Source: Sipunculus nudus
Taxonomy: Eukaryota > Annelida > Sipuncula > Golfingiida > Sipunculidae
DNA length: 64,000 bases
Assembly: GCA_026874595.1 (NCBI GenBank)
Contig: CM049316.1
Span: 17,321,839-17,385,838, forward strand
Direction of reading: 5' to 3'
Part shown: one piece after another, positions 1 through 64,000 of the stretch
Layout: every line of letters starts with the position of its first letter
Position numbering within the stretch: the stretch's first letter is position 1
The notes under the pieces: generated by a model
Told to the model about the DNA's origin: nothing
Database searches by the model: none
What the model saw: only the letters and a program-made list of their open reading frames with translations
Made by a program: the position numbers and the translations under genes

Positions 1-1233
1 TAATAGTGCTTATGCATGGAAAGCAGTACCAATGTTTTATCTTGAGAAAATAGGTGGAGTTGCCAATGTGTCTTCAAACTTTGAATACCATAGAATACCA
101 TCTAAGATACCAGGCTTTTATAAACAATGTTTGGAAGATTGGTAACAATTTGTTCCAAAAGATCTAACCATAAAACATGAGGTAAAACTGCAACCTCTGT
201 GTTGGATTAAAGTGAATAAAAAGTCAGTGTATTGCAAACATTTGGACTCGTGTGGAATAAGGTTTGTAAAAGACTCTGATCAAATGAAGGGAAAATGCTA
301 AAATTGTATGACTTGATTAAAAAATATCCAGATATTAGAACAGGAGTCTATCTCAAATGGAGATCTGTATTAGCTGCAATACCATGTAACTGGCTAAAAT
401 TATTGCGAGATGAGGATATCAAATCTAATGAAGGTATATCAGAGGAGCATATCATAATTACAACTAAGGGTATTACAAATATACAATCTTTATCTTCTAA
501 ATATGTTTATGATGTGTTGGTGGAAAAAAAATTTACTGCACCCTCATCATTGGTCTAGTTAAGACATACAATACAGGATGATAATATCAACTGGGAGAGT
601 TACTTTGGTGCCATCCAAAAAATCTCATTGGATATGTACTCAAGGGAATTCTTATTTAAAATACTCCATAACTATCTACCAACCAATAGTTTACTTTACA
701 AATGGAAGTTAGTTGATAGTTACCGATGTTCTTATTGCTTCATAGAATTAGAGACCAAGGAACACATTTTTTATAACTGTTTTGTAACAACAAATCTATA
801 TTTTAGATTTGTGGATTGGATTTAATCAATTGGAGTGATAATGCCACCATTAACATTGAATAAAGTATTGTATGGAATGTTTCCAATTAAGAATAACCTT
901 CTAATAAATCAGGTGCTCCTTACATTTAAAATGTGTGTATATCAAAGTGGAAAGGAAAATAATCAAAACACAAGCAATTTAATGCCAGATTTTTTAGGAG
1001 ATTGAAATATATAGAGAAAATTGAATAAATATTAGCAAAACAGAAAAATAAGATTACTGCACATTTAGAAAAATGGGGAAAAGTAAGGAAACATTTTTAA
1101 CATAGTTGGAATAATATCCAGGCAATGTGCTTTGTATATATTTGTATATATTGTATTTGATGTGATTTGTACAATTATGTGTGACATGTGTATTGTATGA
1201 TTTTTCAGCATTAAAATTTATAATAAAAAAAAT
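1..1233 (+). mobile_element. Degenerate 3' part of an L1/Tx1-like LINE
   Basis: Translation of the + strand gives the C-terminal end of a non-LTR retrotransposon ORF2, broken by stops (for example near 143 and 556). Around 225-560 there is the post-RT region with GIRFVKD-type and WRSVLAAIP-type segments. At about 700-800 there is a C-terminal zinc-finger-like segment, CSYCFIELETKEHIFYNC, typical of L1/Tx1 ORF2 tails. The element runs in from outside the window and ends in an A-rich tail near 1215-1233. The RT catalytic domain is not in view. Clade assignment rests on the CCHC-like tail and is moderately secure; the copy is certainly inactive. Confidence 0.75.
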
Positions 1234-1284
1234 AGGTTCCAGTGCTTGCAGTATAGTGCTCAGCGGTAAGAAACAATTGACTTT

Positions 1285-2040
1285 CGTCATGTTTGATATT
1301 TTCGATTCTATCCGTCTATAAATGAGAGCCTCCTAGCCAAATCCTTAGAATGGGCTAAACAATTCACATCATACAAAAAACGGAAATCGAAGCCATACTT
1401 CATTCCAGAAGATCCATACTTTCTGACAACCATGGAAAACCTTGGACAAAAATAAGTGCACCAAACCAGTTTGACGTCACTATGGGTGCTTTTGACGGAG
1501 CCAAAATATGTAAACTGATGGGATTATATATCCTCAGTGACCTAGGAAAAAACTTGAACACCGAAAGCATTGGCCTATACCGCGACGAAGGTCTAGCTGT
1601 TTTACGATCAACATTAGGTAGTGAAGCGGACCGAAAAAGGAAAAAAATCATTAAACTATTCCAGGAAAACGGCCCGAGAATCACTGACCAAACTAATTTG
1701 AATTAGCAAACTTCCTGGATGTCAATCTTGACCTCCGCACTGGACAAACCAAACCATATAGAAAACCCAACGACAAACCTGTCTACATAAACTGCAAATC
1801 AAACCACCCACCATCTATTACCAAGCACATACTGCAGAAATTCGGGAAAAGATTCACATTATTATCATCAAACAAACAAATATTTGAAGATCACGCTCCA
1901 ATATATTATTCAGCCTTTAAGGAAGCAGGGTACAATGAAAGCGTCCATTACAATGCGGGACACGGCAATATTGGACAACAAAAAAAAAGAAAAGAATAGA
2001 ACTAGAAAGATAATTTGGTACAACCAATCGTACAGCATGT
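1285..2040 (+). mobile_element. Penelope-like reverse transcriptase fragment, + orientation
   Basis: The + strand encodes a degraded reverse transcriptase. ESLLAKSLEWAKQF lies around 1330-1365. VTMGAFDGAKICKLMGLY and the palm motif YRDEGLAV are at about 1480-1610. After a stop and frameshift come FLDVNLDL, KPYRKPND and SNHPPSITKHI (about 1710-1830). This order matches RTs of the Penelope-like/GIY-YIG retroelement group; the exact family is an inference from remembered motif order. A related CNCR cysteine motif, expected in the linker before a GIY-YIG domain, appears in the antisense half of this locus (about 2050-2075). The copy is dead: it has frameshifts, stops and an internal inversion. 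Confidence 0.6.
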
Positions 2041-2440
2041 GTTTTTCACCCTACAGTTGCAGGTGTTTCGCTGGTTTCTTGGTTATTTTTTCAGTGATTT
2101 TTTTTTGTTATGGGCTGTTATTTTTAGCATCATATTTCTCATGCTACTGTAACTAATTTTGATTGTATTTTTGTTAAAAAATTTGTATAGTTTGCTATCC
2201 CATGGGAAGTGTTTTTTATCAGTTTTAAGATTTGCGAGCCGACATTTGTTTTGACATTCTTGCTGTACGGTTGGTTGTACCAAATTATCTTTCTAGCTCT
2301 GTTTCTTATCTTTTTTGTTGTCCATTATTGCCGTGTCCCGCGTGGTAATGGACGCTATCATTATAACTTGCTTTCTTTAAGGCTGAATTATAGATTGGAG
2401 TGGCATCCCACTTCCCACGGGATAGCAAACTATACAAAAA
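1890..2440. repeat. Nested inverted duplication inside the Penelope-like fragment
   Basis: About 1890-2038 is repeated in reverse complement at about 2262-2403, with a loop of roughly 220 bp. The loop (2041-2261) encodes, on the minus strand, the part of the element that should follow on the plus strand (HFPWDSKLYKFFNKNT then ISYSSMRNMM). A short piece of that same part reappears on the plus strand just outside the right arm: the 26 bp at 2409-2434 mirror 2186-2211 with one mismatch. Both orientations of one retroelement are therefore folded together. A transcript would form a long hairpin. Confidence 0.8.
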
Positions 2441-3194
2441 CTAACAAAGGACTTGTACATAGCGGATCATCTTCAGCCCTGGTTAAGCTCAGACACAGAC
2501 CAAAGGACAAAACAAACGCTAAGCGTGAGGTGCTATAGAGCACTGTCGTGTTCAGAAAATGCTTTTATCAAAAGAGAGTTGAGAGCTGAGAGTTGTATAG
2601 GCATTGCAGAGTGATACGACAGGGAAGGCTACGAGTCTATCGGTCTGTGTTTTGGTGATTTCCTATGAGAGAGAGAGAGATACTTTGTTAAGCCAGTGTT
2701 TGGGGAAAATGGGGAGAGGCGCTTGTGTATAGTGTATGACGTGTTAACTACATGAACACAGGAGAACATTCTCTGGACGTTACTTGCGCAACGGTCATGT
2801 GACCAGCGGCTTTAGTGTTCTAAGATACGTTCCGTGTTGTGTTGACACATCAAACCACCAAATTAAACAGGACTCTGTGATTGTGATTATGTATATGAGA
2901 CTCAACTATCTCAATTCCCCCTTATAAGAACCTTGAAGTAGATTCCTTTGGGTGTGTGAAACATACACACACGCATATATACGTATATATTTATCATCTG
3001 GGTCGGGCTATTTGATATAGGGGACATTTTACATATATAATTATTCCGTCCTTGTATATAGGATCAACTTGTTACAATACGTGTTATGAATAACAATGCA
3101 CTTAACACAATAATATATCTTGTCACATATGTTGTTACTCGCTTGGTCGAAATGGCCAGCTCTATGAAATAATACCCATCTACTTTTGTTCCAG
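2441..3194. other. Unassigned spacer, perhaps intron of the GNAT gene
   Basis: No coding segment is recognised. A short GA run lies at 2665-2680 and alternating TA/CA stretches at 2958-2990. The stretch 2545-2925 has a somewhat LTR-like composition, but no paired repeat is present, so it is not called. The last bases form a splice acceptor, TTTTGTTCCAG, ending at 3194. Confidence 0.4.
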
Positions 3195-3910
3195 GTCACT
3201 GCGGGATAAGGTTAATAACAAAAGAGTTGGCATTTATATCATACTACATCACGCAGTCAAAATACAGAGGCAAAGGGATCGGCAGAAAGGTATTCGAGAC
3301 TTGCATGAAGAGGGTTGGCGATATCAATGTTGGTTTAAACGCAGCGGCCGACAAGCAGAGCATGTACGCAGCTGGAGGGTTTAATATATCCTCCTTCCAG
3401 ATGACTCGTTTTATTGGTACACCTAAATGTGACAAAGTTTCAAAACTGTTTGCTGCTGATAACATTAAGGTTGATGATATCGGAGCCATCAACATTTCAT
3501 CAATTGAAAACTATGATGATGGTGTCCACATAATTCCTCGTTATGATTTCCTGAAAAAGTGGTTTAAGAGAGAGGGAAGTGTATGTAAAGTTGCGCGAGA
3601 TGGAGAGAAAATCGTAGGTTACGGCTGTATGTGGCCAGCTGATTCCGGCTACAGGGTTTTGCCTCTCTATGTCGAGTCCAAGTCCGCTGGAATGCCATTA
3701 TGGAAAGAATTTTGCAGCAGAGCGCGTCCTGGAGAACCGATCGAGATAGCGGTGCCGTCACAGAATATTGAAGCTATCAAGCTTTTTACGGACACATTGG
3801 ACCTTGTGGCACCTCCGGTTTATCTGGTGCAAATGTTCACCCAGAATTACATCAAAGTCAATCTTGACCTGGTTTATTCCGTGTCTAGCTACGAAATCAA
3901 TCTTGTTTAA
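3195..3910 (+). CDS. GNAT-family N-acetyltransferase, last coding exon
   Basis: An open frame of 237 codons runs from a splice acceptor (TTCCAG ending at 3194; first base completes a split codon) to TAA at 3908-3910. The first visible residues are HCGIRLITKELAFISYYI. The acetyl-CoA-binding motif A is SKYRGKGIGRKVFE, followed by VGLNAAADKQSMYAAGGF, a standard GNAT core. The second half (GEPIEIAVP, NIEAIKLF, YLVQMFT) resembles the C-terminal domain of two-domain holothin/YitH-like acyltransferases. Proteins of that type transfer an acyl group from acyl-CoA to an amine; the substrate here is unknown. About 70 N-terminal residues of the first domain are missing and must lie on exons upstream, outside the window or lost. 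The exon itself has no stops or frameshifts, so it is either functional or recently orphaned. Confidence 0.8.
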
Positions 3911-3942
3911 TCAATTCCTCTTTTGTATACTTCAATTATACT

Positions 3943-3951
3943 CAATATATA

Positions 3952-3998
<47 letters not shown>
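3943..3998. repeat. (TA)n microsatellite in the 3' flank of the GNAT exon
   Basis: An almost pure alternating TA tract begins about 35 bp after the stop codon. Confidence 0.95.
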
Positions 3999-3999
<1 letters not shown>

Positions 4000-4759
4000 G
4001 ATATGTCGTGCCAACTTTCAATAATGAAAATATCCACTGAATTATAGAAAGGATTTATTATGTTTGATGTTAAGTGATAAGTGGTGACTTCAAATAATAA
4101 TTCTAATCAAATAATTTTCAATTTTCTTTCAACATGTCGAGTGGAACATTCTTTCCTCATATATTTCATTGACTTTTCCATCCGGGGAATGCTTAACAGG
4201 ACAAGCTTGATTAGAGTGACCAGTGCTCCCAGTTATTTGTACCACATAGATGAAACTATTTATAAGTATAATATATTTTAGATGACATACTGTTCACCCG
4301 TTGAAAAGTGAAGCAGGGTTAAACTGTGCGTGTAAAGTAGGACACCCATTAGTCAATAATCAGTGTCCATTTATGTGTTAGTAAACTGTACACCAGAGAA
4401 ATGTTGTATACCAATGGATTATGTAGATCAATATATTCGCCCGATTTGAAATCTGCATGCCAACTGTCAATTACATTTACATCTCTTTCGTCAGCTGAAA
4501 TTAAGGAACCGGAAACGATATTAAAGAGTTAAAATATGGATTGTCACATAAAAGCAGAATGTTACATTAACTATTGTTAGGGATTTCGAGGTGCGCTTGC
4601 ATAGTCTGTTGTTCTTTCCATTTAAGCATTAGCTAATGGCTACTGTCGTGGAACGACTCGTGCGCCATTTTATACAAGCAAACACAAGCAAAGTTCGCAC
4701 ATGAAACAATTTAGCATTAAAATGAACTAAGACAATACTATTAACACTTTCTTGTCATA
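3999..4759. other. AT-rich intergenic stretch
   Basis: No gene, RNA or terminal-repeat signal is recognised. A fragment around 4590-4660 looks like a degraded relative of the tandem unit that follows. Confidence 0.4.
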
Positions 4760-5165
4760 ATTGGATGAAAAAAAGTAATGTGCGCCTGCATAACTTTGTT
4801 TTCTTAATTGTATAAGAGCAGCAATCTAATATTCACTGAACGGGTAAAGAGAATGTATAAGAAAGCCCCATATATTAATGTGCTTGCTTTATTTTCCCTT
4901 CACGTATGTATTTCATTTTTCATTATTGTTTAATATCCTCTTATCCTCTTAGTTTAATATCAACAAAGGGAATACGTTTGACACCTTTTTTTCACATTTT
5001 GATGAATAAATTAATGTGCCCCTTCATAACTTTGTTCTCATAATTGCATAACAGCAGCAGTCTCATATTCACTGAACGGGTAAAGGGCATATAGAAGAAA
5101 GCCCGATATATAAATGTGCTTGCTTTATTTTCCCTACATGTATGTATTTCATTTGCATTATTGTT
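4760..5165. repeat. Two-copy tandem repeat, period about 237 bp
   Basis: About 4760-4925 and 5000-5165 share long near-identical stretches. Examples are CATAACTTTGTT, ATATTCACTGAACGGGTAAA, GTGCTTGCTTTATTTTCCCT and ATGTATTTCATTT, all in the same order. Confidence 0.85.
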
Positions 5166-6174
5166 TTATATCCTCTTACGCCGAAGAACTGTAATCCCTG
5201 CTAACACATAACGTTTCACAACTTTCAGAGAAATATAGCTATAAGGCTAGGCTGCAACGTTTCTTATTTAACATAGTAACAACGTTGTAACAACATAATC
5301 AAGCTGCACATTTAACAAGCAGGACCGAGGTCATTATTAGCAATGTTATCACAACGTTCAATTTAAGTTTTTAGAGAAATAATGGGAAGGTATCATTTGG
5401 TTTTGAGATAACATTGTAACCTAACGTCAATTACACATTTCAATAATATTTCATCCGAATATACATTTTCTTGAAAGAAGTATACTTTTTTTAAATGAAA
5501 ACCTATGTTCCACTTAATCTAAAGGAACATAAGAACCATTATAATGCATAATTCTGCCTTTCGATAGTTCTCTAGCTTTTTGATGTTTTGTTGTCAATAA
5601 CGTTCTCTCAACATTTTACAAATAAGGATGAAAAGTTATTATTTGGTTTTAAGATTACATTTTTATAAAAACGTAATGAAAACTTTTTAGTAACGTTTTA
5701 TCCTAAATTTGTTTTTTTGTGACAAAATATGCTAATTCACGGAAATAATATGTTCTTTTTTTCTGAATGTGGATCTGAATGTGGATAAAAAGCCTTACAA
5801 TACAGAATAACTGTTGTTTAATATTAATTCAGCTGTTTGAGTTTTTGCTATGGGTAACGTTCTTATAATATTTTAAAAACTATTTCCTTACAAGAATAAA
5901 AGATTCTCCGTTAGTTTTAAGACAACATTCTTTTCAGACGTTTAGCAAACAGATCGGTTACATGATATTTAAATATAATAATTTAGTGGGAAAATTCCTT
6001 CTTTAACTAAAAATAAAACATCTTATATGTTAGCTGAAGAAGAAAAAAAACCGTCACAATACATAATAACTGTTGTTTAATATTACTTCAGCTGTTTTGT
6101 TTTCTGGTCACCAGTAACGTTCTAACAACATCCTAAAATCAATTTCCAAGCAAGGAAGGAAGTTACCGGCTGGT

Positions 6175-6488
6175 ACCGGCTTCTGTGGCTCAGGGGTAGA
6201 GCGCAGGACTCAAAGCCGGGTGATAGTGAGTTCGAATCTCAGCCGAGGCGGTGAGTTTTTTCACGGTCGGCCCCCACCCAGGGTGAGCGCTCTGCAGGCT
6301 TAATGGGAAGGTCGTGCCCAACGACCGTGTTTCATTCACAAACGAGTGCACCTTTCGGGGGTCCTCGGTGGTATGATTACCATCCCAGGGCCCGCAGGTG
6401 CAGTAGTCACCGGGCCCGGTTAACGCCAGGATATAAAATAAGAGGAAGCGTGTGATACTGCCCTGTAACGTAGTCCGAAACCGGAATG
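6175..6488 (+). mobile_element. tRNA-derived SINE with 13-bp target duplication
   Basis: The 5' part is tRNA-like. It has an A box TGGCTCAGGGG at 6186-6196 and a B box AGTTCGAATCT at 6229-6239, spaced as in a polymerase III promoter. A GC-rich tRNA-unrelated body follows, without a poly(A) tail. The copy is bracketed by perfect 13-bp direct repeats GTTACCGGCTGGT (6162-6174 and 6489-6501). It sits inside a monomer of the AACGTT array, whose other copies show the uninterrupted sequence. Good promoter boxes and perfect duplications point to a fairly young insertion. Confidence 0.85.
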
Positions 6489-7018
6489 GTTACCGGCTGG
6501 TTCATGACAACATTGCTTTGAAACGTTATGCAAACATTTCAAGAACTGTAATCATAATATATTTTTTATAATAAATATGTCAAATTAACTAATGCCAGTT
6601 TTTTATACTTCACCTAAAGATGTATAAAATCTTTCGCAATACAGAATCTATGTTCTTTAACAATTCTTAAACCCTGTTTAATTTTATTCCTATCGGTAAC
6701 GATCTGACAACATTAAAAAAACGATTTCCTAAAAAATTAAAGGTTCTCATTAAGTATGGAAACAACATTGTATTCAAACAAATACCCTTCTTAGACTCAA
6801 AATAAATTTTAGGATATTTTAACAGAAGAATAATTAAAGCCTTCAGAATATAGAATTACAGTTGTTTAATATTACTTCAGTTGTTTTGTTTTTTGGTTAC
6901 CAGTAACGTTCTTAAAACATCTTCAAAACAATTTCCAAGCAAGGATAGACGTTAACAGTTTGTTTTATGACTATACATTGCTTTCAAATGTTAAGCAAAC
7001 ATTTCACGAATTGTTATC

Positions 7019-7020
<2 letters not shown>

Positions 7021-7066
<46 letters not shown>
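7021..7066. repeat. (TA)n microsatellite
   Basis: Pure TA tract inside the AACGTT satellite array. Confidence 0.95.
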
Positions 7067-7069
<3 letters not shown>

Positions 7070-7904
7070 ACAAATATGCTATATTAACTTACATCAGTCT
7101 TTTATAATTCAGATGTACAAAATCCTTAGCAATCGACAGGCAATGTTCTTTTACAATAAATAGGGCCTATACCCTAGTTGATTTTTTTTAACGGTAACGT
7201 TCTAACAACATTAAAAAAATTCCTACAAAACTTAAAAGTTCTCATCTAGTATGGAAACAACATTGTTTTCAGACGTAAAACAAACATATCATTTACATGA
7301 TACGTTGTATAATATTTTAATTTGCTGCAAATATCCTCCTTTAACTAAAATTAAAATGTCTGATATTTTATCTCGAGAATAATGTAAGCTGTCATAATAC
7401 ACTATTACTGTAGTTTAATTAATATAACTTCGGCTGTTTTGTTTTTGGTCACCAGAAACGCTCATAATAGGTTTAAGTATACAAGCTGGTTTATGACTAC
7501 ATGGCTTTGAAACGTTAAGCAAACATTTCAAGAACTGTAATCATAATATATTTTTTGTAATAAATATGTCAAATTAACTAATACCAGTTTTTTATACTTC
7601 ACCTAAAGATGTATAAAATCTTTCGCAATACAGAATCTATGTTCTTTAATAATTCTTATACCCTGTTTAATTTTATTCCTATCGGTAACGATCTGACAAC
7701 ATTAAAAATCGATTTCCTAAAAAATTAAAGGTTCTCATTAATATGGAAACAACATTGTTTTCAAACGTTTAGCAAACGTTTCATTTACGTCTTATTTAAG
7801 TATAATATATTAGTGGCAAATATCCTTCTTAGACTCAAAATAAAATATATGTCATTTTAGTTGAAGAAAAATAAAAGCCCTCTCAGTGCACAATTTAGGA
7901 TTAA

Positions 7905-8386
7905 ACCATCAAAGGCCGACATACGTCTCGACACAGCGCGACACTGACCGACACAGTAATCAGGCGACACTTACAATGGTTGTGTCGCCTAGTGGATACT
8001 CTAGTGTGTCGTGCAGTAGCAAACCGACATACTCGCGAAAAAAAATATAGGGTTAACCAAACGGATATTGCCGGTGGTTGTGTCGGTTTGCGTCACCTAG
8101 CGTGTTGTGTGATGAATAAATTTGTGTCGCGCGTTCAAACACACTGCACGATCTGTCTTGTGTCGCGACATGCCGACGCAACCATACCCGGCCTTCCATC
8201 GCACGACAAATCTATGCATATGTTCGATTGTGCCGTGCAGTCCGCGTTGCAAAGCCGACAATGTCCTTATGTCTTGTGCTTCTCCACGACGTGTCCTGTG
8301 GCTTCGTCACCGCCGCGCCAAAAGCTGACGTCGCGACATACTGGACGTTATCTGTGTCGCATCACACGCGTGTCGGCCTTGATGGG
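7905..8386. mobile_element. piggyBac-like MITE with TTAA target sites
   Basis: A 482-bp GC-richer block is flanked by TTAA at 7901-7904 and 8387-8390. Its ends are inverted repeats: left ACCATCAAAGGCCGACA, and right, read inward on the other strand, CCCATCAAGGCCGACAC. TTAA duplication is the hallmark of piggyBac (and some Kolobok) elements. The interior is densely filled with variants of TGTCGC/GCGACA and a TGTCGCGACATG palindrome. Open frames of 136, 68 and 69 codons cross it in different frames; with no recognisable motif and overlapping frames these look like by-products of stop-poor, GC-rich repeats. Confidence 0.75.
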
Positions 8387-8469
8387 TTAATTAATTCACG
8401 CCTTTATCATTACTTCAGATATATATGTTGTTTCTAGTTAACTGTAGGCATAACGTTCTTATAACATAC

Positions 8470-8845
8470 TGAGGTTGGCTTCAAATTCGCGGGGTTAAAA
8501 TTTCACGATCTTCACAGTTTCAATGTTTCGCGACGGTTTCATTTTCGCGATCTTGCCGTTAAAAAAGCCTCCACAAAATAAATCATAATTATATTAATGA
8601 ATTATACAAAATAAAACGGGCGATAATCTTAATAATTAGACAAAAACCATCAAAAGAGTTTATATCATTGTTTATTGATACCAGATAATATAACAAATCT
8701 GAAATAATTGATTATAGCAACCTTTAAACATGCAAGATCTTATTATTTATGTTGAACATGAATCATTTAGCCTTTGACTTGCTTTCCGCGATGGGACTCT
8801 TATTCCCCTTTCGCGAATATCACGAATTTGAAACCCTGCCGATCA
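8470..8845. mobile_element. TTCGCG-type MITE
   Basis: The left end reads GGTTGGCTTCAAATTCGCGG and the right end, on the opposite strand, GGCAGGGTTTCAAATTCG. The subterminal parts share TTTCGCGA motifs in inverted order around an AT-rich core. The target duplication was not resolved. The adjoining sequence is AACGTT satellite. Confidence 0.5.
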
Positions 8846-9442
8846 AAAAAGCAACAACAGTATTGAAAACAATGTACAAGCAAGGACAGAAGTTACTTGA
8901 TGGTTTTAAGACAACATTGCGTTCAAACGTTAAGCAAACCTTTTAATAACTTTCATCATAATATATGTATTTTTATAACGAAGATGCTAAATTAGGTAAT
9001 GCCAGTCCTTTATACTTCACCTTAAGATGTGTATAATCCTTCACAATATACAGAGTAATGCTCTTTGACAATACTTAAACTGTTTGATTTTTTTGTTATC
9101 AATTACGTTCTAACAACATTTAAAAAATATATTTTCCTTACAAAAATAAAGATTTTCCAATTAGTTTGAAAACCGCTCAGACGTTTAGTAAACATAAAGA
9201 GTTACGTATTATTTAAATAATATTATTGATCATTTTTGCATACCATGATAACCATGAAATGTGTTTACTGAAAATTGAAAGTATATTGTCGATAGCAATG
9301 TGATTGACTCGTTTTCAAAGCGATCATTTATAGTTTCGAGATGAGTAAACACTTGACCCCCACCATATCAGTCCAGCAACACAGAATGTAGCCCAGGCAT
9401 CACATTTATTACAGCCACTGTTGAGACGGTATGGATAAAACC

Positions 9443-9491
9443 CTCCGGTACGCCCCCCCCCCCCCCCAAAAAAAAAATTGAGAGGAGTCCC

Positions 9492-9524
<33 letters not shown>

Positions 9525-9530
9525 AAAATT
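9443..9530. repeat. Two poly(C)-poly(A) tracts
   Basis: Two copies of a C-run joined to an A-run followed by ATTGAG (about 9452-9480 and 9495-9530). The minus strand is a G-run and could form G-quadruplexes. Confidence 0.9.
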
Positions 9531-9539
9531 GAGGCCACC

Positions 9540-9935
9540 GCCGCCGCCTCCCGGCCGCATATTTTTCCTGAGAACTAATTCCTAAACACTGGACGGAATT
9601 TTATGAAACTCATATTTATACGATCCGGTCACATATGAATTGCTGCACGCTCATTTTACGTTGATCTCTGGCCTTTCCTGTCTGCACAGCCTCCATCTCT
9701 GCGTCTGTTTTCACACAAAAAAACAAAAACCCACATATCTTGATACCATTTGACCCATTTGGGCTGATGTTTTGCAGGAGTGTAGCTCTTGGATATCTTT
9801 CAGCTGGTGGCGCCACCTACAACCATTTTGCACAGCGTCAATTTGTTTCCCTGCCTTGGCTAAACTCACTCATATCTCTGCAGTAGGTGGACATATCCAC
9901 CTGTCATTTTGTATGTGTATATGTCTCATCTAAAA
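9540..9935 (+). mobile_element. Truncated copy of the Helitron family
   Basis: Sequence from about 9540 to 9935 aligns in order with the interior of the Helitron at 40269-41147. Shared blocks include GTTGATCTCTGGCCTTTCC, TGGTGGCGCCACCTACAACC, TTTTGCACAGCGTC and CTCATATCTCTGCAGT. Neither the 5' hairpin nor the CTAG 3' end is present, so both ends are lost. Confidence 0.7.
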
Positions 9936-10238
9936 TGGGAAATTGCCCATTACAGGAAATGGGCAGTTATTTTGCCTTTTTCGTGAAATGGACAACCATT
10001 TTGCTCATTTCATGAAATCACTAATGGCTTCTGATCACATATTCTAACATTCTAATCCATACCTGAAATTCAAATGATCATATCCCCGAAAGTCAATATT
10101 TTCTCTTTACTGTGTAAATTAAGCCTTTTAACTATTAAAAGTGCTTTCTTGGATATTATTTCCTCATACCCCCCTCAGGGTTACCTAAATAGGAAGTTTT
10201 GAGAGCAACCAACTACAAACAGTTATTCTGTGTGTGGA

Positions 10239-10240
<2 letters not shown>
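9936..10240. other. Repeat-like spacer without genes
   Basis: About 9936-10030 holds repeated ATGGGCA and TTTCATGAAA motifs. A similar stretch recurs near 54290-54370. Nothing else is recognised. Confidence 0.35.

Positions 10241-10288
<48 letters not shown>
10241..10288. repeat. (TA)n microsatellite
   Basis: Uninterrupted TA tract of about 48 bp. Confidence 0.95.
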
Positions 10289-10289
<1 letters not shown>

Positions 10290-10540
10290 TGACACACATC
10301 TGCGGGAATGCACTCTTTCCTCCACGGTCACACCGCGCTGTTTTGCAACAGAGCGTGATATACTAAGGTGTTTGGCAGTTGCAATCATAAACTCCAAACA
10401 AAAACCCACCGAACAAACGTTCGGGTATTGTTTCAATCCGTTTGCATGGACCAAAGGCACCCAACAGTGCGAAAAAGAAATTATAAAACCAATGCCGCAA
10501 TTAGGCATATAGTTGACGGTAGTGATTAAGATACATCACA

Positions 10541-10660
10541 TACCTAAGCATATATTCTGTGGTTGCCTTCTTGTTCGCATGGGTTTTAATTTCGCGATAT
10601 TTGCGAATCGGAAATAATTGCGAATATGAATCGCTCGGGAATAAGATTCCCCGTTAACTA
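10541..10660. mobile_element. Fragment related to the TTCGCG MITE
   Basis: GTTCGCATGGGTTTTAATTT followed by CGCGATATTTGCGAAT matches the end motifs of the element at 8470-8845. Only one end is recognisable. Confidence 0.4.
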
Positions 10661-10941
10661 GGATGAACAAGAAAAGTATGATGCATCTGCACAAATGGAT
10701 AAGTTATACCTATTGAAAGATGGTTATTGAAAGACGGCTCAAGCAAATACGCAATAATCATTGTCAACACATGCAAGGACGATAACGGAAACGAGTGAGA
10801 TATTGTGGGATTATAAATACAAATACTGTTGTGGTAAGATTTCATAAATGCTAATGCGATCGCCAAAATGAAACCCTTGCAAACGTTCAAAATGAAGATA
10901 TTGTGACATTTCAGCCTCGTGAATATGAAGACAACCACAGA

Positions 10942-10948
10942 TTATATA

Positions 10949-11004
<56 letters not shown>
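10942..11004. repeat. (TA)n microsatellite
   Basis: TA tract of about 60 bp with one early interruption. Confidence 0.95.
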
Positions 11005-11006
<2 letters not shown>

Positions 11007-11101
11007 CCCCCTATACACACACATTAATTTATATTTAGGCTCATGCTTCAATTGCCTTTGCCAAATATTAGGCCTGCGGCCCCCTCCCTCGTGCCTCAGT
11101 C

Positions 11102-11309
11102 CAGGGGCGGATCCAGGATTTAGGAAAAGGGGGGTCCAACCCAGGAGGACAAATGAAAAACCTTAAAAAAAGGTCATCAGGTCTGAAAGGGGGGGGGGGT
11201 CCAGGCGGCAAAATTTTGTCTGAAGCCCTTAAAAAAACGTTCTTTTTCTTTATGAAAAAGTGGGGGTCCGCACCTCCTGGACTCCCCCCCCCCCCTGGAT
11301 CCGCTTCTG
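11102..11309. mobile_element. Short MITE with CAG..GCGGATCCA ends
   Basis: The 208-bp element starts CAGGGGCGGATCCAGG and ends CCTGGATCCGCTTCTG, inverted repeats of about 16 bp with two mismatches. CAGTC flanks both sides (11097-11101 and 11310-11314) as a probable 5-bp target duplication. CAG termini resemble hAT elements, but an 8-bp duplication is not seen, so the superfamily is open. The interior has a G-run on one side and a C-run on the other. Confidence 0.6.
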
Positions 11310-11344
11310 CAGTCCTGGCTATGCCCCTGTACATGGGGTGTGTT

Positions 11345-11640
11345 TGATATTTTATAGCATTTTACGCCTAATATTTCTCTCTAGGTTACATGTAAATGTT
11401 ATATGGACGTTTCCCTAAAGGTATAATCAAAGAGAAATGTTGAAATAAACTGTTTTCAAGTTGATGTTAAAATTATATTTGTTTGAACAACGGTAACATC
11501 TATAATCTGATAGATGATTAAAATTTAACGAACTTAAACTTCCACATATTTATTCCTCAACCAATCTCGATTACATTTGTGAAAAAAACAGGCTCACACG
11601 GTTGTCAGTAAATAGGTTTCTGACTACAGTTCCTAATAAA
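11345..11640. other. AT-rich DNA upstream of the promoter
   Basis: No gene or repeat boundary is recognised here. Confidence 0.4.
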
Positions 11641-11654
11641 TATTGCTGTTTGCT

Positions 11655-11720
11655 TGACGTCACGATTTTGACCAATCGCCGTTCACTTTTTTCGCGCGGG
11701 AAACTCGAATCAGCGCCAAG
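11655..11720 (+). promoter_or_regulatory. TATA-less promoter with CRE, CCAAT and E2F-type sites
   Basis: Within 66 bp there is a perfect CRE (TGACGTCA, 11655-11662), a CCAAT box (11672-11676), a strong E2F-type site (TTCGCGCGGGAAA, 11691-11703) and a second E2F-like site in reverse orientation (AGCGCCAAG, 11712-11720). The combination and the spacing of CRE and CCAAT are typical of animal cell-cycle and DNA-replication promoters. The stretch is locally CpG-rich in an AT-rich neighbourhood, and a splice donor follows 50 bp downstream. Assigning this as a promoter is an inference from motif clustering. Confidence 0.6.
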
Positions 11721-11770
11721 CGGGCAGGGAAAAAGAGTTCAACATCACGCACAGATCCGGCAAGTACGGG
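11705..11770 (+). other. Probable non-coding first exon
   Basis: The exon start is only approximate and depends on the transcription start near the E2F sites. It ends at a strong splice donor, GGG followed by GTAAGTG, at 11770/11771. It contains no ATG, so it would be 5' untranslated. Support is the promoter motifs immediately upstream plus the donor. Confidence 0.45.
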
Positions 11771-11873
11771 GTAAGTGCATATTCATGGCCGTATAGGCCA
11801 ACTTAACATATTCAGTTATATCACTCTGATTCTTCTTTTCATAAAGTGTAAAACCACTGATTGTTTTCTTCAG

Positions 11874-11921
11874 GTGACAAAGAGTATCAATATATATGGT
11901 GAATGCTCTATATTATCGCCC
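11874..11921 (+). other. Candidate 48-nt exon
   Basis: It is flanked by a good acceptor (TTGTTTTCTTCAG ending at 11873) and a good donor (GTAAGTG from 11922). One frame is open through all 16 codons. It contains an ATG in another frame, which could make a short upstream ORF if the exon is used. Existence is inferred from splice signals only. Confidence 0.35.
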
Positions 11922-12114
11922 GTAAGTGTTACTTTCTGTGAAATCTCTTACGTCAAATTGTATTAATTTGGGCAAAATCGGGTAGCATATTTAGACTGGT
12001 GCATTCGACAGGCGTTGCTCGATTCTCACACTATTGCCATGGGAACATTGTAAAAATATAAATGGACGATTGAACATGTGAATGTTTTGTTGGACGAAGG
12101 CCCCCCCTCCCACC

Positions 12115-12116
<2 letters not shown>

Positions 12117-12164
<48 letters not shown>
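12117..12164. repeat. (CT)n microsatellite
   Basis: Pure CT tract next to a C-rich stretch. Confidence 0.95.
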
Positions 12165-12168
<4 letters not shown>

Positions 12169-12247
12169 GGACCAAAATGCCCCCACCCCTGGGTCAAAAG
12201 TCCCTTAACCTTAGGCTAATGAGAAAGGGGACAAAAGCCTCCTTCAG

Positions 12248-12250
<3 letters not shown>

Positions 12251-12308
<58 letters not shown>

Positions 12309-12312
12309 GATT

Positions 12313-12355
<43 letters not shown>
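12251..12355. repeat. (TA)n microsatellite, interrupted
   Basis: Two TA blocks separated by ATAGATTTATA. Confidence 0.95.
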
Positions 12356-13419
12356 GCTTTAAGAAGTAGGAAGTGGCCAGTGGTTGATCCAGAGGGGTAA
12401 GTGCACTTATTTGTAAAAAAAATGTTGATATTATATCTATAATTGGCAGTGTAAGTGAAGTTAGTGCAAAAGACGTGCCAGCCATGCAACATTTTAGGTC
12501 ACACTGAAAAAATATATCCAAAATAAAATGATTTCCAGCAGCCAGATTTTGGTAGCTTGAAGCCATTCATACATCAGTTTGCTGTACACCCACAAAGTAA
12601 TCCACTTTTCAAAGTTTCACTGAGAAAGTCCTGAAAAGTGAAATGGTTGGCTGAGGTATGAGTCCTCTATGTCTTCACTGTGTCTAAAGACACATTTTTT
12701 TTTCAATAAGTGTATCACAATTAATTGCTTTATGTTTTAAGTATTATATATCAGACACAGCTCTTGATAATGCTTTATATTAACAAAATATAAAGCAGAG
12801 AATCATATTTGCCATTGGATGTAATCATGTTCAATTTTAAATTGACATCATATTGCCCATAAAACTGGGGCTCCGTATCTCACTGTTTAACACACAAAGT
12901 AATGAGTTGTGCATTATTTTTAATACTTTAATTAAAAATAAAACGGCTTCTGACTTCCCACTTCCGAGTTTTATTTATTGCCAGCTAATGGATGGTTATT
13001 TTATCATTTTCGAGTTTGAACTTGCTTTATCGTCCACACATGGAGAACTGATTTTTTCAGGTGAAACTATTTAACTTTATATTGATCCGCAGTTTTTGTA
13101 ATGGTATGTGTTTACATGGTAATTATATGTTTTGTTGAATTCATTAACACTTGGGATAATCCCTGTAACCATATGGGTGGCTTGCCCTAGCTCCTGTGCT
13201 TTCTCCAATCACTTAGCCCATAAGAATGAACTCCTCAATTGCTTTTTTTCAGTGACTGACGCATTGTGGAGTCCATAGATTGCACCTGCAGTTAACTGTG
13301 ATTATAACACTCCATAAACAACTGTGAGATTTAACATATATCCACTGATTAATGTTCAGTACATCTATGTGTATTGTATATTTGACCACTAGAAAACATT
13401 ACTGTTCTGTTCTCAGCCC
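12356..13419. other. Probable intron or intergenic stretch
   Basis: No coding segment is recognised. A splice-like acceptor (TTTTTTCAG at about 13060) and donor (GTATGTG at about 13102) bracket 41 bp, but such pairs arise by chance in AT-rich DNA, so no exon is called. Confidence 0.35.
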
Positions 13420-13592
13420 TATTATGCACCAAGGAAGTTAAAACATGAACATAATAGTACACAGGCCTAAAGCCTTATACAGGACTGCCACCAATTACAA
13501 GATGTCTACCGGGGCTCCTAATACTTCAATTCTCTCTGGACAAATACTATCAGTTGTTGATCTACAGGTGCTCCATCATCAGCAGCTTTCCA
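13420..13592 (+). CDS. Candidate exon with start codon downstream of the E2F promoter
   Basis: A good acceptor (TACTGTTCTGTTCTCAG) ends at 13419. Within the exon, an ATG in good context (CAAGATGTC) at 13502 opens a frame beginning MSTGAPNTSILSGQ and continuing ILSVVDLQVLHHQQL. The exon could end at the GTGCTC after 13566 or at the weak donor near 13592. The frame stays open to 13954, but its last part lies in a MITE and is unlikely to be coding. No family is recognised. Later exons were not found, so this may be the start of a gene continuing beyond repeats or a non-coding RNA. Confidence 0.3.
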
Positions 13593-13744
13593 GAATGGTT
13601 ATTTTTTGTTACAGGCCTTTTAATATACAACATTATGTGAACATTGGTCTGCTAAAACCATCGGAAATATTTTTATTTAATTTTCTTTCTAAGAGTAACA
13701 GATCGTATCGTACTAGAACCCCAGTTAGCCCTTTGGTGGGCCGG

Positions 13745-13777
13745 CGACGCAACAGATTCCTGAAACCTGTTGCGTCG
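13745..13777. repeat. Perfect 11-bp-stem hairpin
   Basis: CGACGCAACAG (13745-13755) and CTGTTGCGTCG (13767-13777) are perfect inverted repeats with an 11-bp loop. It is GC-rich in an AT-rich setting. Confidence 0.8.
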
Positions 13778-13869
13778 ACGTCGGCGGCTATCCAATCACT
13801 ATGCCATGTGCGAGAGATTAGACTTTTCAAAGAAAACCACCAAAAATCATTGAAAATCAACCAAAAGAT

Positions 13870-14220
13870 TGGACATAAAGGCCAAAAAAATAAAAGGTAT
13901 GGTTCTCAGGCACAGCCCAACCTCAATTTTAAACCCCCGCATAAAAAATTGTGATTTTGATTTTCAATAAAACTTACCAATTATTAGCTCCAGCCGCTCG
14001 AACATTTCTTTGAAGAAGATAAAATCATACAATTTTGATACCATTTCCTTTGTTATGTAGTGCCTTTACTTGTTTAGCAAAACAAATCTGATATTATCAT
14101 GCTCTTCCATTATCATTTAACATTTTTATCGAAACATACCAAAAAATTAAAATAAAAAAAAGCCAGCCTGCATTGATTTCTGAAAAAAAGTGCCTGAGAA
14201 CCAAACCTTTTTTTGGGGTC
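13870..14220. mobile_element. MITE with GGTTCTCAGGCAC inverted ends
   Basis: Left GGTATGGTTCTCAGGCAC (13896-13913) is mirrored by GTGCCTGAGAACCAAACC (14190-14207), 17 of 18 bases. An A-run outside the left copy faces a T-run outside the right copy. The AT-rich core has no coding potential. Outer limits and target duplication are not certain. Confidence 0.55.
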
Positions 14221-14309
14221 TTACTGATACCTTTCACATGCCTGATTATTTTCATACTTATGATAATTAGTTGAAAAAAGTTTAGTTTATAAATTTTATA
14301 AGATTTTTA

Positions 14310-16710
14310 AGCTCAGCTGACTATAAGTCATCTGAGCTATAGTGGTGGTCTATTGTCCGTCGTCCTTTAGACTGGCACGTTATGAAACTGTTAGACCTAC
14401 GAATCAAAAATTCGGCATACTGTTAAATGTCCCCAAGATCTCCTACCAAACCCAAAACTGGGTCACTCTGACTTCGTTTCTTCAAGAAATTAAGGAAAAA
14501 CCTCAAATTTCCATTAAAAATGTATTATCACACTTCAGGACTGCCTAATATCAAAACCACTTATCTGTTTTTCTTAATATTTACCAGGAGTATTCTCCTA
14601 TATATTTCCTATATACATGCCAGAAATTAAAACTGTTAAGTGTATTTTTTATTATAAGTTATGGGCTTGAACATATTGGACTTTGTAAAAAATTAGGAAA
14701 AATATTTGCTCACTTAACATGAAAATTGTTGAAGGTAGAGACTTTTTTTCCAAGTATATAACTTTGATTAATTAAGATTCAATTAGATCACAATTTTGTA
14801 AATTTTTTAAGTTGTTAGCATGAAAATAAAATCACTACCTTAAATTTTGCCCAACTTTGAACATGGTAGATTTTTTTCTTGTGAGTACTATTGATTTAAT
14901 TTTCACAGCATGTAAACATACAATTTAATTTGTTTAAATCTGATATTTTAAAATAAAGCTTGAAAATTAGGCTAGTTATTGAAATATTTCATGAGTGTCT
15001 ATTGTAGTCACTTAGTTTGTCCAGACTCAGGCAGCCCAGTTCTGGTCACTGGAAGTCTGCTATGCCATGGTTCCTGATTTGTTACTGTCACTGGGGGAGA
15101 CCCCATGCTGTGAAAGGTGTACAGTTATTCTCATAGCATCCCACCCCCAACCCTACTCACCAAGCGTAATGCAGTAATTGTTATTCTTTGCACTGATTTT
15201 ATTAATTGTAATGCTGTTTCCACCCCATTATACAAAACTTTCCTTGATAAAGTAATTTAAGGAGCATTCTGGAAGATGCCATGTTGTGTTAATGTAGCAT
15301 TTTTGAAGCAAATTATGGATAAATAAAGGTACAATTTAAAATTGTGAAATCTGAATCAAGTTTTATTTATAGATATTTATTGTTTTGCACATTTAAACAA
15401 TATATTTTTTTTGTAAGAATGAATATACATTTGTATGCATGATGTGGAGTTATCTGATTGTGATTTTTGATGATACAATTTACAATTATGAATCATATTT
15501 AGATATATATATAATATATTGGAAATGCATAGAAAAATAAACTTAAAATAAAAAAAATGATGTGATAATAAAATGAGGATTTAATAAAACATTTGTTCAT
15601 TATTTTCCTGCCTCAGCAGAATTGGAGATCACGCTTTGTTTGTCCCGTATGTATATGCGGAATTGTTGTAAATACCACCAACCCCCCCCCCCCCCCCCCC
15701 CCCCCTCGCTGCCAATGATTCCTTTGCAACTGTGCACTGAGACATTTGCTTTTATTGCAAATGTAAAAAATTGATTTAATTTTAAAAATAACTGGCTTAG
15801 AAAAAATTATGATCTAATCGAAACACATTCTTGCCTCAGGAGAATGGAACATAAAGTGATATCAGCTCTGTCTGTCCAGCATCTCTCCATTATCATTAAA
15901 TATATATTAACTGTGAAATTATTCCTATAAGCACTGTTGAAATAACTTTCATATACTGTATGTGGATTGATTAAAGCTAATAAAGTCTGAAATTTGAAAG
16001 AAACATATATTCAGTTGTGCAATATGGCAGTTGTTAAACTTTAAAACAATTTAATATAATAAAAAATGAAGAAATAATTGAAACTTCATATTTTATCAGC
16101 TTTGTTTGTCTACCATTCTGTCTGTCCTTTTTCAAATATTAAGTAATTGTGAATGAACTTTTTTATCCTTTAAGCATAGTTGAATTGAGTGAAAATCCTA
16201 TGTATATACACTATAATAAAACAGAGATGTTGTAACTCCCATCATTCCATCTTGCACCCCCCCCCCCCCTCCCCAAAACCACCACCACGTCCTTGCACCT
16301 GTGGACTGGGGACATTAGTTATATTTCAACTGTATAGATTTTATAAAATAAAAAAATACATATATCTAATAATATAAATTATTTAAAATATAGATCCAAT
16401 TGAACAAATGTGCAAGCTACTGGACTGTCAACAATTTATCTAAAAGCCAACCACTGATCATGGTAATAATATACATCTTATGTACACAAACTGCTCACAT
16501 GCTTCAAGTTTCACATTAGGAAATGCATGGTCTGGTCACAAAATATTATTTTCAACAATTCCTTTCTCATCAATACAAACCAATCATGTCAACCAGCCAT
16601 TGCCTTTATTACCTTTTCCTCTTAGACTTTATCTCCATTTGATATTATTTTAGATTTTTACCTTCAAGGTCAACTTCAGCTGAGCACAGTGACCCATGGG
16701 TCCTTTGTTG
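14310..16710 (+). mobile_element. Hairpin-headed dispersed element, long copy
   Basis: The left end is a hairpin: AGCTCAGCTGACT (14310-14322), loop ATA, AGTCATCTGAGCT (14326-14338), one mismatch. The right end near 16677-16710 is TCAGCTGAGCACAGTG followed by GACCCATGGGTC, a 12-bp perfect palindrome. The same head occurs at 25631, 39386 and 46273 and the same tail at 60841. The 2.4-kb interior is AT-rich with C-run-containing subrepeats (15682-15705, 16256-16269) and matches about 59840-60340. No protein is encoded. The mobility mechanism is unknown. Confidence 0.6.
15682..15705. repeat. Poly(C) tract
   Basis: Run of about 24 C, preceded by ACCACCAA. Confidence 0.95.
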
Positions 16711-16719
16711 TGTTGTGTG

Positions 16720-18461
16720 CACTCATGCCAGAATTTCTGCAGGGATGTTTGTGTAATTGGTTCTTGTTCAAAATGTTAAGTACATGCATTGTTCATATAC
16801 ATGTTACACATGTACTCAAAGGGGTATAATCAGGAGCAATATTATTCCTATTCTTTCACACTGTCAGGTCAGTTTTGCCTTATACAAAAGTTTCCTGGCA
16901 AAACCATCCTAGCATACAGTCTCATTTCCTCGCATACGACTGTTTAATACCTTTTTATAGCCCTGCGTGTTGGTAAAGTCTGTTTACCATAACAAGGCTG
17001 ACTGACCAGAAGTCCAATTAGGAGGGCCACATGCAGTGTTTCAGCCAGTATTATAATTGCATTACATTTTTTAGACCAAGTCAGTCAGGGCATCTCCTGA
17101 TTGGCACGTGTTGTGGCTCCACGCAGTACAGGGCCCAACGCAGTGTGTTTATGTTGACACCTGCAATCACACCTGATTCACTGTTTTCAACACTTGTTTA
17201 CAGAAGTAACCAAACGGTTACAAGGCAATATTTTGGCAGTTAAAGATCTCTTTTAAAGAGAAGAAGCTGTTGTTCATGTTAACATGCTTTATAGGTGATT
17301 GGTCCAACATTGAAGCATTTTACCTGGTGCATTACGGCTGTGGCCTGGCTTATTTTGCCCTAGTGAGGAGACATGTTGTTTTAGTGCAATCGTCTGTTGT
17401 CCCAATCACAGGAATAAGGCATGGCCAAATTTCAAATTTTAAGTTACCCATTTTCAGGTTACCTAATTTTGAAATTTGGTAACCCATTTTGTTTGGGTTA
17501 CTCATTCCATGTTTCAGATCACATGGACTCGGTACATTCAACTTACTGAACTCAAACAAACAATATGTAATGAACCAGGGATTGTTAGTAACTTAAAGTT
17601 GGCAATAAAGATTCAATTAAAAAACTTTGTTTTTAAACAGTTTATTCAATAAGCCGTCAACAGGGCAGAAACATTCCTTCAATTGCCTGAAGTAAGCATA
17701 TAGTGGGGTTTTCTGACATAACATGTAATAGTACCCACCTAATGTGTGTAACCCTTATGCTTACTGATGAAGTAGCAGCTTGTGTTGTTAAAAACTAAAA
17801 AGAGCACTGTAAAACGTGTGAACCAACTTGTAAAAGCAAATAAAAAAGATGAAAGCTGGCTCGCCTGTGGCTTACATATTTGTGAATGTGCTGAAAATTA
17901 AGACTATTATCTGTATTTTTTTCTATTTAATTATAAATAAAGTTCATTTGAAGACCAACTAATTTAAATGTTTTGCCTTTTGATAACTGTTTGCATGCAT
18001 TTTTGTTGTCTCAATTTGAAATACAGGATGTTAACAACATACTCTGTGTTTAATAAAATCAAAGGTTCAATGATTTTCATTGAAATTGTTGTACCAATTG
18101 ATAAACTTTTCTCTCTGATATTTTATTTGGAAATAATGATGTCGGCCAGTGGGGCACGTTTTGTCAAAGTGACTTGTCAGTGTCCAAATGTCCCTAAAAC
18201 TGATAATCCAAATATGATAGTTGATATTTTGCTAATTTTCAAGATTATTAAACAATTCTTATCCATATATAATCATGTCTAAAAAGTTTGTTGGATGATA
18301 AAATAACCTTTGGTTATGTTAAATGCATAATGTGTTTATAGCCACACCATACCAGTTTGTTTTTCGAATCAGTGTTAAATCCATTTAATATTGATCTTCT
18401 GTAAAAATTGTTTAACCTTTACCTACCGATAATCAGGAATAATTGGTTGTAAGATATATTA
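16720..18461. other. AT-rich stretch without recognised genes
   Basis: Open frames here are short and show no motif. An imperfect 23-bp-arm hairpin (17424-17447 with 17457-17479) has arms starting CCAAATTTCAAA. No splice-bounded exon could be argued. Confidence 0.4.
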
Positions 18462-19631
18462 CCTTCCAGACGGGTACATGCCGGTTTGCCGAATGCCGGA
18501 ATGCCGACTACCACCATGCCGATTCCTTTTTGCCGAAACGCCGGTCTGCCGACTGTGTCAATAAAACTGTAATATGAAGATGGTTTGGGGATATGATGCA
18601 TGAAATACATGCTAATGACCAAAATTCATAATGTTGTATGTTGAATAGGAGGAAATAGTTGTATCTGAGGCTGGAATTTGAAGGTGCAAAGCAGGACTCG
18701 GCAATAGCTTGCGGGCCCAAGTGTCATGGCCGACTGACTTCACCCACGCCCGGCAGTCGGCAAGTCCGCTGACCATACACAGCCAGGTCAACATGAAAAA
18801 GGAAGGCTTCCTCAGACAAATTAAACCGTTATTAATGGTCATATTTTACATTGTGTTTGCTTTGTGGAAGCATAAATACGATAAGAAAAGATATGTAAAA
18901 GGAATGTTAGACCGATCGTGGAACGAAATCCTTTATTGTATATTTTTTTCGAATTAGAGCGGACGTGAAAATGGTTCTGTTGGATATTTACAAATAAAAA
19001 AAACTGCACACTGCATTATTTAGTGATGAATATTATAATGCACATTAATCAGCACTCTTCTATTACTGATACATTTTAAATAAAATTTATGAATCAACTG
19101 AACTATTCTGATTACGGAATTCAGCAGATAATCTTGGGATCTTCAGTTAATATTCAACGGTCGGCTACTGGATGTGTCACAAACATGAACACACTGTTCA
19201 GTTGTATTTTATTTCGATATATTGTTAAAGTGTTCCATAGTACCATGAAGATGTATAATATTATGAGATACAACATTTTTAAAATTAATAGTATCTGTAC
19301 AATGAATATATTTTAGCGGTCCATGTATTCCAACACAGTCTATGGACATCAAAAGGAAACATTTTGATTTCGGGGTCTACTTAATTAGGGGATCAATGGG
19401 AGGGTAATTAGGAGTAACCATGGCCTTTTGATTGTTGAAACAACACCGGGGTAACTGATTTATCAAATGTAACCGAGAGCCATGTTCACTGAAGGGGAAC
19501 GATTATTTACTAATCCTTTTCCGGTGCATATTTCTTATTTCTTGAGAGCAATTTTCAGATTGAGAGGGATCGAAATCAATTTAACATTATATGAGAGAAA
19601 GAAAGACAGATAGCGATATCAATATAATTTT

Positions 19632-19634
<3 letters not shown>

Positions 19635-19681
<47 letters not shown>
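19635..19681. repeat. (GA)n microsatellite
   Basis: AG tract within the left half of the foldback element. Confidence 0.95.
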
Positions 19682-19684
<3 letters not shown>

Positions 19685-19835
19685 TTATGAGAGAGAATTC
19701 AAAGTAATATTCAAAAAGAGAAAGATCGCAATAAAAATAATACGTATTAATTGTTAGAGAGGACACAAAAAGTGTTTTAAAGAAAAAAGTATATAATTCT
19801 TTATTTTATACAAGAGAGCTTATGTTGTGTACATA

Positions 19836-19837
<2 letters not shown>

Positions 19838-19879
<42 letters not shown>
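19838..19879. repeat. (GA)n microsatellite
   Basis: Second AG tract within the foldback element. Confidence 0.95.
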
Positions 19880-19881
<2 letters not shown>

Positions 19882-20102
19882 TGAAAAGAGAGAGGGGAGA
19901 GATAACTTTATTTATAATATTAAATATACATTTGTTAGCGAGGAATATATAAGTATTAATGTGTATTATAATACAATCGGAATTGAATTATAATGAATAT
20001 AAATGAAGAATTAGGATGTTTATTTATTGTACGGAAGAGTATAATATATAGGCCTATACATTGTATATATATATACATGGTATATGTGCAATCATGGGAA
20101 CA

Positions 20103-20360
20103 AAAATCACCGTCTGCAAAAATAATTTACTGATATGAACAAGTAAATTATCATCATGTGACACATTTTTATACACGCAGGAATCGCCGTCTGCTGAAAT
20201 AATTTACTGATATGTACAAGTAAATCATCATCATGTGACACAATTTTATACACGCAAGAATCGCCGTTTGCTGAAATAATTTACTGATAGTACAAGTAAA
20301 TCATCATCATGTGACACATTCTTATACACGCAAGAATTGCCGTCTGCTGAAATAATTTAT
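20103..20360. repeat. Three tandem copies of an approximately 82-bp unit
   Basis: Each unit contains CGTCTGC(T/A)(G/A)AAATAATTT, ACTGATA, AAGTAAATCATCATCATGTG and ACACATT..TATACACGCA in the same order. The units form the centre of the foldback element. Confidence 0.9.
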
Positions 20361-21246
20361 AATATTATATTAGTCTCTCTCATAATATTTTACTGATCGC
20401 TCTATATCACTCATCATAACATATTGACCTCTCTCTAAACTAGAATGTTATATTAGTCTAGCTCTCTTTCATAATGTTATTTTTCTCTCTCAATATTAAC
20501 TCTCTCTCTCATATTGTTGCCCTTCAGTGAACATAGATACCAATTACTCACAATGAGTCCGTTACTCTGGTGCTGTTTCAACAATCGATTGGTCACGGTT
20601 ACTCGTAATCCCATTGATCCATTAATTAACAAGAAACACATGAAACACAGAAGCATTAGCTATTTGATATTTGCCGTTTGACGATCCGTCGATCAGGTGT
20701 TACCATATGTATATAGTATTATGCTCATGCATCCATAGAGAAAACAGCATATATTTTCAACACTGTTTACGGTTTTTTAATTGATTTTGCTTGACCAAAA
20801 GAAGCTATTCTTCAGCCGACTTGCCGACTGCCGGGCGCGGGTGAAGTCAGACGGCCATGACGCATGGACCCGCCTAGGCTATTGCCGAGTCCTGCTTTGC
20901 ACCTTCAAATTCCAGCCTGAGATACAACTATTTCCCCATATTCTGCATAAATCATAATGAAATTTAGTCATTAGCATGTATTTCAAGCATCATATCCCGA
21001 AACCACCTTCATATTACAGTTTTATTGACACAGTCGGGAGACCGGCGTTTCGACAAAAAGGAATCGGCATGGTGGTAGTCGGCATTCCGGTTTTCGGCAA
21101 TCAGGAATGACACCCTTCCAGACCATATAGTACGTGAAGGGTACAGAGGGACATCAATATAGTGGTGCCCCCCTCCCCAACTTTTTGACAAGAGGGGGAT
21201 GGTCAATGTAATCCTCCTCTCCCCACCACACTATTCAGAGATATTA

Positions 21247-21250
21247 TATA

Positions 21251-21338
<88 letters not shown>
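21247..21338. repeat. (TCTA)n followed by (TA)n
   Basis: About ten TATC units grade into a pure TA tract. Confidence 0.95.
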
Positions 21339-21342
<4 letters not shown>

Positions 21343-21485
21343 TTTATTGCAAATGATATATATTAACAAATAGAATTAAAGACTGGTTCCATTTATGAGT
21401 TTACTATGAAATGCAGGGTTGGAGCCAGGTACTTGTACCTGTACCTGGATGAGTACCTAGGTACACAATTCAGATATAATTATAC

Positions 21486-22466
21486 CAAGGAGTTTACAGG
21501 ACTGGAGTAACAACTGTCAGAAGCCCTGCCAGGTCGCGAGTGTCAGTCGTGCGCTAATTGCAATTAAGACATGATAAGCCCATTAACTCTATTGTACGCC
21601 TATTGTTCCGCGGTGTCAGGCGCAGCGGCGGCACGGCCTTTGATAAAGCGAGCCTGCTAGATGTTACTTCTGCGGTCCGCTGTAGCTCGCTGAAGCGGAG
21701 AGCGATATATCCAGTAACTGAGCAGTAAATCACTGGAATAACATTGACCGGAATTATGAATGCGCAAATGGTTTGTTTTGTCAAGAATTATGCGCAACAA
21801 ATATATCTAGAGAGGTCTCGTATTGAGGAATCACTTGACCAATTTTTGGATAGATGCGGACACTCTACATCAACTTATGCCGTGATTCATGATGGACGAC
21901 TGATAAGTGTAAACCTTACTTTCCCTGAATAACTTCGGAATTATAAAAAATTCCATCAGTTCCCACACTTCTGACTTATATTAATAATTGGCCATGTATT
22001 ATAGTATTCCGACGATAAAAAAAATTTTTTTAGCTTATGCTCGGATGACTTTCATTTTGATGGATAACAGCGAGCCATTGTCCGCTCTGTCACTGACGGC
22101 GTTGTTCTCGTATTATCGCCCATATGTACCGCAGCCAAGCTATAGCTCAGGCGTCATTAGCAACGAAACCTTCACACACGTTTCCCACACATATGGAAAT
22201 ATGGTGTTCAAACTTATGATTGTTTAAATATTTATATTAAGTACTACCGGAGATAAATTTCGCGTTAGTTCACATTGGTGGTCTCCGGGAACTAACGAGC
22301 TGTTCCGAAGTCACGCCGAAGGGTGGTCTCTCGCGCTGAATCAATTAGCGCCGGGCTTATCAGCGGCATCTCTATGTGCCATTGAGCAGCGAGTTTTATG
22401 ACCCCCGTCAGCAACATCCGACACGGCCAGACTCTCACTTGATACTCCATCCCTGTAAACTCCTTG
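21486..22466 (+). mobile_element. 981-bp inverted-repeat element, copy 1
   Basis: The ends are CAAGGAGTTTACAGG...CCTGTAAACTCCTTG; the terminal inverted repeats extend about 30 bp with a few mismatches. A perfect 7-bp target duplication ATTATAC lies at 21479-21485 and 22467-22473. Subterminal zones share GCGCTAATTG and GATAAGCCC in inverted order. Termini fit the hAT consensus YARNG, but a 7-bp duplication is unusual for hAT; P-like and Dada-like elements also make 6-8-bp duplications. The superfamily is left open. Three short frames (76, 62 and 79 codons) show no recognised domain, so it is probably non-autonomous. Confidence 0.85.
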
Positions 22467-22473
22467 ATTATAC

Positions 22474-23693
22474 AAATGTGATACTAGAAATGGACATCAG
22501 GCTTGGGTCAGTTACATATACAAAACTGTCACGTGACTGTCAGAGCAGTTAAATACTAGTATCTTAATTAGGCATGTCTCTGGCATTCAACCCTGCTGCC
22601 TTTGTAGCTGGCTATGCAGACAAGCTGGTCAACCTTCAGCCTATAAAGAAGAAGTTCATTGTGGTTTAATCAGCACAAGTATAGGGCAATTAACAAAGGA
22701 TAGGAACAGTACTGCCTACTTTCCCCATTTAGACAGTTGTCTTATATGTCACAGAACAGGGTTGGTGCCAGGAACTTGTACATAGGCACACAAATCACAG
22801 TAATGTGAATTATACAGCCAGGTAATGATACTGGCAAGGGACATCAGGTTTGGCCAGGTAGTGTACTGAACTGTCACCTCTGTCATGGCTGTTATCTTAA
22901 CCAGGCAGGGGTAATTACTGAGCTTTCATCCCTGCAGCCTTTTACATTGAGTGGGCCAGAGCTGGCCTGGCTAGCTCCAGCATCCACAGTTCATAGTGAC
23001 ATCAGATATAAAGGGTACAGACCAAAGGATATGGACAGTGTTGTTTACATGCCCAATGTAAGATACCTGTTGTCTAATATACAAAGAACATTGTTGAAGG
23101 ATAAATGAAGAAGTGATGATACATATTATAAAACTGAACTCTCAACATATGCCAAAAAAGCAGAACATTCCATTTTACAGGAAAAAACAGTCCCTGCTCA
23201 AGCATCAAATGCAGGTGCTCTTTTATAATTTGTAAAACATTCATCAGTATGACCTTCTGCAATTAACATATTTATTTACTTCTTATTTTGTATAGATAAT
23301 TGTCATGAAGTTAGTATAGGTAATATTTGTTGAAAGATTTTCCCTTTTAGTTCAGCAATTAAGCCTCATTATTTAAAGTGTGTCGTGGTTTTAGATATTT
23401 TGACTTCAAAACAAAATTCTGAAACTCAAAACTTGATATAAAATATACATCATATTTTAGTATATGAATGAAATCTGCCATTATATTATAACTTATTTTC
23501 ACTTAGATTCAATTTATGCACTTATCATTAGTTCAAATGTCTTAAAAATGTACCTGTACCTTTACCTAGGAACTTTCTAAAGTACCTGTACCTATAGGTA
23601 CCCTACAAAAATGCTGTACCTGTACCTGGACCTGTACCTGACCATTGCACGAGTCTGTGTACCTGTACCTAGTTACTGTCACATGTACCTATC
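22474..23693. other. Body of the hAT-like element after the nested copy
   Basis: It contains the repeated phrases GACATCAGG, CTGTCAC and CAACCCTGCTGCC/CATCCCTGCAGCC at two places, then AT-rich DNA, then the GTACCT-rich right end (23540-23690). Confidence 0.5.
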
Positions 23694-23902
23694 CCCAACC
23701 CTGATGAAATAAAATATCTAAACCTGATTTAAAATTAATTTATGCATGAAACATTATACCTTTTTTTTCTATAATATTGTAATTTATTGTAATATATTTG
23801 AAATGTGATAAAGTATGTATATTTGAAATGTGCCATATGAAAGGTATATATTTGTTACAGTCAATTAATAAAATCTGACAATTTGTAAATTGTCTGAACT
23901 TT

Positions 23903-23926
23903 TCAGGTAATTTATAAATTACCTGA
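23903..23926. repeat. Perfect 24-bp palindrome
   Basis: The arms are TCAGGTAATTTA and its exact reverse complement. Related imperfect palindromes precede (GACAATTTGTAAATTGTC at 23877-23894) and follow, about 30 bp apart. Confidence 0.9.
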
Positions 23927-24559
23927 TTCACTCAGGCAATTCATAAAATGATTGAAATTTTCAGGTATTTTACAAATATTTGAAATATTGTTCAGTTTAT
24001 TTGACACATTTACTGAAATGTAAAAAGAATGAATATACTGTTGTTGTGTAATGAAAAAGGTTTAACTGATAAATCATTTATTTAATATACCAGAGTTTCC
24101 TAAAAAAAATTGAATTTTTTACAATATATTATATCATATTTTATTGTTTCATTTAATCGAAGTGTCCATTTGGCTTAATTCTGGTTCTTGAGAAATAATC
24201 ACGTAATTATATGAGATCTTAATAATATACTTTCTCAGGGGTGCAATGCAGTTTTCCTCTGTCAGGGTATTGTCCCTATCCCTCAGTGTGGGAATATTGT
24301 CACAATTATTTATAGAAATTTCATAATTTCAAAATTTTATTGTAGAAGCAATTTTATACATAATAACAGGAAATGTTCTCGATACAGGAACAAACAACAT
24401 ATGAACATATTTACTTAGCTGTTAGTTGGATAGCCTTGCATCACTATGTGTGGCAAATTATCTTTAGTATTTTCAGATTTTAACAGTAACATTCAATAAG
24501 CTTATTGTAATATACCAAAGTTAAAGTTGTGGGATACATGGTTTTTGCACAGTCCTGCT

Positions 24560-25550
24560 GCCGCCCCAGTAAAATCTTGTGAGTGAGATAACTCAAAATA
24601 TATTTCATGTGTAAATAACAATATTTACATGTGTATAGATAAGGGTATGAGGGTGAAACCTATTTAAAATGGTGTCATGACTTTCACTCGGAGAGTGACC
24701 TAGCTTGACTTTGCAGAAAATCATACAAATTCTCAAATATTTCAAGAAGCTTGCATAGATTGGTCCAAAAATTGAGTTGACCAAAGACCTTGGATATCCG
24801 TGTCATGTACCAGAAACACTTTGCAGCACCTATTGTCCTTTCTTGTTTTTGTGCCTTGTAATAGTCCATTTTTGCCACTAGAAAGTACAGTGAGCATTAT
24901 AAGTAAAAAAGGAATGAACAGATTTCTTTCATATCATGCACATACAAAGTGATCTGCGTTATGATGAAATCTATTTAAACTTTTTCATGACTTTTACCAT
25001 GAGAGTTGCCTTGACCTTGATTCAGTTTTTTCATATTTGGTGAACATCACACACCCTCTGTGATATCTCCAGTTTTTATTGATGTATGGATTTCAAACTT
25101 TATCATGTATGGCCTGTTACAACCCTATAGGTTTTAAGGTTATGAGGTCTTAGGTCAAGGTCACAGGACACATAAAAAATGTTGTGGATTGATTTTAAGC
25201 CAAACCTTTCATCCCAGACCTCCCATCTTGCATATGTAGCTTCAAAAAATTGTTTTGGGATGATAATTCCAGCTTGGATTAATATATGGATTTCATACTT
25301 GACTTCGGATAACTCCAGTTTGGATAAATATTTTGATATATGTGTTTCAAACCTGACATATATGGCCCACCACTAAAGCAAGAACCCTATTGATTTTGAG
25401 ATCAAACATCAAGGTCATAGGGCCCACACCTTGTAGTCCACACAACAAGATCATGGATGCATTTCATGCAAACATTTTCATCTCAGACCTTCAATCTTGC
25501 AAATCTGGCTGACCTGCCAATAGGAGAAACGAGGTTGAACATTTAAAAAT
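24560..25550 (+). repeat. Dispersed tandem repeat family with AGAGTG..CTTGACCTTGA blocks
   Basis: Units contain TTTCTTTCATAT, CATGACTTT, AGAGT.GCCTTGACCTTGA and later AGGTCAAGGTCACAGG. The same family recurs at 58250-59060, and the AAGGTCACAGG half recurs at 46790-47600. No coding potential. Confidence 0.65.
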
Positions 25551-25630
25551 TTTTTTTTTACATTTTGTCTTAAAATTTACTTATTGATTTGAATCAACTG
25601 ATGATAAATTATATATTTTCCTCAATTTTT

Positions 25631-25690
25631 AGCTAAGCTGACTGTAAGCATCTGAGCTTTAGCGATCACCCTTTGTCCGGTGACTCTGCA
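25631..25690 (+). repeat. Hairpin head of the dispersed element family
   Basis: AGCTAAGCTGACTGTAAGCA, then TCTGAGCTTT, then CACCCTTTGTCC. This is the same head as at 14310, placed directly before the minisatellite. Confidence 0.6.
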
Positions 25691-25699
25691 TTTTTATAT

Positions 25700-28600
25700 T
25701 GACAGAGTTTGCCGATTTGTCTTTCTAGGGTTAGTACCCATATCTTTGTGACAAGCATTTGTTACAACACAATGTGATGATTTGATGTCTTCCAAAAGTT
25801 TAGGTTTGTACCAGTATCCCTGTGATATTGATAAGCATTTTTTTCAGATGACAGAATTGATGATTTGTCTTTATAGGGTTAGTACCTGTGTCTTTGGGAC
25901 AAGCACTTTTTTATGACAGAATGTGATGATATGTTGTCTTTCACTGGTGAGGGTTAGTACCAGTATCTCTGTTTAAGCATTTTTCAAATGACAGAGTTTG
26001 ATGATTTGTCTTTCTAGGTTTAGGGTTAGTACCTGTGTCCTTGTGACACACTTTGATTATGGCAGAGGGTGATGACTTGTTGTATTTCAAAGGTTAGGGT
26101 TACTACCCCTGTCCCTGTATCAAGCACTTTTACTATGAAAGAGTGTGATGATTTGTCTTTGAAGGGTTAGGGTAAGTACACATATCCTTGTGACAAGCAC
26201 TTTTATTATGACAGAGTGTGATGATTTGTTGTCTTTTAAGGGTTAGGGTGAGTACCTGTGTCCCTGTGACAAGCACTTTAAACTTTTACAGTTTTATGAT
26301 GATTTGTCTTTTTTCAGGGGTTAGGGTGAGTACGCTGCCGCTTTAACAAGCACTCGATAGACTGATGATTTGATGTCTTTCTGTGTTTAGGTTGAGTACA
26401 TGTCGCTGTTACAAGCACTTTTACTATGACAGGGTGTGGTTATTTGTTATCTTTCTAAGGTCTGGGTTAGTACCCGCATCCCTGTGACTAGCACTTTTAC
26501 TGTGACAGGGTGTGGTTATTTGTTATCTTTCTAAGGTATTGGTTAGTACCCGCGTCCCTGTGACAAGCACTTTTACTGTGACAGGGTGTGATAATTTGCT
26601 GTCTTTCAAAGGTTAGGGTTAGTAAGAGTATCCCTGTGATAAGCTCACTTACTTTGACAGAGTGTGATGATTTTTATGACAGATTGGATGATTTGTTGTC
26701 TTTCAAAGGTAAGGGTTAGTACCACCAAGGAGTTTACAGGGATGGAGTATCAAGTGAGAGTCTGGCCGTGTCGGATGTTGCTGACGGGGGTCATAAAACT
26801 CGCTGCTCAATGGCACATAGAGATGCCGCTGATAAGCCCGGCGCTAATTGATTCAGCGCGAGAGACCACCCTTCGGCGTGACTTCGGAACAGCTCGTTAG
26901 TTCCCGGAGACCACCAATGTGAACTAACGCGAAATTTATCTCCGGTAGTACTTAATATAAATATTTAAACAATCATAAGTTTGAACACCATATTTCCATA
27001 TGTGTGGGAAACGTGTGTGAAGGTTTCGTTGCTAATGACGCCTGAGCTATAGCTTGGCTGCGGTACATATGGGCGATAATACGAGAACAACGCCGTCAGT
27101 GACAGAGCGGACAATGGCTCGCTGTTATCCATCAAAATGAAAGTCATCCGAGCATAAGCTAAAAAAATTTTTTTTATCGTCGGAATACTATAATACATGG
27201 CCAATTATTAATATAAGTCAGAAGTGTGGGAACTGATGGAATTTTTTATAATTCCGAAGTTATTCAGGGAAAGTAAGGTTTACACTTATCAGTCGTCCAT
27301 CATGAATCACGGCATAAGTTGATGTAGAGTGTCCGCATCTATCCAAAAATTGGTCAAGTGATTCCTCAATACGAGACCTCTCTAGATATATTTGTTGCGC
27401 ATAATTCTTGACAAAACAAACCATTTGCGCATTCATAATTCCGGTCAATGTTATTCCAGTGATTTACTGCTCAGTTACTGGATATATCGCTCTCCGCTTC
27501 AGCGAGCTACAGCGGACCGCAGAAGTAACATCTAGCAGGCTCGCTTTATCAAAGGCCGTGCCGCCGCTGCGCCTGACACCGCGGAACAATAGGCGTACAA
27601 TAGAGTTAATGGGCTTATCATGTCTTAATTGCAATTAGCGCACGACTGACACTCGCGACCTGGCAGGGCTTCTGACAGTTGTTACTCCAGTCCTGTAAAC
27701 TCCTTGGTACCACTATCCCTGTGAGAAGCCTTTTTACTATGACAGGGTGTGATGATTAGTTGTCATCAGGGTTTAGGGTCAGTACCTGTGTCCCTATGGC
27801 AAGCACTTTTACTAAGAAAGAATGTGATGATTTGTTGTCTTTCACTGGTGAGGCTTAGTACCAGTATCTCTGTTTAAGCATTTTTCAAATGACAGAGTTT
27901 GATGATTTGTCTTTCTAGGTTTAGGGTTAGTACCTGTGTCCTTGTGACACACTTTGATTATGGCAGAGGGTGATGACTTGTTGTATTTCAAAGGTTAGGG
28001 TTACTACCCCTGTCCCTGTATCAAGCACTTTTACTATGAAAGAGTGTGATGATTTGTCTTTGAAGGGTTAGGGTAAGTACACATATCCTTGTGACAAGCA
28101 CTTTTATTATGACAGAGTGTGATGATTTGTTGTCTTTTAAGGGTTAGGGTGAGTACCTGTGTCCCTGTGACAAGCACTTTAAACTTTTACAGTTTTATGA
28201 TGATTTGTCTTTTTTCAGCGGTTAGGGTGAGTACGCTGCCGCTTTAACAAGCACTCGATAGACTGATGATTTGATGTCTTTCTGTGTTTAGGTTGAGTAC
28301 ATGTCGCTGTTACAAGCACTTTTACTATGACAGGGTGTGGTTATTTGTTATCTTTCTAAGGTCTGGGTTAGTACCCGCATCCCTGTGACTAGCACTTTTA
28401 CTGTGACAGGGTGTGGTTATTTGTTATCTTTCTAAGGTATGGGTTAGTACCCGCGTCCCTGTGACAAGCACTTTTACTGTGACAGGGTGTGATAATTTGC
28501 TGTCTTTCAAAGGTTAGGGTTAGTAAGAGTATCCCTGTGATAAGCTCACTTACTTTGACAGAGTGTGATGATTTTTATGACAGATTGGATGATTTGTTGT

Positions 28601-29690
28601 CTTTCAAAGGTAAGGGTTAGTACCACTATCCCTGTGAGAAGCCTTTTTACTTTGACCGGGTGTGATGATTAGTTGTCATCAGGGTTTAGGGTCAGTACCT
28701 GTGTCCCTATGGCAAGCACTTTTACTAAGAAAGAATGTGATGATTTGTTGTCTTTCACTGGTGAGGCTTAGTACCAGTATCTCTGTTTAAGCATTTTTCA
28801 AATGACAGAGTTTGATGATTTGTCTTTCTAAGGTTAGGGTTAGTACCTGTGTCCTTGTGACAAGCTTTTTTACTAAGAAAGAGAATGATGAATTGTTGTC
28901 TTTCATTGGTTAGGGTTAGTACCCCTGTCCCTGTGACTAGCACTTTGACTATGACAGAGTGTGAGGATTTGTTGTCCTTCAAAAGTTAGGGTAGGTACCA
29001 GTTTTCCTGTTATAAGCATTTTTATAATGACAGAGTTTGATGATTTGTCTTATCCTTGTGACCAGCACTTTTTTATGACAGAATGTGATGCGTTGTTGTC
29101 TTCAAAAAGTTAAGGTTTGTATCAGTATCCCTGTGATAAGCATTTTTTTCTATGACAGAATTGGATGATTTGTCTTTCAAGGCTAAGGGTCAGTACCTGT
29201 GTCCCTATGGCAAGCTCTTTTACTAAGAAAGAATGTGATGATATGTTGTCTTTCACTGGTTAGGGTTAGTGCCTATATCCCTTGGACAAGCACTAAAAAC
29301 TATGACAGAGTGATTTGTTGTCTTTCATTGTTTAGGGTTAGTACCAGTATCCCTGTGGCAAGCACTTTTTCTATGAGAGAGTGTGATATATTTCAAAAGT
29401 TGGGTGAGTACCATGTCCCTGTTATAAGCACTTTTACTCTGATGGACATAGTTGATTTGATGTCTTTCAACAGTTAGGCTTAGTACCCGTTTCCCTGTGG
29501 GAATTAAGCTCTTTTACTTAGATTGAGTGTGATGATTTGTTGTCCTTCATAGGTTATGGGTAGTACCCCTTTCCCTGTATCAAGTATTTATACTCTGATA
29601 TGGTGTTATGATGTTTTGTCTTTCAGAGTTTTTGGGTTAGTTCCAGTGTCCCTGTGATAAGCACTTTCACTATGACAGAGTGTGATGATT
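25700..29690 (+). repeat. Minisatellite, unit 73-76 bp, with a 913-bp higher-order repeat
   Basis: Units read GGTTAGTACC, TGTGTCCCTGTGACAAGCAC, TTTTACTATGACAGAGTGTG, ATGATTTGTTGTCTTTCA. The array spans about 4 kb, of which 988 bp is the inserted 981-bp element plus its duplication. A block of about 913 bp (twelve units) is repeated almost unchanged: 25920-26725 continues after the insert and recurs from about 27830, and part recurs again from about 28740. No protein is encoded. Confidence 0.9.
26726..27706 (-). mobile_element. 981-bp inverted-repeat element, copy 2
   Basis: It is the same length as copy 1 (21486-22466), in inverse orientation, and every stretch compared is identical, including all three small frames. 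The 7-bp duplication GTACCAC lies at 26719-26725 and 27707-27713. The uninterrupted version of the target is present at 28620-28626 in the next higher-order unit of the minisatellite, which proves the boundaries. Confidence 0.9.
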
Positions 29691-29994
29691 ATTTTTTTTT
29701 TCATTGTGTGCAAATTCAACTTTATACTGTAAGGTTGAAAGTAGAAGTCACTTTTGTGGTGATGTATGTGTGGAAAATGTATTAAGGCATAAAAAATATG
29801 CTAATATCTTCAGTGTGTTTGATTATTTAACAGCAAAATTGATGAACTGTCAGAAAATTACAAAAAAAAAAAAAATTTACATTTGGTAATTTACCAGGTT
29901 AAGGCAAAAATGATGAAATAAAACATGGAAAGTGGCCATCAATGATTACCAAATTACCTGCTTACTTTTGCCCCAACATTTTTGAGTAAGCAAA

Positions 29995-31280
29995 GTCTTT
30001 GTCTTTGGTGGATGCTGCAGGGAAAAAGCTTTGTTGTTGCTATCCTTGTTAGTGCTGCCCCAGCAAATTACATCAAGAGGCCATCATTGTTGTCGTAATA
30101 TTTGGTGGGAAGTACTCAAAGAGGCAAGCACTGTCGTCGTTCTTATCTAAGTCAGGTAGGAAGCTAAGACCTTGCTGACTTAGTCGTCATCAGTGCTGCC
30201 TCCACAAACTACTCATAGCAGCCAGCACTGTTGTCCTTATCTTTGTGGATGCTATGGGGAGAAAGGTTTGGTTTTTGCCCTGATCGTAGTCTTCAGGACT
30301 GCTGCCATAAATTACAACTAAAGTCAAGCACTGTTGTCTCATCTTTGACATGTACTACAGGCAGTAAGCATAGATATTGCTGTTGTCTTCTTCCTCAGTG
30401 CCATTTCCACAAACTACTCAAAGAGTCAAGTAATGTCATTGTATTTGGCCGGCACTACAGGAAGGAAGCTAAGGTTTTGCTGTCTTCATTGTCATCAGTA
30501 CTGCCTCCACAAACTACTCCAAGCATCTAGCCATGTCTTTGGCTTGTCGTCATGGTCAGCCTCTGTGCCGTTGCCACGAACTTTTCTAAGGGGCCAGCAC
30601 TGTCGTTGTCATCTTTGTCAAGTGTAACACAGAGGAAACTAAGGTCTTGCTGTCATTGTCAGTGCTGCTGCCACAAACTTCTCCAAGAGACCAGCACTGT
30701 CATCTTCTTTAGCCGGTACTATAGAGAATGCTTAGGTCTTGCTCTTGCTGTCATCATGGTCATTGTCAGTGCTGCTGCCACAAAATTTTCTGGGGGGGGG
30801 GGGGGGGGGCTGCACTGTTGTTGTTGTCTTGGCAGGTGCAACAGGGAAAAAGCTACGTTCTTGCTGTCATTACTGTTGTCAGTATTGCTGGAACAAACTT
30901 CTCCAAGAAACCAGCATTTTCATCAGCTTTGGCTGCACTACAGGGAGGAAACTACTGCCATTGTCATCAGTTCCACCATCAAAAATACTCATAGAGGCAA
31001 GCGCTAAGAAAATGTATTTGGCATGGAATGCAGGCAGGAATTAGCTAATAATTTGATGTCGTCATCATTGTCAGTGCCTTCTTCACAAAATACTCCTAGT
31101 GCCTAGCACTGTTGTTTTCTTTGACAAGTGCTACCAAGAAGAAACTAAGGTGTTGCTCTTGCTGTCATCATAGTCATTGTCATTGCTGCTGCCACAAACT
31201 TTTCTGAGAGGTTGGCACTGTCATAATCATCATCTTTGGTGGGTGCTACAGGGAGGAAGCCCATTTCTTTGGCGTGTGTT
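29995..31280 (+). repeat. Second minisatellite, unit about 100 bp, about 12 units
   Basis: Units recur with GCCAGCACTGTTGTC, CTACAGGGAGGAAGCTAAGG, TCTTGCTGTCATTGTC, AGTGCTGCTGCCACAAACTA and CTCCAAGAGG. A run of 18 G interrupts one unit near 30791. Several short open frames here are by-products of the stop-poor repeat. Confidence 0.85.
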
Positions 31281-31690
31281 AATTAACATTTACCTTGTGA
31301 TTGGGATATCTCGAAAAGGATTTATCTTAGGAATTTTATTTCTTTGGTGCTGATGTATATTTACAAAATCCTGGTCAAGTTCAAAGATGGGTGACCTTGA
31401 CTTATTTTTCGATGTTTTAGATAGAATTATAGGAAAATAACTGTCATGTTTAAACATTTACCTTGTGAGGGGGATATCTCAAAAAGGATTTACCGTAGGA
31501 ATTTTATTTCTTCTGTGCTGATGTATAATAATAAAATCTTGGTCAAGTTCGAGGATGGGTGACCTAGACCTATTTTTCGACATTTAGAGCTAATTGTAAA
31601 AAAAGGCTTAGAGGCTTATTTCTCAGGAACCACTGGGTGGATTGTTGTAAAACATGCTATGATTATTGGCACTGATGGTCAGTAACTGGT
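31281..31690 (+). repeat. Dispersed repeat, two units of about 168 bp
   Basis: The blocks ACATTTACCTTGTGA, GGGATATCTC, AAAGGATTTA, TTTATTTCTT, GGTCAAGTTC and GATGGGTGACCT are repeated twice. The tail CTTATTTCTCAGGAACCACT recurs at 39085-39110, so this family borders the LINE on both sides. Confidence 0.75.
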
Positions 31691-31699
31691 GTATGAGTT

Positions 31700-32880
31700 T
31701 GGGGGCCCTATATCCAATTACGTCCTCGACATGCTCACATCCTCGACAGGCTCAGAGCCTCAGACACCAGCAGTCAACCTGCAGCCGCACTTTGAGGCAG
31801 AGACTACAGCTAAATGCAAGGCTAGCACTCCACTTTCCGTGGAGGCTAAGCAAAAGACAACTGGACTGACTACTAGACCAGTCCTACAACCGACCAAACA
31901 ACAGACAAAACACAAACAACCATCATTGCAAGTCAAACAAAACACAAACCAGGCCAACGAGCTCCAATGCTCCATGGTCCCTGCTCCTAAGGAATTCTCG
32001 CCATCTGACGGAAACTGTACCAACACGCTTGCACAACAACCACCCAAAGCAAACACACTAACACTGACAGACAAACGCACTGCAAATACATTCGCCTACA
32101 TCAGGATATGTCTGGATTGACTCTGAACTTCTCCTGAAATCACTCAGACTGAAAAAGACGATAGACAAGATCACAACAGGCTGGGACCTATCTGACAAAA
32201 TCAGGGAGGTAAAGTGTTGCTCAACTGCTGCACCTCCGAGACAGAAGCTGACAAACTGAAAGACGACGCTATATGGCAAAAGCTACCAGGATGTAGCCAT
32301 GCTACCTTTGCTGGCACTGACAAGTGGCCACATCAAACCACATCACTCAAGTATGAGGTGGTATATAGAGTTCCCCTGGACGTCACTGACTTTGACATTG
32401 TTAGTGAACTTAGACACGTAGGTGTCACGGAAGCCACATGCTTTATCACGACCAAGGGACCTAGTGAGACTGTCAAACTTACATTTGACAGCGAAGCCCA
32501 CTACGACTCTGCGCTTAAGACGCTTTTCAGACTGGCTCTAAGAATTGTCAAGTTGGAGCCATACAGAGACCTCAAGACTGTTGACCAATGTTTTAAGTGT
32601 CAGCACTTTGGACATACAGCCAGACAATGTCAGAACACAGTCCACTGCCTTAGGTGCGGAGTGACCGGACATGTATATGTGCCTGTTCCATGGACAAAGC
32701 CCATGTGAGATGCGCCAATTGTTCAGGTGAACTTATCGCATCCTATCCTGGCTGTGCCGCATTTAAAGAGGCAAATCTAAAGTTTAGACAGGGGAGCCAA
32801 ACCAGCACCACCATAGCCATTATGGCAAAGCATCTGCTTGTGCAGCCTGCACCACCCCTACAGATGAACGCCTAGACACT
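31700..32880 (+). pseudogene. LINE ORF1 (gag-like), frameshifted
   Basis: A proline/glutamine/threonine-rich N-terminal part (to about 32110) is followed after a frame change by an RNA-binding-like stretch and three zinc knuckles. CFKCQHFGHTARQC is intact at about 32590-32630. CLRCGVTGH is interrupted by a frameshift near 32675. CANCSGELIASYPGC (about 32720) lacks the usual histidine. Three knuckles in this order are typical of Jockey/I-clade ORF1 proteins, which bind the element RNA. Confidence 0.75.
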
Positions 32881-33149
32881 GCTGAAACCCTCGGCAACTC
32901 CGACAAAGGCACTTCTTGACTGGAACACCGTGTTGTTCACCACCGATCTTGTGTACAACTTCATCCCCAGTGTTGGACTTGATCAGATCTGCGAGACAGC
33001 TGCTGCATTGATCTGGAGGTATTTCAGCCAGAAGGTCGACCACACCGCCATTAGATTGGAAATTGACAGGTTGGAAGAATTGGCCAGTGATGTCAACTGG
33101 CCAACCTTAGTCTGAACAGGAACTATCAAAACACCCTGTAAATAGTGTA

Positions 33150-33935
33150 AATATGTTCAATTGTATAAATATTGCACATGTAAACACCAACAGCTCTAAC
33201 ACGTGAAAACATAAATTATTAAATTATCTAGATAAAAATAATATAGACGTTGCTTTAATATCTGAAACTAAACTGACACCAGGTAAACATTTCATGCTAG
33301 GCAACTATGACCTGATTTGCTCAGATAGAGAGACAGGCCATGGAGGGGTGTGGGTATCGCTGTTGACAGAAAATTTTATTATTCTGTCAATAAATGGTTT
33401 GGTAATTTTAAAGCCAAAGCCCTCTCAATCAGAATAAATGGAGCAGATTGGGCAGCTCCATACCTAGATTTAATAGTTTATTGAAACCAACCAACATCAA
33501 CATTTCAAAAACAAATTTTCAGAAAAATTAGATCAAAAAGTAATAATTATCTAATCCTAGGTGAGCTAAACGCCCCACATACAGACTACGGTGCTAGTTA
33601 TAGTAATGCCTCTAGGCCATACATGGAGATGTTCTGGGCCTGAAGGGAAAAATGCCTTATAGATGACCTTGCAGATGGTAATTTAGTTTTGTTTAACAAT
33701 GATAAGCCATTGTTCTAGAGTGCAACTTACGGCGCTTGGAATATTTAGATCTCACTCTTGCCACTCCAAACACAGCTGTCTCCTTTGAGTTCTATGTAGG
33801 TAAGTGTATCAGATCGGACCATCTCCTGATCCGTGTATACATTAGTTGGAAACCAGAGGTTTCCCCACCAAAATTATTTCGAAATCTAGCTAAAGCTGAT
33901 TGGGGTCGTTTTCAGGAATTTCCTGATAAATAATA
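33150..33935 (+). pseudogene. LINE ORF2 endonuclease domain, broken
   Basis: Exonuclease-endonuclease-phosphatase motifs are visible: VNTNSSN at the start, DVALISETKL, GGV after SDRETGH, LGELNAPH, DLTLATP and SDHLLIRV near 33817. This domain nicks the target DNA in LINE retrotransposition. Several stops and frame changes disable it. Confidence 0.75.
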
Positions 33936-34179
33936 TGCCAGATCTTTCTAAAATTGATGTAATCACACATTTACAGTTAGATTGCATCACAATTAGCTGA
34001 CATAGCACGCAGTATCAATGAGGCCTTAAATGTGGTCACTCCAGAGAGAGAAGTTAAAAATAGAAACTGGTGGAACTTAGCCCCAGAAATAAAAGAGATG
34101 GAGCCTTAAGGCGACAAGTCAGGCACTACCAACAAAGCACTCGTACCATGGAAGCCAAAGCTTTGTTTAATAGCTAGAG

Positions 34180-34574
34180 TAAATAGATTAGTAGATCGGG
34201 CTAATAGGTTAGTCTATCGAGCTATCTTGGCGCAAAAACAATCTCAATGGTCAGATTATATTAACAGTCTAGATCATAAATCAAACTCAGGTGAATTCTG
34301 GAAACAATTCAAACATTTCTCTAACTCTAAATTAAACCCAAATACAGGACAGGCTAAACCCCTAATACGCCCTGACGGCACAGTTGCTGCTTCAGCAAAG
34401 TGTCGTGCAGATCTGTTTGCGAATACTTTTAAAACAAACACACAAAACCCCGACACACCCTCACTTCAAGAATGATTTCTTAAAAACAGCTAAACAAATA
34501 ATTGATGAAAGTAAAACATTGTTTAAGCCTCTAGAAAACTTGACCATGGAAGACAGTGATGACAACGCAGCAGT
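34180..34574 (+). pseudogene. LINE ORF2 pre-RT segment, left of the insertion
   Basis: The frame SQWSDYINSLDHKSN, then FWKQFKHFSN and LIRPDGTVAASAK, is the linker between endonuclease and RT. It ends in EDSDDNAAV exactly where the foldback element begins; the frame resumes at 37204. Confidence 0.7.
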
Positions 34575-35118
34575 AAGACCCCCCGGCTGTAGATTTTTTT
34601 CCGAAAAATTTCTGTATGTCAATTAAATTTCCACGGATTTCCGCGGGAAACTTCGGAATTCCATGGATTTCTGCAGTTTTCCACGGATTTTATGCATTTG
34701 TGGAAGATTTCCGAAGATTTTTATCCGCACTTTTTCAAACACTTCGGAAAAGTGTGGAAAAAAATCCACATTTTTCCGAAAGTGCGGCAAATTTCCGCGG
34801 ATTTCCACAAAATTCTGGGACTTAGAAAATTTTTGGTTGTGAAAAGGCTTTCTGGACATAGAAATTTTACTTGGACATGGAGATGTACTGGGCCTGAAGG
34901 GAAAAATGCTAAGTCCAGCTACATGTTAAAAAAATAAAATATACTTCATTCATTATAGAGATATGGCATCCAACATACCAATATGTTTAGAAAAGCATCA
35001 AGAATACAAATATAAAAAAATATTTCCTGTTCAAATCAATTTTGTGATAGAGTTATTGTGTTTTATAATTTGTTCATATGTGTAATTTCCTGCACACACA
35101 CATGCACACACTCATATA

Positions 35119-35133
35119 ATTATATATATAATT

Positions 35134-35181
<48 letters not shown>
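35119..35181. repeat. (TA)n microsatellite
   Basis: TA-rich tract in the foldback interior. Confidence 0.9.
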
Positions 35182-35184
<3 letters not shown>

Positions 35185-36752
35185 GCTGGATAAAAAATAA
35201 AATAATGTTTTGAAAGATACATGTATCACATATATATTTCTCTCTGATGTTTTTTTTTTCAAGTGTCTTGATTTAACCTGAGATTAAGTGTTCACCAGCT
35301 CCCCTTGGAACTAAAAAATAGCTCATTAAAATGAAAAGGTATTAATTATATATAATGTACTAAAAGATTACAAGGCATGCACATGCACCCTGGGTAGAAG
35401 CCAGCTGCAGCTGTACTATGTCATTGTCGAGTACTGTCATCCAGCCATCTTGACCTTGCAAGGCCAGTCCCCAGCATCCCAGGTTACAGGAAGCATAAGA
35501 CACTTACAGTGCATAAATGCAGGGTCATTTCAAATGGAGTGGTTAACAGTTAGGAGGAATGAAGAGAACACAACTCATGTAAGCATATCCACCTATTTTA
35601 TTTGAGTTCAAAATATGTGAACAGAATATGCAAAATATCTTGTTAATATACTTGTCTGAGGATGAGGACTAACGGGTACTGTTTATATGTGTATGGACTT
35701 AGATGGCCTACAACACTAGGTATTTCCTCAAGTATATTTTTTTAGAATCATCATGCCTCATCCTTACTTATTATAAAATACATTTTTTTAACCATAAAAG
35801 TATTGTTATTGAAAATTTGATGATGCAAAGACTCATTCAACAGACTGAACTGTTATTCTGAAATATCCTTAAATATGGTAAACATCTTTCTATTTAGAAC
35901 CAAAATATCCTTTTTATTTCTGAATAGGATACATCTTTCTATTTAGATCAGCAGTATGCAGTTTCTTGTCATATATGACACCACTGTTATGTATTTATTT
36001 GGGGCATTTGTTGTTATGGCCTAAAAAGAATATTTTTTAAATTGTTTACAAACCATGTGCATCCATATTTATTCATTATTTATGAGTTTTATGTGTGCAG
36101 GAATTTTTAAAGTGTTATTTAATGTTGCCTTAAGAGTTGGAATTACCAGCAAATCTTGGAGAAAGTTACATATAAAACATAATGCACTGTTTGTCAATAG
36201 AAAATGTTCAGTGTTTCTGATTAATTTGCAGTTTACATTAAATTGAATTTCTTGCAATTTTAAAGTTATAGTACCTAAAGATCTTATAGAAAAATTCCAT
36301 GTCTGAAAAATATACTTATTTTACTATGAAAGAGGTCCTAAAAAATTACACAATACGATGTTTCTTGCAAGATCACTAAATTATTTTTTTTTTCTTTCCA
36401 GATAAAATCACCAGGATATATGATAGGTCCACCAAAGCTGCAAATATGAGACACAAGTTGAGTGACTGATTGAAGTCATTGTAAAGAAAACAAAACTAAC
36501 CAATATTTATTATAATTTTTTCAATAAATAATCAGTTTACTTCTTTTAGTGTTTTTCATTTATTACATCTATAAGCAGATGCAGGTGTGGCAATACTCTA
36601 ATATTCAAGAAGAAAAGGAAGGCAACGTTCTCAAAATATAGCTGATTGTTATGTTTATTCAGAAAATTAGAATTTTTACAATTTCAGAAAAATATTGCCA
36701 CAGAAATTCATTTACCAAAGGAAACCATCATGAAAGAATGGGGAAGCTGCAG

Positions 36753-36890
36753 AAAAACATATATGGAAACTGTTGAAGAAATCTGCGGAAAAGTGCGGAA
36801 GAAATCCTCGGAAAAGCGCGGAAAAACATATATGGAAACTGTTGAAGAAATCTGCGGAAAAGTGCGGAAGAAATCCTCGGAAAAGCGCGG
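36753..36890 (+). repeat. Perfect tandem duplication of 69 bp
   Basis: The unit from AAAAACATATATGGAAACTG to GGAAAAGCGCGG occurs twice with no visible difference, within the right arm of the foldback element. Confidence 0.9.
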
Positions 36891-37198
36891 AAACTGTGGC
36901 AGAAATCCACAGAAAAGTGCGGAAACTGCAGCAGAAATCAGCGGAAAAGTGTGGAAACTAAAGCAGAAATCAGCGGAAAAGTTCGGAAACTGCGGCAGAA
37001 ATCTGCGGAAAAGTGCGGAATCTACGGCAGAAATCCGCGGAAAAGTGCGGAAACTACGGCAAAAATCCGAAGATTTAGGATTTGGTGCTTTTTCCGAAGA
37101 ATTTTATAAATCTTTGGAAAAATGCTGTAGTCCCAATACTCAGAAATTCGCGGAAATCCGTGGATATTTTGCGGTTTCTTCAGAAAATCTACAGCTAT

Positions 37199-38450
37199 GC
37201 AGTGGGAGTTCTAGAAGTTAAACTGGCTCTTCCTGAAACCAAAGGCAAATCAGCCCCTGGTCTAGACAAACTCACTTACAAAATACTAAAGAAAATGCCA
37301 GACCCCTGTCTAAGGAGGATTGCAAACCTATACACGCTCTGCATTCCATCGGGATATTTTCCGATTTAATGGAAAAGGGCATTAGTAACCATGATCCCAA
37401 AACCTAACAAGACAACTGACAAACAGACAAATTTCAGGCCTTTCAGCTTGCTTCCCTGTCTGGGCAAGCTATTTGAAAAAAATCCTTAAAAATCAAATTA
37501 CTACATTCTTAGAGATTAGACCGGCCGAGCTGTGTGGCCCAATTTTTAATGATGACTAATCAGGCTTTCACTCAAGGAGATCAACGTGTGATCACATATT
37601 TCAGCTCAGTCAGGCCATTGCAATGGTATGAAACAAAGACAGCACAACTTAGCCACATTTCTTGATGTAGAAAAGGCCTTTGATGCAGTATGGTCTGACG
37701 GCCTCTGCATTTCAGTTATGAGATTCCATCTGGCACATAAACTAGTGAGGTTAATCTTAACAGGTAGATCCCCTTATGGTTAATCATAAAGGTACATAAT
37801 TTGAGAAGATTACGCTTGAAGCTGGGACTCCCCAGGGCTCAGTGCTGAGCCCTTTACTCTTAATCATGTATATTACAACCTTCCGAAGAAGGGACAAATG
37901 GTCAGCGTTTCACAATACGCTGATGACTTAGCTATCTGGGCCACTGGTTCCAAAGTTTGCTATTCACGCAACGCAGTCCAAGCCCAGCTCGCTCACATAA
38001 GCAACTAGTGCAACACCTGGAGAATCAAACTAAATCAAACAAAAACGGTTTTGTTTAGTAAAGCGTACAATCCAATATACCTTGAAGCTTAAAACTGTTA
38101 GATGAAAATTTAAAAGATTCTGAGGCTGCCAGGTTCTTAGGTGTAATTTTTGACAAAAAGCCACTCGGCGCTCATACATAGAGCATATAAGTCAACGAAT
38201 GTGGAGTAGGATTAATGCTCTAAATCTGTGTGCTATAAGAAGGAAGGACCTAAACTGGAGACAGCTGCAGGCTTTATATAAACAATGGATCTGCCCTATA
38301 GGCATAAAGGGAATCAATAGCTTTCTTAGGTGCAGTTAAGACAAATATATGAACTAGAAGTTTAACAGAATAAAGCCCTCAGAGCAGCCTTAAGAGTTAG
38401 TAGGTTCACTGAAACATCAAAACTAAGAGCACGCAAAAAAACACACCGAA
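37199..38450 (+). pseudogene. LINE ORF2 reverse transcriptase, broken
   Basis: The frame continues from the left side of the foldback element: EVKLALPETKGKSAPGLDKL, then ALVTMIPKPN, NFRPFSLLPCLGKLFEK. RT motif A FLDVEKAFDAVW is at 37658-37693, motif B GTPQGSVLSPLLL at about 37823-37861, motif C QYADDLAIW at about 37913-37940. The catalytic residues are present, but many stops and frameshifts separate the motifs. The motif style fits the Jockey/I group. Confidence 0.85.
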
Positions 38451-38859
38451 TGTAAAAGACTACATGACAGAACAATCTGTCAATACTTTCAACAGGATAA
38501 AACATATAAACTCAACACAGATCTGAACAAATAACCACAAGCTTAAAACAGCCAAAAATAAATTCGTTTCTCCTCTAGACATAATCCTATCACATCTGTA
38601 TAGAAAGAGACTAACATCACATCCACAACGCAAGCAGGCTTTTCAAGTCAGCTTGATCTTACCTTGCACCCAGTTTAGTATTTATAGAACTTAGCTATTT
38701 ATAAAACCTTAGTTTTTCATCTCTATCTCCTCTGATTTTCTCCAAAACGTTGGGCCTAATAGTAAATATATAATAAGTAAACATTCAATTAGATATCATC
38801 TTTATCATTGCTGAAGGAGCGCCTATGGTGGGTGTCCGCAACTATGCATGTTGCTTGAG

Positions 38860-39180
38860 TGCCATCTTTTCCTTCTTTAAAAAAAAATCCCCTCCAATTT
38901 CTGATTTTTAAAGAATTTTTTGGATTTTTCAATTTTGGCCATGTGAGTGGGATGTCTCTAAAGTATTCAACACAGGAATTTCATTTGTTTGGTGCTGATA
39001 CATATCAACACAATCTCGGTCAAGTTCAAAGATGGATGACCTTGACCTAATTCTAAAGGTCACAGAGCTCACAATAGAAAAACTTAGGAGCTTATTTCTC
39101 AGGAACCACTGGATGGATTGTTTTGGAATGTGGAATGGTCATTGGCCTTGATGATCTCTTAAGTGCTGCATGACTTACAA
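38860..39180 (+). repeat. Dispersed repeat flanking the LINE
   Basis: GGTCAAGTTCAAAGATGG, ATGACCTTGACCT and CTTATTTCTCAGGAACCACT match 31281-31690. Confidence 0.7.
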
Positions 39181-39385
39181 AGACTGAGGCCAGACTTACA
39201 AAGTTACTACATACCTCTCTAGTTCCAATTCACAACTTTAACAAGAGACAAATGTACAGATATACATCCATGTGAGAACAAATATTACATGAATACTTGT
39301 TACTGTTACCATCCGTAAATACTGCTCTTTTTGCTGAGGGCTTTTATCAGCTTTTGCTGATATTCTAGTTTTTTTTTGTTTTTGC

Positions 39386-41480
39386 TCAGCTGACTGAAAG
39401 TTATCTGAGAAATAGCAGTCACACTCTGTCATCCGTCTGTCCATTAACAGGGCACAAATTGTAAACACTATAGCTAGAATCTTATAACTTGAAATCCACA
39501 TAGGTTCATGAAAAATCTCCTGGGAAACCTGAAATTAGGCCTCTGTTAAGCATATCCTCTGAGCTATGGGCTCACAACTAAGCCCTCCCCCAGGATAATT
39601 AAAAAATTGATACAAAGCTCCATTATCTGAACAACTAAAGCATTGATCACCATGATTTTCTGCATGCATATTGATCATGGTGTGTTTCATCAGTTAATGC
39701 GGACTGGTGGTACCAAGTGGAATTTTTTTTAATTTTGATGTATTTTTTCTTTATTTTTGAGACCTTCAAAGATATGGTCATCTGTTAACAGGACACAAAT
39801 CGTAAACATAGGACCTAGAATCTTTTAACATCTAGGGAGGCCCATGAAAAATCTCCATGGAAACAGAAATTAGGTCTCTTTTACCCTTATCCTTTGAGCT
39901 ATGGTTCTCAAAAGTACCCCCAGAACAATTAAAAATTTGTTACAAAAGCTCCAATATCTTAACAACTGATGCATTGATCACCATGATTCCTTGCAGGCAT
40001 GCATATTCATCATGGGTTTTTTCATGAGTTCCTGGAGACTGCTGGCACCACCTGGATATTTTTTTTTAATTTTACGCAATTTTTCCCAATTTTTGAGACC
40101 TTCAAAGATGCAGTCATCTTTAACAAATCATAATTAATCAACCTAGAATCTTGTAATTTAAGATGCAGGGAAGTCAATAAAAAATCTCCTTTGACACTTG
40201 AAAATAAGTCTTTGTTACCCATATTTTTTTAACTATAGGGCTTGTAAGTACCCCTCAGTATAATTGTATCCCCCAAAACAAAGTTTTGCGGATACTATGT
40301 TTTTGACTGGGTTCCCCCGCCACCCCGCCCCGCATTCGTTTCCAGAATTGAATCCTGAGACCACGGGATAGATTTTTCTGAAACTTTACACCATTATTGG
40401 GTCACATATGTATGTACTTGTGCCAAATTATTTTGCGTTGACCTCTGACCTTTCCTCTCTCCAGTGAGTCCATCTGTCAACTGTGCTGACACATTAACTC
40501 ACATATCCTTTTTTTGCAAAAATGTAGCCCTTGGATAGCTTTATAACATACACAAAATTGGTGGCACCACCTGCAACAATTTTTGCACAGCGTCGATCTG
40601 TTCATCTGCCTAAGGATAAAATCACTCCTATCTCTGCAGTGGTTGGACTTATCCACCTGAAATTTTGCATGTGTATACATCCTGGATAGCTGTCTTGATT
40701 TTATGACAGGTGGCGCCACCTACATTCACGTTCAGGCTGCAGACATCCAGGCTTATATCTCAGGACTAGCTTGACCTATTCCCTTGTAATTGTGCATGTG
40801 TATACATCTCACATATCTCTTTATCATACACAAAATTAGTGGCGCCTCCTGCAACCATTTTTGCACAGCGTCCATCTGTTTGTCTGCTGTTGGATAAAAT
40901 CACTCGTATACAAGCAGTGGTGTGACTTATCTGCCTAAAATTTCGCATATGTATACAACTTGGATTGCTTTCTGGATTTTGTTGCAGGTGGCACCACCTA
41001 CATACACATTTCGGCTGTAGACATCAATGCTTATATGCAACACACCTCACTCTATATCCCCTTGCCACTCAATCCATGCCTCACTTCACACATCCCACTG
41101 ATTTCAGCGGATACACGTAATTGTTTGTCAACGTACCCGTATTCTAGTTGAAAATATGATACAAAACCTCCATTTTCTGAACAAATGCATTCATCATCAT
41201 GATTCATCATGGAATGTTTCATCATTTCCTGTAGACTGGTGGCGCTACCTTGATTTTATTTTTTTTAAATTTTGCATTTTCTTCAAATTTTTATTTTTGA
41301 GACCTTAAAAGATGCAGTTGTCCTTAACAGGGCACAAGTCATAAACATTGCACCTAGAATCTTCATACTTGACATTCAGGGAGGGCCATGAAAATTTCCT
41401 TAGAAATTTAAAATTAGGTCTCTGTTACCCATATCATCTGCGCTATGCTTCAGTTGAATGAGGATACCACCTACAAAATT
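39386..41480 (+). repeat. Hairpin-headed array of about 335-bp units, split by a Helitron
   Basis: The head GCTCAGCTGACTGAAAGTTA and then TCTGAG (39386) is followed by CATCCGTCTGTCC. Units start near 39443, 39785, 40120 and 41325, each with TTAACAGG.CACAAAT, CTAGAATCTT, AGGG(A)GG.CCATGAAAAAT, AATTAGG(C/T)CTCTGTT and ATTGATCACCATGATT. The last interval is 335 bp only after subtracting the Helitron. A related unit occurs at 46360. Confidence 0.85.
40269..41147 (+). mobile_element. Non-autonomous Helitron, complete
   Basis: It begins with TC (TCCCCC, 40269) after host A and ends with CTAG (41144-41147) before host T, as Helitrons do. A short stem-loop (around GTAATTG..CAACGTAC, 41117-41135) lies about ten bases before the CTAG end. 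The 5' end also has a small hairpin (AAAACAAAGTTTT). The insertion splits one unit of the 335-bp array. The body carries two or more related blocks with GGTGGCGCCACCT and CTCATATCTC. No helicase is encoded. There is no target duplication, as expected. Confidence 0.8.
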
Positions 41481-41874
41481 TATCAAACAACTGATGAAAT
41501 TCCTTTTGTGAATGTCTTCCTAGTCAGCTGAGTGTCATTACCTTCTGGGCAGGATGCAAAATAGGGGGTGCACACATGCACACTTGCATGTAAATTTTCT
41601 TTTGTGCAGGTAGAAATCATACAGAGGGTGCCCACTGTGCATGTATTATAAACCAATGAAAAACTGTTGGAGCAGTGTCTTGTATTTTTACGATTCATAT
41701 TAAACATCAGGATCATAAATTAAAAAAGGCATCCGATATGGGGACGCAAACCCTGCGCGGAAAATAGTGATATGTCATTTTAATTAGTCTTGTGTTAATG
41801 CTGGTAACTTTCTAAGTGAATTGTTTTTTAAATGCCCTTGTGGTATTGCTGTTCTTGCCTATATAAAAATAAAA

Positions 41875-43520
41875 CTAGACGACCAGAGGTCGACCGCTTG
41901 CCGGAAGTGAAATGACAGACGGATGGGCAGACAGAACATATTGTGGGTTTTCTATTATTTGAATGACCCTCAGCGTTTGCTGAGAAGTTGTGGCCTGTAA
42001 AATGACATCAGACAAAACAACGAGGAAGCAGACAAAGCTGACCACAAAAGACTAACAGACAGACATACTGACATATCTGTGATAACAGATTACCAGACAA
42101 AAGTGCCGAAGGTAAAGAATAGCAAAATTAGCGAGAGTTTATGTAGATAAGGTTTATAATTTTGGAGATATAGCCAAAACATGATATGTTGGGGAGGTGA
42201 AGGTGCAGCGCCCCCTAGTGGCTATATCCGGAAAATGAAAAATCTGTTTTGAGATATTAGTGTAAAACATAAGATGTACCAGTTTTAAAAGGATTCCTGA
42301 AAAAAAAAACCGTGGCCTGTAGAATGCTATATATGAGACGCAAGAACCAGCAAGTAGGCGGATTTGACAAACTGACAAACAGACAGACACACTGACAAAG
42401 TGACACAAGACTGAGACCAGATGACATTACTAGGTCATGGAGAAGATTCAGGGAAAGAAAATAAGCCATAGTTTCTGTAATTGAGGCTTTGGGTTTTAGA
42501 GATGTGGTCAATATAATGATATGTGTGTGAGGGTCAGGTGCAGCGCCATCTAGCGGCCATATCCGGAAAATGAAAAAATAATTTTGAGATATTTTTGTAA
42601 AATATAATATGCATCAGTTTTCAAATGCTTCTTTAAAAACTGTGGCCTGTAGAATGCTATATGCGAGACGCAAGAATCAGCAAGCAGCCAAATTTGAGGA
42701 CAACTGACAAACAGACGGACACACTGACAAAGTGACACAAGATTGAAACCAGATGACATTATCAGTTTATGGAGAAGACTCAGAGGGAAAAAATAAGCTA
42801 TAGTTTATGTAATTGAGGCTTTGGGTTTTAGAGATATGGCCAATGTAATGATATGTGTGTGAGGGTCGTATGCAGCACCCCCTAGCAGCAATATTCAAAA
42901 AATGAAAAAAACATTTCGAGATACTAGTGTAGGACTTATGATATGTCAGTTTCAAAATGATTCCTGCAATAATGTGGCCTTTGGCGCAAGATGAATGAAA
43001 TCTCGAAATATCTCTATTCACGAGATATTTTACGAGATACTGCAAGACTTGTAATAAAATCTTATAGTACTAGTTGAATGCTACCTGATGCAAAAAAACT
43101 AGATCACTCTAGCTTTAAAACTGACAAAGTTAGAAAAATAAGACCCCTTATTTTCGAATATCATGACTTTTCCCCAAAAATTTGTAACCATGGTTACGGC
43201 AAATTTAAGTCAGCTACACACCAGATGACAGGCCTTGGAATGACGATTAAAATGAGCTATTGTTGAAGTAGATATGACTATTAGTCACAAAGATATGAAG
43301 AAAAAACCGTTTTGAGAAGTTTTGATGACCTTGACCTTGACCTTTGACCTATTTTGACCTAAAACAATAGGGCACCTAGAAATTTAATTCTCCATCATCT
43401 CTGAAAGTTTCAAGGTGATTGTGGCAAAATTGTGGCCAGGAGAGTGCAGAAAACAAACAGACAGACAAACAGACAAACAGACATACGCAACTGACCAATA
43501 TGCTTGCCGAAATCTTTGAT
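41875..43520 (-). mobile_element. Probable second Helitron family, minus orientation
   Basis: On the minus strand the 3' end is CGACCTCTGGTCG, a 5-bp stem with a TCT loop, then T and CTAG, followed by host T. The opposite end has a longer hairpin built on GCTTGCCG/CGGCAAGC (about 43500-43525). The exact 5' TC is not fixed. The interior holds three units of about 310 bp (42160-43020) with CAGCGCC.CCTAG, TATCCGGAAAATGAAAAA and GTGGCCTGTAGAATGCTATA. Confidence 0.5.
42160..43020. repeat. Tandem repeat, about 310 bp, three units
   Basis: GGCTTTGGGTTTTAGAGATA, ATGATATGTGTGTGAGGGTC and the CAGACAGACACACTGACAAA stretch recur at about 310-bp intervals. Confidence 0.85.
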
Positions 43521-43529
43521 TCCGGCAAG

Positions 43530-44976
43530 CAACAAACAACAACCATGCTCCCCCCACACCATGAAGTATGTACGTAATTTACGGACACCATTCAGGGAAA
43601 TGACTCATGGTGTGATGTCATTGTTACCTGTGACATAATGGATCTCACTCGACAGATGGCTGTATGGTAACATGCAAAGAGTGTAAGTGGTAAAATTTGC
43701 TATTAAACCTTATAAAACACATTATGAGGTTATTCACGCTTGGATTCATACCAATATTGAACTTTATAAACACTTTAACAACACAATGCAGCCTATTATG
43801 ATAAATTTCAATAAGGTCTGTTATTTCGTCTCCAGATATGATCGTCTAGACATACACACACAGAATCAAGTGAAAAAAATAACCCTTTCTTCACACAGGG
43901 TTAATAAGCATTTCTATTCTTTGAGCAACAGAAACTCCTTAACAAGCAAATTTTCTCATTAGTATTACATTTAGGTGCATGTTGAAATCTTTAGATGCTT
44001 GTAGTTTTTGTTTCAAGGGAGCATGTAAATTTTTTAGCCTAATTTGTACCCTGCCCCTGGGTCACTTGTTTATATTCAAATGTGATTAAATATTTGTATA
44101 TGACATTAGATGCTCAGTGACATATTTCAATATATAATAAGGTGTAAATACTTTGTAGCATTTCACTTTATCTCTTAAATTTGGCTAGACCTTGGTATGT
44201 AACGCTGGTACTCTGAAACTAGTCCACTCAATCATTTTTTTCAGCTTTCATGGGATGTAATTTTTAACTAACATGGCCATATATTTAACTGTTGGGAACT
44301 ATTAAATCTACACATTTTTTAAAATATACAACCTTTCTCTTAACACAAAGGCTCATTACTATTATTCCTTATTGCATCATTAAATGGTTTCAGGCTACAT
44401 TAGTTTAAAAGACAACACAGTGAAGATGCAATGTATACCTAATTTGCTTGTTATAACTTGCTTATTAATTTAAGTTTATGTTGATTTGAAAATTGAAAAT
44501 TTTAATTTTTACAGCATTTTTTTCAGCTAATTGTATTATCAGATTTGCAACATTGGTCTAATCTAGGGTCCTGAACCTAGCTTGTGTGCTATCAGGGCCC
44601 CGCTTGTATAAGAGGATTCCCTAAAGTAATCACCTTGTCCATCACCTTTTTTCGTTGAATTTATCTTTACCAGTGATTTAATTTCAGTTAAATGCTATCT
44701 GAAACATGCCCCTTTGATGTAGATCAGTTCATTGTATATATTGGTTTTAAAATATAGCCAAATCAAATTATTTGGTTTATACAGATTTATATATATTCTA
44801 CTTTGATGATCCCACTGATGCATCATTGTCAAGGTAAAGCTTTTTATGCAGTATGTACCTAATCTTAGTCCACCTAATATACTGGTACAAACATTTTTTT
44901 AAGTTAATGGGACCCCCAGCAATGTTCATCATCTATACATGCATGAAAAAATTTTGCTTCTTCTTTTTCTCTGCAG
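43530..44976. other. AT-rich stretch without recognised genes
   Basis: No coding or repeat boundary is recognised. A polypyrimidine tract and CAG at 44962-44976 could be a splice acceptor. Confidence 0.4.
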
Positions 44977-45066
44977 GTGTGCCAGGCTGTGGCCGTAATA
45001 TTCAATCTCGAACTTGACCACTTCATGCCAGCCACCAGTTTGATAGAAGCAAATCTCTTTGTTTGA
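44977..45066 (+). other. Candidate terminal exon
   Basis: After a good acceptor (CTTCTTTTTCTCTGCAG) a frame of 29 codons (VCQAVAVIFNLELDHF, then MPATSLIEANLFV) runs to TGA at 45064-45066. No family is recognised. It could be a real last exon or chance. Confidence 0.25.
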
Positions 45067-45439
45067 GCTTAAAATATTGCTTCTGACATTTGTGTCAGGG
45101 TAATCAATAAGTTTTGAAATTAAGATTTTCTTAATTGTTCAATATCTATGCACTGTGGAAGGCATTTATTTATTATTCTTTAAAGAACTGCACATTGAAA
45201 CTGATCAGATAACTAATAATAATTGTTATTCATCATTAGACTATATCTTATATTAAGCATTTTGTTAAATGCACTTTACTCAGAATAATTTAAGCAACAG
45301 GACAATTCAGAATTTATGGATCTTCAGTTAACTGTTGGCCACTTTACATATTCAATGTTACAGAAAGAAATATTGCCCTGGAATATATAAGGCACATGTT
45401 AAATGGATGATTTATTTCATATGTTACATGTTTGCAGGC

Positions 45440-45600
45440 AGCAGTTGACTTAGCCTTCAAGATAGAATGATCCCTGGAAAAGACAACCCACATACTGGCC
45501 ACACGGGAAAGAATAATTTCCAAGAGCCCTCAAGGACTGATAGACCAACAGTTCAATACTGGTGAGGAGACACACTGGCAGACCAGACAGCCCAGTGCAG
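45440..45600 (+). other. Candidate non-coding exon
   Basis: It is bounded by ACATGTTTGCAG (ending at 45439) and the donor GTGAGA at 45601. Higher GC than its surroundings. All three frames contain stops, so if spliced it would be untranslated or belong to a non-coding RNA. Confidence 0.25.
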
Positions 45601-46272
45601 GTGAGACTTGAATACCTATCATCGAACAAACAGATAAAGGATTAATTTAATCCTTAGTCCCTGCCATAGGATGGAGAACTACTAAAATGGTCCACATCTG
45701 TCTGTACCTCCTTCTCTACTAAATATCTTCAAAACCCATTTTTTTTTCACAAAATTTTATTTACATACATAGTCACCACCTGCAGGTGCTGCCACCTATG
45801 TTACACTATTTTCCATGATCTAAAAGGGTCTTTTCCACTCTTTTACTTGTAAGAGAATAAATAGAATAACCTGATCCTTCAAATTAATTATCCCTTATAC
45901 CAAGGGATCATAAATGAATGTAGGTTGAACTGGATTTCTTTTAAATTTTGATGTTTTCACAGGAATTTTGTGAATGTCAAAAATTCTTCATTTTACATGC
46001 TTCCATGTATGTTGTGAAAATTTTATCATTTATTTTTAGAACCGCTACAGCTTTTAAGTTGTGCATACATGTTCATCATGTGATTGATATGTAATTTTTA
46101 GTGTTTTGGGTCAAAGGTCAACATTTTTCATACTTTTCTGTTCAGATGTTGGGACCTCCTTTATTAGGGAAACATAATAATCAGTCCCCCACCGTAGGAT
46201 TAGTCTACCATCTGGCTGTCTGTCTGTCAGTCTGTCATACCATCTGGCCATCTGTCCGACCTGCCACATTTT

Positions 46273-46690
46273 TTAGCTCTGCTGACTGTAAGTCAACTGA
46301 GGTGTAGGAATGGCGCTTTGTCTGATGGCCTTCGGGGCGTCTGGCCGCCCGGCCGTTAGCAGGGCACAAATCGTAACTGCTGGTCCTAGAAACTCCTAAA
46401 TGAACATCCAGGGAGGTCAATAAAAAATCTCCAAGTTATGGGGCTTGAAAGTACCCCCAGAATAATAAAACATTTGATACAAAACCTCCATTATCTTGAT
46501 ACTTAATGCATTAATTGTCATGAATCTTGCCTTGAATATTGACCATGACTAGTTTTGTCAGATTCCAAAGAGTGATGATGCCATCTGTATTTTTTTCTTA
46601 TTTTAGCGAATATTATTCTATTTTTTTTACCATAAAATGACAACAATCATGTCAGTTTCTCAGTTGAGATTACATCTAGTGCTCCAAAAC
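46273..46690 (+). repeat. Hairpin head plus one 335-bp-type unit
   Basis: AGCTCTGCTGACTGTAAGTC followed by AACTGAGG is the family head. From 46360 the sequence AGCAGGGCACAAATCGTAA, CCAGGGAGGTCAATAAAAAA matches units of the array at 39443-41480. Confidence 0.65.
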
Positions 46691-46779
46691 CTGATGTGTT
46701 ATTGAGCACAAGTGGATACCCTTTAGAAATCACCCTGTCTGTCTTTTTGTCTGTCTGTCTTTCCCTCCCTCCATCCACA

Positions 46780-47610
46780 CAAATGGTTTTCAGATGAAAA
46801 CTCCAGTTTGGATTGACACATGGAATTTTAACTTGACTTACATATGGCCCACCACTAAAGCCAGAAACTATATGATTTTTAAGTCATGAGGTCAGAGGTC
46901 AAGGTCACAGGACTCACTTATTTAAAAAAGATTATGGCTGCATTTTAAGCCTAGCGCTTTTCATCCCAAACTTTCCATCTTGCTCATTTAGCTAACTTGC
47001 CAGTATGGGGAGAGCTAAATGAATTTAGAGTCACAAGGTCAAAGATCAAGGTCACAGGGGACCATCTGTTCACTAATTAGTTTCCAGATGACAACTCCAG
47101 TTTAGTTTGACATATTGATTTAAAACTTAATTTATATATGGCTCACCACTTAAGTAAGAACCCTGTCGATTTGTAGGGTCCAACGACCAAAGGCCAAGGT
47201 TACAGGACCTATTTCTTTAAAAAGAATGTGTATGCATTTCAAGCCAGGCTTTTCATCACAAATTTTCCATCTTCTAGATATTGTTTACCTGCCAATAGGG
47301 GAAGATTCTATTAGATTTTTTGGTCAGTGGGTCAAAGGTCAAGGTCGCAAGACCCATCAATTCACAGATTAGTTAATATGGATGATAATTCTGCTTTAGA
47401 TAGACAGATTGGCTTCAAACTTAATTTATTAATGACCCACCACTTAAGTTAGAATCATTTTGATTTTCAAGGTGCAGAGATCAAAGGGGAAGGTCACAGG
47501 AGCCACATCTTTAAAAGATTGTGGATGCACTGTAAATTAAACTTTTCATCCCAAAATTTTCATCTTTTACACATGGTTTTCTTGCCCAAAGTAAGGGAAT
47601 ATGTATATTT
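46780..47610 (+). repeat. Tandem repeat with AGGTCAAGGTCACAGG, about 300-bp period
   Basis: Blocks such as CTCCAGTTT..TTGACA, CCCACCACTAAAGC, AAGGTCACAGGACTCA and TTTTCATCCCAAACTTTCCA repeat; they also occur at 25040-25550. Confidence 0.7.
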
Positions 47611-48885
47611 TGATGTTACCTGGTAAGGATCAAGGTCTTAATAAGTTACACTGCATACAAATGTTTCAATATCTAATTTATGTCAGAATATCAAGAAAAA
47701 AGAAAGATGGTTAAATGTAAAGAAAACTCTACTATTTCTTGTGATTAATACTACATAAATAAAATCCACATGTATTACATTAATCACATATAACATAAAC
47801 CTTTTATAAACCTTATTGTTGTTGTGAGGTCAAATCGTAAAGACTGCTATTATAGACCTTTTTGCAGTATACAGTGGGTAAAAACAAAACACATGAAATT
47901 TCATAAAAGTTAAAATAATGGGTAAAAAATTTCAGTTCCTCTGATTCATATGGCTATAAGAATCAGGCCAGCCGAGAAGTAGATTGTGATTTCAAAATAT
48001 TCTAATCTGAAAGCATCATATTTCAATCATGAAGTCTTCAGCACTGGATTGTAATCTTGGCTTGCCCAGATTGTGATTGTATTCTTAACCGACCCAGATC
48101 AAAATTGAATTTTTCAAATATTTCTTATACCCTTTTTTATACCCTAACCCCCCCCCCCCCCCAAACCAGTTCTGCCAACTTCAAAAGTGCTTTACAATCC
48201 TCCGACACTGCAGCTTGTGTACATGTGATTAACTTTACAACACATTTAACGCAAATCAGAAAAACCAACAATGTTTATCGATGGTTGTGTAAAGTTGTGA
48301 AAATAATAACTACTGTATTTCTTCCATTTTATACCGCACATCTAATTGAAACCACACCTAGACTTCTCCAAACTCCATATAAAATCCCAACAGACAGTCA
48401 GTACTAATTGAGAACCCCCATTTTAAACAGCACTGAGAATTCACAATCTCTAGGTGGCGTTTAATTTTCAGAAGAATTAATCAATAGCAGGGCTCCTGCA
48501 CTCTTACATCTGGTATCCTTATATATCGTTTCTGCTTGCTTTGTTCAATCTGTTATCAACCATGCAACTGTCCTCACCTAGCAAGACATGATTATGTCCG
48601 TATTCTAATTCGTAATCAACCTGCCAGTTCATTGTGCTTAAAAACTATAATAAAAAGCTTCTGATGTTAAAAAATTGGAACCCTATTTCCCATAAACTAT
48701 TGAAACATTATGATTGGGATTGTTTCTGATGTTGGAAAACAATATGTTATCTTATTTCCTTAACACTAATGCCTAACGACGCACTGTTGCAACAAAAGAG
48801 TTATGTCTAATGTATGTTGCTTATCTTCCCAGTTAAAAGATCTTCTGCAGATTATTGATTTATTAGCTTGTTGCTTCATATGAAA
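47611..48885. other. AT-rich stretch with a palindromic-repeat relic
   Basis: About 47965-48120 carries diverged CCAGATTGTGATT / CCAGATCAAAATT motifs related to 57150-57500. A C-run lies at 48149-48164. No gene is recognised. Confidence 0.45.
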
Positions 48886-48897
48886 GGTCAGACAAGA

Positions 48898-51800
48898 ATT
48901 ACTTACTTACTTAGTACTCTTCGCTCCTAGAGGAGCATAGGGCCTCAACAGCAACCTTCCAACGTCTTCTGTCCCTGGCATAGGTCTTGGCCTCCTCCCA
49001 TGTCAGTCCGGAGTCTCTCTGCCCACTGTGCAAGCTTCTCCTCCAGGTCTGCTTGGGGCGCCCTCTTCTCCTCTTCCCCTGCGGGTTCCACTCGAGCGCT
49101 TGCCTGGTGATGTTGCAGGGCTCCTTCCGCAAAGTATGTCCGACCCATCGCCACTTTCGCCGCCTAACTTGGACGTCAATAGGCTGTTGCTTCGCCCTCG
49201 TCCACAGGTCGGTGTTTGGCACCTTGTCGAACCATCGGAGGTGGAGGATCTGCCGGAGACAACTGTTGATGAAGGTCTGGACCTTTGCAAAGCTGGTTTT
49301 GGTGACCCGCCAAGTCTCTGACCCATAAAGAAGCACAGACTTCACATTGGAGTTGAAGATCCTCAGCTTGGTGTTGGTGGAGATGCTGGTTGCTCTCCAA
49401 ACAGGCTTCAAAATGGCAAATACTTGGCATGCTTTCTTCACTCTTGCCTTGATGTCATCATCTGTGCCTCCTGTCTGGCTGATTTTGCTGCCCAGGTACA
49501 CAAACTCACTGACATCCTCTACTGTTCTCCCCAAAATGGTGACTGGGGCCTCTTGCTGGTTGTTGGTGCGCAGTAGCTTGGTTTTCTCTTGACTGATCTT
49601 GAGGCAAACTCGCTGAGCTGTGTTTTCTAAGGTGGCGACTTTCTCTTGCATATCGTGCAGGCGATGGGATAGCAGTGCCAGGTCATCGGCGAACATAAGA
49701 TCTTCCAGCTTCATTGTAAGGGTCCACTGGATGCCTTTCCCGGAACTTGCGTAGGCCGTCCTTGTGACCCAGTCCAGTACCACGGGGAAGAGGAGTAGAG
49801 ACAAAAGGCAACCCTGTCTGACGCCGTAAGAGACCTCAAAGGCGTCAGAGAGTCTACCACCATGGATCACCTGGCACGAAAGTCCTTCATAGAGTCGTCT
49901 GATGATGTCGACGAACTTTGGTGGCACACCGTAGTGGAGAAGGATATTCCACATTGCTTGCCTGTCCACGCTGTCAAAAGCCTTCTCGAAATCGATGAAG
50001 CAGGCGTAGAGAGGAGACTGCCACTCTATGGACTGCTCCACGATGACCCTAGGGGTCGCAATTTGGTCAGTGCAGGAACGTTCTTTCCTGAAGCCAGCTT
50101 GTTCATCTCGAAGTGTCTTGTCGAGGGCATCTTTCATACGGTCTAGGATGATCCTTGTGAGGACTTCGCTGGGGATGGGCAACAGGGTGATGCCTCGCCA
50201 CTTGCCGCACTGGAAGAGGTCGCCTTGCTTGGGGAGTTTCACTAGCAGACCCTTCTTCAACTCGGTCGGCATCTCTTCTGTCGTCCAGACCAGGTTGAGC
50301 AGGTGATGTAGCTGGTCAACAGTGTCACTTCCCCCTTCCTTCAGGGCCTCAGCAGGGATGTTGTCGATGCCAGCAGCCTTACCATTCTTCAAGGTGTTGA
50401 GTGCCTTGCAGATCTCTGCCTTGGTGATCTCTCCGATGTTGATGTCCGGAGGGTCACCTGGCTGTAGTTGAGGTCGTTCATCTGGTGGTGGTCTATTCAG
50501 TACATCCTGGAAGTGCTCCTTCCACCTTGCTGGCTGGTCTTCGATGGTGGTTAGCAGCTTCCCTTCCTTGTCTCTGACTGGTCTGTTTGGGTTGCCGCAT
50601 CTCCCACTGAGGAGTCTGGTGATGACGTACAAGGTGTTGAGGTCTCCCTTGCAGGCTGCTTCCTCTGCCTCCTCTGCAATGGTATTGATATATGCTCGCT
50701 TGTCAGCTCTTAACTCCTTCTTGACTTCTTTCTCAAGTGTGGAGTGACTGTTTGCTGCCCGCTTTTTCTGCTGCCGGTTCTTAGCCTGGTTTAGTTCCTG
50801 CTTAGCTTTCCTTCTCTCCTCCACTTTCTGCCAAGTCTCATCACTGATCCATGGCTTCCTGTTTGTCTGTGGTCGTCCCAACACATCTTCACAAGCTCCA
50901 ACAACGGCTTCTTTGAAGGTGGCTCATCTATTCTCCACTGTTTCTATATCTTCTGTCTGAAGAGCTTGGAAGCGGTTGTGGAGAGAGATCTGAAATGCCT
51001 TTTTTGTGTCCTGTTGCTTCAGTTTCCTGACATTGAACTTTCTCCTTGGGTTGTGGTGTTTCTTTCGTGCAGACAGTCGCATCTTGATCTTGGTGACAAC
51101 GAGGTGGTGGTCTGATCCTATGTCTGCGCCACGTCTGACTCTCACATCCTGTAGGGAGCTCCGGTAGCGTTGCTTCACCATGATGTGGTCTATCTGGTTC
51201 TCTGTTTGGTGATCAGGGGAGACCCAGGTAACTTTGTGGCAATGCTTGTATGGAAAAAGCGTGCCTCCGATTACAAGGCTGTTAGTGGTGCAGAAGTCAG
51301 CCAGCATCTCTCCATTCTCATTCATTTCACCAAGTCCATGTCGTCCCATCTCCCGCTCTCTGTCGGTGTTGTCAGTCCCTACCTTGGCATTCATATCCCC
51401 CATCAGGATGAGCATGTCCCGTCTTGGAATCTTGTCCAACACTGACTGAAGCTCGGCGTAGAAGTTTTCCTTGTCTTCCTCCTCTGCAACGTTGGTGGGG
51501 GCGTAGCACATGACTAGAGACACCCTCTGGAAGCAGGACTCGAACCGTGCGGTGATGATGCGGTCTGACACAGGCTCCCATTCCAGTAGGCTTTTGGCTG
51601 CTTGCTCGGACAGAAGGAGGCCAACTCAAGCTTCATGTCGGTCGTCTTCATTCTTGTCAGAGTAAAGCAGTGTCTCTCCAGTCTGTAGTTTTGTCCCTCC
51701 ATATCCATTCCAACGGACTTCGCACATGCCCAGAAGTGTGAGGTTGTATCTATGCATCTCCTTCACCACTTGTGCACATCGTCCGGTCTCCAAAAGTGTC

Positions 51801-52215
51801 CTCACGTTCCACGTTCCTAGTAGGACAGGTCTATGTGATAACAGTCTCGGGGACTTCATCAAGGGTGTCTCTGGTCGAAGAGGGGTTATCGGCTCTGCAG
51901 CTTCCTGACGGGTTTGGCTGCAGCGCGTCATAATTCTCCTGGGTGGAGCCCCAGATCTCCCAAAAACTTAATGAGTGCAAGTTTTGCTGTTGATGGTTTC
52001 TGTAAATAAGGTCTTTTTCTGTGTGAGGGTACTTAACCAATCGCACAACCCCCAACCTGGAGGACCAGGGTGTATCGTTTCGTCTGGCCCCTACCCCACA
52101 GACCTGTTGGGCCTGGTTGAACCTGCCAGGGGCCGAAGCCCCTGCCCACATAGCTCTGGGGGTCATTGGAAATCACAAGCCGTCCTATCACGTCAAGGTG
52201 ATACTCCAACGGGAC
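48898..52215 (-). mobile_element. Full-length RTE-like LINE with 12-bp target duplication
   Basis: Perfect direct repeats GGTCAGACAAGA flank it (48886-48897 and 52216-52227). Read on the minus strand it has a 5' leader of about 285 bp, one long ORF2 (51931 to 48911) and a 3' end of only a few bases with a TAAG tetranucleotide tail, typical of RTE-type elements. It is not 5'-truncated. The GC content is clearly higher than in the surrounding DNA, so it is a recent arrival. Confidence 0.9.
48911..51931 (-). pseudogene. RTE-like ORF2: endonuclease plus reverse transcriptase, three lesions
   Basis: The endonuclease domain shows GTWNVRTL, MCEVRWNG, MGDMNAKVG, QIDHIMV and IGSDHHLVV. The RT (in the last 657 codons) has GIDNIPAEAL at about 173, DEQAGFRKERS at 260, motif A FIDFEKAFDSVD at 296, motif B GVRQGCLLSLLLF at 354 (a leucine replaces the usual proline) and motif C FADDLALL at 398, then YLGSKIS and a C-terminal RRRKWRWVGHTLRK region. 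Lesions are few: a TGA near 51619, a small deletion shifting the frame just downstream of it (about 51605), and a TGA at 50924 where the family usually has tryptophan. It acts by target-primed reverse transcription; this copy is disabled but recent. Confidence 0.9.
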
Positions 52216-52227
52216 GGTCAGACAAGA

Positions 52228-52650
52228 TTAAAAAAAATAATTTCATAAGCACACTTATTTTTTAAATGAAACGCCTCTAAAAGGAAAATTGATATACAGG
52301 TTCACAGAAAATCATAAACTGATTTACGATGCCTGGCATGAGCGATTCCTGATAAGGCTGGAATCGCGGAAATGACAGACTGAAACGCAATTCCCTATTC
52401 TGAAAATATTTAAGTTTTAATGTATTTTTTACCTATAATATCTTGGCAATTCACTTGAAACATGTTTGCAGTGATATATTTGTTGATGCCACTGACAGCG
52501 TGCGGGGTTTATCCATTATAAAAATCACAAAACCCTATTATTTGTGTGTATATAGCGCTCTCGCAAGGGATGCTTGGAACTTGTCTACTTGGTTAAATGC
52601 CATCCAGTAGCACGTAATATGCATATTGAAAAAAGGATAATTTTTTCATA
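52228..52650. other. Spacer without recognised features
   Basis: Nothing beyond AT-rich DNA is recognised. Confidence 0.4.
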
Positions 52651-52652
52651 TG

Positions 52653-53903
52653 GTGCCGTATTTACTGCATAAAATGTTCACTAGTTCAGTGAATGCGGAT
52701 GCTGTCAGCTGGCTTGCACACTGACATACAAGGAGACTCGCACTTTGCACTTCGATTATAAGACAACCTGTAGCGCATAATAATTATAAATATGAAGTGG
52801 CCTGTCCTCAGGTTACGCGAATCTCAATGGTTGTCAAGCTTGTATTATTGGACTAAGTCACGAAATGAATGTATTATAATGGGTCAACCAAGTTCAAGAA
52901 AGGGACTGAGTTTTCTCACAATATTAAAACGAAACCCCAGATTTAGTGCAGTTACCTTCTTAGGAAATAAATAGTAATTAAATAGTTATTAAATAGTAAC
53001 CGAATGATGACTCTGGTTTTTACACAGTAGCATTGAACTTGCACACAGTTAAATGTCGTAAAAAACATAGTTCACAACAGTTCTACTGGGTCAAAACCTA
53101 ATTACGTTTTTCCTTCCTCACTGCTACAACAGAATAAATTTGAACCTGACCGATGTCCTTTACGCAAACGTGATATATTTATGTAAAATTTTGGTGACTT
53201 TGACATTGTTATGGGCAGGACAGGAAGAAGTAATTTTCGATAGTTTAAGATTAACACGAAATAATAAATGAGCAAGCCTGGTTAAGTAGAGCATCATGGT
53301 AGCCTTGGTTTTGTGCGCCGTCACTTGTCTACCTAAAGCCATTTGTGGATGTGGACGATGATACGCAGGGTGTGTGTGGGTTGATCTCCCTCACATTATG
53401 CAGAAGACTGACATTTCTTTGAACTAACTTTATCTTTTTAAAAAGTATGGTGCCAATGTCCTGTGATGCACAGTCTCTTGAAATGCTCATTCTTAGTGGG
53501 TGCCACCTCCTAGACATTTGTCGAAAATAATTTATCACCAAAATTTGGGCCCTAAAATTGACCCTCTGCTGTCACTTATGATATTCATTTGAATAGTTGT
53601 ATAATACACATTCTTTGATATGTTTAATAAATTCTGCTTTGGTCTGCTCCATACCATTCTATATAATTTTCCTGTTTTCACTTGTAGAATCATAAAAATA
53701 ATACCACTGACCATTTTAAGAATCAAATATCATAAAATCCAATTTCAATCATCAGTTTTAAAGTGATCATTATGTTGATATAGTGATCCTCAGGAGCTGG
53801 CAGCTCCAAGATGCTGAAAATAATTTGTACCAAAATTTGAGGCTCAAAATTATGGGTCGTCTTATACATGGGGTTGTCTTATACATGCGTAAATATTGTA
53901 CTT
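52653..53903. mobile_element. Possible pogo-like DNA element
   Basis: The left end GTGCCGTATTTACTGCATA, with CGATTATAAGACAACC about 100 bp inside, mirrors the right end, which on the opposite strand reads TACAATATTTACGCATG and TATAAGACAACCCC. TATAAGAC-type ends are common in pogo-like elements of the Tc1/mariner group. A TA duplication could not be fixed and no transposase is seen. Confidence 0.35.
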
Positions 53904-55913
53904 TGAAGGTTAAATTAATGAAGTTATTATTGGGCCATTGCCATAAGATAAACTTACCAATACCTATAAACTTACTCATATTTTTTAAATTATTAAATGT
54001 GAATGGTAATAAATGAATAAAATAATATAAACCAGTAAAATTATCATGTACATTTATATATTAATAATTGAAAACTTGATTTATACAAATATATAAATTA
54101 ACTATTCTGGTAAAATGTAAGCTGCAAATATGCCTTTTTTTCAATTAATCAATTACTACTTCATCAAAGTAGGCCAGGGTGTCCTAGATGGCCTTCAAAC
54201 ATTCAATTTTGAGGCATGAGAGATTTTTAGGCATTAGGCAAATAAGGCATTTTGCTGATTGTTAAGTTGCTCATTTCATGATGAGCAAGGAGAATTTTAA
54301 TCGATTTTTGCCCATTTTATGAAAAGGGAAAGTGGTCCCCATTTCATGTAAAGGGCAATTTTACATTTGGGGAGTATAATATATATTAGGTATTATATAT
54401 ACTTAATGATGACATGTCAATGTAAGATATCACATTACTAAAATGCAGTGGAACAAAGCTAGTATATATATGGAATATGGAACCTCTCTAATTGTATACT
54501 CCTTTTTCAGCATGCATTTTCCCTTTTATTGTTTTTCAGTATTTTAATGCTGTACCTAATTCTTGAGGCACCCTCATATGCAGTGAAATAAAGATGTTAA
54601 CAAAGTGCAATTTTACTTGATTTTAAAGCACTCTCTTCTGATTACTATGCCATTGGTTGTTCCTGCTGAACAAAATGTGTTATGCCATATACAGATGTTG
54701 TCACAGGTCTAGTGTTCAAGGTGCCTAAATGCGCCCTCTAAAAGTCATTTTATAATACCCTTAATTATATGTATTTTATATTTAGTTAGGATGTAACTTG
54801 TGGTATCATTAAACAAATTTGGTTTGTTTATTGCATATATTTCTCATGACTGAGATGGAGGAGTCATTTTGATGAAATATCAATTAGAGGAAAGAGAAGT
54901 TCTATATTTTTACCTGAGGGGTGTATTAGTCACAGGTGACAGGCATAAAATCACATAATGATCAGAAAACATGTTTATCTGTCAATAAGTGCCGAAAATT
55001 TGACGAAGATATCTTTGATGGTTATTGAGTAAATGTATTTTGTACAAAGTCATGTTTAAACATGTAAAAAATGAAAAATTGATCTGAATAGTTAGTTCGA
55101 CAATCCACAGGTTGTACAGTAAAGGGTTAAAGGGGTAGACCAAATGCAAATGCATGTGTACCTTTGATGTACGAAATACATACTGTCTCAGAAGTTATAT
55201 AAAAGATCAACTGCAGAAATCACTGAAATACCACTGCACCCGATATAGAATTTGGTGGTAATACAATATTTATGTTTGTCATATCTTTCAGATGTAACAT
55301 TAATTAAAATAATTCTACCATAAACAGAAGGGGGGCACCCTGGTTGCCACTTCCATTGATGGAAGTATGTGTCAATCATAGAAGCACGGGTTCTACTTTA
55401 TTAAAAGGCTTAGCGATGTTATATCATAAAAACATATGATTGTAAGAGGTGTCATATATTTTACTTTAACTTTATAGGTGCTACTGAATCATCAAATCTT
55501 CCCTGATCCACTACCTACAGAAATTATTTCTATTTGAAAAATAGATGAAAAAGACAAGATTATGCCACTTATATTTATTACATTAATTAATTCAAATCAA
55601 ATTGTTTAAAGCACAGACAAGAAAAAAAACCACATTTTTATATATTGTAATATTGATGCATGGCACATGAGTGTTATTTGGAGGATGTTGAAAAAATGTT
55701 CATGTAACAGGAATATAGTAAAGGTAGATGGTTATATGTGTGTGTTGAGAAAGAGAGCGAGAGGCTCAGAATGATATTGTATTAGTACTATTAGAATTAA
55801 CAGTTAAACTATAAACATAGCCACACAACTTGGACATATATCCTTAGTGTTAAAGTTGTCATTAAATGTAACAATATACTGCTAATTGAGTAAAATTTCC
55901 TCCAATGATTCAT

Positions 55914-55917
<4 letters not shown>
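53904..55917. other. AT-rich stretch without recognised genes
   Basis: A stretch with CATTTCATG and GGGCAATTTT motifs (54270-54370) resembles 9936-10030. Nothing else is recognised. Confidence 0.4.

Positions 55918-55960
<43 letters not shown>
55918..55960. repeat. (TA)n microsatellite, left half
   Basis: Pure TA tract ending exactly at the inserted element. Confidence 0.95.
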
Positions 55961-55964
<4 letters not shown>

Positions 55965-57102
55965 GGAACCTCTCCTTACGGTCACCTCTGTACTACAGCA
56001 CCTCCCTTTAACGGCAACATTGTGGCTGTCCCTTGAAAATTTACTCCTTATTGTCATATACTTTTTTCTTAATTAGGGGCATCTCTCTACTCTGAATTAT
56101 GGACAGTTATAGAGGATCAGAGCTGTCAAACCGCCTATGTATTATGGGCAAAGTGAAAGGAGAACCAGAGGCAAACATGAAAACTCTGGAGTTCCTTGAT
56201 CTGTGAAGCTTGTGCAATGAACATTTCCATCTAACTTTAATAAGGGCTTTGGCCCTGATATGGCTCCAAGGGTACTGGGTGAGCCATTCAGGTACCAGAT
56301 TTGAAAATTACGGGCCTATTGGCACTCCCTGTGGCTACCTTTATTAATTTCTGTGTAGTGGCTACGGCAGGGCGCCAGTCCACCTGATGGCTGAACTGGT
56401 TGATTTACTCAACTTAAGCTGATGTCAGATGTTTGATGTTGGTTTGAGCAAATCTGATGGGCGGGTCTGCAAATTCAGTGGTGGGTTCATTAAATAAATA
56501 CTTAAATCACCACAAAATGAATGCTAAATTCAGACTGAGTAAAATTGCTTTCTAATTGCATTCAAATCGCCACTATATAACAAAAAAACTTTATTTTTGT
56601 TTTTAATTTTATTCAATTGAGTTTGTATTCTGTTACCATTCTTATTATTGTTGGATTTTACCTGAGTTGTGGATTGGTATTTGATAAACATGGAGAGGGC
56701 AGATTGTCAAGAACAAGGACAACATTCTTTACAAGCAAGCTGTGAATGTGAAAAGTGATGGCAAATGTCTATGTGTGTGCACACCCAATGAGAACATCAT
56801 ATTGCTTGTGTTGAAATGCTTCCAGAAGACTTAGGGCATGAACGAAAATAATTAATAATTTATATAAATGTTCTAGTAGTTGAAATCAAATATACACATT
56901 TAAGTCTATTCCAAAGAGTGCTGTTTTCTATTTTCTTTTCATACGTACTTACCTGAACTTAAATTCTAGTAGAATGTAGTGGAATATACATATAAATTTA
57001 TATATATTCAGTGTAAGCCCTCAGATTGAAAATAAGTAAGTCCTCTGTATTGTGATAAAATATCCGGTCCTGTCAGTGCCCATAATTTAGGAGGTTCTAC
57101 TG
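55961..57102. mobile_element. Tc1/mariner-like (pogo-type) element inserted into a TA array
   Basis: The left end GGGTGGAACCTCTCCTTACG and the right end, inward, CAGTAGAACCTCCTAAATTA share GAACCTC and a downstream GG(T/G)CAC. It lies between two TA microsatellites, as expected for an element that targets TA. The interior of about 1.1 kb has no transposase frame. Confidence 0.5.

Positions 57103-57106
<4 letters not shown>

Positions 57107-57148
<42 letters not shown>
57107..57148. repeat. (TA)n microsatellite, right half
   Basis: TA tract beginning right after the element. Confidence 0.95.
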
Positions 57149-57149
57149 T

Positions 57150-57500
57150 ATATATGGCGAGGCCCAGATTAGAATCTGGCCCAATTTAAAACTGGGCCAG
57201 CCCAGATCAAAATTTTGATTTGGACCGGCCCAGATCAAAATTCTATTCTGGGCCAGACCAGTTTTAAACTGGGCCAGCCCAGATTAAAATTTTGATCTGG
57301 GCCAGTCCAAATTAAAATCCTGTGGTGAAGACTTCAGGATTTAAATCTGGTCTGGACTGATTTTAAACTGGGCCAGCCGAGATTAGAATTTTGATCTGGG
57401 CCAGTCAGGTTAACAATCCTGTATTGGTCTGATTTTAAACTGGGCCAGCCCAGATCAGAATCCTAATCTACTCCTGGGCTGGCTTCAATTACACTATATT
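57150..57500. repeat. Clustered near-palindromes, GGGCCAGCCCAGATCAAAAT type
   Basis: At least five copies of CCAGAT(C/T)A(A/G)AATTTTGAT alternate with ACTGGGCCAGCCCAG. Each unit is nearly its own reverse complement, so the region can fold into many alternative hairpins. A further inverted piece follows at 57570-57670, and a diverged relative lies at 47965-48120. Confidence 0.85.
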
Positions 57501-57678
57501 AACCTAGCAGGCCTTTAATCAATTCAAAGAATTTGTAAAACATTGTAAGTCAATAATAATTAATATCTTTTGATCTGGCCGGCCCAGTTTAAAATAAGTC
57601 CACCACAGGATTGTAAACTTAACCAGCCTAGATCAAATGATAATGATCGATTGGTCCAGATCGGCATCTGGGCCTTGA

Positions 57679-57679
57679 A

Positions 57680-57713
<34 letters not shown>

Positions 57714-57716
57714 GTA
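57679..57716. repeat. (CA)n microsatellite followed by TA
   Basis: AC tract of about 25 bp followed by a short TA tract. Confidence 0.95.
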
Positions 57717-57719
57717 TCT

Positions 57720-58249
57720 ATTATTTCCAATTTTAGATAACAAGAAATGTAACTGGCTTTTTTTTCCTGCAACTCTATAATATTGTTCTTAAGTTAGTTA
57801 AAACAAATTTTAAGTGGTCTGAGCAGGAGCCCAAACCTCCTCCGATAGAGTGGCAGTTTACAAACTGTTCAGTACAGGTTCTCATAAAACAAACTGTTCA
57901 GTACAAGTGCACTTGGCAAACTGAGGCTAATTATTTGTATCCACATCAAGGTGATATTTGTTCATATTTTGAATTAAATCTTTGTAGATACAAAATTAGA
58001 TTAAAGCCACATGTAAACATTGAATATATCTTGTTTAAATTTCTTTATCTGAAGGGTTTTCATTGTGCAATTGTAGGTGCTTCCCACCCCAGCAGTTCAG
58101 TGCCTAGTCAAAGCTCTTTAGGGATGTACTTCATGGAAGCAGAGGTTACTATTCTGACCAGAAAGTACCAAATCAACCAGGTTGACTTACTGATGGCTCT
58201 TTGTCATAGGTCCTGCCACCACCGCCACCATCGCAAATAAATTTGTCTG
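57720..58249. other. Stretch without recognised genes
   Basis: A 101-codon frame (57935-58240) shows no motif and ends in a histidine-rich CACCACCGCCACC run; it is not called. Confidence 0.4.
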
Positions 58250-59060
58250 CCTGATAACTCATAAAAGATTTCAAAGATCTTTACCAAACTTTATGTGTGC
58301 ATTGATATGGGTGAGAGGACGAAGCCTCTTTAAATTGGGTCATTACCTTTACTAGGAGAGTGAATAGGTCCATTTTAGGAGACAATAACAAAAATTTCTT
58401 AAATATCTTGAGAAATATCTAGAAAATTGGCTGAAGATTTTGAATAGCATGTCATATACTGGAAACTGGTGGTGCCACCTATTATCTGTTCTTGTTTTCA
58501 CCCCTTTTATTACCCCATCATAGACAGTACTGTGAGCATTACATGTATCTCTTATTATGATAAATATAGATATGGGTAATGGGATCAGGTATATTTAAAT
58601 TGAGGTCATGACCTTTCCCATGAGAGTGGCCTTGACCTTTTATAGTTCTATATTTGGTGAAGATCACAAAAAATCTTACATATCTCAATAAGAGATGTAT
58701 GCATTAGTAAAAAAATCCTATGGACTGAAGATCTTTGGTAGCTTTTACTATACTGTTAGCTTTATAAATCAAAAACTAATGGACAGGTTTCTTTCATATT
58801 ATACATATACATAGATATATATGGATTATGGGAAGAGGTATATCTTAATTTGGATCATGACCTTTTCTATTAGAGTGGCCTTGACCTTGAAAATTCACAT
58901 ATGTGGTGAAAAAATGTTGCTTTTTCAAGTCGATAGATGTATCCATTGCAAAATCAAAATGAATGTTGTCAGATGATAAGTTGTTGAAAGAGACTAGTGA
59001 CCTTGACCTTGGTTTTGAAGGTCACTCCTGAAGAAGTGCTGGTGGCTTTGCCAAGTGTCA
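58250..59060 (+). repeat. Second locus of the CTTGACCTTGA tandem family
   Basis: TTTCTTTCATATTATACATA, ATTAGAGTGGCCTTGACC and TTTGGTGAAGATCACA match 24560-25050 in the same order. Confidence 0.7.
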
Positions 59061-59830
59061 GTATATGCTTCTGAAGATAAGAGTCTATTTCTAAGGGGGA
59101 GGGGGGTTAGTCGTCAGAGGATACTAGTATGGAATCTGCTATGCCAAAAAATGTTGCTCCTATTAGTACAATAGTGAAATATTTGGGTATTCAAGTAACT
59201 ATATGCTTTAATCAGACACATATATTCATTCATTTACAAAGTTTAAAGTTGGCAAACAAGCCCTTCAAAATTTTGACCTAAAGTTGTGAATTTCAGCCTC
59301 TATTTACATTGGCCATGTTTATAGGATGAGTGTTTGACCTTTGGGTCATTTGTCAATACCAATCATTATAAATCATCGGATAGTTTAGGAAAGTGTACTT
59401 ATTGCATGCAAAAATTATCGAAATTTTAATGTTTCTTCACAGAATAAGAAGACAGCATACTTTTATTACCAGAGAGGACACAGTTAGCAATAAGGGGACT
59501 AGTTGGACCGTCAGGAAGAAGATGACTGAACTTTCCTCTGTTTGTCTTGGATATTTAATCAAGAATTGTAATTCGAAAATCATGGGCCAGTTTTCCAGGA
59601 CAATAAAATATCACCAAGGATTAAAGGCACCACAAATGATCCACCACTAGTAGAAGTTGTGTTTCCTCGAGAGAATCGTACAAAAGGCAATAGGCTATTG
59701 GTAGGCAATAGTTTGCCAAATACTTACCCCTACAAACAGTTTATGCAACAACAGAACATTTTTATTGTTGCATTTAAAGCTTCAGTAATATTAAATATTT
59801 AAAGTTCATGAATAAACTTTTTTTTATAAG
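59061..59830. other. Stretch without recognised genes
   Basis: An 85-codon frame (59393-59650) has no motif. Nothing else is recognised. Confidence 0.35.
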
Positions 59831-59834
59831 CACT

Positions 59835-60870
59835 GTTAAATTTCGTATCCTGTATGTATATGCAAGGGGGTTGTAACTCTCACCATCCCCTTCTTCATCC
59901 CACTGAGGCTTTGCTCCTTGGCACTGTTAACAATAGTTCTATGGCTATAGCATAAAATTTAATAATTAAAGAAAATATCTATAGAGAGACAGAGGCGTTA
60001 TAACTCTGATCATAACACAACACCCCCCCCCCCATCAAGTCATTGCACCTATGGAATGGGGACGTTATGACAACTGTATACATATCATAAAATGGATGAA
60101 AAAGGTTTACCAAATAAATTGGATCCCATCAGACAAATGTGTAAACTGTTGAACTGTCAACAGCTTATCAAAAAGGTAACCAATGGAAAGGCATGGTCAG
60201 GTCTCAGATATTATTTGCAACATTTCCTTCAATCATATAAACCAACCATGGCCCAGATTACCTCTTCATCTCAAACATTATCTACATTTCATCATATTTT
60301 TAAGATTTTAACCTTCCAGGTGGTTCAGTACTGTTGACCATTTGTCCATAGGTACCTATGTACATGCCAGAAATTATGTCAATATTGTGTAATATGTAGA
60401 CGTGAGGGGCATCAAAATAATGCACCTTGTCAAGACCGATCTTGTCAAGATATTATGTCATACAGTCACAAATTCATAAATCCCCGCATCAGCATAGTTA
60501 ATCATAACCTTGTATCTGTCAAATTGAACTCTTGCAGTTTTCCATACACTATAGATCCTTCAACAAATAGCCTTATCATCATTACACCACTGCTTAGCAT
60601 ACTGTCATTATATTCATATTTGCTCAAATAAATTGCTTTTTTCGACCCCTCCCAAATAAATAAAAAATAAACTACTATATTTTATTCCGTATTAATCCAT
60701 CAGTCAGGTTATTTCATGTATCATTTACTCACATATTACATTATATTCCTTTATAAAAGCCCAACATGACAATGATATTCTAAGCTTTATCTACTCAATA
60801 TAGTATCACAATGGTGATACATTTATAGTCCAATCATGATCAGCTGAGCGCCGTGACCCATGGGTCCCTT
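59835..60870 (+). mobile_element. Second copy, broken, of the hairpin-headed element's right part
   Basis: About 59835-60340 matches 16190-16690 (GTGTAAACTG..GAACTGTCAACAGC versus GTGCAAGCTACTGG..ACTGTCAAC; AAGGCATGGTCAGGTC versus AATGCATGGTCTGGTC). The family tail TCAGCTGAGCGCCGTG followed by GACCCATGGGTC stands at 60839-60868. Confidence 0.6.
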
Positions 60871-61435
60871 GTTGCACAGCTCCCGTCTGTTTGTCTGCCA
60901 TGGGATAAAATCACTCATATCTCGGCAGTGGTTTGACATATCTGCCTAAAATTTTGCAGGTTTATACATCCCCGACAGCTCTCTCGATTTTATGACAGAT
61001 GGCGCCACCTGCATTCTAGTTTATGCAGCAGACATCCAAGCTCATATCTTGGGAACCATTTGACCGATTGGGCCAAAGTTTTGCATGTGTATAGTTCTCA
61101 CATAGCTCTTTATCATACGCAAAACTGGTGGCGCCACCTGCAACCATTTTTGCTCAGCGTCCATCTGTTTGTCTGCCACGGGCTAAATATCACTCATATA
61201 CATGTAGTGGTTTGACTTATCTGCCTTAAATTTTGCATATGTATACAACCTATACGGCTTTCTGGATTTTGTGGTAGGGGGGCAACCTACATACACAATT
61301 TGGCTGCAGACATCCATGCTAATATGCAACACTTCACTGTATTTCCCATTGCCACTCAATCCATGCCTCACTTCACCCGTTCCACTCTGATTTAGGTGGA
61401 TACACGTAGTCGCTTGTCGACTACCCGTATTCTAG
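60871..61435 (+). mobile_element. 5'-truncated Helitron, same family as 40269-41147
   Basis: The body matches the complete copy (TTGCACAGC, CTCATATCTCGGCAGTGG, GGTGGCGCCACCTGCAACC). The 3' end has a perfect stem GTAGTCG (61406-61412), loop CTTGT, CGACTAC (61418-61424), then CCGTATT and CTAG (61432-61435) before T. It joins directly to the CCCATGGG tail of the preceding repeat. Confidence 0.8.
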
Positions 61436-61639
61436 TTCCATATTTCGTGTGACTAGATTATAAATAAGCTGTCATTGCATATATTGGACCCATAGAAAAA
61501 ATAAAACATTTTTTTTTCAAAATTTTAGGAATTGTTATGTTAATTATATTGCTTATACTATTAGAAACATTTGTATGCGGTGTCAGAACGTCGTTATGTT
61601 TGGTCATCATTGGGCAATACTCAATAGTTTTAGTTATTT

Positions 61640-62770
61640 AGGTGACTGGATTGTTTCCTTTTTACTACGTCCTAATAACCTTAAAAACTCGTTTCAGCAA
61701 TATACAACAACCTTTCTTGTCCCAAAAGTACCATAGTGAGAACGTTCCAGAAACGTCTTCATTGTTGTGTAAACGTTGGGTTTACGTTTTCTATTGGGAA
61801 AACGTTATAACACCGTCTAAAACACTTTCCACTTTGCCATTGCAATAACGTAATTTCGAAAACTAATATAAAACTTTGTTTAATTGTTTCCTGTAGGTGA
61901 ATGGATCGTTTCCCTTTAAATACGTCCTGATAACCTTAATAACACGTTTCAGCAATATACAACAACCTTTCTTGTCCCGAAACTACCATGATGAGAACGT
62001 TATAGAAACGTCTTCATTGTTGTGTAAACGTTGTTTTAATTTTTTTTTTTTTATTGGGAAAACGTTATAACACCGTCTTAAAAACTTTCCACTTTGCCGT
62101 TCAAGTAACGTTATGTTAGGAACTAATGTAAAATGTTGTATAAATGTGTCCTGTAGTGAATGGATCGTTCCCCTTTAAATACGTCCTAAAAACCTTATTA
62201 ACACGTTAAAGCAATATCCAACCACCTTTCTGGTTCCGGAGATACCATGGTGAGAACGTTGTAGAAACGTCTTCATTGTTCTGTAAACGTTGATTCAACG
62301 TTTTTTCGGGAAAACGTTATAACACCGTCCAAAAAACTTTCCACTTTGCCGTTGTAATAACGTAATTTCGAAAACTAATATAAAACGTTGTATAAATGTT
62401 ATCTGTTGGTTATTGGCTCGTTTTTCTTTTGATACGTTCTTATAACCTTAATACAACGTTCAAAAATATCCAAATATTCTTCTCAGTCCCGATAAAGCCA
62501 TTGAGGTAACGCTGCCGAAACGTCTTTGGGACATAACTGCATGCTATTTTCCGAGCATGACTTGTTACCAGTTGGAACGTTACCAGTTGGTTACCTTAAC
62601 GTTCAGCGCAACAGAAAACGTTTTGTCAATGTTTTGCCAACATTTCACTGTATCCTTGAATTGTTGTGTAAACGTTTATTTAATGTTTTTTAATGGAAAA
62701 ACGTTAATACGCTGTCGAAAAAACTTTCCACTTTGCCGTGAGCTTAACATTATTGGAAAACGTTATCGTT
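61640..62770 (+). repeat. AACGTT satellite, period about 256 bp, four to five units
   Basis: GTGAATGGATCGTTTCCCTT, TACGTCCT.ATAACCTTAA, TGAGAACGTT..AGAAACGTC, TTCATTGTTGTGTAAACGTT, GGGAAAACGTTATAACACCG and AACTTTCCACTTTGCCGTT recur starting near 61643, 61898, 62156 and 62407. The last unit decays by about 62770. Confidence 0.9.
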
Positions 62771-64000
62771 ACGAAAGCGCACTGTTTTTACAATGTTCAG
62801 GTCACCTTTTTTGGCTAGCTGGGAAATTACCCCCATGAATGTCTTGAATATAGTAACAGTTAGTATTTTTTTTTTTCGTTGCTTGTTTGTAAGTATAAAA
62901 TATTGCCTTCAACATAAGTATACGGAGGAAAATGTAGTCATCGGTCACTAGGTACAAGGCCGTGCTCTCTGTCTCCTTTCTCTCTCTCTCAATTGTGCAA
63001 GCTTAGTTCAAATAATTGGTCAGGTTTGGAAAGTTATTGATCTTGCCTGAACAATTAAATTCAATACCGAAATATCGGAAAGGAACACACCAGCAGAGCT
63101 TGAGGACATTCACATTTAATTGAACATTTAAGAAGGAGTGTATGAAGACTCACATTAATTACAAGTCCATGAAGTTTAGAAGTTGAAGAGGACCTTAAAA
63201 GTTAGCTTAATTAATGTGGTTATTTACTCGGACTATACTGTGTAGATCGTACTTATTTCTATGTTACATATCGTTCTTTGTTTGCTTTAAATGTTGATTG
63301 AATGTATTTGAGAAAGATATTTCAGTAAGGTAATAAATGACATCCGTCAACTGTGCATTTACTTCAGCAGAAGGCAAATATGATAAATGGTGCTACAAAC
63401 TTCACCATTATTTCATGCTCAAGTAAGCTGACGTAAATGATGTTATAAGCACATAAACCTTCGTGAGACAAGGGAAAAATTACCACATAAAAGTCGGTGG
63501 CAAAGGACCAGATACTTGTTGTTCTCCAGGATTTTGGGCATGTCATGACACCAGAGGGCTTTTTTGACTGGCCCGTTGCCCTCTCTCCCTCTTCATCCTC
63601 CTGGATCATGTGCATGAGCCCCTCCTATGCAAGGGTCCCGGAATAATTGTTTGTATAATCATTTCCTCTGCAGAAAGAACAAAACTACAACCATCTGCAA
63701 ATAGAAAAAAAGACCGATCCCATCTAATATACATAGCAGTATGTTACAGAAATGTTTATTTAACGATATCCAGGGCACATGGACGTGGTACATCCTTCCT
63801 TGAATCATAGAGACTGCAAAAAAGAGAAGTTCTTTGCTTTATGATTCAGTTATTTTATATATTAAGCTTTTCTGGCATGCGAGTGATTGTGCTTCTAAAA
63901 ATCATACCTGAAGGATAAAACTGGAAATGGCTAATGGCTTCCTTACAGGATGTGTTCCTCAACCCTGCTGTAAAATCATCACTCTATCTTTCCTCTCTTT
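62771..64000. other. End of window, no recognised genes
   Basis: Short frames on both strands around 63364-63810 overlap one another and show no motif. A CT run lies at 62976-62990. No repeat boundary is seen. Confidence 0.4.

Follow-up and report, generated by a model that had tools for sequence, protein, structure and literature searches.

In the 64,000-nt window of Sipunculus nudus DNA analysed here (assembly GCA_026874595.1, contig CM049316.1, positions 17,321,839 to 17,385,838), two copies of a 981-bp element lie 4.26 kb apart in opposite orientation, copy 1 at positions 21486-22466 on the forward strand and copy 2 at positions 26726-27706 on the reverse strand. When copy 1 was compared base by base with the reverse complement of copy 2, 0 differences were found over 981 positions, and the identity claimed in the initial annotation therefore holds. 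Each copy is flanked by its own perfect direct repeat, as had also been proposed: ATTATAC at 21479-21485 and 22467-22473 for copy 1, and GTACCAC at 26719-26725 and 27707-27713 for copy 2. The length of this target-site duplication is exactly 7 bp in both copies, with a mismatch at the adjacent base on either side, and a 7-base match at fixed ends is expected by chance at about 1e-4 per copy. An 8-bp parse was rejected because the 7-bp repeat is not extendable in either copy, and so was a shorter parse, of which a 5-bp version is possible for copy 2 only and destroys the end common to both copies. One copy landed in AT-rich DNA and the other in a minisatellite. The latter, an array of 76-bp repeats in which a unit of about 913 bp is duplicated (25726-29690, forward strand), received copy 2, and its adjoining unit contains the uninterrupted target of that copy (28620-28626), exactly where the initial annotation had located an empty site, with identical bases over 10 positions before and 10 positions after it.

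The four termini of the two copies are CAAGGAGTTTACAGG, and the window contains these four matches only, even with up to three mismatches permitted. These ends had been described as common to all four termini, which is correct, but their proposed 15-nt extent is not; the terminal inverted repeat spans 31 nt and matches at 27 of 31 positions, of which the outer 15 are perfect (21486-21516 on the forward and 22436-22466 on the reverse strand in copy 1; 26726-26756 and 27676-27706 in copy 2, positions taken from copy 1). Positions 16-31 of the repeat match at 12 of 16, a level that a fraction of 0.00017 of random within-element pairs reach. All four ends carry CAAGG, which fits YARNG, the end motif of hAT elements. 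Further inside copy 1 are two 10-bp subterminal inverted repeats, GCGCTAATTG (left member 21551-21560, forward; right member 22342-22351, reverse) and TGATAAGCCC (left member 21572-21581, forward; right member 22353-22362, reverse), located 66-125 bp from the element ends, with the order of the two motifs reversed between left and right. Two such repeats were obtained in 0 of 2000 shuffles, and one in 25 of 2000. The element contains eight inverted pairs in total including these two, which were thus chosen by position. Single-strand folding of the element gave a z-score of -3.16 (20 shuffles), which we set aside since the terminal repeats by themselves lower the energy.

Among frames of 40 aa or more, 11 overlap copy 1 and reach up to 79 aa, while the longest frame overlapping either copy (80 aa) overlaps the end of copy 2. 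A Pfam scan of five of the 11 copy 1 frames returned no match above the cut-off and one below it (E 0.099), and no transposase was seen among 117 frames of the window. Neither a P-type transposase (THAP domain, P-type RNase H domain) nor a hAT transposase was thus present in the frames scanned. As a separate observation on reading frames, the LINE interruption is an in-frame stop. A BLAST search of the element against the remaining window gave 11 matches, the best of them with an E-value of only 0.63. In the bacterial, archaeal, and viral collections, longer patterns matched neither genome contigs nor viral contigs, an empty result that is expected from collections of this composition, and the 15-bp end was found in 39 stretches of viral contigs, with one match each, which we took as chance. 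Searched on one strand, the 15-bp end sequence also had no match in literature text. A plasmid or phage origin was rejected, given the lack of matches in plasmid and phage collections and the short length of even the longest overlapping frame.

Terminal inverted repeats, a fixed 7-bp duplication, and no transposase gene in the frames scanned together characterize both copies, almost certainly, as a non-autonomous cut-and-paste DNA transposon of a long MITE-like type. The two copies had been regarded as independent insertions and not as one inverted duplication, and the separate perfect target duplications support this: an inverted duplication of one element plus its surroundings was rejected because the target duplications differ between the copies. 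In a Galileo inversion case, 7-bp sequences were swapped between copies by recombination; here, an inversion by recombination between the copies was rejected, and none is recorded, because each copy retains its own matching 7-bp pair. We suggest that a transposase supplied in trans from another genomic locus binds the terminal inverted repeats of 31 nt and probably the subterminal ones too. The element would be excised and then joined to a target site opened by a cut staggered by 7 bases, the repair of which would produce a duplication of 7 bp. The two copies very probably stem from independent, recent events of this kind, one at 21486 (forward) and one at 26726 (reverse), the latter having hit one member of a pair of paralogous minisatellite units.

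Three features, namely the duplication length of 7 bp, the 31-nt extent of the terminal repeat, and the presence of subterminal repeats, fit the P superfamily no worse than the hAT superfamily, and the element may well be mobilized by a P-superfamily transposase of the 7-bp kind, as in 1360 and Galileo, a reading that we favor tentatively. The initial annotation, which makes no mention of P elements, was right that the duplication departs from the usual 8 bp, yet 7 bp is known in P-superfamily families: duplications of 1360 have this length as their mode (274 of 279 insertions), and most D. willistoni copies of Galileo show it as well. The duplication observed here therefore fits the P superfamily, of which 7 or 8 bp is expected. 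Against this assignment, Drosophila P, Anopheles, and zebrafish P elements, which are most of the P elements compared, duplicate 8 bp. Terminal repeats of 31 bp occur in Drosophila P, and those of Anopheles P elements are 27-31 bp long, with 8 and 6 mismatches in two clades. P elements also carry subterminal inverted repeats of 11 bp, about 100 bp inside, and the presence of two subterminal 10-mers in our element is a feature typical of P, though not shown to be defining.

Individual P-superfamily systems resemble the element to different degrees. 1360 (Hoppel/ProtoP) of Drosophila melanogaster, which was compared by duplication and target only, shares the 7-bp duplication but has the target motif GTTNAAC, as opposed to ATTATAC and GTACCAC here. 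Galileo of Drosophila likewise makes 7-bp duplications (consensus GTANTAC), and its D. willistoni copies include no functional one, just as the element is without a transposase in the frames scanned; however, Galileo terminal repeats are very long and internally repetitive, compared with 31 nt here. In Anopheles, ten P-derived MITE families with middles unrelated to P have been described (205-675 bp, apart from one with 2450 bp; sizes by name). The P-MITEs of Anopheles gambiae are like our element in being non-autonomous with a middle unrelated to the master, and the P terminal repeats of this species are similar in length and also imperfect in two clades, but its P-MITEs duplicate 8 bp instead of 7 bp. 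The end of zebrafish Pdre2 (THAP9 element) starts with CA, as here, and Pdre2 combines a short terminal repeat with 12-bp subterminal inverted repeats, similar to the 10-bp ones described above; it differs by its 8-bp duplication and its 13-bp terminal repeat of other sequence. Four of the first 11 bases agree between the Pdre2 end, the only P end compared, and the element end, and this comparison bears on close kinship only, since members of the P superfamily differ in their ends. The P superfamily is absent by name from the curated list of a mollusc survey, the group of which may not be that of the host.

It is also possible, if somewhat doubtful, that the same non-autonomous element is moved by a hAT transposase with a 7-base stagger. 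The CAAGG ends agree with the YARNG ends of hAT elements such as hobo, BuT2, and hAT MITEs, of which short non-autonomous copies are known, as here. In each duplication the second base is T and the sixth is A, resembling the hobo motif NTNNNNAN, as is true of a fraction of 0.097 of window 7-mers. In the mollusc survey, hAT ranks second in richness among DNA-transposon superfamilies, with the same reservation as to the group surveyed. However, the duplications described for hobo, BuT2, and hAT MITEs are 8 bp and the ends 10-25 bp, hobo gives 8 bp in 1196 of 1198 cases, and a 31-nt repeat with subterminal inverted repeats is less expected of hAT. A hAT-type 8-bp duplication is found in 0 of the 2 copies, which we did not treat as excluding hAT because a Repbase paper names a “7-bp TSD” as an annotation possible for hAT families. 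The “hAT-like” label given initially is not established: the CAAGG ends and the T and A positions favor it, whereas the duplication length, the 31-nt extent of the terminal repeat, and the subterminal repeats speak against it. The target sequences do not separate the two superfamilies. Of the 6 specified positions of the Galileo core GTANTAC, ATTATAC agrees with 4 and GTACCAC with 5, a joint match reached by a fraction of 0.00027 of random window pairs, which is weak given two sites and post hoc motifs, and for the 13-base Galileo motif the fraction is only 0.011; the target-motif test is not decisive between P and hAT because hobo prefers GTNCGNAC.

That the insertions are recent, as initially claimed, is supported by the 0 differences between the copies and by undepleted CpG, with an observed/expected ratio of 1.14 in the element vs. 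0.50 in the remaining window and 0.16-0.17 in the mostly CpG-poor DNA around it. The copies had also been expected to differ less than their flanks, and this holds for the part tested, i.e., the flanks of copy 2, which differ from their paralogous counterparts at 4 of 800 positions on the left and 2 of 200 on the right, against 0 of 981 in the elements. Farther out the flanks diverge more, with 13 mismatches and 2 gap columns at 850 bp on the left and 9 mismatches and 2 gap columns at 250 bp on the right. Older insertions held identical by gene conversion between the inverted copies would be compatible with any superfamily, and both the closeness of the copies and the likeness of the adjoining minisatellite units (2 differences in 750 bp) speak for such a process, but it seems unlikely, as the CpG contrast and the perfect target duplications indicate youth without conversion.

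Another or undescribed transposase lineage, belonging neither to described hAT, P, nor Dada and having its own fixed 7-base stagger, would accord with the lack of matches in the bacterial, archaeal, and viral collections and in literature text; we consider it improbable, since every feature has a P or hAT counterpart and none requires another superfamily. A Dada element would make duplications of 6-7 bp, but is very unlikely here, as many Dada families specifically target multicopy RNA genes, whereas the insertions here lie in AT-rich DNA and in a minisatellite, and the window contains no Rfam match at the gathering score and no tRNA.

The element is of an ordinary kind, a normal young non-autonomous transposon representing at most a new family. 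Its 7-base scar may indicate a transposase of another type than the hAT proposed at first. Should the 7-bp stagger hold across the genome and the transposase prove to be of P type, the branch with 7-bp duplications represented by 1360 and Galileo would extend beyond Drosophila to another animal group, and a P-type 7-bp stagger would provide a system for studying the change between staggers of 7 and 8 bp. The occurrence of two identical copies within 64 kb, one of them with an identical empty site in the neighboring unit, indicates that the family has recently been mobile in this genome.

The element, a transposon family present in the window as two 981-bp copies in opposite orientation (copy 1 at 21486-22466 on the plus strand, copy 2 at 26726-27706 on the minus strand), is a real, young non-autonomous transposon of an ordinary kind. 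A base-by-base comparison of copy 1 with the reverse complement of copy 2 gave 0 differences over the 981 bp of each, in agreement with the initial annotation. CAAGGAGTTTACAGG lies at all four termini, and a window scan for it with up to three mismatches returned four matches in total, namely the four element ends. Each copy is flanked by its own perfect direct repeat (ATTATAC for copy 1 and GTACCAC for copy 2) of exactly 7 bp, as the adjacent base on each side ends the repeat; for either copy, 7 matching bases would arise by chance with a probability of about 1e-4. Because different perfect duplications stand beside identical, oppositely oriented elements, two transposition events are implied, and the independent insertions proposed earlier hold, as does the empty paralogous target of copy 2, found uninterrupted at 28620-28626 and bordered left and right by 10 identical bases. 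The minisatellite in which copy 2 landed (25726-29690) consists of 76-bp units with telomere-like GGGTTAG, and its higher-order unit of ~913 bp is duplicated (98% over 300 bp, 748/750 beside copy 2).

The terminal inverted repeat is longer than first noted: it spans 31 nt, 27 of them paired, with the outer 15 perfect and 12 of the next 16 matching, a level reached by a fraction of 0.00017 of random pairs within the element, while the 29 positions farther inward match at background (6/29). Two subterminal inverted repeats, each occurring once per strand, are GCGCTAATTG (66-75 from the left end, 116-125 from the right) and TGATAAGCCC (87-96 from the left, 105-114 from the right), their order being reversed between the two ends. 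In 2000 shuffles of the subterminal stretches, two shared words of length at least 10 occurred in 0 and one in 25, a somewhat flattering result in that word length and stretch were fixed after an element listing of eight inverted pairs. By analogy, these repeats are candidate transposase-binding sites. In the excerpts of the comparison literature used here (PMC4168063, PMC2775673, PMC7776569, PMC3276498, PMC3942097, PMC3573991, PMC4455052, PMC3688188, PMC8869645, PMC4079207, PMC3212995, PMC8230255, the preprint PMC10983969, PMC1562414, and PMC10294476), the THAP domain of Galileo, a P superfamily member, binds ~70 bp from the element end, and binding in P is placed at 53-63 and 41-51.

Among the frames of 40 aa or more, 11 overlap copy 1 and reach at most 79 aa, and another, of 80 aa, overlaps copy 2 at its end; a Pfam scan of five of the 11 copy 1 frames gave no match above the curated cut-off. 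Across the window, 117 of the 245 frames of at least 60 aa were put through one Pfam scan (111 are letter-identical to frames on recount, and the other six differ, perhaps in the first codon), and combined scan coverage of the 245 is 118 by letters and 122 by coordinates. The 117 frames matched five families (E up to 0.01) with no P-type or hAT domain, a negative limited to the scanned frames, as introns could hide a gene. Since no recognised domain occurs in the scanned frames, the transposase is most likely made elsewhere; such an enzyme would most likely cut and join the element with a 7-base stagger. Searches of bacterial, archaeal, phage, plasmid, and viral-contig collections with the element gave no match, although such collections say little. 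The 15-base element end, on one strand, was absent from the open-licence papers searched, and the three such papers that matched the 12-base end, also on one strand, were judged unrelated from their listing.

The element had been called hAT-like, an assignment that is not established, as its 7-bp duplication, its 31-nt ends paired at 27/31, and its subterminal repeats have P counterparts; P should be weighed no less than hAT, and we tentatively suggest that a P superfamily transposase mobilises the element. According to the excerpts, 1360 (P superfamily) made 7-bp duplications in 274 of 279 insertions and Galileo duplications are 7 bp, Anopheles P terminal repeats measure 27-31 bp and are imperfect in two clades, and subterminal inverted repeats occur in Drosophila and zebrafish P elements. 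Against P, the same sources give 8-bp duplications for Drosophila P, Anopheles, and zebrafish elements, and the end of zebrafish Pdre2, the sole printed P end compared, shares 4 of 11 positions with the element. P is also absent from the curated list in the excerpted mollusc survey, whose group may not be that of the host, although ORFs of 16 of the 17 superfamilies sought, P among those sought, turned up in that survey. Mobilisation by a hAT transposase is somewhat less likely: in the excerpts, hobo (hAT) duplicated 8 bp in 1196 of 1198 insertions versus 7 bp here, and plain hAT ends measure 10-25 bp versus the 31-nt repeat. Of the 6 specified positions in the Galileo core GTANTAC, the two targets match 4 and 5 (fraction 0.00027); a composite P/1360 motif built in this analysis gives 6 and 8 of 10 (0.000085), and the longer Galileo motif of 13 bases gives 5 and 6 of 10 (0.011), for motifs chosen after these two sites were seen. 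Because the motifs are post hoc, the sites are two, and the hobo motif GTNCGNAC resembles the P-type target motifs, this comparison does not decide between P and hAT.

With 0 differences over 981 positions, divergence between the copies is <0.305% at 95%. The minisatellite units flanking copy 2 differ at 4/800 positions on the left and 2/200 on the right, and at more farther out. At this rate of 6/1000, 0 differences in 981 has a probability of 0.003, but at the rate of the closest 750 bp (two differences) it is 0.07; the copies are therefore no older than the unit duplication, without being clearly younger. With two copies, their identity is also compatible with gene conversion between them. 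The element has a CpG observed/expected ratio of 1.14, compared with 0.50 for the remainder of the window. This level was reached by 14 of 306 same-length windows, and a scan of the whole window placed such windows in 6401-9381 and 61401-63181. The ratio is 0.17 in the minisatellite and 0.16 between the copies; three of the four 981-bp flanks are poor (0.06, 0.20, 0.24), and the fourth, which lies to the left of copy 1 and largely within another repeat, has 0.77. The undepleted CpG fits an element sequence without long exposure to methylation decay.

Next to copy 1 is a 2644-bp element (18472-21115) with long inverted arms (232 nt at 91% and 62 nt at 90%), more inverted stretches internally, and TTCCAGAC on each flank (8 bp, or 9 if the last base is shared); it is a foldback-like DNA transposon, perhaps of Mutator or hAT type. 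The region 6401-9381, with CpG observed/expected up to 1.6 against an average of 0.5 in the rest of the window, is possibly CpG-island-like or a young repeat region, and 61.4-63.2 kb is likewise CpG-rich (up to 1.72). At 36646-37218, ~32-bp tandem repeats can be read as open frames of 191 aa and 131 aa on opposite strands, the plus-strand one without a match in a Pfam scan. A LINE at 48911-51625 (minus strand) encodes endonuclease and reverse-transcriptase domains and DUF6451 in a single frame, broken by an in-frame stop at 50924-50926; taken together with the dinucleotide repeats of the window, it suggests an animal host, perhaps a marine invertebrate. An open frame at 3173-3910 (plus strand) matches GNAT acetyltransferases (Acetyltransf_18, E 5.9e-10; Acetyltransf_1, E 2.8e-8). 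Tandem arrays at 61641-62473, 42160-42931, and 39507-40125 have units of 255, 332, and 335 bp, respectively, and long dinucleotide repeats are also present in the window.
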